Shown here piece by piece: positions 1 to 64,000 of a stretch of DNA of 64,000 nt (positions are counted from its first letter, which is position 1; every line of letters starts with the position of its first letter). The position numbers were made by a program, and so were the translations under genes. Source of the DNA: Thermacetogenium phaeum DSM 12270 (lineage in GTDB: Bacteria > Bacillota > DSM-12270 > Thermacetogeniales > Thermacetogeniaceae); contig NC_018870.1 in NCBI RefSeq assembly GCF_000305935.1, positions 2,527,001 through 2,591,000 of the forward strand, given 5' to 3'. The notes under the pieces were generated by a model. The model saw only the letters and a list, made by a program, of their open reading frames with translations. It was not told the DNA's origin and did no database searches.

Positions 1-356
1 ACGATCACCAGCGGTAAAGTGGGGATCAGGAAAAAGAGATCGGCAAAGCGCATCAGCAGCTCATCCAGGGTTCCCCGCAGATAACCTGCCGCAAGCCCTA
101 CCAGGGTACCGATGACAGTAGCCAGAAAGGCGGCAAAGAAACCGATAAACAGGGAGATCCTGGTGCTGTAAATCAACTCGCTCAAGAGATCCTGCCCGAT
201 GTCGTTGGTACCCAGAAGATGCTCTCCCCCTGGCGGCAGGTACGGAGTGCCCAGTGCCCAGGGATCATGAGGGGATAAAAAAGGAGCAAAAATCGCTGTC
301 ACCAAAAAAAGCAGCAGGATGACAAGCCCCAAAACAGCAAGCCTGTTTTTAAGCAC
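1..356 (-). CDS. DppC-like ABC permease, partial (runs off left edge)
   Basis: Inner-membrane permease of a peptide/nickel (Dpp/Opp/Nik) ABC importer. Only the N-terminal ~118 residues are in the window. The frame opens with GTG, has one hydrophobic segment (AVLGLVILLLFLVTAIFA), then the family motif HLLGTNDIGQDL and ends in the start of the transmembrane permease domain. The GTG overlaps the stop of the dppB-like gene by 8 bases, so the two are translationally coupled. It pairs with that gene as the second permease subunit. Substrate cannot be read from the sequence. Confidence 0.85.
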   Translation of the reverse strand, partial: MLKNRLAVLGLVILLLFLVTAIFAPFLSPHDPWALGTPYLPPGGEHLLGTNDIGQDLLSELIYSTRISLFIGFFAAFLATVIGTLVGLAAGYLRGTLDELLMRFADLFFLIPTLPLVI

Positions 357-1341
357 GGTTCTCCCCCTCCTTGACCCGGGGATCAATCAAGGCGTAGACG
401 AGGTCAGCCAGGAAATTGGCCAAGATCACGCAAAAAGTCAAAACCAGGAAACATCCCTGGAGCATGGGGTAGTCCCTGGAGACTACCGCATCATAGATTA
501 ACGTGCCCATCCCCTGCCAGGAAAAGACCACTTCCACAAGTAAAGCCCCAGCCAACAGGAATCCGAAGTCAAGAGCCACCACGGTCACCAGCGGCGGCAG
601 GGCATTGCGGAAAATGTGCCTGAAGAGAACCTGCCTGTCTCTTAAACCCTTTGCAAAAGCAGTCAGCACGTATTCCTCTTTCCTTACCTGGGCCACAGAG
701 TTGCGCATGATGATGTAGTTGTAGGCACCGTTGTGGATAACCAGAACCGTCAGGGGAAGGCACATGTGCCACAAGATATCAACCAGCCTGGAAGGGCCGG
801 AAAGACCCCCGCTGACCATCCCACCTAAAGGAAAGAGGTCGAGGTAAAAGGCGAAAATCAGGAGCAGCAGCATCCCGAAGCAGTAGGTAGGCACTGTGTA
901 AAAGAACAGGAGCACAGGAGTAAAGATGAAGTCAACTTTCTGGCCCTTCCTCCATCCCGCCAGAGTTCCCAGATAAGCCCCTAAAATGGCAGCCAGAATA
1001 ATCGCCGGCAGGAGCAGGACAAGCGTCCACTTGATGCGGAAGAGGATCACCTTGAAAACAGGCTGCCCGTATTGATAGGACCAGCCAAAGTCCCCTTTCA
1101 GGCAGTTGGCAAGATAAATGCCGTACTGAACGGGCAAGGGCTTGTCCAGTCCGTACCTGGCTTTCAACTCCTCCAAGGTCTCAGGTTCATGAACGTAGAG
1201 ATACTGGTAGTTTTCCTCACCCAAGAGATGAACCAGAGGATCTCCGGGCATGAAGCGGATCAGAAAAAAGTTTAAAGTGATCACGCAGAAAAAAGCTAAT
1301 AAATACCAGACCAACCTCAAGGATAAGTAAAATCTCCTCAT
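349..1341 (-). CDS. DppB-like ABC permease
   Basis: Permease subunit of a Dpp/Opp/Nik-type importer, 330 residues, the usual length. It has an N-terminal membrane anchor with the family motif IRFMPGDPL, a periplasm-side loop, about five further membrane segments, and an EAA-type cytoplasmic loop (AKGLRDRQVLFRHIFRNALP) that contacts the ATPase. The ATG has an AGGGAG SD six bases upstream. It is the first gene after leader hairpin E and overlaps the following dppC. There are no ATPase genes on the visible side. It could use the ATPases at 10350-11997 or ones beyond the left edge. Confidence 0.9.
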   Translation of the reverse strand: MRRFYLSLRLVWYLLAFFCVITLNFFLIRFMPGDPLVHLLGEENYQYLYVHEPETLEELKARYGLDKPLPVQYGIYLANCLKGDFGWSYQYGQPVFKVILFRIKWTLVLLLPAIILAAILGAYLGTLAGWRKGQKVDFIFTPVLLFFYTVPTYCFGMLLLLIFAFYLDLFPLGGMVSGGLSGPSRLVDILWHMCLPLTVLVIHNGAYNYIIMRNSVAQVRKEEYVLTAFAKGLRDRQVLFRHIFRNALPPLVTVVALDFGFLLAGALLVEVVFSWQGMGTLIYDAVVSRDYPMLQGCFLVLTFCVILANFLADLVYALIDPRVKEGENRA

Positions 1342-1362
1342 CAGCTACTCCCTGACACCCCC

Positions 1363-1426
1363 AAAAGAAAAAACCACAGAAATTCTCCTTTCCTGCCTTC
1401 GTGGCAAGAATGAAAACCTCCGTGGT
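1363..1426 (-). promoter_or_regulatory. Leader hairpin E (attenuator-like) ahead of dppB
   Basis: On the minus strand ACCACGGA pairs with TTCTGTGGT, enclosing an inner TGCC/GGCA hairpin, and a U-tract (TTTTTTCTTTT) follows. It is one of seven copies of the same design in the first 31 kb. The next gene upstream is divergent (vapBC-like), so this cannot be that gene's terminator. Relative to the common stem, position 6 is a G-U pair and position 7 is G-C where the others have A-U, so pairing is kept while sequence changes. Read as a 5' attenuator or stabilising hairpin for dppBC. Confidence 0.7.
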
Positions 1427-1487
1427 TTTGATGCTCTGCCCTGATTTTCCCGCGCGCGTCCCTTCACGAGACACCTTCTGCTTTCAA

Positions 1488-1517
1488 CCTATTCGACAAG
1501 AATAAGGCAATTCCTGC
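1488..1517 (-). promoter_or_regulatory. Conserved upstream motif containing a 0A-box-like TGTCGAA
   Basis: Minus-strand pattern GCAGGAATT, a T-rich spacer, then TGTCGAA. The same arrangement appears about 100 bases upstream of the leader hairpins in repeats R1, R2 and R3. TGTCGAA matches the Spo0A box core. Whether Spo0A or another factor binds here cannot be decided from sequence. Confidence 0.35.
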
Positions 1518-1595
1518 TGAAAGATAAGTTTTTGATTAAAATGGCGATTTATGGGCAAATGTGTTAAACCCCAAACCACCTTCAGGCAACTACCC

Positions 1596-1624
1596 TTGAC
1601 AGGAACTGACGTAAGGATTATATT
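1596..1624 (+). promoter_or_regulatory. Sigma-A type promoter for the vapB-like gene
   Basis: TTGACA at 1596-1601 and TATATT at 1619-1624 are separated by exactly 17 bases. An SD (AAGGAGG) and ATG follow directly. AbrB-type antitoxins usually repress such a promoter themselves. Confidence 0.8.
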
Positions 1625-1645
1625 CAGGTGTAAGGAGGAATTTAA

Positions 1646-1912
1646 ATGTTAAGAGCAAGGTTAACCAGTAAGGGACAGGTAACAATACCCGTAATCGTCC
1701 GCCGCAAGCTTAACCTGCAACCGGGAGACGAGCTCGTGTTCGATCTCGACCCGGGCGGGGAAGTTAAGATAAGGGTCCTGAAGCGCAAACGCTTAACTGA
1801 GCTCTATGCCTCCCTGCCCGCGAAGAGACCTTACCCCGGCAAGGCAGAAGTCCGGGAAGAGGTGGCTGGTGGACTCGCCCGGCAGATACTGGACAAGGGG
1901 AAAGAAACGTAA
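1646..1912 (+). CDS. AbrB/MazE/SpoVT-type antitoxin-like DNA-binding protein
   Basis: 88-residue swapped-hairpin DNA-binding protein with the family signature LTSKGQVTIP near the N terminus and an LNLQPGDEL segment. The charged C-terminal tail would bind the toxin. An AAGGAGG SD precedes the ATG. The stop overlaps the start of the PIN-domain gene (TAATG), the normal layout of a VapBC module. It is the plus-strand gene nearest the left permease operon and has its own promoter. Expected to neutralise the toxin and autoregulate. Confidence 0.85.
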   Translation: MLRARLTSKGQVTIPVIVRRKLNLQPGDELVFDLDPGGEVKIRVLKRKRLTELYASLPAKRPYPGKAEVREEVAGGLARQILDKGKET

Positions 1913-2328
1913 TGGTCTATTTGTGGGTTGATGCCAACGTTGTCTTGCGCTTTCTCACCGGCGACCCACCCGAAATGGCCGCTCAAGCCCTGGAGCTAAT
2001 GAGCCGTGCTGAAAAAGGAGAAATCGGCTTGCGGGTATCTCACCTGGTAGTAGCCGAAATCGTCTGGGTGCTGTCTTCTTTTTACAGGTATGCCAAAAGC
2101 CAGATCGCCGAAACCTTAATCTCCTTTCTCAGTGCCGACGGAATTTACCCTGAAAACCCCGCCTTGCTTATCCAGGCCCTGCAAGATATGGCGGAAAAAA
2201 ACGTCGACTTCGCAGATGCCTACCTTGCCGCGCTGGCCCGAGCACAGGAAGAAAGTATCTGTTCCTTTGACAATGATTTTGAAAAGAAGTTAAATGTCGG
2301 ATGGGTTACCCCGCCAGGAGATGGGTAA
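1912..2328 (+). CDS. PIN-domain ribonuclease toxin (VapC-like)
   Basis: 138-residue PIN-fold protein. The acidic residues expected for the metal site are visible: Asp in WVDANV near the N terminus, Glu in VAEIVWVL, Asp in VDFADAYLA, and Asp in SFDNDFEK near the C terminus. The family cleaves RNA with magnesium or manganese. It is translationally coupled to the AbrB-type antitoxin upstream. The catalytic set looks complete, so the toxin is probably intact. Confidence 0.85.
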   Translation: MVYLWVDANVVLRFLTGDPPEMAAQALELMSRAEKGEIGLRVSHLVVAEIVWVLSSFYRYAKSQIAETLISFLSADGIYPENPALLIQALQDMAEKNVDFADAYLAALARAQEESICSFDNDFEKKLNVGWVTPPGDG

Positions 2329-2338
2329 CCGACCCAAT

Positions 2339-2485
2339 CTAGCTGCATGTCAAGACCCGCTTCAGATAAACCTGAATTCCCTGCTCCCTAACCGCCCCTC
2401 CATGGCCAAGAGCAGGAAACAAAGACATCAGCAGAACAAAAACCATCAAAAAGGAAATGCCCTTCAGGGAAAAACTTTTCTTCAT
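2339..2485 (-). pseudogene. Short secreted peptide or relic of a signal-peptide protein
   Basis: A 48-codon minus-strand frame with an SD (AAGGGGA) and ATG. It begins with a clear signal peptide (MKKSFSLK, then a hydrophobic core ISFLMVFVLLMSLFPALG) followed by only about 20 residues and a TAG stop. The residues after the signal (REQGIQVYL) resemble the start of a stalk/copper-amine-oxidase-N domain like the one at 5962-7938. I read it as the 5' remnant of such a secreted protein, but a genuine small secreted peptide is possible. It lies downstream of the MFS gene. Confidence 0.4.
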
Positions 2486-2533
2486 CAAAATCCCCTTCAA
2501 ACCTTCTTGATCTTTTGGATTAAATTCTCACGG

Positions 2534-3676
2534 CTAGCCTTGATACTCGCTTTTGTAGCAACCCAAGAGGGTCCTCTTTAGCGTGAAGATCGCAAGCAAG
2601 AGGCAGAAGGCCGACAACACAAAAGGGTAGTGAGGGTTCAGCTTGAATAACCTGCCTCCCACAACTAAACTCAACGCCCCTTCAGCAGCCACCAACGTGG
2701 AAAGCACACCAAACAAGGTGGCCCTGTGCTGCTGGTCGGTCAAGTCAGCCAAAACCACTTTGTGGAGATAAAGAGCTACGGAGATCCCGCTCAAGACCAG
2801 AATGGTGCTCAAGATCGCTACAGCCGCCAGCTCGTGAAAGGCAACTAAGATGAGCGAGCTTAGAAGTATCACCGTGAGCACCAAGACTAACACCAGCACT
2901 CGGTTAAGCCTGTCTGCGAACGGCCCCAACAGCAATTGGGTGATTAAGTAGACCCCATTGGCAATACCGTAAGCTACTGCCACCACGCTGTCGCTCACTC
3001 CCGCCACATGCACAAGGTAGAGCACATAGTAAGTGGTCAGCATTCCCGCAGCCGGGGTGTAGAGCAGATAGTAAGCCACAAACAGCCGCAGTACAGGGGA
3101 TGAGCTTCTGGCAGCACAGGCCAGCTGACGGAAGAGATGGCTCAGGCTGAAAACTGACTTTTGCTCAGACCGGTTGCTATCTTTGAGCCTCACCCAGAAG
3201 AGGATCGCCACCACCAGGGCCAAACCAATGTAAATGAGGAAACCGAGCCTCGTCCCCTGGTAGACTCCCAGCTGATGCACAACCGCACCCACAACAAAAG
3301 AGGAAACGATGGTGGCTCCAGTTACGGCGAGCCAGTTTAAGGAGTATATCCTCCCCCGCTCTTTATTGGCCGTGTGGTCTGCCATCACTGCATCGAGTGC
3401 CGGCAGAGCAGCTACCCGAATCCCCAGCAGGCACATCCCAACCAAGACCCAGACCCAGTTTCTTGCGAGGAGAAAGAGACTCAGGATCAAGGGGAAAAAA
3501 CAGTGAGTGAGGACAATAAACCGTTTTCTCCCGATCTTGTCGGCAACATATCCCCCTACCAGCCCGAAGGAAAGCAGCACATAATCTACCGCCATTATCC
3601 CTCCGACAACCTGGGGAGTGGCCCCCAACGCCTCGAGATATCGGGTAAACAGCGGGTTTACCAGACCCGCGCCCAT
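2534..3676 (-). CDS. Major facilitator superfamily transporter
   Basis: Membrane transporter of the drug/metabolite exporter type. The MFS loop motif (GGYVADKIGRKRF) lies after the second helix, and about eleven helices are visible from the only canonical start. The same frame stays open upstream to the stop of the radical SAM gene (3788-3790) and encodes a convincing first helix (GTLILANILIAMGAG preceded by YKQIFGTLRG). The true start is therefore upstream of 3676. The only placed candidate is ATC at 3787, seven bases after GAGGGGGG. It is co-transcribed with the radical SAM gene, which suggests export of that enzyme's product. Confidence 0.8.
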   Translation of the reverse strand: MGAGLVNPLFTRYLEALGATPQVVGGIMAVDYVLLSFGLVGGYVADKIGRKRFIVLTHCFFPLILSLFLLARNWVWVLVGMCLLGIRVAALPALDAVMADHTANKERGRIYSLNWLAVTGATIVSSFVVGAVVHQLGVYQGTRLGFLIYIGLALVVAILFWVRLKDSNRSEQKSVFSLSHLFRQLACAARSSSPVLRLFVAYYLLYTPAAGMLTTYYVLYLVHVAGVSDSVVAVAYGIANGVYLITQLLLGPFADRLNRVLVLVLVLTVILLSSLILVAFHELAAVAILSTILVLSGISVALYLHKVVLADLTDQQHRATLFGVLSTLVAAEGALSLVVGGRLFKLNPHYPFVLSAFCLLLAIFTLKRTLLGCYKSEYQG

Positions 3677-3787
3677 TGCAATCAGAATATTAGCCAGAAT
3701 TAAGGTCCCTGGTATTCCTCGTAAGGTACCGAATATTTGCTTGTAATCAGTGCAGGTGGTACGTAGAGACGCGACTACACGATTGAT

Positions 3788-4861
3788 TCACCGGCCCCCC
3801 TCTTGTCTTTTTAAAACATGGTAGCAGGTAAAATCCTCAGCGTAGAAATCTGCAGTGTGCAGGACCGCCAGAGCCCGACAGTAACCTGCACATACTTTTT
3901 TGAGAGAACAGGTTGCACAAGCTCCTTTGAGTAAGTCGGGGTCAAATTCCCGGAATGTCTTCATAACAGGAGCTTCTTTCCAGATTTCCTCAAATTTCTG
4001 CTTTTTTATGTTGCCGGCATAAAAAACCATATTTTCGCACGGACTCACCACACCGTTTGATTTAACGAGACACCACGTCTTGCCACAAGGGCATAAAATG
4101 TTCCCTTGTTGCAAATACTTATTGTAGGCCTCATCCGTTAGGGAGGCACAGGGGTCTGCTAAGACTTCAATTTGGTCTCTGTATTTCTCCTTGATCTTTT
4201 TCCCGGTCAGGTGGAAGGAACGCATCCCCTCTGCATTGAGCATCAGTTCTTCCTTATAGCCCATCCCCCTACCGGCCGGGAAAAAGCGGACAAAACCCAG
4301 CTTCCTCGCCCCCATGCTGACCGCGAGGTCTGCTATCTTCTCAAGTTCTCCAACGTTTCGCCTGGTCACGGTAGTCCGCACGGCCACACTGACTCCTTCC
4401 TCAGCGAGCAACCTTACGGACTCTAAAACAGCCTCATATGTCCCATCCCCCCTTAAATATTCATGGTTTTCTTTTAAGCCATCCAGGCTGACCTGGACGT
4501 GCTTCAGGCCCAAGCTGCCCAGCCTCTTGGCGGTTTCCCGATCGACAAGGGTCCCATTGGTTATCAAAACAACCGAAAAATCCAGGCCCTTGGCATATTC
4601 GATGATCTCAAACAAATCGGGCCGCAGCAAAGGCTCACCACCGCTGAATTCCACCTCCACTGTGCCCACCTGAGATGGTTCCCTGAGCAACCGCTTGACC
4701 TCATCCAGACTCAGCTCATTCTCCAGCTTCTCCCCGGCGCTGGCATAGCAGTGGCGGCACCTGAGGTTGCACTGGTTGGTCAGCTCCACGGTCACCACCA
4801 ATGGTGTATAAATTTGCCCACCCCCTAAATAAAAAACCGCGAAGATCCTCCTTGCCTTCAC
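3788..4861 (-). CDS. Radical SAM/SPASM maturase
   Basis: Enzyme with the SAM-cleaving cluster motif CNLRCRHC, the SAM-binding GGEPLL, and a C-terminal SPASM domain rich in cysteines (CPCGKTWC, CENM, CATCSLKKVCAGYC) for extra Fe-S clusters. The family modifies peptides or cofactors. The GTG at 4861 lies inside leader hairpin D and has no SD. A better-placed start is ATT at 4813, behind AGGGGGTG, at the same position where the related enzyme at 20893-21915 starts with TTG. The MFS gene follows directly. No precursor peptide is visible beside it. Confidence 0.85.
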   Translation of the reverse strand: MKARRIFAVFYLGGGQIYTPLVVTVELTNQCNLRCRHCYASAGEKLENELSLDEVKRLLREPSQVGTVEVEFSGGEPLLRPDLFEIIEYAKGLDFSVVLITNGTLVDRETAKRLGSLGLKHVQVSLDGLKENHEYLRGDGTYEAVLESVRLLAEEGVSVAVRTTVTRRNVGELEKIADLAVSMGARKLGFVRFFPAGRGMGYKEELMLNAEGMRSFHLTGKKIKEKYRDQIEVLADPCASLTDEAYNKYLQQGNILCPCGKTWCLVKSNGVVSPCENMVFYAGNIKKQKFEEIWKEAPVMKTFREFDPDLLKGACATCSLKKVCAGYCRALAVLHTADFYAEDFTCYHVLKRQEGGR

Positions 4862-4883
4862 GGCAGGTAGAAACCTTCGCGGT
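4827..4883 (-). promoter_or_regulatory. Leader hairpin D ahead of radical SAM gene
   Basis: Minus-strand ACCGCGAAG pairs with CTTCGCGGT around an inner TGCC/GGCA hairpin and is followed by TTTTTTATTT. The fourth stem pair is G-C where five of the other six copies have A-U, a compensatory change. The upstream GTG start of the radical SAM frame falls within this hairpin. Confidence 0.7.
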
Positions 4884-4913
4884 TTCTCTTCTTACATATT
4901 CTGTTGTTTCATG

Positions 4914-4941
4914 GTTTTACATCACTATTGCTTTTTGTCAA
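4914..4941 (-). promoter_or_regulatory. Probable promoter for the radical SAM/MFS unit
   Basis: TTGACA (rc of 4936-4941) with a weak -10, TAAAAC (rc of 4914-4919), 16 bases away. The -35 is perfect and the -10 poor, which fits an activated promoter. A TATGTA closer to hairpin D is an alternative -10. Confidence 0.4.
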
Positions 4942-4961
4942 AATATATCACAATATATCAC
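4942..4961. repeat. Tandem 10-bp direct repeat abutting the -35
   Basis: Two perfect copies of AATATATCAC (plus strand) lie end to end, directly upstream of the TTGACA of the radical SAM promoter. A 10-bp period places both copies on the same DNA face, as for an activator or repressor site. Confidence 0.6.
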
Positions 4962-5110
4962 AAAACACCACTAGTAAAAAGCCTCCCCTCGCCCCAATGT
5001 GCAGGCGAAATTTGGATAAATCTCTTGATTCCTGGAAAATACTGCTGTTTTTTGACTGCATTTTCTGTCTACAACTCAAACAGCTTCAAAGCTCCCAATA
5101 GTGCCCTTAA

Positions 5111-5929
5111 TCACCCCAGACGGGATTGCTCTTTTTCGGCGTAGATCACCGCATCCCGATACCAGCATTTGACCCACAGCGTCCCATCTTCTTTGGTGAC
5201 GAGCTTTCCTTCGGCCTCCAGGAAGGCACGCACTTTGTTTTCATCTTCCGGGGTGATTTCCTCATCGTGGCGCCAGGTCTTGACCAGCAGGTCCCAGGGG
5301 TAAAGGTAGCGCCTGGTGTTGATCTCCACGTTGGCCTTGATCCCCAGCTGGTAGACCACATTATAGAGGACAATATAGTCAGGAGGGGGCTCGTAGTCGC
5401 TCACGAAGAGGGGGTACACCGCGGCCAGGGAGCTGCCGGCCTGGGTGACCAGGAAAAGAACACCTCTGGTGCAATCCCACATCTTCATCAGGGCATCTTT
5501 GATGTCAGGCATGGCAAAGCAGTAGGCGGCGTTGACCAGATCATACTCTTGCAATTCCTCCGGCGCCACATCCTCCCAGTGCTTGTTGATGATCTTGATG
5601 TTCTCCAGCCCCTCCGCTCTTTTCAGCAGCCTCCGGATCTGCCCCCTCGAGGGCTCGACAACAGTGACTTCCCTGACGAGCCTCGCCAGGGGAACGGTAT
5701 AGGCTCCGTCTCCTGCTCCAATATCTAGAACCGTAGAGTTCGGGCTAAGGTAACGCTTCATCTTTTCCAAGATGGCCCCAGGGTAATTTTTGTACTCGTA
5801 GCCGAAATACAGCTCATCAGGGTAATTGTCCCAGTAGTCTTCATTGGTGAGCCCCTTTTCTTTCAGCCTCTTTGTCCAGAAGTAGTTCTCGCGCTTCTGG
5901 TGCCACACGGCCGCCCAGTCAAGCTCCAC
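5111..5929 (-). CDS. Class I SAM-dependent methyltransferase
   Basis: About 272 residues with a Rossmann-type SAM motif I (VLDIGAGDGAYTVPLA, residues ~67-82), an acidic motif after VTVVEPS, and the W-rich N-terminal stretch AAVWHQKRENYFW shared with a relic at 24042-24156. The GTG start was chosen because an AAGGAGGAGG SD sits seven bases upstream; the open frame extends further but overlaps the SBP gene. It is the last gene of the OppDF/CobN-like operon. Another methyltransferase of this kind follows the SBP at 14625, so pairing with an importer binding protein recurs. Substrate unknown. Confidence 0.8.
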   Translation of the reverse strand: MELDWAAVWHQKRENYFWTKRLKEKGLTNEDYWDNYPDELYFGYEYKNYPGAILEKMKRYLSPNSTVLDIGAGDGAYTVPLARLVREVTVVEPSRGQIRRLLKRAEGLENIKIINKHWEDVAPEELQEYDLVNAAYCFAMPDIKDALMKMWDCTRGVLFLVTQAGSSLAAVYPLFVSDYEPPPDYIVLYNVVYQLGIKANVEINTRRYLYPWDLLVKTWRHDEEITPEDENKVRAFLEAEGKLVTKEDGTLWVKCWYRDAVIYAEKEQSRLG

Positions 5930-5961
5930 CTTTACGACCTCCTCCTTACACCTAGACCGGG

Positions 5962-7938
5962 TTAACGCGAACGCAGCGCAAACCAGGTCTGGTAGTTTAC
6001 AGGACCGAACCCGCTGCGAATCGCCCACCCGGTAAACTCATCCGTCCGGTAAGGATACAGGGCCTTCCCCCAGATCAGGGCAAGCCCCGGCAGCTCGCGG
6101 GCGTGGTAGTGCTGGGCTTCTCTTAAGGCAGCAGTCCACTCGGAGTCGTTGCGCGCCTGCCTGACTTTCTGGTAGATCCGCACGTATTCCGGATCGGCGC
6201 AGGTGCCGAAAGCCCCCTGGGCATCCACAAAGTACATCAAACCTCCATCGTAAATGACTGCACCCGGTGTGGCATAGCCCAGGTAGATCCAGTAGTCGCG
6301 GTCGTTCCAGACCCGCTGCTGCCACTTCTCTTCGTTACCGAGGACCTCAGGGTCGATATAGGCATCGATCCCAACCTTTTTCAGGTGGCTGCAGATTACC
6401 TCCGCGGCCCGCACCATCATCGTCTCCTTCCCCTTCTTTGTGGCGGGTGTAACCGGGATGCGCAGCTTCGAGCCGTCCGGAAGCTCCCTGATCCCGTCCC
6501 CATCCTTATCTTTCAGGCCGATCTGGTCGAGGAGGGCATTGGCCTTCGCCAGGTCCTGTGTTAGCCTGGGAAGTGCCGGGTCGTACGCCGGGAGGCTGGG
6601 TGGCACGATCCCGCGCCCCGGAACCTCGCCATAGTCTCCCGCTACTGCCTTGACCAGCATCTCGTAATCAATGGCGTAGGATACTGCTTCTCTGAAGGCT
6701 TTCTCTGTAACAGGGTACTCTCGCCCGAAGGCCATGTAGATCATTATTCCCAGATCGGAAATCACGCCCAGATCCAAGCCTGGTGTTCCCTCCAAGGCAG
6801 GAGCATAGGAAGCCGGAATCGGCATGGCGTAGTCGTAGGTCGCAGCGATCTCTCCTTTCTTGAGCGCCATCACCAGGGCGTCCACATTTTTGTAATACTT
6901 CACCTTGACCTTTTCGACGCTCGGCTGCCCGGCAAAGTAGTCGTGGTTGGCCTTGAAAGTGGCGGTCTGGGAAGCGGGGTCGTAGGACTCGAAAATAAAG
7001 GGACCGCAACCAATGAGGTTCTCCCTGGCAGTGTAATTCTTGGGATCATTGACATCTTCCCAGATGTGCTTCGGCAAGATGATCCCAATGCCGATGGCCA
7101 GGTCCTTAAAGAGGGAATAGACCAGTGGTTCCTTCAAGTAGAAGGTGACCGTGTGAGCGTCAGCAACTTCAATTTTCTCAATCGCCGCCACCGTCCACCG
7201 GGCCAGCTCTTTCAAGTGCTTGAGCTTGTATTCAAAGGTAAACTTCACGTCTTCGGCTGTCACCGGCTCCCCGTCGTGCCACCGGGCGTCTTTCACCAGG
7301 TAAAAGGTGACCGCTTTCCCGTCTGGAGAGACCTCCCACTTTTCAGCAAGACAGGGCACGATGTGCAACTGCGGGTCGTACTGAACGAGCTGGACATGGG
7401 TAAACCCGAAGTGGTTCATCCGGTACCAGGCACCAAGGTCATTCAAGATGTTCATCGGTTCCAGAGGGCTGAGTGTCCCCAGCGATATTTCCTTCACCAT
7501 ACCGCTCTTTACGTCAGCCAGTTGCTTCTCCTGGTCCCACCTCACCTGGCAGCCAAAGGTCTGAGCGACAAAGCGGAGGGGGACAAAACACCTGCCGTTT
7601 GCGATCTTCGGCGCAACATCCATAAAAACTTTTCCATCATTTTTCTCAGCCACCCTGCTCCCGACAGTGAGCTTCAACAGCAGGTCCCCTTTTTGCAGGA
7701 TGACCATCCTCTCGTCTCCGTACCACCTGACTTTTAATCCCAGCGCCTCTCCCAGGACACGAACAGGAACCATAATTCTTCCCTGTTCACTAAGCAGTGA
7801 TGCGCCCGATACCAGTTGCCTGCCGTCGACCTCGACGCTGAAATCCTTCGCATAAGTCAGGGCCGTCCCGTTTAAAAGGGTTACGGCAAAAAGGAACAAA
7901 AACGCCAGGATAAAAAACTTGGCTTTTCTCACCACCAT
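5962..7938 (-). CDS. Stalk-domain/solute-binding protein fusion (SBP_bac_5)
   Basis: 658-residue secreted binding protein. There is a signal peptide at residues 1-30 with no lipobox, then a copper-amine-oxidase-N (stalk) domain at about 32-145 (MVPVRVLGEALGLKVRW, FVPLRFVAQTFGCQVRW), then a family-5 extracellular binding domain for peptides or nickel complexes to the C terminus (SPDGKAVTFYLVKDARWHDG). Ordinary SBPs of this family are lipoproteins of ~520 residues. Here the stalk domain may replace the lipid anchor. It lies between the DUF2149 gene and the methyltransferase and probably feeds the OppDF-type ATPases of the same operon. Confidence 0.85.
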   Translation of the reverse strand: MVVRKAKFFILAFLFLFAVTLLNGTALTYAKDFSVEVDGRQLVSGASLLSEQGRIMVPVRVLGEALGLKVRWYGDERMVILQKGDLLLKLTVGSRVAEKNDGKVFMDVAPKIANGRCFVPLRFVAQTFGCQVRWDQEKQLADVKSGMVKEISLGTLSPLEPMNILNDLGAWYRMNHFGFTHVQLVQYDPQLHIVPCLAEKWEVSPDGKAVTFYLVKDARWHDGEPVTAEDVKFTFEYKLKHLKELARWTVAAIEKIEVADAHTVTFYLKEPLVYSLFKDLAIGIGIILPKHIWEDVNDPKNYTARENLIGCGPFIFESYDPASQTATFKANHDYFAGQPSVEKVKVKYYKNVDALVMALKKGEIAATYDYAMPIPASYAPALEGTPGLDLGVISDLGIMIYMAFGREYPVTEKAFREAVSYAIDYEMLVKAVAGDYGEVPGRGIVPPSLPAYDPALPRLTQDLAKANALLDQIGLKDKDGDGIRELPDGSKLRIPVTPATKKGKETMMVRAAEVICSHLKKVGIDAYIDPEVLGNEEKWQQRVWNDRDYWIYLGYATPGAVIYDGGLMYFVDAQGAFGTCADPEYVRIYQKVRQARNDSEWTAALREAQHYHARELPGLALIWGKALYPYRTDEFTGWAIRSGFGPVNYQTWFALRSR

Positions 7939-7947
7939 TGTTCCCCC

Positions 7948-8274
7948 CTATCTCAACTGTTCTGTAGTTATCATAAAAAGCTTCCCTGTTTCAGGGTCTT
8001 TGAAGACCGTCCCTACCTTTTCGTAAACCTTGCCCCCTTCCTGCCTCTCGACCAGGTCACGCCGCACATCGGGGAGATGAGAAACTTCCCTTGCTTTTTT
8101 CAATTCGATTCTTTCCCCCTGAGGGGCGATCGGGACTTGCCAGTAGATCACCAGAGCGAGCATCAAGCCACAGGCGAAGACCAGCATGGCGTCCACAATG
8201 TTAATTGCTCCCTCCAAGGGATTTACTTCCTCAGCCGCAGTCAGCAGCCCCTTCTTTTTCCGCAGCGACTTCAC
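7948..8274 (-). CDS. DUF2149 family membrane protein
   Basis: 108-residue protein with one membrane segment (LVFACGLMLALVIYW) preceded by the DUF2149 signature NPLEGAINIVDAM. The tail faces outward. The family is found next to MotA/TolQ/ExbB-type channels and CobN-like genes, as here, and its single-helix layout recalls the ExbD/TolR partner of ExbB/TolQ. The GTG start overlaps the end of the ExbB-like gene by 44 bases. The proposed role is force transmission or channel plugging in a proton-driven complex. This is inferred from neighbours. Confidence 0.75.
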   Translation of the reverse strand: MKSLRKKKGLLTAAEEVNPLEGAINIVDAMLVFACGLMLALVIYWQVPIAPQGERIELKKAREVSHLPDVRRDLVERQEGGKVYEKVGTVFKDPETGKLFMITTEQLR

Positions 8275-8911
8275 GGCTCCTGCTCACCTCCAGCAAAGCT
8301 TCAGTAACGGTTTCCAGGATGCTCATGTAATCCTCATACCAGCGCCGGCGAACCCTGGAAATAAAAAAGGCAACAGCAGCCGAGGCCAGACCAAGCACGG
8401 TGGCGTCAAAGGCTGTCAGCAAGCTTTCCGCAAGAATCTCGGTGTCCCCCTGGCTCAGAGCAATCAGTCCTGGGCCGAGAGGAATCAGGGTCGCCATCAA
8501 GCCGAGCATAGGGCCCAACCGGGCCACAAGGTCTGTTTTGGTCACTATCTTTTCGTAAAAAAGCTCCTCCTGGGTAAGCATTCTGCGTGCCAGAGCCTCC
8601 CAGGCAGCGTGGGGCAGTTCTGCCTGCGCCAGCAGCGCCCCCAGTGCTTCTTTCTGCCTGCGGAGCATATTGCTTTCCTTAATCAACCTTTCCAGTTCTG
8701 CCCGGTCCCTGCTCGCTTTGATTCTCCTCACCAAATCAGAAACATCGGTTAAAGCAACGCGCCTCGAAAAGAGCCATTCCACCAGCAGGCTACCCAGTTC
8801 GATTACAGCAAAACAGATGAAGAAAAGGAGAACAGCGATGGTGGGAGCTAGCAGGATGGCAGAAACCTGGTGCATTACTTCCCTCAATCCGTGCAACAAA
8901 TCCAATTTCAA
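8231..8911 (-). CDS. MotA/TolQ/ExbB-type proton channel protein
   Basis: 226 residues with an N-terminal helix (APTIAVLLFFICFAVIELG), a cytoplasmic helical stretch, and the paired channel helices with the family motif KTDLVARLGPMLGLMATLIPLGPGL and DATVLGLASAAVAFFI. Family members use the ion gradient to drive work at a distance. TTG starts at 8911 or 8905 follow GGAGGGG. A TolQ/ExbB-like protein in a Gram-positive has no outer membrane to energise. With DUF2149 and the CobN-like protein it probably forms a dedicated complex. Confidence 0.8.
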   Translation of the reverse strand: MKLDLLHGLREVMHQVSAILLAPTIAVLLFFICFAVIELGSLLVEWLFSRRVALTDVSDLVRRIKASRDRAELERLIKESNMLRRQKEALGALLAQAELPHAAWEALARRMLTQEELFYEKIVTKTDLVARLGPMLGLMATLIPLGPGLIALSQGDTEILAESLLTAFDATVLGLASAAVAFFISRVRRRWYEDYMSILETVTEALLEVSRSREVAAEKEGAADCG

Positions 8912-8918
8912 CCCCTCC

Positions 8919-10331
8919 TCAGAAACTAATCAGATGCACCTGGGCAAATTCTCGCCTGTGCCGGAGAAGCCCCTTTACTCCACCTACCGCAAACAGGGCC
9001 AGAAGGATCCCAACAGTAGACCAGCAGGAGGCTTGCTCCTGAGAATTTGTGGCAGGCGATGGAACAGGTTCTATTTCAAAGATCCGCGCCCCTGGCTGAG
9101 CCTCAGGCGCTCGGAGCGACGAAGGTGCTGAACTTGCCTGCTGCTGAGAGCTCGTCTGAACCGGTTTTTTTCCTTCTGCTGATGACTCCTTCTGAGCCAC
9201 AGGAGTAGCTCCCTTTTCCCCGAGCCGGACCCGCGAACCCTCAACTTTCTCCTGTTCTCCGCCTGTTCCAGAGCCCTCAGCCTGCCCTTGCTCTTCGCCT
9301 GTTCCGCCTCCCTGCAGGCCGTGGATTGTTCCCGTAATCTTTTCCACCTCACCTCCTCCCCATTTTTCCAGGGCCACCTTCAGCCCCGGCACGTAAGTGT
9401 ATTCCAGGGGCAGGTCATCCTGGTCGAGGATGGGGCTTTCGCTGTAACAGTGGAAGAGCACCTTGCACGCCTTCAGCAGTTCTTTGAAAACTTCGGGCCG
9501 GTTTGTGCCCCACTCCGTTTCCGAATAAATGTTGCCCAGGCGGTTCACAAACCGGTCGGCCACCTTTTCCGGGTCCTGCGGAGACCCGATCAATGTAACA
9601 CCAGAGCCAAACTCTCCTGCAGGAGGAGCAAAGATCCTGGCCGTTGCCAGTTCACCTGCCTCTTCTGGTTGGTGGCCTTTGGCCAGGAACTCGTGGACAG
9701 CAATTATCCAGCATGTAGCGACATAGTTGGAGTCTAGCGGTTCCCTCCCTTTTACGAGCAGACCGGCTTTTTCTAAAGGGGCAAGGGAAGCATCCAGGGC
9801 CACTTGAAGTTCGGGATAGGCCGAGGTGATGCTCTGGTAAGAGGCCGCCAGGGCCAAGCGATGCGCCCGGTCCAGCATAATCACCTGGTCTTTGAAAAGA
9901 TCACGAAACAATCCTGTGGTGATTGTTATGACATCTGTGCGCGGCCGGCCCAATTCACTGGAACTGATCAACTCCAGGCCAATCACCTTTCCAGATGGAT
10001 CCCACCGGGGCCTGACACCAAGCAGGGCAAGGGCAAAGGAAACCATCGGCCCTTCTCTCCCCGCCGTCTCTTTGCCCCATACCACTGCTGCTACCCGCGG
10101 GGGATAACTTCCCTTTTCCGCTTTGAACTTTTTGACAGCCTCCCGGGCCAGCTTTTCTCCTGCAGCATAGGCCTCCCGACTGGGATATCTTTCAGGATCG
10201 ATGGTTTCTTTCTTGATTTTTTCGTCAAAGCGGAAGACACCCAGATCTGATTGCCCCAGAGCAGGAGAGGCAAAACAGGTGGCAAAGAGATAAACTGCGA
10301 ACAAGAGCAGGATCCATTTCCAGCGCCGCAA
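8919..10331 (-). CDS. Secreted, membrane-anchored CobN-like protein (partial chelatase fold)
   Basis: 470 residues, far shorter than the ~1200 of cobaltochelatase CobN. A signal peptide (1-26) is followed by ~300 residues matching one segment of the CobN/magnesium-chelatase H family (VVWGKETAGREGPMVSFALA at ~83-102, ELGRPRTDVITITTGLFRDL at ~126-145). Then come a low-complexity Gly/Glu/Gln/Ser linker and a C-terminal helix (VGILLALFAVGGVKGLL) with a basic tail. So the CobN-like part is outside the cell and tethered. It could handle metals, corrinoids or metallated peptides. A catalytic chelatase reaction is not shown. TTG start after GGAGGCGGAGGAA. Confidence 0.75.
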   Translation of the reverse strand: MRRWKWILLLFAVYLFATCFASPALGQSDLGVFRFDEKIKKETIDPERYPSREAYAAGEKLAREAVKKFKAEKGSYPPRVAAVVWGKETAGREGPMVSFALALLGVRPRWDPSGKVIGLELISSSELGRPRTDVITITTGLFRDLFKDQVIMLDRAHRLALAASYQSITSAYPELQVALDASLAPLEKAGLLVKGREPLDSNYVATCWIIAVHEFLAKGHQPEEAGELATARIFAPPAGEFGSGVTLIGSPQDPEKVADRFVNRLGNIYSETEWGTNRPEVFKELLKACKVLFHCYSESPILDQDDLPLEYTYVPGLKVALEKWGGGEVEKITGTIHGLQGGGTGEEQGQAEGSGTGGEQEKVEGSRVRLGEKGATPVAQKESSAEGKKPVQTSSQQQASSAPSSLRAPEAQPGARIFEIEPVPSPATNSQEQASCWSTVGILLALFAVGGVKGLLRHRREFAQVHLISF

Positions 10332-10349
10332 TTCCTCCGCCTCCTTTCT

Positions 10350-11069
10350 TCAGAAATCACTCTCTCGTGAGGCTGAACGCACCGTCAACATTTCCTGTAG
10401 TTTCCCGTCCACCAGGCAGTAAATCCGCCGGCAGAACAACCGGGCCAGCTCTAAATCGTGGGTGATGAAGAGATAGGCCAATCCTTTCTCCTTCTGAATC
10501 TCCTGCAAAAGCCTGATGATCTGCGCCTGGGTAATGACATCCAGCATACTGGTAGGTTCATCCAGGACGAGAAACTTTGGCTCGAGCACCATGACCCTGG
10601 CGATGGCTGCCCTCTGCAGTTCTCCCCCGCTCAACTGGGAGGGGTAACGGTCCAGATGCTCTTTATAAAGGCCGATGGTTTCCAGTTGTTCCAAAAGAGC
10701 TCTTTCCGTGAATGGAATCCCGTGCAGCCTAAAAGGTTCGGCCAGGCTCCGGATTAATCTCCATTTGGGGTTGAAGGCCGCCTCGGGGTGCTGGAAGATG
10801 ATCTGGACCCGGCGCCGGAAATCCTTATTCTCTGACGGAGTCAGTCTGGTGATTTCCTTCCCGTTAAAGAAAATCTGACCGTCATCAGGTTTTAAAAGAC
10901 CCGTTAAAAGGAGCCCCAGGGTGGTTTTGCCGCTCCCACTCTCCCCGACGAGGCCTACGGTCTCCCCTTTATCGATAAAGATCTCGGCCTCTTTGATCAC
11001 CTTAATGGACCTTTTCTTGAGCCACCCGATCTTATAGGTCTTGCTCAGGGCAACTGCTTTAACTAACAT
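10350..11069 (-). CDS. OppF/DppF-type ABC importer ATPase
   Basis: 239-residue ATPase with Walker A GESGSGKT, Q-loop IIFQHPEAAFNP, signature LSGGELQRAAIARV, Walker B FLVLDEPTSMLD and switch ITHDLE. It lacks the C-terminal cysteine-rich oligopeptide-transport domain of full OppF proteins. The ATG overlaps the stop of the OppD-like gene. A decayed copy of its C-terminal part is visible at 12388-12500. Confidence 0.9.
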   Translation of the reverse strand: MLVKAVALSKTYKIGWLKKRSIKVIKEAEIFIDKGETVGLVGESGSGKTTLGLLLTGLLKPDDGQIFFNGKEITRLTPSENKDFRRRVQIIFQHPEAAFNPKWRLIRSLAEPFRLHGIPFTERALLEQLETIGLYKEHLDRYPSQLSGGELQRAAIARVMVLEPKFLVLDEPTSMLDVITQAQIIRLLQEIQKEKGLAYLFITHDLELARLFCRRIYCLVDGKLQEMLTVRSASRESDF

Positions 11070-11997
11070 AGAGCCAGCACCTCACCCGGCGACCGTTTTC
11101 TTCTAAAAGAGGCGGCTCTTCCTGGCAGCGGCGGAAGGCACGGGGACAACGCATCCTGAAACGACAGCCAGGTTCTCCATAGCTGGCGTGCTCAGGGGCG
11201 TAGCCGGCCAGCGGCCGCAAGCCGCGGGGGGGTAAGGCGGCCAGCAACGCCTGGGCGTAAGGGTGAAGCGGCTGTCTGAAGAATTCCGCCCGGGGAGCCA
11301 CCTCCACAATTTGGGCTGCATACATTACTGCCACCTTTTCGGCAAACTTTTCGGCAAAACAGAGATCGTGGGTAACAGTTAAGATGGTTTTTCCAGTCAA
11401 ACTCTGAAAGAGATTCAAGATCTCTTCCCGCCTCTCCCAGTCCACTCCCTTTGTCGGTTCATCGGCCAGCAGGACCTCGGGCTCGGCAACTACCCCCATG
11501 GCCACCAGCGCTCTCTGCTTCATCCCCCCGCTGTACTGATGCGGGTACTCGAAGGCTCTTTTTTGAGCCTCGGGGATGCCTAGTTGCCCGAGCAGAGAAA
11601 CCGCCTTTGCCAGAGCGGGCCTCTTTTTGAAGCCCAGGTGGACGATCAGAGGCTCGGCCACTTGAATTCCCACGGTTAAGACGGGGTTCAAGGCGTTTCC
11701 TGTCCCTTGCGGGATGTAGGCCAGCTCCCGCCCCCGGATCCGGCAGAGTTCATCCTCGGATAAACGGAGAAGGTTCCTTCCTTCGTACCAGACTTCCCCG
11801 GAAATCCGGGCCCCGGCCGGCAGAAGGCGGAGAAGGGAGAGAAGCAGGACGCTTTTGCCGCTGCCTGTTTCCCCGACCAGGGCCACCCGCTCCCCTTTTT
11901 CAATCTCCAGGTCAACCTTGTCCACTGCCCGGATTGAACCCCCGGGACCCGGAAATTCCACCGACAGGTTCCTGATAAGAAGCAAATTGGAATCCAC
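11059..11997 (-). CDS. OppD/DppD-type ABC importer ATPase
   Basis: About 312 residues. Walker A GETGSGKS, signature YSGGMKQRALVAMG, Walker B VLLADEPTKGVD, and the C-terminal oligopeptide/dipeptide domain with CRFRMRCPRAFRRC. I chose the GTG at 11997, nine bases after AGGTGGGG, over the GTG at 12012, which has no SD. It is first in a seven-gene operon (OppD, OppF, CobN-like, ExbB-like, DUF2149, SBP, methyltransferase) behind leader hairpin A. Its first 30 codons are duplicated at 24201-24288. Confidence 0.9.
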   Translation of the reverse strand: MDSNLLLIRNLSVEFPGPGGSIRAVDKVDLEIEKGERVALVGETGSGKSVLLLSLLRLLPAGARISGEVWYEGRNLLRLSEDELCRIRGRELAYIPQGTGNALNPVLTVGIQVAEPLIVHLGFKKRPALAKAVSLLGQLGIPEAQKRAFEYPHQYSGGMKQRALVAMGVVAEPEVLLADEPTKGVDWERREEILNLFQSLTGKTILTVTHDLCFAEKFAEKVAVMYAAQIVEVAPRAEFFRQPLHPYAQALLAALPPRGLRPLAGYAPEHASYGEPGCRFRMRCPRAFRRCQEEPPLLEENGRRVRCWLYVS

Positions 11998-12022
11998 TAT
12001 CAAACACCCCACCTGACAGCTT

Positions 12023-12062
12023 AAAAAAAGCCCCCGCCTACCCCTTCCCTTGCGGAGTAGGC
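12023..12062 (-). terminator. Second hairpin with T7 tract between leader A and oppD-like gene
   Basis: On the minus strand GCCTAC/GTAGGC, or alternatively a bulged GCC-CCGC/GCGG-GGC stem, precedes TTTTTTT at 12023-12029. Together with leader A it makes a tandem terminator-like leader. It is also copied in repeat R3. Confidence 0.5.
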
Positions 12063-12065
12063 ACT

Positions 12066-12121
12066 GAAATAAAAAACCACGAAGATCTCCCCCTTCCGGC
12101 AGGGCACAAGACCTTCGTGGT
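12066..12121 (-). promoter_or_regulatory. Leader hairpin A
   Basis: A 13-bp uninterrupted stem, ACCACGAAGGTCT with AGATCTTCGTGGT, has a G/C-rich loop and is followed by TTTTTTATTT. A weak -10-like TATTGT lies nine bases upstream of the stem, so the hairpin would be at the very 5' end of the message. Confidence 0.75.
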
Positions 12122-12293
12122 CCCTTATCGACAATATTCTTGATGCTGCCAGTTCAAAAACCACAAGCAAGGGACGGCTTCTGCCGCCTCTTTTTGCTGA
12201 GTTTACTTCGACACGAAACAGAAAATTCCTGCGCAGGATGCCGTAAAAAAACCGCTTCCGTCCCGATATTTTTCAGTCGGTGCCGGCAGCGCA
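12066..12293. repeat. Repeat R1 (~228 bp; copies R2, R3)
   Basis: Near-identical to 16736-16964 (R2), and identical in length over 11910-12251 to 24201-24542 (R3). It contains leader hairpin A, the upstream promoter region and the GCAGGAATT/TGTCGAA motif. The copies mark segmental duplications that spread one regulatory region to three units. Confidence 0.9.
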
Positions 12294-12387
12294 CCTCCCT
12301 ATTTGCTTAAAGGCCGGGCAGCTTCCCGGGGTAACCTCCCTGTAGACTCAATATTAGCAGGAAGACAAACACCCGGCTTCCCTTCAC

Positions 12388-12500
12388 TCAGCCGGCAGAT
12401 CCGTGGCAGAACATCCCTGCCAGTTCCGGTTCGTGGCTGATGAAAAGGTAAGCTACTCCCTTCTCCCCAGCTAAATGAGGGTATGCTGCCGACTGTTCTT
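12388..12500 (-). pseudogene. Relic of an OppF-type ATPase C-terminal part
   Basis: The minus-strand translation contains EKGVAYLFISHEPELAGMFC, clearly parallel to EKGLAYLFITHDLELARLFC in the intact OppF-like protein at 10350-11069, and then stops. No Walker motifs or start remain. This is a leftover of another copy of the module, directly upstream of repeat R1. Confidence 0.6.
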
Positions 12501-12654
12501 GTTGAATTCGCAAATTCTTGCCAGCTCCTGCCACCTGGTGTAAACTAAAGAAGATAGAAACGATGTAAAAAGGCAGGTGTCCGGAATGTACGGCGGGTAT
12601 AATGAAACGCCCCAGTTTGAAGAATACCTGGCAGGCCACAAAAGGCGAGCCTGG

Positions 12655-12978
12655 ATGGAAGAAAAATTTCTCGTTGCCCGTAAAAGAGAGGCCTGGAAAA
12701 AGGCAAAGCGACTGGCAAAAGAACTGCCGCTTCTATTCCCGCTGTGCCGCATTTATCTGTTTGGCTCCTTGACCAATGGGCACTTTTCCACCTTCTCGGA
12801 TATAGACATTGCCCTGGAAGGCCTGGATGAGAAGGACCACTTAAAAACGTTAACGGCTGCCGAAAATATCGCCCGTCCCTTCCGGGTAGATGTAATCCGG
12901 CTGGAAGAAGCCCCGTTATCCTTGAAGAGAAAAATATTCAGCCAGGGTGTGATTATTTATGAGCAAGGAAAAGATTAG
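12655..12978 (+). CDS. MNT-type nucleotidyltransferase (antitoxin of MNT/HEPN pair)
   Basis: About 107 residues with the minimal nucleotidyltransferase motif LFGSLTNGHFSTFSDIDIAL, holding the GS and the DxD metal ligands. Such proteins AMPylate or neutralise the HEPN partner. I prefer the ATG at 12655 (MEEKFLVARKREAW) because it matches the usual family N terminus; the frame could extend to GTG 12577. The stop overlaps the start of the HEPN gene. Confidence 0.75.
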   Translation: MEEKFLVARKREAWKKAKRLAKELPLLFPLCRIYLFGSLTNGHFSTFSDIDIALEGLDEKDHLKTLTAAENIARPFRVDVIRLEEAPLSLKRKIFSQGVIIYEQGKD

Positions 12979-13477
12979 TGCTTACCTGAGTTTAATAGGT
13001 GACCTGGAAGATAAGATGTCCTTCATAGAGAACATTGCCCGCAAAATTAATTCTCTGGGCCAGGAAATAAGCCGTATTTCTGGCAAGATTCCCGAGGAAA
13101 AGTTAATGGCCCTGGCCGGTTACCTGCACCATTTTTACACCGGAATAGAAGACATTCTAGCGCGGATAATTAAAACAGTGGACGGCTACATGCCCCGTTC
13201 TGGGGACTGGCATTCGGAATTGCTCTATGTTAGTTCGCGGAAAACGCCCGGTGTTAGGCCGGCTATAATCTCGGCTGAGCTGCAGGAGATATTGAGCGAC
13301 TACAAGGCATTCAGGCACCTTTACCGTCATGCCTATACCAAAGAGCTGCGATGGAAAAAGATAGAGCATCTGGCCCTAAATATACAGGATGTCTGGATGG
13401 CTTTTAAGAAAAGTATCGGGGCAATTATTCAATTCCTACAAAAAATAATTAACAAGCTGGAGAAAAATGAATTTTGA
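12959..13477 (+). CDS. HEPN-domain ribonuclease toxin (HepT-like)
   Basis: 172-residue all-helical protein with the HEPN RxxxxH motif (RHLYRH, followed by AYTKEL) at about residues 120-125, the RNase active site of this family. It overlaps the nucleotidyltransferase gene by 20 bases, the standard HepT/MntA order reversed as in many MNT-first pairs. Together they form a toxin-antitoxin unit between two transport blocks. Confidence 0.75.
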   Translation: MSKEKISAYLSLIGDLEDKMSFIENIARKINSLGQEISRISGKIPEEKLMALAGYLHHFYTGIEDILARIIKTVDGYMPRSGDWHSELLYVSSRKTPGVRPAIISAELQEILSDYKAFRHLYRHAYTKELRWKKIEHLALNIQDVWMAFKKSIGAIIQFLQKIINKLEKNEF

Positions 13478-13664
13478 AAGGTGAAGACCCTGGTGCGCTC
13501 CTTGGCCGGCCCAGCGTTCAAACCATCCGGGCTCTTTAAGGCTTACTCGAATAAACGGTCGAATTCTTCACCACCCACCGGATGTTGCCGCAGGTCTCGC
13601 CATTATCCGGGCTCGACTACCCAGCATTCTCCACCGCATCGCTTGCCGAAACCTGACATTCTCC

Positions 13665-14603
13665 TCAAACAACACCTGTTTCCAATTCCCATTTGTCATC
13701 TACTCTCCATAGGATCATCCCCAACCGCACTCGATCCTTTCTCCGGAAAACTCCATTAGTTGCCCGTCGCTTTACGTGATCAGTCATCTTTTCTTTAACC
13801 TCAGGAGTCACCTCTGTATAGAACTGAAAGAGTTCCTCCAGATCAGCTATTGCCTCTGCTATCGGCAACTCTTGCTCCCAATCGTCCACCCAGACCTGAA
13901 AAGAAGGATAATAACCCGAGGTGTAGAGGTAGTTGAGGGGGTAGATAATATCGTGACCCGGCGGAGGCATTTCTTCGCCAAAGATCATCCGCCACAGCTC
14001 CTCCCGCACCGTACTCTGCCGCCGCCCGGCAAAGTCGCACAGAAAACACCACCGGCGGGAGCAGGTCATCATTTTTTGAAGGGTTTCCGCATCCCGCACG
14101 CCAGGCGTGAGGGAGGCAAAGACCAGGTCGAACCGCCTGGCCAGGCCTTCTTGCGCCGGGTCAATCCTTTCCCACTCCCGGTCAAGAAAGTGGACGTTTG
14201 CCAGTCCTTGTGCCTCCACCCTCTTTTGCAAGGCGGCCAGCACGGCCGGGGCCGGTTCCAGGGCCACCACCCTTTTTACCAGCCGGGCCAGAGGTATGGT
14301 GAAAGTACCCGCTCCGGCACCGATGTCCAGTACCTCCATTTGCGGGTGCAGTACTCCCTGTTGCTCGAGCCAGGCTAGTACACGGTCAACACGCCCTCTG
14401 GCGTTCGCCTGATCGGTCCAGCGTTCAACTTGCCCGGCCAGCCGGTTCCAGTATTCTATAGGGTTCAGGTCAGGGCGTCGCCTGGCAGATAGGGAATGGC
14501 GATGCGCCTCGTTCCACGTCTCTGTCCAGAAATGGGGATCCTTTAACGGATACCGTGAACAATTCGTGGCTCCCCCTTCGGGATTTAGCTTTTCTGTTAT
14601 CAT
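13665..14603 (-). CDS. Class I SAM-dependent methyltransferase
   Basis: 312 residues with motif I VLDIGAGAGTFTIPLA (~91-106), then VVALEPAPAV for the SAM ribose, and a conserved middle (FLDREWERIDP). The ATG follows GGGAGGGAG by five bases. It lies 21 bases after the SBP gene at 14625-16193 and resembles the methyltransferase at 5111-5929 in general layout (tryptophan-rich N terminus, same motif spacing, similar length). The recurring SBP-methyltransferase order suggests the imported or precursor compound is methylated, or that methylation senses it. Confidence 0.8.
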   Translation of the reverse strand: MITEKLNPEGGATNCSRYPLKDPHFWTETWNEAHRHSLSARRRPDLNPIEYWNRLAGQVERWTDQANARGRVDRVLAWLEQQGVLHPQMEVLDIGAGAGTFTIPLARLVKRVVALEPAPAVLAALQKRVEAQGLANVHFLDREWERIDPAQEGLARRFDLVFASLTPGVRDAETLQKMMTCSRRWCFLCDFAGRRQSTVREELWRMIFGEEMPPPGHDIIYPLNYLYTSGYYPSFQVWVDDWEQELPIAEAIADLEELFQFYTEVTPEVKEKMTDHVKRRATNGVFRRKDRVRLGMILWRVDDKWELETGVV

Positions 14604-14624
14604 AAGGCTCCCTCCCTGAATCTT

Positions 14625-16193
14625 CTATTCTTCTATATAGACAGTGTCCCATCTCGTGTTAATGCTTGAAGGATGAGGAGTAAGTCCCTTAACCTTTTCT
14701 TTTGCGGCATAGATCGTGTATAACGAGGCAATTGGTACAGCAGTTGTTTCTTCATCTATCAGAACATGAATGGCCTCCGCCACCAGTCGTGCTGCTTCCA
14801 CTATTTCAGGATTATTACGGGCATGATCAATCAAATTGTCAAACTTTCTGCCTGGCCAGAACGCTTTATTATAGTTGGCTTCATAATACCCTTTGCTATG
14901 GAAGAGAAGCTGCGGCAAGAAAGTAGGGTCACCGTCATTCTGGCTGCCCCGCTCCAGCCAGAGATCACCTTCTCCCTTTTTCAATTTATCGAAGTAAAGC
15001 CCACGATCTGCAACTTCCACCACCTTAACTCCAATTCCGACTTCCTTAAGCTGCTGCTGCAAGATTTCCGGTAGGGGTTCAAGCACACTAGCCGAAGGAA
15101 AACCGGAAACAAGGGTAAGTTCCAATCGCCGCCCGTTCTTGATCCTGATGCCGTCAGGCCCGGCTTTCCATCCAGCCTGTTCCAGGAGATTTTTGGCCCT
15201 TTCTGGGTTGTAGGCAAATCCGCTGACTAAATCCTTATGCTCCCTCAAGATGTCAGGAGGAATTATGGTCTGGCTGCTTATAGCATTACCTTCCCATACC
15301 TTCTGGATAATAGCCTCGCGGTCGATGGCCCAGCCAATGGCCTGCCGTATCCTTTTGTCCTGCAAAATGTCGAAGGGCTGTTTCCCGTTAACCATAAGGT
15401 AAAGAGCCACATAAGCACCAGTTTTTCCGCGCAACACCTGAATCCCTTGGGTTGTCTTAAGTTGTCCAATCATTTCACGAGGAATTTCTGTAATAACATC
15501 AACTTCACCTGCCTGCAATGCAAGGAGCCGGCTGTTGTGGTCTGGAATGAATTTAAAAACAATCCTATTCACTTTTGCAGGTTCCCCCCAATAATCAGGG
15601 TTACGCTCAACAACCAGCTCTTTATCTTGCTCGTACCTGGCAAAACAGAAGGGGCCGGTACCAATAGGTTTCTGGCTATCTTCATTTTCTTTGATTCGTA
15701 TGGCAAAACTTGGGTGAGCCAGGATTTCTGGAACGCGCATATTAGGTTCTGTAGTTACAATGTCCACCGTATAATCGTCAATTATTTTGACTACATCTTC
15801 TTTGATTTTCAAAATGGATTTTCCACTGGAGGGAATACCTTTTTCCAAGGTATACTTTACAGCTGCAGCATTAAAGTCCTCACCGTTATGAAACTTTATG
15901 CCTTTGCGCAGGTAAAAGCGCCAAGTGTTGCTCCCCTTATATTCCCATTTGGTGGCCAAAAGTGGCTCTAATTGATACTCAGGCGTAAGTCGAATTAAGG
16001 GCTCGCAAATATTGGCATTTAGTGAATAAATTCCTAACTCGCTGTCCCTTTGGGTATAACCATCAGCTCCAACGCCCACAACTAATTCCTTTTTGCTTAC
16101 CTGACCTTCCCTTTGTTGCCCACCACAACCCGCAGACCCGGCAACCAACATTATAATGACCAAGAAAGACACTATTTGCTTTAAATATTTCAC
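14625..16193 (-). CDS. SBP_bac_5 lipoprotein of a peptide/nickel ABC importer
   Basis: 522 residues with a lipoprotein signal (lipobox LVAGSAGC, residues ~16-23) and the family-5 binding fold (WRFYLRKGIKFHNGEDF, FCFARYEQDKELVVERNPDY, AIGWAIDREAII). GTG start after AAGGGG. It sits between the chimeric ATPase relic and the methyltransferase in a unit behind leader hairpin B. No permease is in the same unit, so it must borrow one. NikA-like or peptide specificity cannot be separated. Confidence 0.9.
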   Translation of the reverse strand: MKYLKQIVSFLVIIMLVAGSAGCGGQQREGQVSKKELVVGVGADGYTQRDSELGIYSLNANICEPLIRLTPEYQLEPLLATKWEYKGSNTWRFYLRKGIKFHNGEDFNAAAVKYTLEKGIPSSGKSILKIKEDVVKIIDDYTVDIVTTEPNMRVPEILAHPSFAIRIKENEDSQKPIGTGPFCFARYEQDKELVVERNPDYWGEPAKVNRIVFKFIPDHNSRLLALQAGEVDVITEIPREMIGQLKTTQGIQVLRGKTGAYVALYLMVNGKQPFDILQDKRIRQAIGWAIDREAIIQKVWEGNAISSQTIIPPDILREHKDLVSGFAYNPERAKNLLEQAGWKAGPDGIRIKNGRRLELTLVSGFPSASVLEPLPEILQQQLKEVGIGVKVVEVADRGLYFDKLKKGEGDLWLERGSQNDGDPTFLPQLLFHSKGYYEANYNKAFWPGRKFDNLIDHARNNPEIVEAARLVAEAIHVLIDEETTAVPIASLYTIYAAKEKVKGLTPHPSSINTRWDTVYIEE

Positions 16194-16310
16194 GTTTCTG
16201 CACCCCTTACTCCAGTTATTGCCCTTTGTACATCCGGATCGTTACGAAAAGTACTCTAAAAACAAGTGGCACCTCAACAAATGCCTCTCTCCCACCTCCT
16301 GCAGCACCGG

Positions 16311-16682
16311 CTAATTCTCCCGACATATCTGCCGGGCCTCGGGACAGCGGGGATGAAAGCGGCAACCCGGCGGAGGATCTGCCGGATTCGGCGGCTCGCC
16401 CTTGACTGTAACCTGCCGGCTATATCTTTGCCGTGGGTCGGGTTCCGGCACCGCCGCCAGCAACCCCCTGGTATAAGGATGGCAGGCGCCGGACAAGAGG
16501 TCCCCCGTCGGCAGCACTTCTACAATCTTGCCCAGGTACATCACAGCGATCCGATCCGCCAGGCAACTCACGGCGGCCAGATCGTGAAATATAAAGATGT
16601 ACGACAGCCCAAACCGCCTTTCCAGCTCTCGAAGCAAACATTTTTTTAAATCATCATCTGCCAGCACAGGTTCAGCGGGCAT
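16311..16682 (-). pseudogene. Chimeric, internally deleted DppD/DppF ATPase relic
   Basis: The N terminus (MPAEPVLADDDLK) and its upstream bases match the DppD gene start near 27288, while the rest ([16 protein letters not shown] to [10 protein letters not shown]) matches the C-terminal part of DppF at 25325-26293. Walker A, signature and Walker B motifs are all lost, so it cannot hydrolyse ATP. It arose by duplication of the dppD-dppF pair followed by one large internal deletion. The final residues are also truncated relative to DppF. Confidence 0.85.
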
Positions 16683-16735
16683 CCAAACCACACCCCCTCA
16701 ACGCTCAACCGAAACGCTTTAAAGCAACACCTGAA

Positions 16736-16792
16736 TGAAACAAAAACCACGAAGATCTTCCCCCTTCCGGCAGGGCACAAGACCTTCGTGGT
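16736..16792 (-). promoter_or_regulatory. Leader hairpin B
   Basis: Same ACCACGAAGGTCT/AGATCTTCGTGGT stem as hairpin A with TTTTTGTTT after it. It leads the relic ATPase, SBP and methyltransferase unit. Confidence 0.7.
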
Positions 16793-16964
16793 CCCTTATC
16801 GACAATATTCTTGATGCTGCCAGTTCAAAAACCACAAGCAAGGGACGGCTTCTGCCGCCTCTTTTTGCTGAGTTTACTTCGACACGAAACAGAAAATTCC
16901 TGCGCAGGATGCCGTAAAAAAACCGCTTCCGTCCCGATATTTTTCAGTCGGTGCCGGCAGCGCA
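16736..16964. repeat. Repeat R2
   Basis: About 229-bp near-identical copy of 12066-12293. The flanks differ immediately outside. It joins a copied regulatory region to a copied, deleted ATPase gene. Confidence 0.9.
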
Positions 16965-17104
16965 ACACCTAAGAGCACAACTCTGCCGCAAAATAAAAAT
17001 GCCCCTGGTAACTTATCCGTTCCCGTAAGGATAAAGCGCCCGACCATTATCTGCAACGGCAAGTAAAAGCCACAGGTATAGATAGAGTTAAAAGAGCAAT
17101 CACA

Positions 17105-17848
17105 TCAAGACACAATTTTGCGCTTAAAAACCCCGGCTGCAATTACCGCCGTAATCACAGCCAGGCTCCACACATAGAGGCAGTGCAGGAAAGGGGCATT
17201 GCTCCTCATCCCCTCCACAGCCTGTGTCAGAGGAATGAGTTCCAGCAAAAAACGGATGGCCTGGGGGAAAACGTCCAGCGGGAAGAACACCCCGCACAGG
17301 AAGGAAAGCGGCAGTATAATCAATGTATTGGTGGCGCTGAAAATGTGGGGATCGGTATGGATGACGCCGCTGATTATTCCCAGGGATACAAAGAAAATTC
17401 CCAGTCCAACCGTAAAACCAAGGAGCCATCCCAGGGAAATTGTAAGACCGGGTACCACGAGCATGGCCATCAGCACAAAGCAGCCCGCAGCAAAAAGAGA
17501 AATCAGTGTCCCGGCAATCAGGTAGCCCGCTACTGCTTCCAGAGGGTAGATAGGGGCCACCATCATCAACAACTCCAGGTACTTGTCTACCTGCCTGGAA
17601 ATCCAGATCTCCGTGCTGAAGTGGGTGTAGCTGGCCTGCATTACGGAAATCATCAGTACACCGGGGAAGATGTATTCAAAATAGGCGCTCTCACCCGCCT
17701 GGGTAAGTGCCCCCACCCCCAGGCCAAAGCCAAAAAGATATAAAGCGGGAGAAAGCAGTGTCCGGACAGCAAAGTAGGGAAAGTGGATCAGATAATCATA
17801 GAGCACATATTCACAGGTAACACCGATGGCACGAATAGATCTGCGCAA
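17105..17848 (-). CDS. ABC-2 type exporter permease
   Basis: 247-residue membrane protein with about six helices of the ABC2_membrane/DrrB-NodJ type (FGFGLGVGALTQ, LSFLCGVFFPLDVFP). TTG start behind a GGGAGG SD, four bases after the ATPase stop. It forms an exporter with the ATPase at 17852-18781 at the 3' end of the RiPP-like operon, presumably exporting the mature product and giving immunity where needed. Confidence 0.85.
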   Translation of the reverse strand: MRRSIRAIGVTCEYVLYDYLIHFPYFAVRTLLSPALYLFGFGLGVGALTQAGESAYFEYIFPGVLMISVMQASYTHFSTEIWISRQVDKYLELLMMVAPIYPLEAVAGYLIAGTLISLFAAGCFVLMAMLVVPGLTISLGWLLGFTVGLGIFFVSLGIISGVIHTDPHIFSATNTLIILPLSFLCGVFFPLDVFPQAIRFLLELIPLTQAVEGMRSNAPFLHCLYVWSLAVITAVIAAGVFKRKIVS

Positions 17849-17851
17849 GCC

Positions 17852-18781
17852 TTAATCCTCCCTCCCGGTCACTTCCAGGAAGACCTCCTCCAGTGAGGCA
17901 TCCCTTAAAGAAATACTTAAAGGTTGGAGCCTTAGGCAGATCTCTTGGACAAAATCACCCACCCGTTGCGGGCTACTATCAAGGGCAACCTCTACTGTTG
18001 TCCCACGGCTCTTACAGTTCTTCACGCCCGGGAAAGCACACAGCCATTCTTTTTCCTCAAGGGTAAGTTGACGATAGAGGTCCACGGTCAGAAGCCGTGC
18101 TACATCAACAATTTGGCGCAGTTCCCCAGGCCCACCCTCGGCAACCAGCCTTCCCTTCTTGATAATCAGGATCCTGTCGCAGAGTTGCTCCGCTTCCTCA
18201 AGGTAATGGGTAATCAGCAGTATGCTCTTACCGCGGCTCTTTAGATCTCTGATCATTTCCCAGAGTTCCCGGCGGGCATGCACATCCAGCCCGGTGGTGG
18301 GCTCGTCCAGCAAAAGTAAAGGAGGATCGTTGATCATCGCCCTGGCAAAAAGAATCTTCTTTCTCATCCCACCGGAGAGGTGGTCTCCGTTTTTCCTGCG
18401 GTGCTCCAGAAGATCCGCCCATTCCAGGGCACGGCGCGCCTTCTCCATTGCTGCCCTGCGGGGTAAGCCGTACAGGCGGGCGTAAAAGTAGAGGTCTTGC
18501 TCGATGCTATAGTGGGCGTTGAAGCTGAAGTCCTGGGTGCAGACTCCAAAAAGGCCCTTGGTTTTGATGGGGTCTGCCACGGCGTCGATTCCGGCAATAA
18601 AGACTCGTCCGGCGGATGGCCTGTAGAGGCCGGTAATAATCCTTAAGGTAGTAGTCTTTCCGGCCCCATTGGGCCCCAGAAAACCCAGCGCTTCTCCCTC
18701 ATTCAAGTCAAAATTGAGGTCGTCCAACACCTTCTGGCCGTTGAAATATTTGGTCAGGCCTCTAACTTCCAGCACCTTCAT
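17852..18781 (-). CDS. ABC exporter ATPase (DrrA/NodI type)
   Basis: 309 residues: Walker A GPNGAGKTTTLRI, signature LSGGMRKKILFARAM, Walker B LLLLDEPTTGLD, switch ITHYLEEAE, and the C-terminal DASLEEVFLEVTGRE typical of ABC-2 export ATPases. The ATG overlaps the stop of the radical SAM-like gene (ATGA), so expression is coupled to maturation genes. The partner permease follows directly. Confidence 0.9.
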   Translation of the reverse strand: MKVLEVRGLTKYFNGQKVLDDLNFDLNEGEALGFLGPNGAGKTTTLRIITGLYRPSAGRVFIAGIDAVADPIKTKGLFGVCTQDFSFNAHYSIEQDLYFYARLYGLPRRAAMEKARRALEWADLLEHRRKNGDHLSGGMRKKILFARAMINDPPLLLLDEPTTGLDVHARRELWEMIRDLKSRGKSILLITHYLEEAEQLCDRILIIKKGRLVAEGGPGELRQIVDVARLLTVDLYRQLTLEEKEWLCAFPGVKNCKSRGTTVEVALDSSPQRVGDFVQEICLRLQPLSISLRDASLEEVFLEVTGRED

Positions 18782-19683
18782 TTTTCAGACAACCTTCCAG
18801 AGGAAAAGTAGGGGCAGTAGTAGTCCTTCCCAGATACAGTCTTATTGGCCGGGCAGCCCCCGCCACAGATAGAAAAGAGCTCACAAATACGGCAGGTCTC
18901 ATTCATTGCCGCTACCTTTTCCCGAACTGTCCTCCATGCTCCTGCGATGTCTTCCTCCAGCCAGCAAAAGGGATGGGGAAAATGGGGACACGGTTTCACT
19001 TCTCCCTTTGCTCCGATGAACATGGCCAGCCTGCCGCCAGGACACAGATTGGGCCATCCCATTAAACCTAGCAAGGGCACATCTATAATGATATCCGTTA
19101 AAGGGAGCCTGCAAAGTTCTTTAAGCACCAGATGATAAGACTGGACATCCAGGGCATACTCATGCTGCCGGGGGACAACAAAGATGTTTGGTGTGAAGTC
19201 AAACCTGTGACACCAGTCAAGTACAGCCGTTGTTTCCCCGGAGTTTTCTCTACAAACGGGAAAAACTAAAATTTTCTCACCGGAATAATTTTCGGCCAGC
19301 CATTCGCCGAATTCGATTGTCTTCCAGAAACTGTGCTCCTCACCGGTGATCCGGTTATGCAGGTCAGGATTCAATGAAAAAAGACGCAAGCGGACTTGTT
19401 GAACATAATCCAGCCGCGGCCGTTCCTGAAAGACACAAAGTGTATCCACCGATGTGAGCCACCCCTTGTTCCTGGCCAGAGAAATGATTTCGCCAAAACG
19501 CAAATCTAAAAACGGCTCCCCTCCGGTTAAGACGAGAACACCTTTGTCATTGCTTGATTCAATATAATCGCAAACGCAGCGGTAGACCTGGTTGCTCAAA
19601 GGTTTGGTCCTCAAGGGTAACATTGATAATTCATTCAAGGCAAGGGCAAGAATAAAAGGACGGTTAAGTATTGCATCCTGCAT
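18778..19683 (-). CDS. Radical SAM-like SPASM protein lacking the CxxxCxxC motif
   Basis: 301 residues. The SAM-binding GGEPFLDL and a C-terminal cysteine-rich SPASM region (CPHFPHPFC, CRICELFSICGGGC, YYCPYF) are present. The place of the cluster-binding triad reads ALNELSMLPLRT, with no cysteines. It therefore should not hold the SAM-cleaving cluster but could still carry auxiliary Fe-S clusters. Likely a partner or scaffold for the active enzyme encoded at 19690-20640. Its start is six bases after that gene. The pairing of an active and a cysteine-less SPASM protein with a PqqD protein recalls GeoRSP-type gene sets. Confidence 0.75.
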   Translation of the reverse strand: MQDAILNRPFILALALNELSMLPLRTKPLSNQVYRCVCDYIESSNDKGVLVLTGGEPFLDLRFGEIISLARNKGWLTSVDTLCVFQERPRLDYVQQVRLRLFSLNPDLHNRITGEEHSFWKTIEFGEWLAENYSGEKILVFPVCRENSGETTAVLDWCHRFDFTPNIFVVPRQHEYALDVQSYHLVLKELCRLPLTDIIIDVPLLGLMGWPNLCPGGRLAMFIGAKGEVKPCPHFPHPFCWLEEDIAGAWRTVREKVAAMNETCRICELFSICGGGCPANKTVSGKDYYCPYFSSGRLSEK

Positions 19684-19689
19684 CCACTA

Positions 19690-20640
19690 TCACCTTTCCA
19701 GCCAGCACAAGGGGTCTGAAGCCAAATAATCACCCGTTCGTGCCCAGGCATCGGCACGACACCCACGGCAGATGCTAATGTATTCACAGCCAGAGCATTT
19801 TCCTTTTAAGTTATGCCAATTGCGCAAGCTCTCAAACAAACGGGAGTTAAGCCAGATTTCTTTTAAACTCTGCTCTTTTAAATTGCCGGCAGGGATTCTT
19901 AACTTTACACAGGGGTAAACATCCATTTCGGGGGAAATGCCAATACCGGCAACTCCGGCGGTGCATCCACCAGTTATTTTATTCGGTCTGCGGTTCTCTT
20001 TCTTTTTCTCGTTAAACCAGAAGCTCAAGGGATCGTCATTGAGTATACCGTAATTCATGGCCTCCCTAAGCACATCCTTCCAAATAAGGGGATCATCCAA
20101 CGGATCAAGACCGTTACAACCGAAACCGCACATGCGCCCCATTTTAGGCACCGCGCCTACATCATTAGCGATCCGAACAATAGAACTTAATTGCCGGTAA
20201 TTGGACTGATTTACGGTGCAGAGAAAGGATACCGGTACGCTCCCTCTCAAATAGCGAGCAGCATCCACCGCTTTTTCAAAAACACCTGTCCCTCTAATCG
20301 CATCATGAGTGTCCGCATCGCCATCCAGGCTGATCTGGACCTCATCGAAGACGCCAAAGAAATCCCGGGGAAATTCCCTGACCAGGGTACCGTTGGTGGT
20401 CAGCAAAAGTTTTTGACAAACTCCCTTGAGTTCTCGTGCCAGGTAAAATACATCCCTTGACAGCAGCGGCTCCCCACCTGAAACTGTAATGAAGTGCGGC
20501 TTGATCTCTGCAAGTTGTTTTAATAACAGTGAAAAGTCATGAAGATCCTCAGGAGTATCATTACCCCGGTAGCAGTGACTGCAAGATAAATTGCATCTCC
20601 CGGTAATCTCAATTGTCACGAGGTGCAGGCCTAATCCCAT
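19690..20640 (-). CDS. Radical SAM/SPASM maturase
   Basis: About 316 residues with CNLSCSHC near the N terminus, ITVSGGEPLL, and a SPASM domain (CTAGVAGIGI, YPCVKL, CSGCEYISICRGCRADA). I start it at ATG 20640 because AGGGGGAAGG lies just upstream and the longer frame would overlap the PqqD-like gene. It lies directly after PqqD and before the cysteine-less homologue. Expected to modify the candidate precursor by a radical reaction. Confidence 0.88.
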   Translation of the reverse strand: MGLGLHLVTIEITGRCNLSCSHCYRGNDTPEDLHDFSLLLKQLAEIKPHFITVSGGEPLLSRDVFYLARELKGVCQKLLLTTNGTLVREFPRDFFGVFDEVQISLDGDADTHDAIRGTGVFEKAVDAARYLRGSVPVSFLCTVNQSNYRQLSSIVRIANDVGAVPKMGRMCGFGCNGLDPLDDPLIWKDVLREAMNYGILNDDPLSFWFNEKKKENRRPNKITGGCTAGVAGIGISPEMDVYPCVKLRIPAGNLKEQSLKEIWLNSRLFESLRNWHNLKGKCSGCEYISICRGCRADAWARTGDYLASDPLCWLER

Positions 20641-20668
20641 GGCAAACGCCTTCCCCCTGGGAATTTCT

Positions 20669-20893
20669 CTAAAGCTTGACCAGTCCTTTTCCTGCCAGCT
20701 GATTAAGAAAGTCTGAAATCTCCTCGTAGGCTTTTTCTCGCGGAACAGCATAATTGTTAATTACCAACTCAACCATGTCATTTACTGTATGTTTACCATC
20801 ACATAAATGCCAGATCTCAGCAGCATAGCTTCCCAGCACAATAAGCTGGTGCCCACGATAGAGGACCAGTTTATCGTCCTCCTGACGCTCCAT
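20669..20893 (-). CDS. PqqD-like peptide chaperone (RiPP recognition element)
   Basis: 74 residues of the PqqD fold: a beta part (KLVLYRGHQLIVLGSYAAEI) followed by WHLCDGKHTVNDMVELV and a helical end (YEEISDFLNQLAGKGLVKL). Such proteins bind leader peptides and present them to radical SAM enzymes. The ATG overlaps the stop of the upstream radical SAM gene (TAATG); a longer frame to 20947 exists but lacks support. It sits between two radical SAM genes, the key marker that this is a RiPP system. Confidence 0.85.
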   Translation of the reverse strand: MERQEDDKLVLYRGHQLIVLGSYAAEIWHLCDGKHTVNDMVELVINNYAVPREKAYEEISDFLNQLAGKGLVKL

Positions 20894-21915
20894 TACATCT
20901 GCACACTTTTGCTTCGGACAACAATCGGGCAGTAAGGATCCGAACATAAATAATCCCCCTCCAGAAAATAAGCCAGGCCGCGGCAGCCTCCCCGGCAGTC
21001 ATCCCGGTATTCGCAGGAAGCACAGGTTCCTTTAAGCAGTGCCGGGTTGCGCAGCGCCTTCAGCACTGGGGAATTGTTCCAGACATCGCTGATAGAATCA
21101 CGGTAAACATTTCCGATTGGAAGTTCCTCCAGATACGAGCAGGGGAAAATATCTCCGCTTGAGTTAATCCAGAGACGCAGATAGCCAGCTTCGCATGGGG
21201 AAGGTCGTCGTTTTTCTGGAGGAAGAAAAAGGAACTCCCAGGGAAAATGGATGCTGATATTATTTCGAAAAGCTTCTCTCCAACTTTGTCGCTCTCTAAT
21301 AAGATTATGAAATTCGTCTGGCGAAAACATGTTCTCGGTACAATTTTTTCCCCTTCCCAACGGGGCAAACGGTAAAAACCTGATACCATAGAGATTAAAA
21401 GGCAAAAGAAATTGTATAAACTCTGGAATGGTTTTTATGTTTTTCTTGTTTAAAACACAGGATACCGATACATTGAATCCGGCATTTTTTAACAACTTTA
21501 TTGCTTCAACTGCGGTGTAAAATGTATATGCCGGACGAAAATAGCCATGTATTTCCGGAGAGTGACCATCAAGGCTCACGCCCACCTCAAAAGAATCGCG
21601 GTAATTCAAAATTCTTGTAAAAGCTGCCATCATCTCAGGAACAAGCGTACCATTGGTTACAAAAGACACTTTAAACCCGCCAATTAGAGCATACTCACAT
21701 ACATCAAACAGTCTTTCGTAAAGAAGAGGCTCACCACCGCCGAATATTAATCTTTTAACCCCCATGTTTCTTGCGGCATTTATAATTGAAATAAGTTTTT
21801 CGTACGGAAAGACGTTTTTTTCTGTATTCGCATCTGCTGAACAATGTCGACAATCAAGATTACATTGAGAAGTAAGTTCAATGCACAACATTAAAGGACT
21901 CTTTGGAATATACAA
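20893..21915 (-). CDS. Radical SAM/SPASM maturase
   Basis: About 340 residues with CNLDCRHC, IFGGGEPLL, and a full SPASM domain (SPCEAGYLRLW, FPCSYLEELP, CASCEYRDDCRGGC, CSDPYC). I prefer the TTG at 21915: AAGGGGGTG sits six bases before it, and it aligns with the start of the homologue at 4813. The ATG at 21933 has no SD. First maturase after the precursor, separated from it by a hairpin. Confidence 0.88.
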   Translation of the reverse strand: MYIPKSPLMLCIELTSQCNLDCRHCSADANTEKNVFPYEKLISIINAARNMGVKRLIFGGGEPLLYERLFDVCEYALIGGFKVSFVTNGTLVPEMMAAFTRILNYRDSFEVGVSLDGHSPEIHGYFRPAYTFYTAVEAIKLLKNAGFNVSVSCVLNKKNIKTIPEFIQFLLPFNLYGIRFLPFAPLGRGKNCTENMFSPDEFHNLIRERQSWREAFRNNISIHFPWEFLFLPPEKRRPSPCEAGYLRLWINSSGDIFPCSYLEELPIGNVYRDSISDVWNNSPVLKALRNPALLKGTCASCEYRDDCRGGCRGLAYFLEGDYLCSDPYCPIVVRSKSVQM

Positions 21916-21955
21916 ATTGAACACCCCCTTCATGGGCCGTCAAATGAAGTATGGG

Positions 21956-21980
21956 AGGGGTGGAGATTGCCCCCACCCCT
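21956..21980 (-). promoter_or_regulatory. Hairpin between precursor and maturase genes
   Basis: A perfect 8-bp stem (plus strand AGGGGTGG / CCACCCCT) with a nine-base loop, eight bases after the precursor stop. No U-tract follows. Such hairpins after precursor genes often raise precursor over enzyme levels by partial termination or by protecting a 3' end. Confidence 0.6.
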
Positions 21981-21987
21981 TCAGAGT

Positions 21988-22104
21988 TCAGTCTTCTTCT
22001 GGATCCGACATTTCTACCTGAGTCATTGCTCCTGAAACCCCTGAATTGTGATTATGCATGCACCCTGCAAAGTTGAATTCTTCCAATTCTAGCCTCCATT
22101 CCAC
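21988..22104 (-). CDS. Candidate RiPP precursor peptide (38 residues)
   Basis: A small frame too short for routine calling. The GTG start lies eight bases after AAAGGGGG; a GTG nine bases further upstream is in frame but too close to the SD. The N-terminal third is acidic and amphipathic (MEWRLELEEF, leader-like). Next comes FAGCMHNHNSGVSGA with one Cys, two His, two Asn and small residues (core-like), then an acidic tail (SDPEED). It sits between the SBP gene and the first maturase in one operon with PqqD, the usual precursor position. I do not recognise the family. The Cys/His-rich core could bind a metal or be crosslinked. Confidence 0.7.
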   Translation of the reverse strand: MEWRLELEEFNFAGCMHNHNSGVSGAMTQVEMSDPEED

Positions 22105-22170
22105 TTTAAACACCCCCTTTCTGTTGGTTGTTTACTGCAAATCTTTTATCTGCGATCTTCAACCTTTTAT

Positions 22171-23760
22171 TCACTCTTCCCATCTTACGTTGACCAGCAA
22201 GTTATCAGAGTCACCATTGTAAAACATCCCATAATACGGGAACGGAGAAAAGTTTTTTACGTTTTTCTTGGCTACAACTACATGTTTTTGAAAGACTACA
22301 GGATAGAGGCCTACGAGTTCATCAATAGCTCTTTTTTGGGCCGTCTTGTATTTCTGAGCTGCTCCCTTGAAATCTTTTCTGGATTCCAGTTCCATTCCTT
22401 TCTCAATGAGTTTATCAACTTCGGCGTCCTTAATCCGGTGAAATCCCAGCAAACCGCTCTTACTATAAAAATGGTCGTAAAGCATGGTGCTTGAACTACC
22501 CCAAAAAATTCCTGTAGCATCTAAACATACATCGTAATTTCCTTTTTCCAAAATTACTTCGTCATAAGCTGCGGCTTCTAAAGTTACGATCTTTGTTTTA
22601 ATGCCGATTTCTTCAAAGCTAGAGGCAATTGTTTCTGCAATACTTTTATATTCTGCTTCAGATGCAAAATATGGAAATATTATTTCTATATTCTTACCGT
22701 TTTTATCAATGTAACCGTCATTATTGCTATCGGAGTAACCGGATTCTTCAAGCAATTTCTTGGCTTCTACTGGATTATATGGAAATCCCTGATATTCGTC
22801 TTCAATTGAATACAGCAGTCCTTTGGGAATTAATGAGTTAGCAGGGTCTGCGGTTCCGTAATAGATCTCCTTTGCAATATTTTCCTTATCGACAGCCATA
22901 CACAGTGCTTTCCTAAAGTTGATATCCTTTATATATGGCTTACTAAAGTTAAACATTAAAAACGGAAGGCCTTTAAAAGCATAAAAGGTGTTATATTCCT
23001 TTTCCAATTCCTTGAGAGATGGAAGAGAAGGATATACAGCTACATCAACATCTCCTGTCTTCAAAGCCAATATCCTTGTATTTGGATCAGGCACGATTTT
23101 AAACACTACCCTCTTAAAAAAGGGTTTTTCGCCCCAGTAGTTTTCGTTGCGTTCTACAATTACATACTGGTCTTTTGCTTCTTCTTTAAATTTAAAGGGG
23201 CCGGTACCGACGATTTCGCCCTTATTAAAGGCGTCCGGATCCATGGCCACAATAGATGGATGTGTCATCAAGTACGGCAGGAATGGATAAGGTCTGAGTG
23301 TTTTTATTTCCAGAGTATACTTATCAACAATTTTAAAGGAGTTATGATCCACAACCTCCTTGACCCTTTCGTATACATAACCTTTTTTCATCATATCCAG
23401 ATAAACGGTGAAAGCAAACTTGGCTGACTCAGCATCAAATTCCTTGCCGTTGTGAAATTTTACCCCTTTACGCAGGTTAAATCTCCAGGTTAGATCATCC
23501 AGTCGTTCCCAAGAAGTGACAAGCCCTGGCTGGATTTCCAGTTTTTTATTAAGAAAAAGAAGTGGTTCAAAGACCTGTGTACAAGTTGCAACTCCAAGAC
23601 CTTCCGGCGGTTTTTTAGCTGTATACCTGTCCAAAGCAATAACCAGTTCATCTTTTGTCTCCGCTTGCCTGGCCACCGGTTTTCCCTTACAACCGGCAAC
23701 CGAAAAAGCAATTGCTATAATAAGAATAATGGACAGCAAATGCCTGCCAGATCGTCGCAT
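22171..23760 (-). CDS. SBP_bac_5 lipoprotein, first gene of the RiPP-like operon
   Basis: About 529 residues with a lipobox signal (AIAFSVAGC), the family-5 fold (WRFNLRKGVKFHNGKEF, GPFKFKEEAKDQYVIVERN, ALCMAVDKENIA). The ATG at 23760 was chosen over GTG 23769 because AGGGAG lies nine bases upstream. A binding protein as the first gene of a peptide-maturation operon is unusual. The peptide precursor gene starts 66 bases after its stop. It suggests that the mature peptide, or its complex, is recaptured outside the cell for import. Confidence 0.9.
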   Translation of the reverse strand: MRRSGRHLLSIILIIAIAFSVAGCKGKPVARQAETKDELVIALDRYTAKKPPEGLGVATCTQVFEPLLFLNKKLEIQPGLVTSWERLDDLTWRFNLRKGVKFHNGKEFDAESAKFAFTVYLDMMKKGYVYERVKEVVDHNSFKIVDKYTLEIKTLRPYPFLPYLMTHPSIVAMDPDAFNKGEIVGTGPFKFKEEAKDQYVIVERNENYWGEKPFFKRVVFKIVPDPNTRILALKTGDVDVAVYPSLPSLKELEKEYNTFYAFKGLPFLMFNFSKPYIKDINFRKALCMAVDKENIAKEIYYGTADPANSLIPKGLLYSIEDEYQGFPYNPVEAKKLLEESGYSDSNNDGYIDKNGKNIEIIFPYFASEAEYKSIAETIASSFEEIGIKTKIVTLEAAAYDEVILEKGNYDVCLDATGIFWGSSSTMLYDHFYSKSGLLGFHRIKDAEVDKLIEKGMELESRKDFKGAAQKYKTAQKRAIDELVGLYPVVFQKHVVVAKKNVKNFSPFPYYGMFYNGDSDNLLVNVRWEE

Positions 23761-23841
23761 CCTAATCACTCCCTGAAAATAACATCAGTTCTCGGGTGAT
23801 CCCATCTCAAAAACAGAAATTCTCCATCTTTCACCCCTTTC

Positions 23842-23900
23842 AAGAACAAAAACCACGAAAGCCCTGCCCATCCTTCTGCATGGCAGATGACCTTCGTGGT
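23842..23900 (-). promoter_or_regulatory. Leader hairpin F ahead of the RiPP-like operon
   Basis: ACCACGAAGG pairs with CTTTCGTGGT (G-U allowed), an inner CTGCC/GGCAG stem sits inside, and TTTTTGTTCTT follows. It differs from A-C in all inner sequence but keeps the outer stem. Confidence 0.7.
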
Positions 23901-23916
23901 CTTCTTATTTGGCCAA

Positions 23917-23945
23917 ATTGTATCATAAAAATTTATCGCAATAAA
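23917..23945 (-). promoter_or_regulatory. Promoter of the RiPP-like operon
   Basis: Extended -10 TGATACAAT (rc of 23917-23925) with a poor -35, TTTATT, 17 bases upstream. Transcription would begin within a few bases of hairpin F, so the hairpin is essentially the 5' end of the message. Confidence 0.5.
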
Positions 23946-24041
23946 ATCTTTTGTTGTCCAATCTATAGGTGATATCTGGATAAGTCTCTATATTTTTCTT
24001 GTTTTCTAGTAATTTCTATTATTATCGCTTTCAATTCTGTT

Positions 24042-24156
24042 TTATGTGGTTGACGCAGTTTCGACATACACGGCATCATCTTTCGTGAGGAGCTTCACTG
24101 TCCAAAAACACTCCTCATGCTTCTGTTGCCATGCTGCTACCCAGTTCAAGCTCCAC
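24042..24156 (-). pseudogene. Frameshifted, deleted methyltransferase relic
   Basis: It starts GTG GAG CTT like the methyltransferase at 5929 and, after a one-base shift, reads NWVAAWQQKHEECFWTVKLL, matching DWAAVWHQKRENYFW. It then jumps to a C-terminal-like LLTKDDAVYVETA and stops. More than 200 codons are missing. A third copy of the methyltransferase family, now dead. Confidence 0.7.
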
Positions 24157-24171
24157 TTTCACAACATCCTT

Positions 24172-24288
24172 TCACTGTAGCAGCCCCTGGGTGGTTTTGA
24201 GGTCAACCTTGTCCACTGCCCGGATTGAACCCCCGGGACCCGGAAATTCCACCGACAGGTTCCTGATAAGAAGCAAATTGGAATCCAC
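24172..24288 (-). pseudogene. Truncated OppD N terminus (duplicate)
   Basis: The first 30 codons are identical to the OppD-like gene at 11997 through VDKVDL. Then the sequence diverges (KTTQGLLQ) and stops. All ATPase motifs are absent. It is part of repeat R3 and lies just ahead of the methyltransferase relic. Confidence 0.85.
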
Positions 24289-24542
24289 TATCAAACACCC
24301 CACCTGACAGCTTAAAAAAAGCCCCCGCCTACCCCTTCCCTTGCGGAGTAGGCACTGAAATAAAAAACCACGAAGATCTCCCCCTTCCGGCAGGGCACAA
24401 GACCTTCGTGGTCCCTTATCGACAATATTCTTGATGCTGCCAGTTCAAAAACCACAAGCAAGGGACGGCTTCTGCCGCCTCTTTTTGCTGAGTTTACTTC
24501 GACACGAAACAGAAAATTCCTGCGCAGGATGCCGTAAAAAAA
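24201..24542. repeat. Repeat R3 (342 bp)
   Basis: Collinear without gaps with 11910-12251: OppD start, second terminator-like hairpin, leader hairpin and upstream region. Flanks are unrelated. Confidence 0.92.
24357..24412 (-). promoter_or_regulatory. Leader hairpin C (in R3)
   Basis: Identical to hairpin A. It now leads only the truncated OppD and methyltransferase relics. Confidence 0.7.
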
Positions 24543-24601
24543 TTACTTCTCTAGAGAAAAATGAATGATAAATGGGCTCTAACTTTTTTACAGGCGTATG
24601 G

Positions 24602-24640
24602 TATACTTTTACTGAGAGGAGTGATGCGCTGCCGCTCCTC
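24602..24640 (+). promoter_or_regulatory. Possible promoter and operator of the Uma2 gene
   Basis: A -10-like TATACT at 24602-24607, without a clear -35, is followed by an inverted repeat GAGGAG/CTCCTC spanning 24617-24640, where a repressor could bind. Confidence 0.35.
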
Positions 24641-24672
24641 ACTTTTAAAATTATCGCCCCGGAGGTGATTTC

Positions 24673-25227
24673 ATGCCTTCCATCCCCGAGCACCTCAAGT
24701 TTACCTATGAAGATTATCTGCTTTTGCCTGAAGACAGGCGGTATGAAATCATCGGAGGCGAACTTTTGATGACCCCTTCCCCCAAGCGGGTGCATCAACA
24801 AGTAAGCAGAAACCTAACTACCATCTTGTGGTCCTACGTTAAAGCCAACGGCCTGGGAGAAATCTACGAGGCGCCGTTCGATGTGCTTTTCAGCCATCAC
24901 GATGTGGTGCAGCCGGATGTACTCTTCGTGAGCCGCGAAAACCTCTCAATTGTAGGGGAAAATAACATTCAAGGAGCACCCGACCTGATCATCGAGATTT
25001 TATCGCCTACTACCGCCGAAAGAGACCTTGACCTGAAAAAAAAGCTGTATGCCCGCCATGCCGTCAAAGAATATTGGATCGTGGACCCCCACGCCCGAAA
25101 AGTGACGGTATACCTCTGGAAGGATACTGATTACGTAAAAACCGGAGTTTACGGCGAAGAAGACAGCTGGCAACCTCACCTTTTGCCCGGCCTTACCATT
25201 AAGGGCAAGGAGATATTTGCCTTTTGA
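24673..25227 (+). CDS. Uma2 family (DUF820) endonuclease-like protein
   Basis: 184-residue protein of the restriction-endonuclease fold. The catalytic-type residues are visible in APDLIIEILSPTTAERDLDL and the following KKKLYARHAVKEYWIVDP (D, E, then K/E). A strong SD (GGAGGTG) precedes the ATG. Uma2 proteins are abundant, poorly characterised, and often sit in mobile or variable regions. Here it lies alone on the plus strand at the edge of repeat R3, tail to tail with dppF. Biological target unknown. Confidence 0.85.
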   Translation: MPSIPEHLKFTYEDYLLLPEDRRYEIIGGELLMTPSPKRVHQQVSRNLTTILWSYVKANGLGEIYEAPFDVLFSHHDVVQPDVLFVSRENLSIVGENNIQGAPDLIIEILSPTTAERDLDLKKKLYARHAVKEYWIVDPHARKVTVYLWKDTDYVKTGVYGEEDSWQPHLLPGLTIKGKEIFAF

Positions 25228-25324
25228 TTTCTTTATAAGCCCGCCTTCATGTCAATCGGGATACTCACCAATACTCTGTCGGTCGGTGGCTGCACCGGCG
25301 GCCAGGGGCAAAGAAGTAACTTGT

Positions 25325-26293
25325 TCATCTCGAACTCAAGTGGCAACTCACCAGATGCCCTTCATTCACATCCTGCAGCATCGGCTCCTTCTCCCGACAT
25401 ACCTGCCGGGCCTCGGGACAGCGGGGGTGAAAACGGCAGCCCGGCGGAGGATCTGCCGGATTCGGCGGCTCGCCCTTGACTGTAACCTGCCGGCTATATC
25501 TCTGCCGCGGGTCAGGTTCCGGCACCGCCGCCAGCAAACCCCTGGTATAAGGATGGCAGGCGCCGGACAAGAGGTCCCCTGTCGGCAGCACCTCAACAAT
25601 CTTTCCGAGGTACATCACAGCGATCCGATCCGCCAGGTAACTCACGGCAGCCAGATCGTGGGAAATAAAGATATACGACAGTCCAAACCGTATTTTCAGA
25701 TCTCGAAGCAGGTTTAAGATCTGCAATCTGATGGAAACATCCAGGCTGGAAACTGGTTCATCGCAGACTATCAGCTCCGGCTCTAAGGCCAGCGCTCGGG
25801 CGATGTTGATGCGCTGAAGCTGGCCACCGCTGAACTCATGGGGATACCTGGAGATGTGCTCGGGATCGAGGCCGACCGTATCCAGCAGCTCGGCTACCCT
25901 TTGCATTTGTTCCTCTCTCGTTCCCAACTTAAAGTTCGCCAGAGGCTCACCGATGATCGACCCCACGGTCTGCCGGGGGTTGAGGGAGGAATATGGATCC
26001 TGAAAAATGATCTGAATTTTGCAACGGAGTTCCCGCAGCTTTCTTCCGTACAAAGAGGTGATTTCCCGGTTGTCATAGTAAATTTTTCCTGCGGTGGGTT
26101 CCTCCAGCCTGACAATTAACTTCCCCAATGTGCTCTTGCCGCACCCGCTCTCCCCCACCAGCCCCAGGGTCTCACCCCGTTCCAGGGTAAAGGAAACGCC
26201 GTCAACTGCCCGTATTCTCTCCCGCGTTGCCCAGAAAAGACCATCTCCTGCCGGGTAGTGTTTGAACAGGTCGCGCACCTCAAGAAGGCTCAT
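25325..26293 (-). CDS. dppF: DppF/OppF-type ABC importer ATPase
   Basis: 322 residues: Walker [10 protein letters not shown]-loop [13 protein letters not shown], signature [15 protein letters not shown], Walker [13 protein letters not shown], and C-terminal [14 protein letters not shown] oligopeptide domain. The ATG overlaps the dppD stop (ATGA); the longer frame to 26431 is inside dppD and rejected. Last gene of the second importer. Its 3' part was copied into the relic at 16311. Confidence 0.9.
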
Positions 26294-27288
26294 ACCGGCT
26301 GGGGCTCCTTTGCCCGAATCCTCTGTGCCTGATAGCAGGCCACCAGGTGGTCTGAGGCAACGGCCTCCAGTTGAGGCCTGGGGCCGTCGCACGCATCGAC
26401 CGCTACAGGGCAACGCGGGAGAAAGGCACACCTGTCGGGTAGATTGAGGAGGCTGGGCGGTTGGCCTTGAATGTGTTCAAGGGTTTCACATTTTCGATCC
26501 AGGCGCGGCACGGAACGCAGCAGCGCACGGGTATAGGGATGGCCGGGGCTTTCGAAGACTTCGATCGCCCCTCCGTACTCCACGATGGAGCCGGCATACA
26601 TCACCGCCACTTCATCGGCCATTTCCGCCACAACTCCCAGGTCGTGAGTAATCAGGATGATGGCAGTATCGAACTCCGCCTGCAACCGCCGCAGTTCTGT
26701 AAGAATTTGTGCCTGAACGGTAACATCCAGGGCTGTGGTAGGCTCGTCGGCAATGAGAACTTTGGGACGGAGAGCCAAAGCTATGGCTATCATTACACGC
26801 TGACGCATGCCTCCGGACAGCTGGAAAGGGTAACGTTTCAACAGTTTTTCCGGATAGGGCAGGCCTACCCTTGCCAACAGGTCAAGCGCCCTCTGCCGCG
26901 CTTCTGCCCGGGATACCCCTTCGTGAGAGATAATTGTTTCGATTATTTGAGTGCCGACGGTCAAAACCGGATTCAGGGAAGTCATCGGATTCTGAAAAAC
27001 AATGGATATTTCCTTGCCCCGGACACGGCGCAGCTGTTTTTGAGACAGGCTGAGCAGATCATATCCGTTCAGCCGGACCTCCCCGGACAAGATCTTCCCC
27101 GGTGGGGCGATCAGGCCGAGCAGTGAAAGGGAGGTAACGGTCTTACCGCAGCCGCTCTCCCCCACCAGCCCCAGAGTTTTACCGGCCTCTACTGCGAAGC
27201 TGACTCCGTTCACGGCCTTAATCACCCCGTGCCGGGTCAAAAAAATCGTTTTCAAGTCTTCAACTTCCAGCACAGGTTCACAAGGCAT
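26290..27288 (-). CDS. dppD: DppD/OppD-type ABC importer ATPase
   Basis: 332 residues: Walker A GESGCGKT, Q-loop IVFQNPMTSLNPV, signature LSGGMRQRVMIAIAL, Walker B LIADEPTTALD, C-terminal CAFLPRCPVAVDAC domain. ATG after GGGGGTA. It pairs with dppF. The two membrane genes upstream complete a classic B-C-D-F importer, except that dppC is interrupted, so the system may be inactive or depend on another permease. Confidence 0.9.
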   Translation of the reverse strand: MPCEPVLEVEDLKTIFLTRHGVIKAVNGVSFAVEAGKTLGLVGESGCGKTVTSLSLLGLIAPPGKILSGEVRLNGYDLLSLSQKQLRRVRGKEISIVFQNPMTSLNPVLTVGTQIIETIISHEGVSRAEARQRALDLLARVGLPYPEKLLKRYPFQLSGGMRQRVMIAIALALRPKVLIADEPTTALDVTVQAQILTELRRLQAEFDTAIILITHDLGVVAEMADEVAVMYAGSIVEYGGAIEVFESPGHPYTRALLRSVPRLDRKCETLEHIQGQPPSLLNLPDRCAFLPRCPVAVDACDGPRPQLEAVASDHLVACYQAQRIRAKEPQPV

Positions 27289-27342
27289 CCAGGCCGTACC
27301 CCCTCAACGCTCAACCGAAATGGTTTAATCTGCAACTGGCCC

Positions 27343-27671
27343 TCAATCTTTAAAAATTTCTCTGGGGTCGAGGGCGTCCCGCAGCCCGTCCCCCAACAGG
27401 TTGAAGGCCAGCACGACGATCATGATAGCCAGGCCTGGGTATAACATCAGCTGCGGAGCCACCTGCATATAAGGCCTGCCGTCGTTGAGCATCGCCCCCC
27501 ACTCCGGCGTGGGCGGCTGAGCGCCGAGGCCCAGGAAGGAAAGCCCGGAGATGGCCAGGATCAGCTTACCCATATCCAGAGTGGCCAGCACGATCACAGG
27601 TGAAAGAACATTGGGCAGAATGTGACGGATGACAATACCGAACTCAGATGTTCCGCACGCCCTTGCCGCAA
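27343..27671 (-). pseudogene. dppC permease, 3' part, cut by IS
   Basis: Encodes the C-terminal half of a DppC-type permease beginning at ARACGTSEFGIVIRHILPN with the EAA loop and last helices (GLSFLGLGAQPPTPEWG, LAFNLLGDGLRDALDPR). It joins in frame with 29566-30178 if the IS and one 6-bp duplication are removed: FVLAA followed by RACGT. The open frame now starts inside the IS, so no functional permease is expected. Confidence 0.9.
27666..27671. repeat. Target site duplication, left (CCGCAA)
   Basis: CCGCAA directly precedes the left inverted repeat; the second copy is at 29566-29571. Confidence 0.85.
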
Positions 27672-29565
27672 CCCACATTTCGCACCCTGAAATGAAAACG
27701 ACCTTTAATTTTATGATGGCTAAAAATGGCAACTAATAAAAGCTAGTTGGCATAAGGAGACCTCCCATAATTCGTACCGCAGTAAATCTCTTCACTGAAA
27801 CCGGCAAGATGCAAAAGCCGGCGGATATCTTCGGTCCACTGGTTCTCCGGAACCTGATGGATAAAACCGGAATCGGTTTCAATAGTGGCTATGGTAAGGG
27901 GTTTCAGCATCTCCAGCAGCATTGTCCCCGTTGGGCTGAAAGACTTGCGCTTCCCGGGGATCGCCAAAGGCTTACTTTCTTTGGCGAGATTACGCCGCAC
28001 CCGGCGCTGCAGCAGGGCATAAATCAGTAAGGCCATCAGGAAGACATAGCCTATAGCCACCACCCGTTCCGGGTTCTTGACGTAAATCCCATCCACATAA
28101 ACCGGATTCTTCAGGAAGCGGAAAGACAGTTCTACTGCAGTCTGGTTTTTGTATTCCCGCAGCACATCAGCGGGAGAAAGCTCTTTATCATCAAGAATGT
28201 TCGTAATCAACACGAAAGTAGCGGCTTTTGCCTTGAGCTCCTTGACAAACTCCTCATTGACAGAGACCAGAGAGGGAACCACGCGATAATAGGTCTGATA
28301 GTTCACCGGCTCACCCTTGCGAGGCCGCCCCACCCGGCGCTTGATCACCTGCTCCTCTTTGATTTCGGTCTTCAATTCAAAGAGCGGTGAAGCGTGCTTT
28401 GCCAAAAAGATCTCCAGTTCTTTTTTGGCATCGGCCTCGCAGAAGAATTTCCTTTTAGCAAGCTCATCACAGGCAGAAAGCAGCTCCGACTTCCTGGTTT
28501 CGATCATCTTCTTGATGCTTTTCTCTTTCTTCTTGTCCAGGGATGAGGAGTGCACTACGATGAACCGGTAGGTGTGGCCGTTGAGTTCCCTGACCGCCTG
28601 CTGGATCCTGTAAACTGCGGCATCCTTTTTCTGTACGAGACTGCCCAGGTGCTGCCACCGGTTCTCCGACCATGCCCAGTCTTTCAGTTCGGCGGAGATG
28701 CTGAAAGTTTCCGGCAGCCGTGAAATGAAGGGAATCTTCTTTTCAAACAGGAGATCAAGGTTGTCATTGGTGACCAGGGCTGAATCAGCAACGTAGATTC
28801 TTTTGCCGCTATCGCAAGGCAGCATGGCTTGCAGCCGGTCAAGGACCTCTTTATTCCATTTCTTATCGCTCATGTTGCCGTCACGCATTTCCCCAAAGAT
28901 GGGGATCCCTTCGCCGGTAGTGATGAGGCCGTAAAGAAACTGCTTCAGGTCAGGGCGGCGGTCTTTGCTGTAGCCGTAGGTGATGTCGAGTAAATGGTTA
29001 TCTTCATCTTCCCAGTCGTACTCTCCGGCAACTGAGATGGAAGTGGTATCGGCATGAACAACTCTGGTTTCAATCCGGTGCACTTTAATGGCCGATAAGG
29101 CCAGAGCCAGGTAAACCCTGTTGGGATGGGCTTTGGCCAGTTTGGTAAGGGCTCTGCCCAGGGCATCATCATTGAACGCATCAGCGGTTATCCCCTCACC
29201 GAAGAGCACGCTGAGGTTCATTTCACGATAGAACTCTTCCACCCGGTAGAGAGGTTTTCTGGCCGTCAGGACGTTGATGACGAGCGCCTCAATCAGTGTA
29301 CCGGGAGACAGGCGGCACTGCTTTGGATCCCACGTAACCATCTCATCGATGATGTCTCTGAGTTTAATCTCCCGGCAAAAGGCTGCAACCAACGGGGCAG
29401 CACCGGCATTCAGGATCTTGAATTTGGGTATGAGGCTTCTCATTCGAAATTCCCCCGATTATTGTCATTAGGGGAAAATTCGCGGAATTTTCTGGAATTC
29501 CTCCTTGCTCTGAAAATTTTTTTAAAAATTTTTTCTTAATGAAATGGCAGGGTGCGGAAGATGGG
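27672..29565 (-). mobile_element. IS1634-type insertion sequence, complete
   Basis: A 1894-bp element with 18-bp terminal inverted repeats at 27672-27689 and 29548-29565 (15 of 18 match), one transposase gene, and a 6-bp target duplication CCGCAA. Excision restores the dppC reading frame exactly. The intact ends and exact duplication argue for recent insertion. Confidence 0.9.
27743..29443 (-). CDS. IS1634-family transposase
   Basis: 566-residue DDE transposase of the IS4/IS1634 group with an N-terminal DUF4277-like domain (APLVAAFCREIKLRDIID). The first catalytic Asp is in VVHADTTSISVAG, the second in IYVADSALVTNDNL, and a YREK-like region is replaced by the C-terminal VELSFRFLKNPVYVDGIYVK with the catalytic Glu. 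Full length and uninterrupted, so probably active. Confidence 0.9.
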   Translation of the reverse strand: MRSLIPKFKILNAGAAPLVAAFCREIKLRDIIDEMVTWDPKQCRLSPGTLIEALVINVLTARKPLYRVEEFYREMNLSVLFGEGITADAFNDDALGRALTKLAKAHPNRVYLALALSAIKVHRIETRVVHADTTSISVAGEYDWEDEDNHLLDITYGYSKDRRPDLKQFLYGLITTGEGIPIFGEMRDGNMSDKKWNKEVLDRLQAMLPCDSGKRIYVADSALVTNDNLDLLFEKKIPFISRLPETFSISAELKDWAWSENRWQHLGSLVQKKDAAVYRIQQAVRELNGHTYRFIVVHSSSLDKKKEKSIKKMIETRKSELLSACDELAKRKFFCEADAKKELEIFLAKHASPLFELKTEIKEEQVIKRRVGRPRKGEPVNYQTYYRVVPSLVSVNEEFVKELKAKAATFVLITNILDDKELSPADVLREYKNQTAVELSFRFLKNPVYVDGIYVKNPERVVAIGYVFLMALLIYALLQRRVRRNLAKESKPLAIPGKRKSFSPTGTMLLEMLKPLTIATIETDSGFIHQVPENQWTEDIRRLLHLAGFSEEIYCGTNYGRSPYAN

Positions 29566-29571
29566 CCGCAA
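29566..29571. repeat. Target site duplication, right (CCGCAA)
   Basis: Second copy of the duplicated target beside the right inverted repeat (29548-29565). Confidence 0.85.
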
Positions 29572-30178
29572 GAACGAACTCCTTTTCCTTCACAGATAAA
29601 ACCATCCCCCGGATAACGCGCGCGTAACCAACCCACCACACTGAGGCCACGGCAAGCATCACATTAAAGAGACCGGGCCCCAGCATCCCCGCAATCACAA
29701 GGGCCAAAATCAGGTCGGGAAATGCGAGGAGAATATCAACGAGCCGCATGAGCAGATTATCCACCCGGCCGCCGCAATAGCCGGCAAAGGTACCGAAAGG
29801 GATGCTGATAAGCATAATAGTTGCCAGAGCCATAGCCGCTGCCGCCAGAGAAATCCGCGTGCCGTAAATCAGGCGGGAAAGAAGGCAGCGGCCGAGGTGG
29901 TCGGTACCCAAGGGATAAGCACGGGAAGGAGGAGACAGCCGCTGGTCCAGGGCCACCTTGAGGGGATCGTGGGGCATCAGGTAAGGGGTCAGGATCCCGA
30001 CCAGGACTACCAGGGCAACGATAATCAGCCCCAGCAAAGCCAGCTTATCTCCGACCAACCTCCTTACAGCCGACCGCATAAGCCCCTCTTCCACAAGCTC
30101 TTTTGGGGGCTCTGCCATCACCCCGGCGGGGGCACCGGCCGGCACAGCCCCCTCCCCTCTCCGAGGCGAACCGCTCAT
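29566..30178 (-). pseudogene. dppC permease, 5' part, cut by IS
   Basis: N-terminal ~205 residues of a DppC-type permease: a Pro/Ala-rich start (MSGSPRRGEG), first helix (LALLGLIIVALVVLVGILTP), family motif YPLGTDHLGRCLLSRLIYG, and helices up to KEKEFVLAA, where the IS lies. Start ATG 30178 is one base after the dppB stop. After the junction the frame reads into IS sequence (HLPHPAISLRKNF) and stops. Confidence 0.9.
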
Positions 30179-30179
30179 C

Positions 30180-31127
30180 TCATCTTCTCCCTTCCAGGCG
30201 GATGCGCGGATCGAGCAGCCCATAGGCAAGGTCCACCATCAAATTGGCCACCACGAAGACGACCGCCATAAAGAGGGCATAGCCCTGAATCACCGGATAG
30301 TCCCTGTTAAAAATGGAATCAACGGCGAACTTGCCCACCCCCGGCCAGGCAAAAATGGTCTCCACGATCACCGACCCTCCCAGCAGATGACCGAAACTCA
30401 TCCCGAAAAGGGTTACCGCGGGGAGCAGGGCATTTTTCAAGGCATGACGGCCTATCACCCATCTTTCACGGAGGCCCCTGGCCCGGGCCGCCCTAATGTA
30501 CTCCTGCCCCAGCACCTCCAGCATACCGGAACGCAAGAGCCGGGCGTAGACGGCAGCCATCCCAAAACCGAGCGTTACCGCCGGCAGCACCAGATGGTTC
30601 AGGCCGCCCCGCCCCATGACCGGGAATATGCCCAGCTTTACCGAAAAGAGGTATATAAGCATCAATCCCAGCCAGAATCCGGGTAGTGAAGCACCCAGCA
30701 GGGCGCAGATGCGGCTGAGGTGATCCAGCAAGGCATGACGGTAAAGGGCGGCCAGAATTCCCGCAGGAACGGCAAGAAGCACCATAACCCCCAGCGCCGC
30801 TACTGTTAACTCCAGAGTCGCCGGGAAACGGGAAAAAATCTCTTCCGCCACCGGCCTGCCCGTACGAAACGACTTTCCCAGGTCGAAGTGCAGGGCATTC
30901 CAGAGCCACCTGGCGTAGCGCACATGAACAGGGTCATTCAGCCCCAGTTCGCGGCGCAGGGCTTCCACCGCTTCCCGCGTCGGCTCCATCCCCTCTGCCC
31001 TCAGCATCAACTCCGCCGGATCCCCCGGCGCAAGATTGATGAGGGCAAAGGTGATGACGGACACTCCCAGCATCACAGGAATCAGCCATAGCAATCTTTT
31101 CAGGAGATACTGCTTCATTCTCTCCAC
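30180..31127 (-). CDS. dppB: DppB-type ABC permease
   Basis: 315 residues: N-terminal helix, INLAPGDPAELML motif, five more helices, EAA loop ARGLRERWVIGRHALKNALLP, C-terminal DPRIRLEGRR. GTG 31127 or ATG 31118 could be the start; both are near a GGTGGAG stretch. First gene of the second importer behind leader hairpin G. Confidence 0.9.
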   Translation of the reverse strand: MERMKQYLLKRLLWLIPVMLGVSVITFALINLAPGDPAELMLRAEGMEPTREAVEALRRELGLNDPVHVRYARWLWNALHFDLGKSFRTGRPVAEEIFSRFPATLELTVAALGVMVLLAVPAGILAALYRHALLDHLSRICALLGASLPGFWLGLMLIYLFSVKLGIFPVMGRGGLNHLVLPAVTLGFGMAAVYARLLRSGMLEVLGQEYIRAARARGLRERWVIGRHALKNALLPAVTLFGMSFGHLLGGSVIVETIFAWPGVGKFAVDSIFNRDYPVIQGYALFMAVVFVVANLMVDLAYGLLDPRIRLEGRR

Positions 31128-31165
31128 CCCGATCCCTGATAAGGGATGAAGATACCCTTAAACCA

Positions 31166-31223
31166 AACGAAAAAGCCACGCAGCCTTCTCACCGCTCCTT
31201 GCGGCTCTAAAGACCTTCGTGGC
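31166..31223 (-). promoter_or_regulatory. Leader hairpin G ahead of dppBCDF
   Basis: GCCACG pairs with CGTGGC, with an inner CCGC/GCGG stem and TTTTTCGTTT after it. The first stem pair is G-C where the other copies have A-U: a compensatory change. A TGATAATGA -10-like sequence lies ten bases upstream. Confidence 0.65.
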
Positions 31224-31598
31224 CTGCTTTCCGTCATTATCAAGATTTAACAACCTTTTTGTGCTTCTTACGCCGGTCAAACTGATTTGACGCCTCAAGC
31301 CGAATCCAAGCCACTGTAAACACCCAAAAAAGGAGAGATAAACCGGCCCTGTCTCAGGGGAGTGGGAATTCCCCTCGCTCCAGTCGACATCAAATCCGGT
31401 ACTCCGTGCACCGGTTATGTAAAACAATTCAGGGCTTAATGTCTTAATGTTGCTCAGCACGAACCTTTTGAGACCCTGTCCACCTTTCCAATATTCGCCC
31501 TTTTTCTTAAAATTCCTTCTGCTCCAGAAATCTAACTGACGATGTTTATGGAGATCTTTCCCTGTATTTTCCCTGGCAATAGTCGGGAAATTTTTTAT
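31224..31598. other. Non-coding stretch upstream of dppB
   Basis: No convincing gene. It probably holds the promoter for leader G. A 100-codon minus frame here has no SD and no recognisable motif. Confidence 0.5.
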
Positions 31599-32003
31599 TT
31601 AAAACTTAATCGTTTTGGATTCACCTGTCAGCGAGCAGAAGGTGGCCTCCCCATCCTCCACGTAAAATACCTCGAAAATACCGTCATCGACCGAGTACAT
31701 CTTTCTTAAAGAGGGCATCACCTCCAGCGCCTTGGCTTTGGCGGCAGGTGTGGAATTAAAAACGGCCTTCCCCCTTAAGCGTATCCACCTTCCGTCAGGT
31801 GATGCCGTACAGATCTCGAAATACGGGTTTTCCCTTAACTGTTTGTAGACATTCTTTTGATTATTGGTGCAGAACCACAGCTTCCCCTCATATTCCATCA
31901 CAAAACCAAAAGGACGGACTCTGGGTTTGTTCCCCTCAACCGTAGCAATGTAAAAAGTGGGGTTTTCGGTTAAGAATTTGAGAACCTCTTGCATTTCAAT
32001 CAA
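31599..32003 (-). CDS. Pyridoxamine 5'-phosphate oxidase-fold protein
   Basis: 134-residue split-barrel flavin-binding-fold protein: FYIATVEGNKPRVRPFGFV at the N terminus, LWFCTNNQKNVYKQLRENPY in the middle, FEVFYVEDGEATFCSLTG near the end. Members bind FMN or F420 and reduce small molecules; the substrate cannot be inferred. The start may be the ATG at codon 4. A monocistronic gene bordering the accessory locus. Confidence 0.85.
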   Translation of the reverse strand: MIEMQEVLKFLTENPTFYIATVEGNKPRVRPFGFVMEYEGKLWFCTNNQKNVYKQLRENPYFEICTASPDGRWIRLRGKAVFNSTPAAKAKALEVMPSLRKMYSVDDGIFEVFYVEDGEATFCSLTGESKTIKF

Positions 32004-32156
32004 CTCCCTCTATCTAAATTGTATTGTTAACCCCTATCTCCCAACTTTCCCACAATACTTTTAAAGCCGCAACCGGAGATCGCCCGCCGCAGTACTTACT
32101 TCTCGGCAGGGCAATCGGGTTAGCGGATTTGTCTCTTTGGGCTCTATCTTAAAAAT

Positions 32157-32348
32157 CTACTTCGTCACCATTATTATACATAAAGTAGCCTTATAGTATC
32201 TGCAGCCGTAGTACCCTTCACGGGGATCATCGCCATCCCTGCGCTTGACCATAGCGAGATAATAAGCCGGCTTCTCAAATTTAAAGGCAACTTTACCTTG
32301 ATCTTCCGCATCCCTACCCAGAGGGCGCATAAAAACGAGCGCTTTCAC
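32157..32348 (-). CDS. Small uncharacterised protein coupled to dinG
   Basis: A 63-residue frame whose GTG overlaps the dinG stop (GTGA). It reads VKALVFMRPLGRDAEDQGKV at the start, contains a Tyr/Cys-rich GYYGCRYYKATLC, and ends in IIMVTK. I do not recognise it. The four-base overlap and sensible composition favour a real gene, but no domain supports this. Confidence 0.4.
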   Translation of the reverse strand: MKALVFMRPLGRDAEDQGKVAFKFEKPAYYLAMVKRRDGDDPREGYYGCRYYKATLCIIMVTK

Positions 32349-34264
32349 CCTGATGACAGGAAGGCCGCTACCTCCTCGAGAGTGAAGGCGGTGCGGCAAG
32401 GGGGGAGGACGTCCAGGAAGATCCTCCCGTAGGGGCGCGTTCTCACCCTGGGGTCAAGGATGGCCACGACGCCGCGATCCTGCCGCGTCCGGATGAGCCT
32501 CCCAAACCCCTGCTTCAGGCGGATGACCGCCTCCGGAAGGGATAAACTGTAGAAGGCGCTCCTCCCAGTCCGCTCGATAGCCTTCAGCCTGGCCTCCATG
32601 ACGGGGTCATCCGGGACGGAAAAGGGCAGCTTCACCAGGATCACACAGGTGAGCGCCTCACCGGGCACATCCACCCCCTCCCAGTAAGATGCCGTAGCCA
32701 AGAGCACGGACTGCACATCATCCTTAAATACCTGAATCAGCTTTTGCTTGGGAAGATCCCCCTGCCGGAGAACCCTGAAAGGCATCTTCCCGGCGATGAG
32801 GTCGTAGACTTCGTTCATCCCTCTGTAGGAGGTAAAAAGCACAAATGCGCTGCCCCCGGTTTGCAGCAGAATCCCCTCAATAATGGGAGCGACTCTGGCG
32901 TAAAAATCAGGATCCCTTGGGTCGGGGAGCCCCGGCGGCAGGTAAAGGAGACACTGTTCCTCATATGAGAAGGGGGAATCCACGGTAACCTCCAGTGCCC
33001 CGGAACACCCGGTAGAAGCCCGAAAATAGGCAAAATCCCCCCCGATGCTCAATGTGGCCGAAGTCATCACGGCACTGGCAAGCTCCTCGTTGGAGAAGAG
33101 AAGGCGATTCAGGGTCTCTGACACGTCCAGGGGTGTAGCGTGGAGGGTCACCAGCTGGCGCCTCCCGGAGGACTCGGTTATTTCCACCCAGTAAACCTTC
33201 TCGGGATCCGCCGCGTTGAGAACCTCCCCTAGATCCCGGTTGTAGCGTTCCAGACAGTTAAAAATGGCGTTCTCCCGCTCCCCGATCAGATCGGGGTCAA
33301 ACAGACGCACCGTATCCTCAACCGCTTTTATAAGCTCCCCGCCGAGGGAGCGGAGATCCGCATCCGCAGGAAGGGAAAAGCTACTGCCGGTCCCCTTCCG
33401 GGATGAGGCCACTGCTGCGAAGAACTCGCCATTTAAGGCCAGAGCCCTTTGCACGGCATCCAGATGGCATCCGTCCCTCTTGCGCAGCTGGAAGAGCAGT
33501 ACCGGCAGGCGCATCGCGGAAACCTCAATCCCCATCGTACGCCGTGCTGCCTGCTCGATATGCTGCGCCTCATCGAAAACCACATAGCGGTAGGCGGGGA
33601 GAAGGGAGGCCACCCCCCCGCTGCACTCCCTGAGATGCAGGTCGGTGAAGAAAAGGGCATGGTTGCAGATGATGATCCTGGCATCCTGCAGCCTTTTCCT
33701 CGCCCTTACCAAAAAGCAGTCATCATAAAGATAGCACCTACGCCCGGGGCAGGTATCGTCACAACAAACCCGGCTCCAGGTCTCCCCGGGTTCAAAGGGG
33801 AGTTCCGCCCTGTCCCCTGTTTCCGTTGTGTCAACCCAATCCCTGAGGCGCTCCAGCACCTCTTCATCGGGGAAAAGCCCCTTGTTCTGCAGCTCCTCTA
33901 TATAGCGCACCAGGCAGAGATAGTTTCCCTTTCCCTTGGCCAGCTCCGCCCGGAAATCTACCCCCAGCGCCTTTTCCAGGAAAGGAATGTCTTTGCACAG
34001 CAGCTGTTCCTGCAGGGCGATGGTAGCAGTGCTGACAATCCCCCGGGCATCATCCGCAACGGCATGGGAAAGCGGTACCAGATACGCAAAACTCTTCCCG
34101 GTTCCCGTCCCGGCCTCGGCGATCACATGGTGCTCCTGCAAAAGCCCGCGCTCCACGGCAAGAGCCATCTCGATCTGCTGCTCCCGCACCTCGTAGCCGG
34201 GGATCCCGTTGGGCAGGGTTTCCCGGAAGACTTTTTCAACAGGGGATATCACTCTTCTCATCAC
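32345..34264 (-). CDS. DinG/XPD-type ATP-dependent DNA helicase
   Basis: 639-residue superfamily 2 helicase. Walker A EAGTGTGKSFAYL, four Fe-S ligand cysteines in the CCDDTCPGRRC to CFL stretch, DEAQ box (FDEAQHIE), and C-terminal motifs LLATASYWEGVDVPG and KQGFGRLIRTRQDRG. It unwinds DNA 5' to 3' in repair or R-loop removal. ATG after GGGGGAG. It lacks the exonuclease domain of YpvA-type DinG. Confidence 0.9.
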   Translation of the reverse strand: MMRRVISPVEKVFRETLPNGIPGYEVREQQIEMALAVERGLLQEHHVIAEAGTGTGKSFAYLVPLSHAVADDARGIVSTATIALQEQLLCKDIPFLEKALGVDFRAELAKGKGNYLCLVRYIEELQNKGLFPDEEVLERLRDWVDTTETGDRAELPFEPGETWSRVCCDDTCPGRRCYLYDDCFLVRARKRLQDARIIICNHALFFTDLHLRECSGGVASLLPAYRYVVFDEAQHIEQAARRTMGIEVSAMRLPVLLFQLRKRDGCHLDAVQRALALNGEFFAAVASSRKGTGSSFSLPADADLRSLGGELIKAVEDTVRLFDPDLIGERENAIFNCLERYNRDLGEVLNAADPEKVYWVEITESSGRRQLVTLHATPLDVSETLNRLLFSNEELASAVMTSATLSIGGDFAYFRASTGCSGALEVTVDSPFSYEEQCLLYLPPGLPDPRDPDFYARVAPIIEGILLQTGGSAFVLFTSYRGMNEVYDLIAGKMPFRVLRQGDLPKQKLIQVFKDDVQSVLLATASYWEGVDVPGEALTCVILVKLPFSVPDDPVMEARLKAIERTGRSAFYSLSLPEAVIRLKQGFGRLIRTRQDRGVVAILDPRVRTRPYGRIFLDVLPPCRTAFTLEEVAAFLSSG

Positions 34265-34570
34265 AAAAACTCCCCCGGAAAGTGCCGATTACAGTTTATA
34301 TGCTTCAAGCGGTGCCGCCGTTTTTCTCGGCCAAACGAATCAAACCATGAGCTCCAACCGGCTTTTATTATTATACTGCTTAATTATACTCCTCACCCTA
34401 AATCTCCTTCCCGCCCCTTCCCGTTTAATGGCATTCAACCGGGCATCCTGCCTTTGATTTAAACATCCTTGTTGAGCCACACAGCGATGGGAAAACAAAG
34501 GATATTAACTTAAAATGGAGAATAATTTCATTAGATGAAACAGGAATTTAGCGTAGAGGAGGGAGCCCTG
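34265..34570. other. Divergent intergenic region (dinG / zinc-ribbon gene)
   Basis: AT-rich stretch with two minus-strand TATAAT-like boxes near 34365-34390 that could be dinG -10 elements. No gene was seen. Confidence 0.4.
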
Positions 34571-35080
34571 ATGCCCTTTTGCCCCCGCTGCGGAGCCGAA
34601 TACAGGGATGGTTTTACCGTTTGCAAGGACTGCCAGGAGGCGCTTGTAGATAAGCCCCCGCAAGACCACCTCGGCCAAAAAACCGATCGGGAATACATTG
34701 ACTGGAAGTGGTCGTTCCTGACAAATGTCCGCAACAGCCAGGAAGCGGATATACTCGTGTCGCTCCTGGAGTCAGAAGGAATCCCCGCCCTGAAAAAACA
34801 CAAGGGAGCCGGGCAGTTTATGGAGATCTATCTGGGAACCGCAAACGACCTCGACCTTTACGTTCCCGGATCATACCTGGAAACTGCCAGGTCCTTGATC
34901 GGTTTAAAGCAGGTAAGCATTCCTGCCGGGCGAAATGATGAAGAGGAGCCTCCCACTACGTCTTTCAGGCGGGAGACAGGCAGAATCATCATCATCGCCC
35001 TGGTGCTTGTTCCCTTTCTTATCGCCCTGATTCAATCTCTCGTCAGCACCTTCAGCAAAATCTTCGGCGAATTAAAATAA
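34571..35080 (+). CDS. Zinc-ribbon, DUF2007-like membrane protein
   Basis: 169 residues. An N-terminal zinc ribbon (FCPRCGAEYRDGFTVCKDC) is followed by a DUF2007-type segment (FLTNVRNSQEADILVSLLES, EGIPALKKHKGAGQ, DLYVPGSYLETARSLI) and one C-terminal helix (IIIIALVLVPFLIALIQSL). The start ATG was chosen because GAGGAGGG lies just upstream; the earlier ATG at 34535 has no SD. Function unknown; likely membrane-associated. Confidence 0.7.
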   Translation: MPFCPRCGAEYRDGFTVCKDCQEALVDKPPQDHLGQKTDREYIDWKWSFLTNVRNSQEADILVSLLESEGIPALKKHKGAGQFMEIYLGTANDLDLYVPGSYLETARSLIGLKQVSIPAGRNDEEEPPTTSFRRETGRIIIIALVLVPFLIALIQSLVSTFSKIFGELK

Positions 35081-35084
35081 GTGT

Positions 35085-37487
35085 TCACCCCGACTGGTAG
35101 AAATCGGCAACCCGCTTCACCTCCACCAGGTCGCCCCCCAGCTCCCTGAAAATATCCACCGTCAAGCCGTCCACGGTCAGGTATAAAATCTGCCACCCCT
35201 GACGGGCGTAGTCCAGAAGCACTTTAATTGCGTTCCGCTTTCTGGCAGCTGATGAATTCAACAGGGGGTCATCCAGCACCAGGAACCCCTGCTCCTCCCC
35301 CAACACCCTTTCCAGCAGGGCGAGGCGCAGGGAAAGCAGCAGCTGTGCCCTGGTGCCATCGCTCAAGGAATCCTCGGTGAATTCAACGCCTTCCCCGGCG
35401 GCACTGAAGACCACATCCCCGCCCTCCCTGGTGAAGGTGAGGGTGTCGTAGCGGCCGGTAATCCTATAGAAGATCTCCCCCGCCCGGGTGAAGGGCATTA
35501 AAAGGATGTCGGCAAACTCCCCCTTGACGGCCTCAATCGCCTGCTGCACCCAAAGAGCCGCCAGGGCCTCCCTGATGGCACCCTTCAAAACCAGCGCCGC
35601 CTCTTCGAGCTTCTGGGCAAGGGAGGACACATCCTCGCAACCTATGGCATACAGGCTGCGGGCATTCTCCACCTCCTGCTGGAGGAGGTGATCGTGCTGC
35701 TGCTGCAGGGCCTGTTCCTCCCCTGCCAGTTCTGCCCCTCTTTTCTCAAGGTCGGCGATGAGGCCCTCCAGCTCCTCCAGAGGACGGGGAGCCGGAAACC
35801 GCTCCAGGTAGGGAGCCAGCTCCAGGAGCCTCTCCCTCCAATCCTCCCCCTCACCAAACAGCGCCATCAGCCGTGCCTCTATCTTACCGATTTCCCCTTC
35901 CAACCGCTCTTTCTCCTTCAGGGCGGCTTCGAGAGAGGACCGGTCGGGCATTCCGGTTTTCTGCATCAGTCCGGAAAGAGCGCTCCTGGCGCTGTCGAGT
36001 TCTCCCAGGCACTCCGCCAACCGTGACCGGGCCTCCCGAAGGCTGGCGGTGAGGTTCTCCAACTCCCGCTCTGCCAGAAGGCGCTCCCGGGCGAGTTTCC
36101 GCAGCTCTTCCTCCCGGTCCCGGCAGTCCTCATCCGCCCTCTTCAATAATTCCGCCCCTCTTTCCTCCTCTTCCTGAAAGTGCCTCTCCAGGGCGGATAC
36201 GGCCGCCTCCAGGGAACCGGCAGCCTGCACCCCGCATTCCCGCAGCAGCTGCCGCACCTTCTTCTCCGCTTCTTCCACAGCCCTGCCGCAGGCAGCGGTC
36301 ACCGCCGCCGATCCGACACCTACCCCTAAGGCGGCAACGGCGGCACACCCGCCGGGGATTACCTGCCCGGCTGCGATCAATCCCGCAGCCAGTGCGGCCA
36401 TTATCAGAGCCAGAGCCGCAAGCCACCTCATCCTGCTCCGCTGTTCACCGGCTCTTCTGGCATTATGCAAATGCGCCCCGGCTTCTGCCAGGGTGTCGGC
36501 GCGCCTCCTCCCTTTTCGCTCCAGCTCCCGGCGCAGGCCTTCCAGCCTCTCCCGGGCGGCGCCGGAGGCGCCTTCGGCTTCCCTTATGCGCTGGGTCAGG
36601 TTATCAATCCTCACGCGCAGGTCGGCAATGCCGGCCTCCGCCCTTTCCACCCCTTCCTTCAAGGATGCTTCTTTCTCAACAAGCATCTCTTCCCTGGCGG
36701 CGAGTTCCGCCCAGAGCTGGAGATCCCCCCGGGAGCAGCGTTCATAACCCTCTTCCCCGTACCGCCGTTTGAGGGCCTGAAGTTTCCTCTCCAATTCACC
36801 GGCGGCGGCGCAGAGCGCCGCCAGGCGCTCCTCCTTCAAGGACTCCCGCTCTCTCCTGAGCGATGCCAGTTCCTCCCTGACCGATTGCAGCTTCCCTGCC
36901 GCGGCCTGCCTCTCCCGGGAAGCCTTTTCCCTGGCGGACAGAGCGGAAAGAAAAAGGTCTTTTTTGCGGCAGAGTTCCAGAGGGTTCCGGAGCTCTTCAC
37001 TTTTACCTTTCGTCCAGCAGTTCCTCTTAGGGGGGAGACCTGCCCGGGCGCGCATCTCCGCCACCAGACCCGCCGGATTCTCCTCGAGGTCCGCGGAAAA
37101 GTGGCGGATGCAGGCATCCAGCAGCGGCCCCTTCTTCTCCCTGTTGCCGGACCAGAGCAAAGCCAGGTCGCTCCCCCGGACAATGGGCAGCCTGGAAAAC
37201 TCAGCCGGCAGGCCGAGGAGCCTGTCGAGATCGGCGTTCCCCTCACAGGTCATCTCTTCCCCCCGGTGCTCAAGCCTCACATATCCATCGTATTCCGTAA
37301 AGCGCCGGGAGCAGAAGCGCGACTGGGCGCTGCCCCTCCGGAAAAGCATGTTTACAATTATGTCAACCAACGCCGTTTTCCCCGCCTCGTTGTCGTCGAA
37401 AACGACAGTACAGTTCTTCCCCCACCGGAAGCAGACGGGTTTTAAAAGGGGGCCGACCGGCCGGCACTTCATCTCCAGAATCCGCAA
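35085..37487 (-). CDS. yhaN: YhaN-type Rad50/SbcC-like AAA ATPase
   Basis: 800 residues. Walker A region DDNEAGKTALVDIIVN, long coiled coils, a central hydrophobic pair of helices (LAALALIMAALAAGLIAAG and AAVAALGVGVGSAAVTAA), and the C-terminal signature LSDGTRAQLLLSLRLALLER with Walker B FLVLDDPLLN. Membrane helices within the coiled coil mark YhaN rather than true SbcC. TTG start, two bases after the yhaO-like stop. Probably works with that nuclease on DNA ends. Confidence 0.85.
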   Translation of the reverse strand: MRILEMKCRPVGPLLKPVCFRWGKNCTVVFDDNEAGKTALVDIIVNMLFRRGSAQSRFCSRRFTEYDGYVRLEHRGEEMTCEGNADLDRLLGLPAEFSRLPIVRGSDLALLWSGNREKKGPLLDACIRHFSADLEENPAGLVAEMRARAGLPPKRNCWTKGKSEELRNPLELCRKKDLFLSALSAREKASRERQAAAGKLQSVREELASLRRERESLKEERLAALCAAAGELERKLQALKRRYGEEGYERCSRGDLQLWAELAAREEMLVEKEASLKEGVERAEAGIADLRVRIDNLTQRIREAEGASGAARERLEGLRRELERKGRRRADTLAEAGAHLHNARRAGEQRSRMRWLAALALIMAALAAGLIAAGQVIPGGCAAVAALGVGVGSAAVTAACGRAVEEAEKKVRQLLRECGVQAAGSLEAAVSALERHFQEEEERGAELLKRADEDCRDREEELRKLARERLLAERELENLTASLREARSRLAECLGELDSARSALSGLMQKTGMPDRSSLEAALKEKERLEGEIGKIEARLMALFGEGEDWRERLLELAPYLERFPAPRPLEELEGLIADLEKRGAELAGEEQALQQQHDHLLQQEVENARSLYAIGCEDVSSLAQKLEEAALVLKGAIREALAALWVQQAIEAVKGEFADILLMPFTRAGEIFYRITGRYDTLTFTREGGDVVFSAAGEGVEFTEDSLSDGTRAQLLLSLRLALLERVLGEEQGFLVLDDPLLNSSAARKRNAIKVLLDYARQGWQILYLTVDGLTVDIFRELGGDLVEVKRVADFYQSG

Positions 37488-37489
37488 AG

Positions 37490-38632
37490 CTACTTCACCG
37501 TTCCCAGATACCTCATGATAAAGGAAAGGGCCTGACGGTAGATCCCCTCCCGGTCTTCCCGCACCTCACGCGCCAGTTCCCTCAGGCAGGGTTCGCCGCA
37601 GTCCTCCAGGGCGTCGACGGCAGGGGGTTCCGACTCCCGCAGAAATTGCAGACACCGGCGGGCAATCCCCGGCAGGGCGGACACCCCGGTGATGCGGAGC
37701 GTCCCCGTATTGACGTCCCGCCAGCGGTCGCGGTACCTGTCCACCAGGCTCAGGATCTCACCTGCGCAGGCCTCTTCACTGACGTTAGCCACCCAGCCGT
37801 CCACCTCCAGGTCGAGGATTACCTGATCGCTGCCGCCCCTTTCCAGAAAGAGCCGCATCTCCTCCAGGGTCTTTTCTTCCTCCCCGGGAACAAAGAAAAA
37901 GGGCACCCTTTCCCTGCGGGGCACCCCGGGGATCTTCACCCCTTGCGGGAAGACCCCCTCAGGAGAAACCTCGACGAGAAAAACCCGCCGCTCCCCTGTT
38001 TCCCGCCGGGCCAGAGGATAGGGGGTACCGCTGTAGGCGGCCCGGACGTCGTTCACGGCAAACGCCGGAAGCGTCGGGTTGTGCCAGTGGCCAAGGGCAA
38101 TATAGGAAGGGGGGAAATCCTCGAAGTCACGGTCCCATAGGCAGGCCGCACCAGAGTGCCCGTTCTCTTTTAGAAAGTAACAGGCAGACAGGGAGGAGCT
38201 GTAAAAATTGGCGTGAACCAGGGCTACCAGCGGAGAGCTTTCCTGGCGCAGGGCCAGCCGCCGCAGGGCCTCCCCCCCCTCTCTCCCCGGAAGGTAGGGA
38301 ACCCCGACGACCGGAACGCCGTCCACCTCCCACCGGAAGGCTTCCGGCCCACAGCAGACGTGCACGTTCCTTCCGTAATACTCACCGGAACGAAATGCCT
38401 CCGCATCGTGATTGCCGGGAATGACAAAAACCTCTCCCTCCACCGACTCCAGCAACTCCCTTACCTCCGCCCGTAAATCAAGAGCGGCCTCCGGGCTGTC
38501 GAAGAGGTCCCCGGCAACGACCAGAGCCGCACAGGCGAGCTCCTGCACCATGCGGCACACGGTGCGGAAGGCCTCCATCCTCTCCGGCGCCCCAGGGGTC
38601 AGGTGCACATCGGCAGTATGCAGCAATTTCAA
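37490..38632 (-). CDS. yhaO: YhaO/SbcD-like metallophosphoesterase nuclease
   Basis: 380 residues with the calcineurin-type motifs in order: HTADVHL (D, H), VVAGDLFDS, IPGNHDAE, and ALGHWHNPT. It uses two metal ions to cut DNA. The gene sits just ahead of the yhaN-like ATPase gene, forming a two-gene unit. Length fits YhaO/SbcD. Confidence 0.88.
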   Translation of the reverse strand: MKLLHTADVHLTPGAPERMEAFRTVCRMVQELACAALVVAGDLFDSPEAALDLRAEVRELLESVEGEVFVIPGNHDAEAFRSGEYYGRNVHVCCGPEAFRWEVDGVPVVGVPYLPGREGGEALRRLALRQESSPLVALVHANFYSSSLSACYFLKENGHSGAACLWDRDFEDFPPSYIALGHWHNPTLPAFAVNDVRAAYSGTPYPLARRETGERRVFLVEVSPEGVFPQGVKIPGVPRRERVPFFFVPGEEEKTLEEMRLFLERGGSDQVILDLEVDGWVANVSEEACAGEILSLVDRYRDRWRDVNTGTLRITGVSALPGIARRCLQFLRESEPPAVDALEDCGEPCLRELAREVREDREGIYRQALSFIMRYLGTVK

Positions 38633-38819
38633 AGAGAATCACCTTCTCATTCTAACCCGGCTCTCTTTTCCAACACCTTAAAAGGACTACCACCTCTATT
38701 AACCTGCCTTCACCGGGCAAAAACGGAGCTGGCAGGGGATTTACGTCCCGGGAGGAGGGCGACCGCTTACCGCCGCAGCGGTTGCACCTGGTTACTGCCG
38801 CCCTCCGGACCCCTTCCTT

Positions 38820-40394
38820 TCAGCCGACCGAAATCGAATTGACCAGTCGGCCGTCAATGTAGAGGAAAACAACACCCGAGCCATAAGTATAAACAGGGAT
38901 CTTATATTCCCCCGCCTCCATCCTCTCCTGGTAGGCGGTGCGCCTGCCGGCGCCGTCCTGCACCTCCAGGCGCACGGTCGAACTCTGCAAGAGCTGCACC
39001 GTGATCAGCGTTTTTCTTCCCGGGGCTCCCACCTGTCTGACGGAGATCTCGACGGCAGTCCCCTCCGGATGGCTGGTACGAGGCGGAGGAGCGGTTGCCG
39101 CGACGACACCGTCAGGTGGATTTCCGGCAATGCGAAAACCCGCCTTTTGCAGCTCCTCGACCGCCTCTGCCGCCGGCCATCCCCTGACGTCGGGCACCGT
39201 GACGAGGCGTGAAGAATCGACCGTGAGAAAAACGGGAAGACCTTTCAAAAACCTGCTCCCCGCCGGCGGCCACTGGTCAACAATCCTCCCTTCCTCCGGG
39301 TTGCCGCCGTCCTGCTGCCCTCGAAGACGGACGGACAGACCGACTGCAGCCAGTTGCCGGGAAGCGTCGGCAAGGGTCAGCCCCTGAACCTGGGGCACGA
39401 CTGTACCCGCCCGAAAATACCAGAGGAAAAGCAGAAAGGCCAGGCAGACAAAGGCAGCTCCCGTCAGGAAAAGAGGTCTGGACAGCAATGCCCGGAGGAA
39501 CAACGATGAAGGAGAAGGCTTTACCCGGGAAGCCCTTCCTGCAGGGCTCAGGATCCGGGTAGCAGCCTCATCCCCGCTTTCACAAAACGGCCTCAGTGCC
39601 CCCGCCAGGGAGAGGGCAGTGGGGTAACGCCGCTCAGGATCCTTGGCAATGGCCTTTTGGACGACAGCCGCCAGCAGCGGGGGCACCTGAGGGTTGATCT
39701 CGTCTACCGGAACCGGCTCCTCGTACAGCTGTTTGTCGGTGATTTCTTTCAGGGAGCCCCCCGTGAACGGAGGGGTTCCGGTAAGCAGCTCGTAAAGGAC
39801 GACCCCTGCACTGTATATATCCGATTGAAAACAGGCTTCTTCCCCCCGGATCCTCTCCGGAGCCAGATAAGGAGCCGACCCGATCAACACCCCCTTTTGA
39901 TCGACCAGGGAGGAATCGTGGATATTTGCCGCCAGGCCGAAATCCGCCACCTTGACCTGCCCGGCGGCGTTCACCAGAATATTATGGGGTTTGATGTCGC
40001 GGTGAATAATGCCCTGCTCATGAGCTTTGGCCAGCGCCAAACAGACCTGAGCCATTAGGTTCGCCGCCCGTTCCGGGGGCAGCGGCCCTTCCCTTTGCAG
40101 CAGATCCCGCAGGCTTTCCCCCGGAAAATATTCCATTACCAGAAAATAGTCTTCCCCTTCTTGAACCAGATCGAAAATGGATATGATATTGGGGTGGGAT
40201 AGCGCCGCCGCAGCCCGGGCCTCCCGCCATAAGTGCTCCCGAAAGATTTCGTTTTTGGAAAGGTGTGGATGCAGGACCTTGATCGCTACGGTTCTGTTCA
40301 GCAAGTTGCACCGCGCCCGGTAAACGGTGCCGATACCCCCGCGCCCAATCTCCTCTTCAATTTCGTAACGGTTCGCGAGCAATTTATGATTCAT
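38820..40394 (-). CDS. PASTA-domain Ser/Thr protein kinase
   Basis: About 524 residues. Kinase domain: glycine loop GRGGIGTVYRA, VAIKVLHPH lysine, HRDIKPHNILVN catalytic loop, DFGLAANI, APERIRGEE. One membrane helix (FLTGAAFVCLAFLLFLWYF) follows, then two PASTA repeats (VPQVQGLTLADA and VPDVRGWPAAEAVEELQKAG). The C-terminal ~70 residues form an additional beta-like domain. ATG 40394 was chosen because the kinase fold starts right after it; the longer frame enters a repeat element. PrkC-like kinases sense muropeptides. No phosphatase gene is adjacent. Confidence 0.88.
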   Translation of the reverse strand: MNHKLLANRYEIEEEIGRGGIGTVYRARCNLLNRTVAIKVLHPHLSKNEIFREHLWREARAAAALSHPNIISIFDLVQEGEDYFLVMEYFPGESLRDLLQREGPLPPERAANLMAQVCLALAKAHEQGIIHRDIKPHNILVNAAGQVKVADFGLAANIHDSSLVDQKGVLIGSAPYLAPERIRGEEACFQSDIYSAGVVLYELLTGTPPFTGGSLKEITDKQLYEEPVPVDEINPQVPPLLAAVVQKAIAKDPERRYPTALSLAGALRPFCESGDEAATRILSPAGRASRVKPSPSSLFLRALLSRPLFLTGAAFVCLAFLLFLWYFRAGTVVPQVQGLTLADASRQLAAVGLSVRLRGQQDGGNPEEGRIVDQWPPAGSRFLKGLPVFLTVDSSRLVTVPDVRGWPAAEAVEELQKAGFRIAGNPPDGVVAATAPPPRTSHPEGTAVEISVRQVGAPGRKTLITVQLLQSSTVRLEVQDGAGRRTAYQERMEAGEYKIPVYTYGSGVVFLYIDGRLVNSISVG

Positions 40395-40614
40395 GGCCTG
40401 ACCGTTCCCTTTTTTGTCATGAAAATAGATCACATACCCCGCCGGTCTACCGCTCGACTCCCGATTCCAGGCTGAACAGGACGACGGCTCGCTTCGGGAC
40501 AGCTCTGGGGTGCTGCGTAACATGTTGCGAACTGCTTCTGCCAATCAGCGTTTGGCCTCGCAGCAAATCCATTCCATCGCAGCTCAATAGGTGAGGTGTC
40601 TGTACTCGCATCCC

Positions 40615-40722
40615 GACCTGTCATCCTCGCTTCGCCTGTCCTGTTACCCGGCCTTCCATAGGTCGCTCGCCGGTAGACCCGTCCGTGTATTTTCATGCTC
40701 TGTAGGTGCCGCCCCAGGCGGC
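40615..40722. repeat. Interspersed repeat, copy 1
   Basis: About 108 bp, nearly identical to 50227-50333. It ends in a small perfect hairpin, GCCGCC/GGCGGC. Neither copy is near a transposase. A further ~170 bp on the left side is present only here. Confidence 0.75.
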
Positions 40723-41057
40723 GTGAGGGTCTGCCTAGCCTAATAATTATGCACTGCTCCTTGCACCTGTTCCCCCCACTCCGTCAAGCTAACGGGGGCT
40801 ATAACAACCCCCTCTGCCAAACGAACATTTTCCCCGGCGATCCCCAATACCGGAAGAGGTTAATCCCCTTAAGCGGATGGAGTTAAGTGTGTTAGAGGTA
40901 GGAAAAGGCATTTCAGGCCGCATTCATTCCCGGAACCGGCTTTGTATTTGCCGCCACCAGCTTTTTATATCTTAACAAGAAAGATAAAATGCGGCAACAC
41001 CGACCGTTCCCTGACAGCTCCAGCTACAGGTCGTATCTCCGGCAGGCGAAAGATTAG
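40723..41057. other. Non-coding region between the repeat and argH
   Basis: No gene seen. It contains an A/T-rich patch near 40960-41000 that could terminate the arginine operon, but no clean stem plus U-tract was found. Confidence 0.4.
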
Positions 41058-42704
41058 TCAGCGGCACTCCTTTCGGTTCTCCTCGAGCCACCGCTCGAAG
41101 TCTTGAATGGCCTTTTCCACGCTTTCAGGTGCAGGGCCACCGATGAGACGGCGCCGCGCCACGCACGCTGCAATATCGATATGCTCATAAAGGTCGGGGC
41201 CGAAAGCGGGTGAATACTCCCGGTAAAGATCCAGGGGCAGATCATTCAGGTTCTTCCCCTCCTTGATGCACCTTAAGACCACCTGCCCGACGATGCCGTG
41301 GGCCTCCCGGAAAGGAACCCCCTTGAGCACCAGGTAGTCGGCCAGGTCGGTGGCATTGGTGAAATCACCGGCGGCGGCCTCCCGCATCCGCTCCGGCCTT
41401 ACTTCGAGTGTCTCCACAAGGGGTATCATCACCCGGACACAGGCTTTAAGGGTATCCACCGTGTCGAAAACCGCCTCTTTGTCTTCCTGGAGGTCCTTAT
41501 TGTAGGCCAGGGGGAGACCTTTGAGAACCGTGAGCAGCGCCATCAGGTGCCCGAAGACTCTTCCCGTCTTCCCCCGCACAAGCTCCACCACATCGGGGTT
41601 CTTCTTCTGGGGCATGATGCTGCTCCCGGTGGTGTAGGCGTCATCCATTTCGATAAAGCCGAACTCACCGCTGGACCAGAGGATCAGCTCCTCCGCAAAG
41701 CGGCTCAGGTGTACCATAATGAGGGAGCACGCAAAGAGGAACTCCACGGCGAAATCCCGATCGGAAACCGCATCCAGGGTGTTGGTGCAGATCCCCTGAA
41801 ATCCCAGTTCCCTGGCAACATACTCCCTGTCCACCTGGAAGGTCGTCCCCGCCAGGGCTCCCGCTCCCAGGGGACAGAGGTCCATCCGGCGACGGCAGTC
41901 CTGCAGGCGCCAGCAATCCCGGCGCAGCATCTCGCAGTAGGCGAGCAGGTGGTGGGCGAAGGTCACCGGTTGAGCGCGCTGCAGGTGGGTATATCCGGGC
42001 ATGATGACCTCCTTCGTTTCCCGGGCACGCCCGATGAGGGTGGAGATCAGCTCCTTAAGCAGGCTCTCCAACTCCCGGCCCTCCCCTTTCAGATAGAGGC
42101 GAAAATCTGTTGCCACCTGGTCGTTGCGGCTCCTGGCGGTGTGCAGCTTTTTGCCCGCCTCCCCCACCTTCTCCACCAGGCGCTCCTCAATAAAGGAGTG
42201 GATGTCCTCACATCCGCTCTCCTCCGGCCGGATTCTGCCGGACTCGATCTCCTTTAAGATCTCCTCAAGGCCGCGGATCAGAGCGTCGGCCTCCAACGGG
42301 GAAATAATCCCCTGGCGCCCGAGCATCCGGGCATGGGCGATGGAGCCCCGGATGTCCTCCCGGTAGAGGCGGAGGTCAAAGGGGAGAGAATCGAGGAATT
42401 TCGCCGCCTCATCTGCAGTACCCTTCTTAAATCGCCCTCCCCAAAGCTTGAACGGCTTCTCCTCCCCTTCTTCCCGCTCTGCGGGATCGCCGGTAATAGA
42501 GATTACCCCCCGCTCGATAAGGTCATCCAGGTCGGCAACCCCGAACCCCCTCCGGGCAGGATCGTAATCACTGATGTAAAAGCCCAATCTTCTCAGTTCT
42601 TTTGTAATCCTTTGCTGTCCGGCCGCGCCCGCCCGGCTCCTCAAATCCAGAAGCTCCCTGATGCGGTTGATTTCCTCGCTGGTGAAACGATTTCTCCCTT
42701 TCAT
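41058..42704 (-). CDS. argH: Argininosuccinate lyase with N-terminal extension
   Basis: 548 residues against a usual ~460. Residues ~83 onward are normal ArgH: KLWGGRFKKGTADEAAKFLD, HTARSRNDQVATDFRL, and the signature GSSIMPQKKNPD. It cleaves argininosuccinate to arginine and fumarate. The first ~80 residues (TSEEINRIRELLDLRSRAGA, LRRLGFYISDYDPA) form a separate small helical domain ending in an acidic linker. ATG 42704 follows GGAGG; an alternative at 42734 overlaps argG. Last gene of the arginine operon. Confidence 0.92.
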   Translation of the reverse strand: MKGRNRFTSEEINRIRELLDLRSRAGAAGQQRITKELRRLGFYISDYDPARRGFGVADLDDLIERGVISITGDPAEREEGEEKPFKLWGGRFKKGTADEAAKFLDSLPFDLRLYREDIRGSIAHARMLGRQGIISPLEADALIRGLEEILKEIESGRIRPEESGCEDIHSFIEERLVEKVGEAGKKLHTARSRNDQVATDFRLYLKGEGRELESLLKELISTLIGRARETKEVIMPGYTHLQRAQPVTFAHHLLAYCEMLRRDCWRLQDCRRRMDLCPLGAGALAGTTFQVDREYVARELGFQGICTNTLDAVSDRDFAVEFLFACSLIMVHLSRFAEELILWSSGEFGFIEMDDAYTTGSSIMPQKKNPDVVELVRGKTGRVFGHLMALLTVLKGLPLAYNKDLQEDKEAVFDTVDTLKACVRVMIPLVETLEVRPERMREAAAGDFTNATDLADYLVLKGVPFREAHGIVGQVVLRCIKEGKNLNDLPLDLYREYSPAFGPDLYEHIDIAACVARRRLIGGPAPESVEKAIQDFERWLEENRKECR

Positions 42705-42730
42705 CCGGTTTCCTCCGCTGCCCGACAACC

Positions 42731-43933
42731 TCATTTCCCTTCCTTCCTCATGAGAGCCCGCACCTTTAATGGCAGGGCAAAGAGGTTGATGAAGCCTGCG
42801 GAGTCCCTGTGGTCGTACAGCTCACTGTACCCGAAGGAGGCGATCCCCTGGTGGTAGAGGGAATAGGGTGAGGTAATCCCCACGGGGACGCAGCTCCCCT
42901 TGTAAAGCTTCATCTTAACGGTTCCGGTGACGGTCTTTTGGGTTTCATCCACAAAGGCGGCAAGGGCCTCGCGTAATGGTGAGTACCAGAGCCCGTCATA
43001 GACCAGTTCGGCATAGCGCTGGGCGACGATTTCCTTGAAGTGCATGGTGTTGCGGTCCAGGGTGAGGCTCTCCAGGGCGCGGTGCGCTGCATAGAGCACC
43101 GTTCCTCCTGGGGTCTCGTAAACGCCCCGCGACTTCATCCCCACCAGCCGGTTTTCGACTATGTCCAGGATCCCCACTCCGTGCTCCCCGGCCAGCCTGT
43201 TGAGGGTGCGCACCAGAGAAACCGCATCGTACTCCTTACCGTCGAGCTTCCGGGGGATCCCCTGTTCAAAGCCGATCTCGACAAAGGCTGCCCTGTCCGG
43301 CGCCTTCTCCGGTGGGGTTAGCAGCAGGTAGAGGTCCTCCGGCGGGGCATTGGCCGGGTCCTCCAGATCCGCTCCCTCATGGCTCAGGTGCCAGATGTTG
43401 CGGTCCGTACTGTAGGGCCTCTTCTCGGCTACAGGCACCTCAATCCCACGGGAGCGGGCGTAAGCGATCTCATCCTCCCTGGACTTGAGATCCCACAACC
43501 GCCAGGGAGCGATCACCTTCAGATCGGGGTCCAGTGCCTGCACCGTCACCTCGAAGCGCACCTGATCGTTCCCTTTCCCCGTCGCGCCGTGGGCAACCGC
43601 ATCTGCTCCTTCCTGGTGGGCGATCTCCACCAGGTGCTTGGCGATCAACGGGCGGGCGAAGGAGGTTCCCAAAAGGTAGCCTTCGTAAACGGCACCGGCC
43701 TTCAAGGTGGGAAAGATGAAATCCTCCACAAACTCCCTGGTCAGGTCCCGAATATACACTTTGCTGGCGCCGCACTTGAGCGCCCTCTCCTCCAACCCGT
43801 CAAGCTCTTCATCCTGACCCACATCGGCCGCAAAACAGATGACCTCACAGCCGTAGTTCTCTTTCAGCCAGGGGATGGCCACAGTGGTGTCCAGCCCTCC
43901 GGAATACGCCAGTACGACCTTTTTTAACTGCAT
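42731..43933 (-). CDS. argG: Argininosuccinate synthase
   Basis: 400 residues. ATP-binding P-loop [12 protein letters not shown] at the N terminus, plus [13 protein letters not shown] and [14 protein letters not shown] for aspartate and citrulline. It joins citrulline and aspartate using ATP, the step before ArgH. ATG start; the stop overlaps an upstream start candidate of argH. Confidence 0.95.
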
Positions 43934-44271
43934 TATGACGCCCGGCCTCCGCAGAATCGGGGCGCTCCCGGCAGCCTTCCTCCAGAGAAGTAACCTCTCC
44001 TCACCCTACAGCTCCCGGGAAAACGACTCCCGAAAAGCACCGCGGCAAGCGGGCACGCACCTCCTTTGATTCTATTAGGGTCTCAGTCTCAGCTTAAAGT
44101 TATAGTCAAATCTTCAAACGATCAGCCCTATAATAAGCGGCCCAGGTTCCAACAAGCAATCTCCTCCCCGCACCTCCCGGATGGAAAGGTTTGACTTTTA
44201 AGAAGCGGGTAACCGGGAACGCCGGGAATAACATCAGGCAATAGGGGATAACGACAGGCCTTCTCCTGCCG
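43934..44271. other. argF-argG intergenic region (338 bp)
   Basis: No gene seen. An AT-rich part near 44090-44145 could hold an internal promoter for argGH on the minus strand, but no good -35/-10 pair was found. Confidence 0.4.
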
Positions 44272-45219
44272 CTACATCAAGAGAGCCATGATCGCCTTAT
44301 GAGCGTGGAGGCGGTTCTCCGCCTCATCGAAGACAACGGACTGCGGCCCATCCATCACCTCATCGGTGATCTCCTCACCCCGGTGGGCGGGCAGGCAGTG
44401 AAGCACGATTGCATCAGGAGCCGCCTTTTTCAAAAGAGCGCTGTTCACCTGGTAGCGCCGGAAGACCTTCGACCTCCGTTCCTGCTCTGCTTCCTGGCCC
44501 ATGCTCGCCCAGAGGTCGGTGTAAATCACATCCGCATCTCGGACCGCATCCTCAGGATCCTCCGTCACTTCCAGCTGCACGCCGGTAGCGGCGGCATCGG
44601 AGCGTGCCTCTGAGAGAATCCCGGAGTCCGGTTCATAGCCGGGCGGGCAGGCAACGGTCATGTGCACTCCCATTTTGGCGCAGATCTCCAGAAGGGAGTG
44701 GGCGACATTGTTTCCGTCTCCGATGAAGGCCAGTTTCAGACCGGCCAGCCTGCCCTTATGCTCCTCCACCGTCATCAGATCGGCGATCACCTGGGTGGGA
44801 TGCACAAGATCCGTCAGCCCGTTGATGACCGGGATGGAGGCATAACGGGCGAGCTCCACCACATCATCCTGGGCAAAGGTCCTGATCATGATCCCATCCA
44901 GGTACCGCTCCAAAGTGCGCGCCGTATCCGCCAGCGATTCCCCCCGCCGCAGCTGGATGTCCTGGGCGCTCAAAAACAGGGGATACCCACCCAACTGCAC
45001 CATCCCCACCTCAAAGGAAACCCTCGTCCGGGTAGAGGGTTTGGTAAAGATCATCCCCAGGGTCTTTCCTTTCAGAACCGGATGCGGGACCCCTTCTTTC
45101 AGCTCCTTCTTCAGGCAGTGAGCAGCATCCAGAATCAACCTGATCTCTTCCGCCGTGAAATCCGATATGGTCAGAAAATCCCGCCCTTTCAAACTTTGGT
45201 CGAGATAAACAGCGGTCAT
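44272..45219 (-). CDS. argF: Ornithine carbamoyltransferase
   Basis: 315 residues with the carbamoyl-phosphate site FTKPSTRTRVSFE and the ornithine-side motif HCLPAHRGEEITDEV. It makes citrulline from ornithine and carbamoyl phosphate. ATG start. Part of the continuous arginine operon, following argD. Confidence 0.95.
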   Translation of the reverse strand: MTAVYLDQSLKGRDFLTISDFTAEEIRLILDAAHCLKKELKEGVPHPVLKGKTLGMIFTKPSTRTRVSFEVGMVQLGGYPLFLSAQDIQLRRGESLADTARTLERYLDGIMIRTFAQDDVVELARYASIPVINGLTDLVHPTQVIADLMTVEEHKGRLAGLKLAFIGDGNNVAHSLLEICAKMGVHMTVACPPGYEPDSGILSEARSDAAATGVQLEVTEDPEDAVRDADVIYTDLWASMGQEAEQERRSKVFRRYQVNSALLKKAAPDAIVLHCLPAHRGEEITDEVMDGPQSVVFDEAENRLHAHKAIMALLM

Positions 45220-45298
45220 CCTTCTCTTCCCCCTTTGATTAAAATCGAATAAAATCTCTTCTTGCCCCCGCCTCCTCTACTATCGGTGCCTTCCCGGC

Positions 45299-46501
45299 TC
45301 AGCAGGCATCGGCAAGAAAAACCTCCAAGGCCTGCTCCACGATCTCCAACGCCTGATCCACATCCTCCTTCCCGATGACTAAGGGGGGCAGGAAGCGGAT
45401 CACTTTCTCCGCCGTGCAGTTGACGAGAAGTCCCCGCTCCTGGCAGAGGGACACGAGGCTCTGGCCGGGCCGGTCCAGCTCCATTCCCAGCATCAAGCCG
45501 ACACCGCGCACCTCCCGGATACAGGGGAATTTCTTCCGGAGGGACTCCAGGCGCTTTTTGAAGTAAGCCCCGGTCTTCGCCGCCCTCTCAACGAGCCCTT
45601 CCTCCTGCAGCACCTTGAGGACGGCCCTGGCTGCCGCACAGGCCACCGGGTTCCCCCCAAAGGTGGAGCCGTGAGTGCCCGGCCGGAATGCCCGGGCGAC
45701 CTCTTCCCCCGCCACCGCAGCGCCGATCGGCAGCCCCCCGCCCAGGGACTTGGCCAGGGTGAGGATGTCGGGGCGCACCCCGTAGTGCTCGAAGGCAAAA
45801 AACTTCCCCGTCCGCCCCAGCCCGCACTGCACCTCATCAAAGATCAGCAGAACGCCATCCTTATCCCGCAGCTCCGCCAGGGCATTCATGAACTCACCGG
45901 TAGCGGGATAGACTCCCCCCTCCCCCTGTACCGGTTCTACCAGGACGGCCACCGTATCCGGCGTCACCGCCTCCCAAAGCGCTCCCACATCATTAAAGGG
46001 AACGTGGCGAAAACCGGCAGGCAGAGGGGTGAACCCTTGTGAAAATTTTTCCTGACCGGTAGCGGCGAGTGTCCCCAGGGTCCGGCCGTGGAATGAATGC
46101 GTGAAGGTGATGATCTCCGGATTCTCCTTGCCGCGCTCATACCCGTAGCGTCGGGCGAGTTTGATCGCCGCCTCATTGGCCTCGGCCCCGCTGTTACAAA
46201 AGAAGGAGCGGTCAAGGCCGCTAAAGAGCGCCAGTTCCCGGGCCAGCTCAACAGGCGACTCAAACCAGTAAAGGTTGGAGCAATGGATCAGCTGCTCCAC
46301 CTGCTCCCTGACGGCCGCCACAACCCGGGGATGGCAGTGGCCTACGGAATTGACGGCGAGTCCCCCCACGAAATCCAGATAGCAACGACCTTCGGCATCC
46401 CAGACCCGGGCTCCTTCCCCCCTGGCGACGACCAGAGGCAGCTGTGCATAATTCTGCATCAGGTACCTCTTTCCCATCTCCATAACCTGCTCCCCCGTCA
46501 C
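45299..46501 (-). CDS. argD: Acetylornithine aminotransferase
   Basis: 400-residue class III aminotransferase. GAEANEAAIKLARRYG phosphate-binding region, LIFDEVQCGLGRTG, and the PLP lysine in TLAKSLGGGLPIGA. It converts N-acetylglutamate semialdehyde to N-acetylornithine. It follows argB closely. Confidence 0.93.
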   Translation of the reverse strand: MTGEQVMEMGKRYLMQNYAQLPLVVARGEGARVWDAEGRCYLDFVGGLAVNSVGHCHPRVVAAVREQVEQLIHCSNLYWFESPVELARELALFSGLDRSFFCNSGAEANEAAIKLARRYGYERGKENPEIITFTHSFHGRTLGTLAATGQEKFSQGFTPLPAGFRHVPFNDVGALWEAVTPDTVAVLVEPVQGEGGVYPATGEFMNALAELRDKDGVLLIFDEVQCGLGRTGKFFAFEHYGVRPDILTLAKSLGGGLPIGAAVAGEEVARAFRPGTHGSTFGGNPVACAAARAVLKVLQEEGLVERAAKTGAYFKKRLESLRKKFPCIREVRGVGLMLGMELDRPGQSLVSLCQERGLLVNCTAEKVIRFLPPLVIGKEDVDQALEIVEQALEVFLADAC

Positions 46502-46522
46502 AACCTTCAGCCCCTTTCCCGA

Positions 46523-47407
46523 TCACTCTTTGACTACCATAGTACCGACACCCTCATCTGTGAAGACCTCCAGGAGGATGGAGTGCAAAATTCTGCCGTC
46601 GATAATGTGGGTGCGCCCGACCCCATTCTCGAGCGCATGGACACAGCACTCCACCTTGGGAATCATCCCCCCGGCGATAATCCCCCTGGCGATCAAATCG
46701 GGCACCTCATCAACCCTGATCACCGAAAGGAGGCTCCCCGGGTCATTCCTGTCTGCGAAGATCCCCTCCACATCGGTTAAGAGCACCAGTTTGTTGGCCT
46801 TTAAGGCAGCGGCAACGGCACCCGCCACATAATCGGCATTGATATTGTAGCTCCTCCCGTCATCCCCCACACCGATGGGGGCGATCACCGGTATATAGCC
46901 TTCGTCCTTGACCGTCTCGATAATCTCCGGATTGATCCTCTCCACTTCCCCCACACACCCCAGGTCGACCGGCTCTTCCCCCGGGGGTGCAGGAATGGTC
47001 TTTTTGCGGGCGGTGATCAGCCCGGCATCCTTCCCGCAGAGTCCGATCCCCTTGCCGCCCAGCTGGTTGATCAGGGTGACGATCTCCTTATTCACCTTGC
47101 CGGCGAGCACCATCTCCACGACCTCCATGGTCTTCTCATCGGTGATCCGCTGGCCGTGCACAAACCCCGTCTTCATCCCGAGCCGCTCCAGCATCTCGTC
47201 GATGGCCTTCCCGCCCCCGTGGACGATAACCGGATGAATTCCAACCAGCTTCAGCAGAATACAGTCGGTGATCACCCCCCGTTCCAGCTCATCGCTGATC
47301 ATAGCCCTGCCGCCGTACTTGATGACCACCGTCTGTCCGGAGAATTTCCTGATATAGGGCAAGGCCTCCACGAGTATCGATGCCTTTTCTAAAGGAGTCA
47401 GGACCAT
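46523..47407 (-). CDS. argB: Acetylglutamate kinase
   Basis: 294 residues. GG motifs for ATP and acetylglutamate: VVIKYGGRAM at the N terminus, IVHGGGKAIDEMLERLGM, and LLTDVEGIF. It phosphorylates N-acetylglutamate and is the arginine-inhibited step in cyclic pathways; the N-terminal helix region needed for hexamers is present (SILVEALPYIRKF). Follows argJ closely. Confidence 0.94.
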   Translation of the reverse strand: MVLTPLEKASILVEALPYIRKFSGQTVVIKYGGRAMISDELERGVITDCILLKLVGIHPVIVHGGGKAIDEMLERLGMKTGFVHGQRITDEKTMEVVEMVLAGKVNKEIVTLINQLGGKGIGLCGKDAGLITARKKTIPAPPGEEPVDLGCVGEVERINPEIIETVKDEGYIPVIAPIGVGDDGRSYNINADYVAGAVAAALKANKLVLLTDVEGIFADRNDPGSLLSVIRVDEVPDLIARGIIAGGMIPKVECCVHALENGVGRTHIIDGRILHSILLEVFTDEGVGTMVVKE

Positions 47408-47422
47408 CCCTTTCCCCTCCCT

Positions 47423-48652
47423 CTAAGTCCGGTAGTGAGCGTTGATGCGCACGTAGTCAAAAGAAAGGTCACAGCCCCAGGCCGTTCCCCGACCACCCCC
47501 GGAGTGCAGATCCAGGGTGATGGTCACCTCTCTCTGCGACAGGATCGAGCGGGCCTTCTCCTCGTCGAAGGCAAGGCCCATCCCCCGGGCCGCCACCTGA
47601 AGATCGCCCAGAAAAACATCCACCAGGTTCGGGTCGAAGGGAACACCGCAGGCACCGGCAGCCGAGAGGACCCGCCCCCAGTTGGCATCCTCGCCGAAGA
47701 TGGCGGCCTTGACCAGGTTGGAGCCGGCCACGGCTCGCGCAATCTTGCGTGCCTCCGCTTCGCCTGGTGCCCCTTTAACCCGCACCTCCAGCAGCTTGGA
47801 GGCTCCCTCCCCGTCGCTGGCAATCATCTTGGAAAGCTCCACACAGACTGCCAGGAGGGCATCCCTGAAGAGGGTGAACTCCGGATCGCCGGCAGTGAGG
47901 GGTGAATTTCCCGCCCTGCCGTTGGCCAGGAGCACCACCATGTCGTTGGTGCTGGTGTCACCGTCGACTGTAATGACATTGAAGGAGCGGTCGGTCGCCC
48001 AGCGCAGGGCCTGCTGCAGCGCAGGCACTTCTACCACCGCATCCGTTGTAATAAAGGCGAGCATCGTCGCCATATTCGGGTGGATCATCCCCGAACCCTT
48101 GGCAATCCCCCCGACGGTTACCTCCTTATCGCCCAGGGGCAGCCGGATTGCACACTCCTTGGTAGTGGTATCGGTCGTAAGAATGGCCTCCGCAGCAGCC
48201 CCTCCACCGTCGACGGAGAGGGCTAGAGCGGCCTTTCTGATGCCTGCCTCAATCTTCTCCATGGGAAGATACTCACCGATAACCCCCGTGGAAGCAACAA
48301 TAACCTGCTGCGGAGGTACCTTCAGAGCCTCCCCGGCCACCTCCGCCATGCGCCGGGCGTCGGCAATCCCCCGCTCACCGGTGCAGGCATTGGCAATACC
48401 GCTGTTCACAACGACAGCCCGGGCCTGCCCTTCCGTCTGCATCAGGTGCTCGCGCGTCACCAGCACCGGTGCTGCCTGCACCTGGTTTTGAGTAAAGAGC
48501 GCAGCGGCCGCAGCGGGTGCCTCCGAATAAAGGAGGGCCAGGTCGCGCCTTCCCCTTTTACGCACCTCTGCCGCCATACCGGCGGCCAAAAAGCCCTTCG
48601 GAGCTGTTATACCACCAGGAACCATTTTCCACTTCTGATCGTACAAAGCCAA
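47423..48652 (-). CDS. argJ: Glutamate N-acetyltransferase / ornithine acetyltransferase
   Basis: 409 residues. Self-cleavage motif before Thr in GSGMIHPNMATMLAFITTDA, separating alpha and beta chains. GERGIADARRM and TTTKECAIRLPLG are also typical. Its presence shows the acetyl group is recycled (cyclic pathway), so argA/argE are not needed here. Confidence 0.94.
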   Translation of the reverse strand: MALYDQKWKMVPGGITAPKGFLAAGMAAEVRKRGRRDLALLYSEAPAAAAALFTQNQVQAAPVLVTREHLMQTEGQARAVVVNSGIANACTGERGIADARRMAEVAGEALKVPPQQVIVASTGVIGEYLPMEKIEAGIRKAALALSVDGGGAAAEAILTTDTTTKECAIRLPLGDKEVTVGGIAKGSGMIHPNMATMLAFITTDAVVEVPALQQALRWATDRSFNVITVDGDTSTNDMVVLLANGRAGNSPLTAGDPEFTLFRDALLAVCVELSKMIASDGEGASKLLEVRVKGAPGEAEARKIARAVAGSNLVKAAIFGEDANWGRVLSAAGACGVPFDPNLVDVFLGDLQVAARGMGLAFDEEKARSILSQREVTITLDLHSGGGRGTAWGCDLSFDYVRINAHYRT

Positions 48653-48826
48653 CTCCCGTTTCCCGTCAACAACACTAAATCCTACTACATTGCGGCCCCG
48701 ACTCGGGAAAGAGATTGGACCCTTGGGACCTGCTACCGGGAAGACGGGCTACCCCCTTTCCTGATAGATTTTCAATCAAAGCCTGGCACGGCCATAAGTA
48801 ATCAGCAGCCGGATATCCGCCTGATT

Positions 48827-49870
48827 TTAAGGGTACAGCCCCGGTCCTGTAAGCCCCGTCACCTCCGGAAGGCCGAACATGAGATTCATGTTTTGCACCG
48901 CCTGCCCCGCCGCCCCTTTTACCAGATTGTCGATGGCGGACACAACAACGGCCTGCCTCTCTGCGCCGGAGGTGACTCCGAGGAAGCACCTGTTCGTTCC
49001 CAGGACCCACTTGGTTTCCGGCCATTCCCCGGCGACCGCAACCTGCACAAAGGCCTCACCGGCGTAGAACTCCTCGTAAATCCGCCTTAAGGATGCGTCA
49101 TCCATCGGGCGCTCCATTCTTGCGTAAACGGTGCTCAAAATCCCCCGTGTTACCGGAATTAGGTGAGGGGTAAAGAAGACGTCGACTTGGCCGCCCGATA
49201 AGACGCCGGCATAATAGGAGATCTCCGGCGTGTGGCGGTGCACTCCCACCCCGTAGGCCCTGATATTTTCGTTGCACTCGGGGAAATGGCATCCCAGGCT
49301 CGGCGACCTTCCCGCCCCCGAAACCCCCGATTTGGAGTCAACAATCACCGTCGACCGGTCGACCAGCCCGTGTTTGAGAAGCGGCGCTAAGGCCAGGAGA
49401 GCGCTGGTGGGGTAGCAGCCCGGATTGGCTACGAGCTGCGCCGCGCTGATCGACGAGCGGAAGAGTTCCGGCAGGCCGTAGACGGCATCCTTCAACAGTT
49501 CCGGGGCGCCGTGCGGCACTCGGTACCACTCCTCGTACAGCTTCACATCGGGAAGGCGAAAATCGGCAGCCAGATCGATCACCCTTTTCCCTCTCTTCAG
49601 GACCTCCCTGGCCACGGGGGCGGAAACCCCGTGCGGCAGGGCCAGAAACACCACATCTGCCCACGCTGCGAGATCCGGAAGCTTCTCCATACCCCAAATC
49701 TCCCGATCGACATGTCCGCGCAGATGGGGAAAAACACGGTCGAGGGCCTCCCCCACAAAATCCCGCGAGGCCACCCTGATCTCCTCTATCTCCGGATGCC
49801 GGCAGAGGATCCTCACCAACTCCTCCCCGACATAGCCGGTTACTCCCACGATTCCTGCTTTCAAACCCAT
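48827..49870 (-). CDS. argC: N-acetyl-gamma-glutamyl-phosphate reductase
   Basis: 347 residues. NADP-binding GIVGVTGYVGEELVRIL at the N terminus, catalytic Cys in VANPGCYPTSA, and the substrate site GVSGAGR. First gene of the operon. ATG after AGGGGAG, ~185 bases downstream of the promoter at 50062-50090. Confidence 0.95.
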   Translation of the reverse strand: MGLKAGIVGVTGYVGEELVRILCRHPEIEEIRVASRDFVGEALDRVFPHLRGHVDREIWGMEKLPDLAAWADVVFLALPHGVSAPVAREVLKRGKRVIDLAADFRLPDVKLYEEWYRVPHGAPELLKDAVYGLPELFRSSISAAQLVANPGCYPTSALLALAPLLKHGLVDRSTVIVDSKSGVSGAGRSPSLGCHFPECNENIRAYGVGVHRHTPEISYYAGVLSGGQVDVFFTPHLIPVTRGILSTVYARMERPMDDASLRRIYEEFYAGEAFVQVAVAGEWPETKWVLGTNRCFLGVTSGAERQAVVVSAIDNLVKGAAGQAVQNMNLMFGLPEVTGLTGPGLYP

Positions 49871-50061
49871 AATCCCATTCTCCCCTTATCTATGCTCTGA
49901 TAATCAAGGTTAGACCTTCTGTCCGCGACACTCCTAAACCGCAGGATAAGCCTTTTACCGGAGCCCCGGCATAGAACGCCAAACAGCGCTTTTTCAGAAA
50001 GAGAAGTCCTAGGAGGGTTTATATTTTAAGACAGGAGACCCACTACAAAACATTGCTTATT

Positions 50062-50090
50062 ATTATACATACCATTGCATAAAAATACAA
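50062..50090 (-). promoter_or_regulatory. Arginine operon promoter with ARG-box-like palindrome
   Basis: -35 TTGTAT (rc of 50085-50090), 17-base spacer, -10 TATAAT (rc of 50062-50067). The palindromic TGTATTTTTATGCA overlaps the -35 and spacer and resembles ArgR/AhrC boxes, so arginine would repress transcription. Confidence 0.7.
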
Positions 50091-50226
50091 CCACATCTCA
50101 TTAAACTTAAGCAACTTTTTAGGAAACTAAAACTTAATTCCAGCTCCCGGTACGGCGGCGACACCGGCATTTTAACCCGCCCTTTACCGGGGAACAAGCG
50201 GCCAGAGACTTTCGGCGAAAAAGAAT

Positions 50227-50333
50227 GACCAGTCATCCTCGCTTCGCCTGTTCTGTTAACCGGCCTTCCATAGGTCGCTCGCCGGTAGACCCCTCGGGTA
50301 TTTTCATACTCTGCTGGTGCCGCCGCTGGCGGC
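50227..50333. repeat. Interspersed repeat, copy 2
   Basis: About 107-bp near-copy of 40615-40722, in the 530-bp gap between the AmmeMemoRadiSam unit and the argC promoter. It ends in the same GCCGCC/GGCGGC hairpin. No gene was found in the rest of the gap. Confidence 0.75.
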
Positions 50334-50404
50334 ATGGTGGTTTCCAGAAGGAAAAAAGGCCCGGCTGGGCCAGACAAGGCAGCAACAAGAAGGAGCAACG
50401 GCGG

Positions 50405-51406
50405 TCAGCGCTCATTAATAATCTCTAGCTTTTCCCCGCACTTCCGGCACCTTCCGCCAGCAAGTCCCTTGATCTCTACTCCGTATCCGGAGCGCTCTAT
50501 CAGGAGATGTCCGCACTGAGGGCAGAAGGTATCGTTGGCGTCCAGCTCCCAGGCGTTCCCGATGTAGACATACTTCAGCCTGCGGCGGGCGATGTCGCGC
50601 GCTCTGAGCAGCACCTCCAGGGAGGTAGGGGGCTGGTCGAATTTGTAGTTGGGGAAGTAGCGGGAAAAGTGAAGAGGAATGGAGGTATCCAGAGAGGCAA
50701 CCCAATCCACAAGGGAGGCGATCTCCTCCTCACCATCATTTTTCCCTTCGACAAGCAGGTTCGTGATCTCCACGTGACAGAACTCTTTCGCCATTTCTAC
50801 CGTCCGCAGGACCGGTTCCAGCCTTCCGGAGCAGATTTCCCGGTAATAGCCCTCCGTAAAGCCCTTGACATCGATGTTCATGGCGTCGATCAGGGGGAGA
50901 AGCTCAGCCAGCGGCTCCCTCTGGATGTACCCGTTGGTGACCAGGACGTTTTTCAGCCCCTTGCCGCGGGCCCTCGCCGCCGTATCATAAACGAACTCAT
51001 ACCAGATCAGAGGCTCCGAATAGGTATAGGCGATACCGATGGACCCGCCGCGCTCCCGCGCCTCCATGGCGATCGCAACCAGCTCTTCCGGCGTTACCTG
51101 GCGAAAGGCGGGGTCTCCGTGGGCGATCTCCCAGTTCTGACAGAAGCCGCAGCGGAAGTTGCAGCCGAAGGTGCCCACGGAGAAGATGTTTGCACCCGGG
51201 TAATAGTGATAGAGCGGCTTTTTCTCGATGGGGTCAACCCCCCAGGAGGTGATCTTTCCGTAGTTCAGGGTGTAAAGCACTCCCTCGATGTTCTGGCGCC
51301 CCCGGCAAAAACCCCGGCGCCCGGGAGCAATCTTGCAGTTTTGGGGGCAGAGGTGGCACCAGACCCTATCCTCATCCAGCTTTTCATAGTACCTTGCTTC
51401 CTGCAC
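50405..51406 (-). CDS. amrS: AmmeMemoRadiSam system radical SAM enzyme
   Basis: 333 residues, resembling pyruvate formate-lyase activating enzymes. N-terminal cysteines (CHLCPQNCKIAPGRRGFCRG), radical SAM motif CNFRCGFCQN, and C-terminal zinc-like CPQCGHLL and CRKCGEKL pairs. It belongs with the Memo/AMMECR1 gene just upstream. The product of the system is uncertain; a modified cofactor or amino acid radical is expected from the family. Confidence 0.9.
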   Translation of the reverse strand: MQEARYYEKLDEDRVWCHLCPQNCKIAPGRRGFCRGRQNIEGVLYTLNYGKITSWGVDPIEKKPLYHYYPGANIFSVGTFGCNFRCGFCQNWEIAHGDPAFRQVTPEELVAIAMEARERGGSIGIAYTYSEPLIWYEFVYDTAARARGKGLKNVLVTNGYIQREPLAELLPLIDAMNIDVKGFTEGYYREICSGRLEPVLRTVEMAKEFCHVEITNLLVEGKNDGEEEIASLVDWVASLDTSIPLHFSRYFPNYKFDQPPTSLEVLLRARDIARRRLKYVYIGNAWELDANDTFCPQCGHLLIERSGYGVEIKGLAGGRCRKCGEKLEIINER

Positions 51407-51418
51407 CGGCCATCCTCC

Positions 51419-52813
51419 TCATCGATAGCGGACCACTTCAAAACGGAAGATCTGCACCGGTTCACCGGGAGGGATCCCGGCCTTTTGGCGGGCGATGCTG
51501 AGCTGCTCGGCGACGGTGTCCACTCCCTCCAGATCCGGAAGCAAGAGCCCGGTCCGGCCGCGGCTCTTGACAATAACCCCGTAGCGCTTCGGGTCCAGCT
51601 CGGCCTCCGATTTCACAGGCTCAAAGGGGGTCAGGACATCCACCGAAAAATCGATCTCGGGGAGTTCTTCCAGCTTCACCGGCCAGAAGCGGGGATCATC
51701 CACGCCGGCAGCCACGGCGTTATGGATGATCTCGGCGGCTATATTCTCCCTGCAGGGCTCGACGGTTCCGATGCAGCCCCGGAGCTGACCGTGCTTCTTC
51801 AGAGAGACGAACACCCCGGCCTTACCCTCCATCCCCTCGGGAACTGGGTCCGGAACGGGCATTATCTTTCCGGTGCGCAGATAGTATTCCAGGCTTTCCC
51901 GGGCCAGCCGAACATGGGGGGACCTCTCTACCGGCCGCCCCTCAACGCGCTCCTCCCCTTTACCGGCTTCGCTTTCCCCCTGCTTCCCCTGCAGCCTGAA
52001 GCCTGCCACCAGGTAACCGACCCCAAAGGGGCCCTCATAGGAATAGATCTCCGGCTCTACGCGATAATCTTTGAGGGCGCCGAGCATCATGACGATCGGG
52101 CGCAGCCCGCACTCACCCGCATCTTCAATGAGGTCCTCAGGAAGGTTGAGAATACGCTCGACATCCATCCTCTCCAGAGACTCCTTGATGATGCGGTCGA
52201 ACTCGCTCCCCCTTGGATTATACCCCGCCGGCGCTCCCGGCAGGAGGCGGTGGGAGAGGTCCCCACTGGCGATGAGAGCAATCCTCTGCGGAGACTTTTC
52301 CAACACCCTTCCTAAGGCCTGCCCGAACCGGTAAAGCGTCCTCAAGGGAAGCAGGCTGATCCCGAACGCAGTAATGGGAAGGTCCAGTCCGGTCCTCTTC
52401 AAGTAATAGAGCGGCACGGTGATCCCGTGGTCGAGGCTTCCGGGATCGTAGGAGTACCAGTCGGCGGGATCGACACTCACCACTTCTACCCCCTCTCCGG
52501 CCGCTTCTCTGGCAACGGCGCCAGCCAGAGAGAGATCTACGGCAACCTGAAAGGAGACCTGAGGAGCGCCAAACCCGGCGAAGCCCCCTTCTATCTTCTC
52601 TGTTCCGAGATAGCCTACCGCATCCCGCAGGAAGCAGCCGTGGGGGCTGATAAAAACAAAGGAATCTGGGCGAGCCTCCCGTACGGCCTCGGCCCACTTG
52701 CGCATGGCATTGACGGTCTCCTTCACCTTTTCCAGTTCATTCCCTCCCACCTCCGGCACAATTATCGGAGGGTGTGGGGATAATCCGGCGAAAACAAACA
52801 CCTTTCTCACCAT
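51419..52813 (-). CDS. AmmeMemoRadiSam proteins B and A fused (Memo + AMMECR1)
   Basis: 464 residues. The N-terminal half is a Memo-like dioxygenase-fold domain (GLSPHPPIIVPEVG, ISPHGCFLRD, DHGITVPLYYL, IASGDLSHRL) with the usual histidines. The C-terminal half from about 290 is AMMECR1 (LRGCIGTVEPCRENIAAEII, FSVDVLTPFEPV). In many genomes these are two genes. Works with the radical SAM enzyme 12 bases downstream. Confidence 0.9.
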   Translation of the reverse strand: MVRKVFVFAGLSPHPPIIVPEVGGNELEKVKETVNAMRKWAEAVREARPDSFVFISPHGCFLRDAVGYLGTEKIEGGFAGFGAPQVSFQVAVDLSLAGAVAREAAGEGVEVVSVDPADWYSYDPGSLDHGITVPLYYLKRTGLDLPITAFGISLLPLRTLYRFGQALGRVLEKSPQRIALIASGDLSHRLLPGAPAGYNPRGSEFDRIIKESLERMDVERILNLPEDLIEDAGECGLRPIVMMLGALKDYRVEPEIYSYEGPFGVGYLVAGFRLQGKQGESEAGKGEERVEGRPVERSPHVRLARESLEYYLRTGKIMPVPDPVPEGMEGKAGVFVSLKKHGQLRGCIGTVEPCRENIAAEIIHNAVAAGVDDPRFWPVKLEELPEIDFSVDVLTPFEPVKSEAELDPKRYGVIVKSRGRTGLLLPDLEGVDTVAEQLSIARQKAGIPPGEPVQIFRFEVVRYR

Positions 52814-52934
52814 CCTCCTGGAAAATAATGAGCAGCCTTATTTACCTGATTCCCTTTTGGCAAGAAGATTCCTTCTCAGGTTTTCCCAAAAAGGCCTTCA
52901 ATATTTCGGATAAGGCGCTCGAAATGAAAAAATC

Positions 52935-54293
52935 TCAGCGTCTGGACGGCAGTGGAAACTCCCTTCTGGCATATCTTATTTTACCCGACGGAGAGGGTTC
53001 GAGAGAATCGCAGTAAATCAGGTTTACCCTGACGGGCCCCAACACATCCTCGATCTTCTCCAAAAATTGTTTAACTTCAGATGAATCAAAGAGCTCGCTT
53101 TTGACTACCTTCAAGGTCACATTCTCCGGGTCGTGCTGGATCAGTTGAAACTGCCTGATGCCCTTCATATTTCTGGCGATATGGTTCCAGTAATGTCCAT
53201 GGACTATTTTACCATCAAGGGAGAGGAACAGATCGTCGACTCTCCCCTCGATCCGCTTCAAAGTGCGCAGCGATCTGCCGCACGGGCATCGCTCTGGCGA
53301 CAGACTGGCCACATCTCCCAACAAGTAGCGAATTCTCGGCATGGAATAGTTATTGAGATCTGTTACCGCCACCAACCCGCTTCTCCCATCCTCGACCCTT
53401 TTCCCCGTTTGCATGTCGATTATCTCCAGGATCAGGTTCTCTTCAGATATGTGCATGCTCCCGGAAGGGCACTGGAAGGCGATGATCCCCCCGTCCCTGG
53501 CTCCATATTCATTGATGACCGGCCCCCCCAGATACCTTTCAATAACCGCCCGCTGTTCGTCAAAAAGCGTTTCGGCGGTGGAGACCACACCTTTCAAAGG
53601 CCTCTTAATCCTGAGGTTATGCTCCCCGAGGAGGGATGCGAAGGCGCTGAGAGCAGAGGCATAGCCGTAAAGATATTCCGGAGCAAAGGATTCGATCAGG
53701 CGAACGTAATGGGAAATCTGCCGGGGGTCCAGACCATATGCCGGGATTATGATCCTGTTTTTCAGAAATCTTTCCTTAAGCCTGTAGATTAGGCTCTGGT
53801 TTTTCGACAGCTCCAGCGGTGCCCCCCAGATCATCACTGAGGGATCGCTCAGCTCGATACCCCACCAGGACAACCCCCTCCAGCGAGCAGCTTCGTAATA
53901 CTCCACCGTCACCCTATCCAGGTAAAAATGGACGGGTTCACCAGTTGAACCACCGGTTCTGTTGGCGATCAACTCGGATTTGTCGCTGTTGTCGGATAAA
54001 TACCTGTCCGCGTGCCGCACGAAGTGACTCTTGGTCAGCACCGGAAACCCTTCCAGCGCCCGGTGGGGATCCCTTTCCACAGTCGTCAACAAACCGGCCA
54101 GTTCCTTATATGCCGGAACGTTCTTGAGGCAGTGTATCAACAGCCTCTGTAGCTTCTCCATCTGAAGGGAGCGGATCTGATCGGCGTCGTACCGCTCGCT
54201 ATCCTGCAGTTCCCTTAGATAATGGCGGATTCTATTCCCTTTGACCTTTTCCATCAAAGGAAAAACAACCCGCTTCACAAAATACTTCCGCAA
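52935..54293 (-). CDS. CapK/PaaK-like adenylate-forming enzyme
   Basis: About 452 residues of the phenylacetate-CoA ligase/coenzyme F390 synthetase-like family. ATP-binding TGGSTGEPVHFYLD, INEYGARDGGIIAFQC, a CPCGRSL cysteine pair, and LKRIEGRVDDLFLSLDGK near the C terminus. I chose TTG 54293 because GGGAGGT precedes it and the resulting N terminus (RKYFVKRVVFPLMEKVKG) is typical; the long frame to 54389 has no SD. Substrate unknown; such enzymes occur in exopolysaccharide and aromatic-acid loci, but no such genes are beside it. Confidence 0.8.
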   Translation of the reverse strand: MRKYFVKRVVFPLMEKVKGNRIRHYLRELQDSERYDADQIRSLQMEKLQRLLIHCLKNVPAYKELAGLLTTVERDPHRALEGFPVLTKSHFVRHADRYLSDNSDKSELIANRTGGSTGEPVHFYLDRVTVEYYEAARWRGLSWWGIELSDPSVMIWGAPLELSKNQSLIYRLKERFLKNRIIIPAYGLDPRQISHYVRLIESFAPEYLYGYASALSAFASLLGEHNLRIKRPLKGVVSTAETLFDEQRAVIERYLGGPVINEYGARDGGIIAFQCPSGSMHISEENLILEIIDMQTGKRVEDGRSGLVAVTDLNNYSMPRIRYLLGDVASLSPERCPCGRSLRTLKRIEGRVDDLFLSLDGKIVHGHYWNHIARNMKGIRQFQLIQHDPENVTLKVVKSELFDSSEVKQFLEKIEDVLGPVRVNLIYCDSLEPSPSGKIRYARREFPLPSRR

Positions 54294-54486
54294 CTCAATA
54301 ACCTCCCGGTGACTCTTGAACTCAACCACCAACATTGTTGTTATTTTTAATCCATAATGTTTACAAATGTTGATAAATATATCTGACAACGATCCGAAGC
54401 GGTTAGTTAAACAGTCCGCTTTCCCTCCCGCCGCCTACTTCCCGTCAGCCCCGCACGACCTCCAGGTTCACTTCGTCTCCTGATAA

Positions 54487-55248
54487 TTAATAATCCGGCT
54501 CTCTGGGTTCCGGTTCCCCGCTGAAATAGCGGACAACCCCGGCGTAAACGCACCAGGCCAGTTTGTTCTGGTAAACAGGATCTTGAAGAAGGGTCTCCTC
54601 ACGGGGATGGGAGATAAACCCCGCCTCCACGATGACCGCAGGGCAGCCAACACTGCGGAGGACGAAAAAATCTTCCGGCTTGATCCAGCGGTAGCTTTCA
54701 CCCACCGTCTTGATCAGTTCCTGCTGGATCAAACTCGCCAGCCGTTTGCCCTCCCGCGATTGCGGGTGGTAGAAGACCTGGGCGCCCCAGCAGTCGGAGA
54801 GGGAGATGGCATTAACGTGGATGCTGATAAAAAGATCCGCCTGGTATTTCCTGGCTATCTCAACCCGGGCCTCCAGATCATCCTTTTGGCGCAACCTGAG
54901 CTGTGCCCGGTATCTTTCATCACTCAGGTCGTAATCACCCTCCCGGGTCAAGATCACCCTTGCCCCGGCCTGGTTGAAGAAGACGGCCAGCCGGCGGGCC
55001 AGCTCCAGGTTGATATCCTTTTCCTGCACACCGCTCTTCCCCACACATCCCGGATCGATCCCCCCGTGGCCGGGATCGACGACGATGACCTTGCCGGCAA
55101 CAGACCAGGACAGCGCTTCAATCGCCTGGCGCTCCCGGTAGGAAACATAGTAGGGGTACAGCGCCCCCGCAAACAACAAAGCGAGCACCAAAGCCCAAAA
55201 AACCTGCCGCTTCAGGCGGAACACCCGTAAAAAAATAAAACCCCGCAA
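54487..55248 (-). CDS. cwlD: N-acetylmuramoyl-L-alanine amidase CwlD
   Basis: 253 residues: signal anchor (FWALVLALLFAGALYPYYV), zinc amidase 3 motifs IVVDPGHGGIDPG, SIHVNAIS, and catalytic VEAGFISHPREE. CwlD makes muramic-delta-lactam in spore cortex with its partner deacetylase, which supports a spore former. It lies downstream of the ribosomal operon, as in many Clostridia and Bacilli. Confidence 0.9.
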   Translation of the reverse strand: MRGFIFLRVFRLKRQVFWALVLALLFAGALYPYYVSYRERQAIEALSWSVAGKVIVVDPGHGGIDPGCVGKSGVQEKDINLELARRLAVFFNQAGARVILTREGDYDLSDERYRAQLRLRQKDDLEARVEIARKYQADLFISIHVNAISLSDCWGAQVFYHPQSREGKRLASLIQQELIKTVGESYRWIKPEDFFVLRSVGCPAVIVEAGFISHPREETLLQDPVYQNKLAWCVYAGVVRYFSGEPEPREPDY

Positions 55249-55334
55249 AGCCTTCCCCCCTCTTCCCTCCCTAAAAATGTTATGCGGAAAGATGAAGGAT
55301 TATCCGGACTTAAAGCCGGCAAAAAAGGGGCTTG

Positions 55335-55368
55335 AAAAATAAAAGTGACGGAAGGTAAATCCGCCACT
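55335..55368 (-). terminator. Intrinsic terminator after rpsI
   Basis: AGTGGCGG pairs with CCGTCACT (one G-U pair) and TTTTATTTTT follows on the minus strand, just downstream of the rpsI stop. It ends the ribosomal operon. Confidence 0.8.
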
Positions 55369-55376
55369 GACAACGG

Positions 55377-55769
55377 TTAGCGCTTGGAGAATTGCGGTGC
55401 CTTGCGGGCTTTCTTCAAACCGTACTTCCTTCTTTCCTTCATCCTGGGGTCCCTTGTCAGGAACCCGGCCTTTTTCAGGTGAACGCGGAGGTCGGGATCG
55501 GCCTTCAAAAGGGCACGCGCCAGTCCCAGACGGATCGCTCCGGCCTGACCGCTGATTCCGCCGCCCCTAACAGAAGCGATGACATCGAAGCGGCCCTCCG
55601 TCCGGGTGAGTTCCAGCGGCTGCCGGATCAGCACCTGCAGTGTGCGCTTTGGGAAGTATTCCTCGGCAGAGCGTCCGTTGACGACGATCTTTCCCTCCCC
55701 GGGCACAATTCGCACACGAGCCACCGCGGTTTTGCGCCTGCCGGTTCCTTGATAGAGTACCTGCGCCAA
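55377..55769 (-). CDS. rpsI: 30S ribosomal protein S9
   Basis: 130 residues with [19 protein letters not shown] at the start, [19 protein letters not shown], and the basic C terminus [12 protein letters not shown] that contacts tRNA. It follows rplM in the usual pair. Confidence 0.97.
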
Positions 55770-55785
55770 GCGTCATACCCCCTTT

Positions 55786-56220
55786 CTATCCCGATATTTC
55801 CCAGGCTTCCGGCCGCTGGGCAGCATGCGGGTGATCCGGCCCACGGTAAACCCGCAGCTTCTTGATAACCTGCCTGCCAAGGCGGTTGTGGGGAATCATT
55901 CCCCAGACGGCCCTCTCAATCACTCTTTCCGGCCTGTTCCGAAAGAGCGTCGCGAAGTTCGTCACCTTCAAACCCCCGGGGTAGCCGGAATGGTGAATAT
56001 AGAGCTTATTGTGAAATTTCTTCCCCGTAACTTTGACCTTTTCGGCATTGATGACAATCACATGATCCCCTGTATCCACATGCGGGGTGAAGGTCGGCTT
56101 ATGCTTGCCGCGCAGGATACGCGCCACTTCACTTGCCAGCCTGCCGAGAGTCTTGCCAGTGGCGTCGATGAGATACCACTTGCGCTCTACTTCCCCCGGT
56201 TTAGCCATATATGTACGCAT
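55786..56220 (-). CDS. rplM: 50S ribosomal protein L13
   Basis: 144 residues. [39 protein letters not shown], and [14 protein letters not shown] are family signatures. The ATG preferred by length is codon 5 ([11 protein letters not shown]). Confidence 0.97.
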
Positions 56221-56264
56221 AAGAGTTTACCTCCTTCGACATTTCCATTCCAACAGCTTTTATT

Positions 56265-57053
56265 CTAGGAAATCGGCCACACCCTGTCAAGGAACATTCC
56301 TTTCTCCTCGCCCGGATAGTAAACCTTTACCAGGTAGAGCCCCTGCGGGGGAAGCGCAGGGCCTCCTTCTCCCCGCTCACCCCGGTCAAGAATCTCCTTA
56401 ACCTGTTGCGGCCGCATTTTCCCCCGGCCGACCTCCAGCAGGGTGCCGACCATCAGACGCACCATCTTATAGAGAAAACCATCGGCGGTAACGGAAAAGC
56501 AGATCCAATCCCCTTGCTCATCTATATCAAAAGAAAAAATACGCCGTACTGTGCTTTGAGCACTGCTGCCGGTAGCCGAAAAGCCCTGAAAATCGTGCTC
56601 TCCGTGAAAGAACTGTACCGCCAAGCGCATGGCAGTCAGGTCAAGGGAATAGGGGTACTGGTAGCAGCGGCTGCGCCAGAGGGCGGTGGGTCTTCTGCTG
56701 TTCAGAATCAGATAGCTGTACCTCTTCCCAACGGCACCATACCTGGCATGAAAAGAGGTATCGGCCAGGGCCGCACTCAGCACAACCAGATCGGGCGGTA
56801 AGAGACCGTTTAAAGCCGCCGGAAAACGCTCCACAGGGATGGAGGAGCAGGTATCAAAATGCACCACCTGCCCCAAGGCGTGAACGCCCTTATCCGTCCG
56901 CCCCGCTCCCACTATCTTGATTCCTTCTCCGGTGAGACGGGCCAGGGCCTCTTCCAAAACACCCTGTACCGTGCGCAGCCCGGTGCCGGTTTGCTTTTGG
57001 AAACCGGCAAAATTCGTCCCGTCATATTCCAGGCATAACCTGACGCGACGCAT
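56265..57053 (-). CDS. truA: tRNA pseudouridine(38-40) synthase
   Basis: 262 residues. Catalytic Asp in GAGRTDKGVHALGQVVHF, with YDGTNFAGFQKQ at the N terminus. Lies between rplQ and rplM. The energy-coupling-factor (ECF) transporter genes that often stand here are absent. Confidence 0.95.
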   Translation of the reverse strand: MRRVRLCLEYDGTNFAGFQKQTGTGLRTVQGVLEEALARLTGEGIKIVGAGRTDKGVHALGQVVHFDTCSSIPVERFPAALNGLLPPDLVVLSAALADTSFHARYGAVGKRYSYLILNSRRPTALWRSRCYQYPYSLDLTAMRLAVQFFHGEHDFQGFSATGSSAQSTVRRIFSFDIDEQGDWICFSVTADGFLYKMVRLMVGTLLEVGRGKMRPQQVKEILDRGERGEGGPALPPQGLYLVKVYYPGEEKGMFLDRVWPIS

Positions 57054-57065
57054 GATCTTTAATTG

Positions 57066-57407
57066 TTAGACCAGTTCGATCAAGGCCAGGGGTGCTCCAT
57101 CCCCCCGGCGGTACCCCGTCTTCATAATCCGCGTGTAACCACCGGAGCGCTCCTTGTATTTGGGAGCTATCTCATCAAACAGTTTTTTGACAACGCTTTC
57201 ATCAAGGAGGTAAGCCAGTGCCTGCCTCCTGGCGTGCAGATCCCCCCGCTTACCCAGGGTAATCATCTTCTCGGCCAGCCGCTGGATTTCTTTGGCGCGG
57301 GTTTCGGTCGTCTCGATGCGCTCTTCCCTTAAAAGGGAGGTAGTCATATTCCGCAGGACCGCCCGCCGGGGGTCTTTCCGCATACCCAACTTGCGGTACA
57401 TTGCCAA
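57066..57407 (-). CDS. rplQ: 50S ribosomal protein L17
   Basis: 113 residues, [18 protein letters not shown] start, [20 protein letters not shown]. Follows rpoA. Confidence 0.97.
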
Positions 57408-57418
57408 TTCACCTCTTT

Positions 57419-58378
57419 CTAATCCTCGCTCTTCTTCAGAGAAAGTCCCAGTTCGGCCAGTTTTCTGTCAACTTCCTCCAGCGATTTTTTACCCAGGTTG
57501 CGTACCTTCATCATCTCTTCCTCGGTACGCTGGGTCAGATCCTCAACGGTATTGATTCCGGCGCGCTTCAAACAATTGTAAGAGCGCACCGATAGCTCAA
57601 GCTCCTCAATCGGCATTTCCAGGATCTTGCTCTTCTCATCGACCTGTTCCTCCGGTTCCGGATCCTGTTCGGCGGTATTTTCGGTCAAACCGGTGAACAG
57701 CTTGAGGTACTTGATGATAATATCGGCAGCCTGACTGACGGCCTCCTCCGGCGTCAGGACGCCATTACCCCACACCTCCAGGATCAGCCGGTCGTAGTCG
57801 GTCTGTTGCCCCACCCGGGTGTTCTCCACAGTGTAATTGACCTTGCGAATAGGGGAAAAGATGGAATCAACCGGAATGTCTCCGATTACATGCTCCGCCT
57901 TCTTGTTTCTTTCCGCGGGAACATACCCGCGCCCCTTCTCTACGGTCATTTCCATAAAGAGGCGGCCGTCCGGCTCCAGGGTCGCTATATAAAGCTCAGG
58001 ATTCACCACCTCAATATCCGGGCCGGTGATGATATCTCCGGCGGTAACCACTCCCTCCCCCTGGGCCTCAATACGGATGGTCACAGGCCCCTCTCCGTAC
58101 ATCCTCAGGGCCAGACCCTTCAAGTTCAGGATGATATCGGTGGTATCCTCGCGCACACCCGGTATGGTACTGAACTCGTGGAGCACGCCTTCAATCCGCA
58201 CCGAGGTTACGGCCGCTCCTGGCAGTGAAGAGAGGAGAACCCGGCGCAGGCTGTTGCCCAGCGTCGTCCCGTAGCCGCGCTCCAGCGGCTCCACCACGAA
58301 TTTACCGTAAGTATCCTTCTCGTCCTTCTCTACACACTCAATACGAGGCTTTTCAATCTCGACGAGCAACAACAACAA
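57419..58378 (-). CDS. rpoA: RNA polymerase alpha subunit
   Basis: About 316-319 residues. Assembly domain ([20 protein letters not shown]), linker with acidic stretch, and C-terminal helix-hairpin-helix domain for UP elements ([20 protein letters not shown]). It starts at one of four tandem TTG codons (58378, 58375, 58372, 58369) behind AAGGAGG. Spacing favours the third or fourth. Confidence 0.97.
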
Positions 58379-58404
58379 CCTCCTTCCCCGTCCACCCGAA
58401 CGGA

Positions 58405-59031
58405 TTAACGGGAATAAAGCTCAACGATCAGGTGTTCCTGGATGGGGACATCGATATCTTCCCGGGCGGGAATTCCGGCCACCCGCCCCCGCATCCTTTC
58501 GGCATCGACTTCCAGCCAGGGGGGAGGTGTTTTTTGGGCAATCGTTTCTGCAATCTCCTTAAAAAGGGGTATCTCCCGGCTCTTCTCAGAAACTGCAATC
58601 TCATCCCCGACACGAACGAGATAGGACGGTATGTTCACCCTTCTCCCGTTGACAGTGAAATGCCCATGCCGCACAAGCTGGCGCGCCTCAGGGCGCGACC
58701 TGGCAAAGCCAAGGCGGTAGACCACATTATCAAGACGCCGCTCCAGCAAGCGCAGCAGGTTTTCACCGGTGACCCCTTTTTGCCTCTCCGCCATTTCGAA
58801 GTAGCGCCGGAACTGGCGCTCCAAAACCCCGTAGATCCTGCGCGCCCGCTGCTTTTCCCGGAGCTGCAGGCCGTATTCGGTAATCTTTTTACGAGCAAAG
58901 CCCTTCTGCCCGGGAGGATAGCTTCTCCTATCAATGGCGCACTTCTCCGAATAGCAGCGATCCCCTTTCAGGTACAGCTTGATCCCTTCCCGGCGGCAAA
59001 GACGGCATACGGGGCCTGTGTATCTTGCCAT
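58405..59031 (-). CDS. rpsD: 30S ribosomal protein S4
   Basis: 208 residues with N-terminal CRLCRREG and C-terminal S4 domain [20 protein letters not shown]. The N-terminal zinc-site cysteines (CRLC, then C in CYSEKC) are retained. Confidence 0.97.
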
Positions 59032-59065
59032 GTATTACTGTCCCTCCTTGATCATAAAAATTTGC

Positions 59066-59455
59066 TCAGACGCGCCGGCGCTTCGGAGGCCGGCAGCCGT
59101 TATGTGGAATAGGGGTTACATCCTTGATCATGTTGACTTCTAAACCGGCAGCCTGCAGCGACCTGATGGCAGCCTCCCTGCCACCGCCGGGCCCTTTGAC
59201 ATAAGCCTCAACCTGTTTCATACCATGTTCCATGGCGGCTTTTGCAGCCGCTTCAGCAGCCATTTGGGCGGCAAAAGGGGTACCTTTCCGGGTTCCTTTA
59301 AAGCCCATAGTACCGGCGCTCGCCCAGGCTATGGCATTGCCGTTAGTATCTGTAATAGTAATGATGGTATTGTTAAAGGTCGACTTGATGTGGGCAATCC
59401 CGTGCTCGATATTCTTGCGCTCTTTCCGCTTAATCCTTGCTTTCGGCCTTGCCAC
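59066..59455 (-). CDS. rpsK: 30S ribosomal protein S11
   Basis: 129 residues, [20 protein letters not shown] and C-terminal [18 protein letters not shown]. Between rpsM and rpsD as in the standard alpha operon. Confidence 0.97.
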
Positions 59456-59473
59456 ATTATTCCTCCCTTCTCA

Positions 59474-59845
59474 CTATTTCTTCCTGTGGACGCCAACGGT
59501 TTTGCGAGGGCCTTTGCGCGTCCGGGCATTGGTGCGCGTGCGCTGCCCCCGCGTCGGCAACCCCCTGCGGTGGCGCAGCCCGCGGTAACAGCCGATCTCA
59601 ATCAGGCGCTTGATGTTCATGGACACCTCGCGGCGCAGGTCGCCTTCGACCTTGTATTCGCGATCGATGACATCCTGCAGCTTGCCGACCTCTTCTTCGG
59701 TGAGGTCTTTAACCCTGGTTTCCGGTTTGACGCCCGTTTTTCGTAGGACTTCCTGCGCGGAGGTTCTACCGATCCCGTAAATATAGGTAAGGGCCACATC
59801 CACCCGTTTATCACGCGGTAAATCGACACCGGCAATTCTTGCCAT
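59474..59845 (-). CDS. rpsM: 30S ribosomal protein S13
   Basis: 123 residues, [39 protein letters not shown]. Follows rpmJ. Confidence 0.97.
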
Positions 59846-59864
59846 ATTTCAGCCTCCTAACCAG

Positions 59865-60038
<174 letters not shown>

Positions 60039-60263
60039 TTATTTATAACGATAGACGATCCGCCCCCGGGTCAGGTCATAGGGTGAAAGCTCCACGGTGA
60101 CGCGATCACCGGCCAGAATCCGGATGAAGTTCATCCGCATCTTCCCGGAGACGTGCGCCAGCAGCCTGTGCCCGTTGGCAAGCTCAACTTTGAACATAGC
60201 GTTAGGCAGTGCTTCAATAACAGTACCTTCCACTTCGATTACATTCGGCTTGGACTTGGGCAT
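60039..60263 (-). CDS. infA: Translation initiation factor IF-1
   Basis: 74-residue S1/OB-fold protein, [43 protein letters not shown]. Directs accurate start selection. Followed by rpmJ. Confidence 0.96.
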
Positions 60264-60272
60264 ATCATTTCT

Positions 60273-60575
60273 CTACCCCCTTGTTTCGGATTCCTGGTTC
60301 AGCAGGGTTTGCTTAAATTCGGCAATAACCCTGCGTATCTCACTGTTTCCCGAATACTGACCTGCCTCCCACTGGGAAGCCAGGTTTTCGGCAACCATAG
60401 GATATGCCTTTAAGTGTTTGACATTCTTCGGTTTGGGATTTTCCATTCTCCGCTTTTCACCGTCAACCAGGTAAACAAAGGTCTCGTTGATTATCTCCAG
60501 GACAAGGTAGAACCTTCCGCGATCGCGGCCTCGCTTAGAGCAGACCAGCTGGCCGATCTTCAGAGAACTCTCCAT
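60273..60575 (-). CDS. KOW-domain RNA-binding protein (L14e-like)
   Basis: 100 residues: a KOW motif (KIGQLVCSKRGRDRGRFYLV) and LVDGEKRRMENPKPKN. A small protein found between map and infA in many Clostridia, related to archaeal/eukaryal L14e. Function not established; probable ribosome association. Confidence 0.9.
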   Translation of the reverse strand: MESSLKIGQLVCSKRGRDRGRFYLVLEIINETFVYLVDGEKRRMENPKPKNVKHLKAYPMVAENLASQWEAGQYSGNSEIRRVIAEFKQTLLNQESETRG

Positions 60576-60594
60576 CCCGCCGCCAACCTCACTT

Positions 60595-61344
60595 TCAAAG
60601 CCGGGTCAGAACCTCTGGCTGTCCCTCGGTCACGACCACCGTATGCTCAAAGTGAGCGGAAAGGCTGCCGTCCTTTGTCACCACAGTCCAGTGGTTGGGC
60701 ATGACTGCTACCTCATAGGTTCCGGCATTGACCATCGGTTCAATGGCCAGCGCCATCCCCGGTTCCAGCCGCGGTCCATGGCCGGGCTTTCCGAAGTTCG
60801 GCACCTGGGGTTCTTCGTGCATCTTCTTTCCGATACCGTGCCCAACGAAATCCCGGACAACCTGATAACCATGCCCTTCAACGAAGCTCTGGATCGCAAA
60901 GCTGATGTCCCCGATCCGGTTCCCCGGTACGGCCTGGGCAATCCCGCGCTCCAGCGCCTCTCTGGTCACCTCCAGCAGGCGCCGCGCTTCCTCCGATATT
61001 TCTCCCACCGGAAAGGTGTAGGAGGAATCCCCACAATACCCTTGATAAAAGGCTCCAACATCAATACTGATAATATCCCCGTTTTCCAACCTTCTTAAAC
61101 CAGGAATCCCGTGCACAACCTCGTTATTAACCGAGGTGCAGATGCTGGCAGGAAACCCTTGGTAATTGAGAAAAGCAGGAACACCACCGGCTCGCCTGAT
61201 GAAGTCATCTGCAAACTGGTTCAGTTCACCTGTGGTTACCCCAGGGCGCACCCTTTTCCCCAGCTCCTGCAATGTCAAAGCAACGATTCGCCCCGCCTGC
61301 CGCATATAGGCGATTTCCTGCCTGGATTTTAAAATAATCATCAA
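60595..61344 (-). CDS. map: Methionine aminopeptidase
   Basis: 249 residues. Metal ligands are visible: Asp in SIDVGAFYQGYCGDSSYTF, His in FVGHGIGKKMHEEP, Glu in AIEPMVN, Glu in HFEHTVVV. Removes initiator Met. ATG overlaps the adk stop. Confidence 0.96.
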   Translation of the reverse strand: MMIILKSRQEIAYMRQAGRIVALTLQELGKRVRPGVTTGELNQFADDFIRRAGGVPAFLNYQGFPASICTSVNNEVVHGIPGLRRLENGDIISIDVGAFYQGYCGDSSYTFPVGEISEEARRLLEVTREALERGIAQAVPGNRIGDISFAIQSFVEGHGYQVVRDFVGHGIGKKMHEEPQVPNFGKPGHGPRLEPGMALAIEPMVNAGTYEVAVMPNHWTVVTKDGSLSAHFEHTVVVTEGQPEVLTRL

Positions 61345-61991
61345 ACAAGGCTCCTTAAGATCTTTTCGATTTCCAGCCAGACCTCGTCGATGGAAAGCTC
61401 TCCATTGACCTTTCGGAGCAGGCCGCGCTCCTGATAATACTCGAGAAGGGGAGCGGTTTGCCTGGCGTAGACTTCGAGGCGTTCGGAGACGACTCTCTCG
61501 GTGTCATCGCTCCTCTGGTAGAGCTCTCCTCCGCACCGGTCACAAACGCCTTCCCTACGCGGCGGCTGGTAGACCACGTGGAAGGTAGCGCCGCAATGGC
61601 GGCAGACTCTTCGCCCCGTCAGCCGTTCCAGCAGCACCTGCGAAGCCACCTCGATGTTCAGAACGACATCCAGGGATGTATTCATTTCCTTCAGCATACC
61701 GTCAAGGGCTTTTGCCTGAGGAACGGTGCGGGGGAACCCGTCGAGCAAAAAGCCCTTCGCGCAGTCGGGCTTCTGCAACCTTTCCCGGATTACCTCCACG
61801 GTAACCTCATCCGGAACCAGTTTCCCCTCATCCAGGTATCCCTTGAGTTTCCTGCCCAGCTCGGTACCTTCCCGGATTGCCGCCCGGAAAATATCACCGG
61901 TAGAAATATGAGGGATCTCGCAAAATGATGCTATCTTCACAGCCTGGGTTCCCTTACCGGCACCCGGCGGTCCCATGATCAAAATCCTCAT
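61341..61991 (-). CDS. adk: Adenylate kinase, zinc-type
   Basis: 216 residues. P-loop GPPGAGKGTQAVK, FLLDGFPRTVPQAKAL, and a LID domain with a four-Cys zinc site (CRHCGATF and CDRCGGEL). Interconverts adenine nucleotides. Usual secY-adk-map order. Confidence 0.96.
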   Translation of the reverse strand: MRILIMGPPGAGKGTQAVKIASFCEIPHISTGDIFRAAIREGTELGRKLKGYLDEGKLVPDEVTVEVIRERLQKPDCAKGFLLDGFPRTVPQAKALDGMLKEMNTSLDVVLNIEVASQVLLERLTGRRVCRHCGATFHVVYQPPRREGVCDRCGGELYQRSDDTERVVSERLEVYARQTAPLLEYYQERGLLRKVNGELSIDEVWLEIEKILRSLV

Positions 61992-62010
61992 CTTGTCTCC
62001 ACTCCACAGT

Positions 62011-63285
62011 TTATTTCATAAAGCCCTGGTAGTGCCGCATCAGAAGATAGGATTCAAACTGCTTCATGGTTTCTAGAGCGACACCAACGACGATCAGCAG
62101 GGCGGTTCCCCCAAAATAGAGAGTCGGGATTTTCGTAAAGGTGATCATAAAATTCGGCAGAATGGCAATCAGAGCCAGGAAAACGGCACCTGCCAGGGTC
62201 AGCCTCGTTAGGACGCGGTTGATGTACTCTCCCGTCGGTCTGCCGGGCCTTAGCCCGGGTACAAAACCGCCGTACTTTTTGAGATTGTCGGCCACATCCA
62301 TCGGGTTGAAAATGATCGCCGTATAAAAATAAGTAAAGAAAATGATCAGCAGGGCGTAGAGAACCGAGTTCAAAGCGGTTCCAAAGCCCAGTGCGGATTC
62401 CACCGCCCGTGCCCACGGGTGATCGATCCACCTGGCGATCTGGACGGGGAAGAGCATCAGCGACATGGCGAAGATAATGGGAATAACCCCCGCCTGATTT
62501 ACTCGCAGAGGAATATGGGTGCTCTGCCCGCCGTAGACCTTACGCCCCATCACCCGCTTGGCATACTGAACCGGAATGCGGCGTTGCCCCTCGTTGACGG
62601 CAACGACCCCGGCAATAATCAGGAGCCCCAGCACGACGAGGATAATGACGCTGGTAATCGGTATTACCCCTGCCGATAACTGCTGCAGGATGCTCGCCGC
62701 TCCTGAAGGGAGGCGGGAAACGATTCCCGCAAAAATTATCAAAGATATCCCGTTCCCGATTCCCTTTTCGGTTATCATCTCACCCAGCCACATCAAAAAT
62801 GCGGTGCCTGCAGTCAGAATAATGGCGATCATAAGATAAGTACCGATCCCGGGATTGTTGATCGCCGGAGGCATTCCCTGCATCGGGCGTCCAAGGGCAA
62901 TGGCCATCCCGATGGCCTGAATGAATCCGAGCAAGACCGTGCCGTACCGGGTATATTGGACGATCACCTTTCTCCCGGCTTCCCCTTCCTTGGACAACTG
63001 CTCCAAGCGGGGAATAACGATGGTCAGCAGTTGCATGATAATAGAGGCATTGATGTAAGGGGTGATGCTCATGGCGAAAACAGACAGGCGCCGGAAAGCA
63101 CCACCGGAGATTACATCAAAGATCCCGAACAACTGGCCTTCAAAAAGCTTTTCCAGTACTTCAGGATTGATACCGGGTACCGGAACGTGCGCCCCAATCC
63201 GGAAGATGAGGAACATCAGCAGCGTAAAACCGATCTTTCTTCTCAATTCCTCTACCTTCCAGGCGTTCCGCAGGGATTCAAACAC
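62011..63285 (-). CDS. secY: Preprotein translocase subunit SecY
   Basis: 424 residues, ten membrane helices; GGAFRRLSVFAMSITPYINA, EKGIGNGISLIIFAGI and PTGEYINRVLTRLT are typical. The pore of the Sec translocon. Follows rplO directly. Confidence 0.97.
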   Translation of the reverse strand: MFESLRNAWKVEELRRKIGFTLLMFLIFRIGAHVPVPGINPEVLEKLFEGQLFGIFDVISGGAFRRLSVFAMSITPYINASIIMQLLTIVIPRLEQLSKEGEAGRKVIVQYTRYGTVLLGFIQAIGMAIALGRPMQGMPPAINNPGIGTYLMIAIILTAGTAFLMWLGEMITEKGIGNGISLIIFAGIVSRLPSGAASILQQLSAGVIPITSVIILVVLGLLIIAGVVAVNEGQRRIPVQYAKRVMGRKVYGGQSTHIPLRVNQAGVIPIIFAMSLMLFPVQIARWIDHPWARAVESALGFGTALNSVLYALLIIFFTYFYTAIIFNPMDVADNLKKYGGFVPGLRPGRPTGEYINRVLTRLTLAGAVFLALIAILPNFMITFTKIPTLYFGGTALLIVVGVALETMKQFESYLLMRHYQGFMK

Positions 63286-63726
63286 TTAGATCACCTCGAC
63301 TTTGCCGCCCGCTGCAGCGATCTTTTCAGCAGCGCCTTTGCTGACTGCGTGCACCTGAACGGTCAACGGGTGCTTGATTTCACCTTTGCCGAGCAGCTTC
63401 ACCTTCACGTCGCGCTTCTTTACTAACCCGTGATCACGCAGCAGCTGCGGCGTGACAACGGCACCGGCTGGGAAGCGGTCCAGATCCTTAACGTTAACGA
63501 CCGCCACCTCTTCCCGAAAGACATTGGTAAATCCGCGCTTGGGGATACGCCTGTAGAGAGGCATCTGCCCGCCTTCGAAGCCGCGCCTGATGCTGCCGCC
63601 GGAACGCGCCTTTTGGCCTTTATGCCCCCGGCCAGCCGTTTTCCCGAGGCCGGAACCGATGCCGCGCCCCTTGCGCACCCTCACTGCCCGTGCTCCCGGC
63701 GCAGGCCTCAACTCATGGAGTTTCAC
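63286..63726 (-). CDS. rplO: 50S ribosomal protein L15
   Basis: 146 residues, [41 protein letters not shown] start behind AAAGGGGGG. Its stop is adjacent to secY. Confidence 0.97.
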
Positions 63727-63730
63727 AAAT

Positions 63731-63787
63731 TCACCCCCCTTTCTCGGCCACTGTTGCGTAAATGACCTTGTTCCACAGCCCTTTCAT
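63731..63787 (-). other. 18-codon frame in the place of rpmD
   Basis: The ATG overlaps the rpsE stop (TAATG) and the frame ends TGA inside the rplO SD. Translation begins [18 protein letters not shown]. It bears no resemblance to ribosomal protein L30, whose gene normally stands here. Possibly a coupling mini-ORF or chance. Confidence 0.35.
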
Positions 63788-64000
63788 TAGCCAAACAATT
63801 CTTCTACCGTCTTGCCGCGCAGGCGAGCCACTTCTTCCGCCCGTTTCAGGCTCCTCAGACCTTCTAGAGTAGCACGCACCATATTGTTGGCATTGGAAGA
63901 CCCCAGAGATTTCGTGAGGATATCCTGGATCCCTGCTGCCTCAAGCACCGCCCGTACAGGGCCTCCGGCGATCACTCCGGTACCGGGCCTGGCCGGCTTC
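63787..64000 (-). CDS. rpsE: 30S ribosomal protein S5, C-terminal part (runs off right edge)
   Basis: The last ~70 residues of S5: [39 protein letters not shown], ending [10 protein letters not shown]. Upstream gene of rplO in the spc operon. Confidence 0.96.

Follow-up and report, generated by a model that had tools for sequence, protein, structure and literature searches.

The precursor gene and its conservation

The window, a 64,000 bp stretch of the Thermacetogenium phaeum DSM 12270 genome (RefSeq accession number NC_018870.1; coordinates 2,527,001 to 2,591,000), carries on its minus strand, in this order, genes for a family 5 solute-binding lipoprotein (SBP1), a short peptide, a radical SAM/SPASM maturase (A), a PqqD-family protein, a second radical SAM/SPASM maturase (B), a SPASM protein (C), an ABC ATPase and an ABC-2 permease. 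The peptide gene (window coordinates 21988..22104) starts with a GTG at 22104 and ends with a TGA stop at 21988-21990, and its 38 aa product, MEWRLELEEFNFAGCMHNHNSGVSGAMTQVEMSDPEED, comprises the leader-like segment MEWRLELEEFNF, the core AGCMHNHNSG and an acidic tail. The coordinates in the initial annotation, which was made from the sequence alone, were correct, and the open reading frame lies on the minus strand, the plus-strand reading being rejected because of stops in frame. The AAAGGGGGTGTTTAAA said to precede the GTG start is present on the minus strand before the GTG at 22104, and the composition was also as annotated, with an acidic N-terminal third followed by FAGCMHNHNSGVSGA and an acidic tail. 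A further in-frame GTG is present at 22113, nine bases upstream; 38 aa is the better length, as all relatives start (ATG-GAA-TGG...) at the codon aligned with 22104.

A tblastn-type search of 20 genomes of the family (relatives labelled G003, G004, G006, G011 and G016) identified homologues of the peptide in relatives with E values of 2.7e-10, 1.8e-8, 8.6e-7 and 3.0e-6, giving five homologous precursors in four genomes, namely T. phaeum, G003, G006 and G016, the last with two. The common stretch is MEWxLELEEFxFAGCMxN, after which the tails differ, and the residues invariant in all five are M1, W3, L5, E6, E8, E9, F10, F12, G14, C15, M16, N18 and G22. The core is conserved to the same extent as the leader, with G14, C15, M16 and N18 invariant within it. 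Of GCMHNHNSG, whose conservation had been proposed as a check, the GCMxN core is kept, but His17 and His19 vary, with Ser or Cys in their place in two paralogues. The sum of Cys and His residues is three or four in each of the five precursors. In G016, contig C41 (L012/L013) carries two precursor cassettes with differing cores, GCMHNC and GCMHNH, and several tandem copies of a NikA-like binding protein are found beside them.

Retention of the reading frame and an excess of third-position changes had been set beforehand as the test of coding, and both were observed. The Shine-Dalgarno sequence, start codon and frame are kept across the homologues, and pairwise differences in codons 2-19 number 36, 23 and 94 at the first, second and third positions, respectively (P = 0.002 for the third-position excess, by column shuffling). 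A chance open reading frame, for which the short length, the GTG start and the failure of the peptide to match any Pfam or NCBIfam model (in NCBIfam even at E 10) might speak, is extremely improbable, being refuted by five homologues with a conserved start, frame and core together with this excess.

When 398 phylum genomes, ~380 of them outside the family, were searched with single sequences and with a profile, no convincing homologue of the precursor turned up beyond the family. Seven extra weak profile matches (E 0.005-0.04) were obtained from the 398 genomes, and none of the six that were read out had the leader motif or a neighbouring radical SAM cassette; they were judged to be due to chance.

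The maturation and transport genes

Maturase A (20893..21933, minus strand, as for all features below whose coordinates are written in this form; 346 aa; Pfam PF04055, 2e-24 and PF13186, 2e-10) retains an intact CxxxCxxC motif and has PqqE (6c8v; 3e-18) as its closest solved relative. In one scan against genome contigs it found only remote radical SAM proteins of 22-28% identity. It is followed by a PqqD-family RiPP recognition element protein (20669..20947; 92 aa; PF05402, 3.9e-15), a component found in all complete cassettes, and by maturase B (19690..20751; PF04055, 4e-17 and PF13186, 7e-9), which shares 69-75% identity with its relatives. Both A and B contain CxxxCxxC and the SPASM cysteines. 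The listed start of maturase B (20751) overlaps the PqqD gene, and comparison with the relatives suggests that the true start is probably near M38, at about 20640. Protein C (18778..19683) has the radical-SAM fold without the CxxxCxxC cluster motif. The radical-SAM cysteines are missing in all six homologues, whereas GGEPF and seven cysteines of the SPASM region are invariant, and the predicted fold, a low-confidence model, matches radical SAM folds, the best being SkfB (6efn; 1e-7).

The initial annotation had read the short gene as a precursor peptide, whose Cys/His core could bind metal or carry a thioether or carbon crosslink, and directed attention to adjacent radical SAM genes. The reading as a precursor was borne out by the two intact radical SAM/SPASM genes, the PqqD-type protein and SPASM protein C directly downstream, and the case for 21988..22104 encoding a RiPP precursor is strong. 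A GC-rich hairpin lies between the precursor and maturase A (21956..21980), and hairpins that are strong but unrelated in sequence occupy this gap in 5/5 cassettes. Such hairpins after the precursor gene are often seen where the precursor must be made in excess.

The same gene order was found, with local variation, in G003, in G006 and twice in G016. Cassette genes are present in 6 of the 20 family genomes, including G011, whose contig breaks off in front of enzyme A, and G004, which has cassette remnants. In G016, one copy of enzyme A is divided between two frames, either through decay or through an assembly error. In 5/5 cassettes the precursor is directly before maturase A, and it follows or adjoins a NikA-like binding protein. 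This fixed place and the PqqD partner, together with the conserved leader-like N-terminus of alternating hydrophobic and acidic residues, argue against an unmodified small metal-binding protein (a metallochaperone) that is beside radical SAM genes by chance; the peptide is short and acidic with a Cys/His core, as such a protein might be, but we consider this quite improbable.

None of the NCBIfam maturase models listed has its cut-off attained by A or B. The nearest model is GeoRSP_rSAM for A (161/400 bits) and heme b synthase for B (173/500 bits), and the sactipeptide and ranthipeptide models AlbA (83/850 bits), StsB (131/625 bits) and PapB (58/340 bits) are not reached. Protein C weakly resembles one named SPASM-only partner, GeoRSP_SPASM (E 0.001; 18/300 bits). 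No curated family fits the cassette, which is a new radical-SAM RiPP cassette family; within the data searched, it occurs in a single family of anaerobes.

The exporter is made up of a DrrA-like ABC ATPase (17852..18781; PF00005, 4e-31), 82-89% identical to those of G006, G011 and one G016 cassette and 70% identical to that of G003, and an ABC-2 permease (17105..17848; PF01061, 1e-16) with 71-96% identity to its relatives. SBP1 (22171..23769; PF00496, 4e-86), a NikA/CntA-like lipoprotein, is encoded directly upstream of the precursor. Its closest solved relative is NikA (1.6e-43), and a fold search with a moderate-confidence model also returned NikA first (1e-33), with CntA carrying staphylopine-metal included among the matches. 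As the curated cut-offs for nickel-binding proteins are not reached (TIGR02294, 227/393 bits; NF045468, 218/600 bits), SBP1 is NikA-like rather than an established NikA. Oligopeptide-binding proteins sharing this fold come slightly below NikA in score, and peptide binding by SBP1 would suit a metal-peptide ligand, by analogy with MbnE and methanobactin.

With PqqE as the closest solved relative of enzyme A, PqqD as a separate protein and a GeoRSP-like trio of radical SAM, PqqD and SPASM-only proteins, the product could be a redox cofactor derived from the peptide by a pathway like those of PQQ or mycofactocin, where PqqE/MftC-like enzymes work with PqqD. However, the precursor lacks a Glu/Tyr pair like that of PqqA, such a cofactor would not call for an exporter or for extracellular binding proteins, and no associated dehydrogenase was found among the cassette genes scanned, making this unlikely.

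A second NikA-like solute-binding protein (14625..16193; PF00496, 2e-88) and a class I SAM methyltransferase, MT1 (13665..14603; PF13649, 5e-11), are encoded beyond the exporter, and in G003 the homologue of MT1 is directly after the exporter gene. Nik/Opp-type importer genes are located at 25325..31127, and homologous NikB and NikC genes are part of the G003 cassette operon. There the cassette run extends via small gaps or overlaps into the SAM methyltransferase, NikB and NikC, which ties the importer genes to the biosynthetic genes.

In T. phaeum, one NikC-type permease gene is split (29522-30229 and 27343-27732) by a transposase gene (27743-29443; 566 aa). A 300-base segment that includes a copy of the RNA element described below and the start of a NikD gene is exactly duplicated (11909-12208 and 24200-24499), and another duplicated pair (16263-16562 and 25337-25636) is 92% identical; the importer operons have recombined with each other, which has rearranged the region. 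A short CobN/Mg-chelatase-like protein of 470 aa (8919-10331), with only about 290 residues of the family, is encoded within a Nik importer operon and is followed by a MotA/TolQ/ExbB-type protein (8231-8911), a pair conserved in relatives (L015, L045).

Peptide export together with family 5 binding proteins would also fit a pheromone circuit, in which a signalling peptide is exported and then re-imported by an Opp/Nik-type system, as for streptide-type RaS-RiPPs. This reading is improbable, as the cassette genes examined include no recognisable transcription regulator, the closest match of SBP1 is NikA and not OppA, and the operons are under a metal-regulon leader, as set out in the next section.

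A terminator-like RNA element shared with metal-uptake genes

A terminator-like RNA element (23848..23900), for which about 80 copies were compared, lies upstream of the operon that includes SBP1 and the precursor. It is ~50 nt long and forms the hairpin GACCACGAAGGTC...CTTCGTGGTTTTTT. Further minus-strand copies in the window are at 4831-4883, 12071-12121, 16742-16792 and 24362-24412, and others were found in the cassettes of the relatives and in loci L013, L014, L015, L044, L096 and L099-L149. The element is upstream of 5/5 precursor operons, and in one G016 cassette it is 48 nt before the precursor itself. Another radical SAM/SPASM gene (3788-4861), a fragment of which is present in L016, is directly under one of the copies in the window, and no precursor for it was recognised among the small open reading frames listed nearby.

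In a hand-anchored comparison of 77 distinct elements, in which counts are inflated by related copies, a mean of 8.7 of the 9 positions of the terminator stem are paired, with both sides changed at several, and at least four T occur in the six bases after the stem in 76/77. An alternative 5' hairpin (GACC/GGTC), exclusive with the terminator, also keeps its pairing through changes in these elements. This comparison replaced an RNAalifold analysis of 16 elements, which gave poor support for the inner helix and modest support overall. Rfam returned no match to the element at gathering thresholds, the weak matches being due to chance, and no description of the element, or of a nickel riboswitch, was found in the literature searched.

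A covariance model located the element in 20/20 genomes of the family and in 55 of the 398 phylum genomes. Among 51 downstream genes outside the family, Pfam assignments included CbiM (7), methyltransferases (6), ECF S components (5), FmdE (4), SBP_bac_5 (3), CobN (2), LarC-type Ni_insertion (2) and ZnuA (2). As the element elsewhere in the phylum precedes CbiM/NikM, LarC, CobN, ZnuA and Nik genes, the cassette appears to be part of a metal-acquisition regulon. We read the element as a probable attenuator of a transition-metal (nickel/cobalt) acquisition regulon, and it is possibly a new metal-responsive attenuator or riboswitch.

This leader bears on whether the cassette makes a radical-SAM antimicrobial peptide of the sactipeptide or ranthipeptide kind, with the ABC-2 pair serving export or immunity and the nickel-type binding proteins as mere neighbours. 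Bacteriocin clusters typically have ABC-2 exporters beside their RiPP maturases, the similarity of maturase A to the SkfB, AlbA and StsB models is weak but real, and restriction to one lineage, and to only part of the family, is as for an accessory weapon. However, there is a single invariant Cys, the core is conserved as much as the leader, a NikA-like binding protein adjoins the precursor and the operon carries the metal-regulon element. An antimicrobial peptide would explain the exporter and the patchy distribution but would leave the NikA-like protein, the importer genes and the leader element unexplained, and we judge it the less likely reading, though the likeliest of the alternatives.

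Proposed function and comparison with known systems

The exporter, the NikA-like protein beside the precursor, the importer genes in G003 and the shared leader element are jointly explained if the cassette makes a radical-SAM RiPP that carries metal, being exported and then recaptured, with nickel or cobalt favoured. We give this reading a probability of roughly one in two. Crosslink chemistry, metal binding and the metallophore role are what we infer; the NikA-like binding protein and the RNA element of the metal regulon lend indirect support to metal binding by the peptide. The PqqD protein would bind the MEWxLELEEF segment and hand the peptide to the maturases, which would act on the GCMxN core to form a thioether or C-C link, the invariant Cys15 or a residue next to it being the most plausible site. 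The product would then be exported by the ABC-2 pair and chelate a transition metal via Cys/His ligands, and the NikA-like protein would recapture the metal-loaded peptide for import through Nik/Opp-type permeases. Expression of the cassette may be tied to metal supply via the attenuator-like leader RNA common to nickel/cobalt uptake genes.

CODH/ACS needs nickel, and this metal is favoured by the CbiM/NikM, LarC and NikA associations together with the CODH/ACS-based metabolism of the host; the element is also found before FmdE, ZnuA and siderophore-type genes, and sequence alone does not single out the metal of the regulon. T. phaeum is an acetate-oxidising acetogen that uses the Wood-Ljungdahl pathway (PMC3551663).

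Several observations count against the metallophore role. Both core histidines, His17 and His19, vary among the precursors, the cassette has no recognisable leader protease and one NikC gene of T. phaeum is split by the transposase gene. Transport systems with family 5 binding proteins also take up plain peptides, and a DrrAB-like ABC-2 exporter could serve immunity to a toxic product. The fullest form of the proposal is more tentative and, on balance, doubtful: that this is the first radical-SAM-made ribosomal nickelophore, matured by two radical SAM enzymes and a conserved SPASM protein without radical-SAM cysteines, with export and NikA-like recapture, and controlled by a new RNA of ~50 nt, a metal-responsive attenuator that nickel/cobalt uptake genes throughout the phylum also carry. 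No radical-SAM nickel metallophore was found in the literature searched, and the metallophore role, if confirmed, would to our knowledge provide the first radical-SAM RiPP nickel carrier.

If the proposal is correct, acetogens secure the nickel or cobalt needed by their central pathway with a ribosomal metal carrier made by radical SAM enzymes, a route to metallophores exists besides MNIO enzymes and opines, and a SPASM protein without a radical-SAM motif acquires a role. The small cassette is open to heterologous expression. The RNA element, which many phylum genomes carry before metal-uptake genes and for which Rfam gave no match at its thresholds, may represent a new regulator that responds to metal.

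The best model for enzyme A and the PqqD protein is GeoRSP (TIGR04302/04303/04304), which likewise combines a radical SAM/SPASM enzyme with a PqqD-family protein and a SPASM protein. However, the scores (TIGR04302, 37/100 bits; TIGR04303, 161/400 bits; TIGR04304, 18/300 bits) are all far below the cut-offs, and the T. phaeum cassette has two radical SAM enzymes together with a precursor, an exporter and a NikA-like binding protein. With the cut-offs missed for A, PqqD and C, the cassette resembles GeoRSP in architecture but falls outside GeoRSP as the curated models define it. The SynChlorMet cassette (ScmA-F) shares two radical SAM/SPASM proteins and a PqqD-related protein, but scores were again low (ScmD, 35.5/100 bits; ScmE, 133/400 bits; ScmF, 104/400 bits) and no Scm partner genes were recognised.

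In the PQQ (PqqA/D/E) and mycofactocin systems, a PqqE-like radical SAM/SPASM enzyme similarly receives its short peptide from a stand-alone PqqD-type protein. However, the PqqE (117/381 bits), PqqD (28/46 bits) and MftC cut-offs are missed, the T. phaeum peptide is unrelated and an exporter is present. Sactipeptides and ranthipeptides also depend on radical SAM/SPASM maturases that modify a core with Cys, whereas the T. phaeum precursor family has one invariant Cys and its maturases reach no sactipeptide or ranthipeptide model cut-off.

On the uptake side, the closest parallels are staphylopine/CntA and NikA nickel uptake, as SBP1 most resembles NikA and has CntA with a bound metallophore among its fold matches, although the metallophores of those systems are not ribosomal peptides. 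Methanobactin, a chalkophore RiPP, is a ribosomal metallophore that is exported and recaptured with MbnE, a binding protein related to OppA/AppA (PMC7558416). Although it is made by MNIO (DUF692) chemistry and carries copper, and no MNIO domain was found among the T. phaeum cassette proteins scanned, it provides a works-like model for an exported and recaptured ribosomal metallophore.
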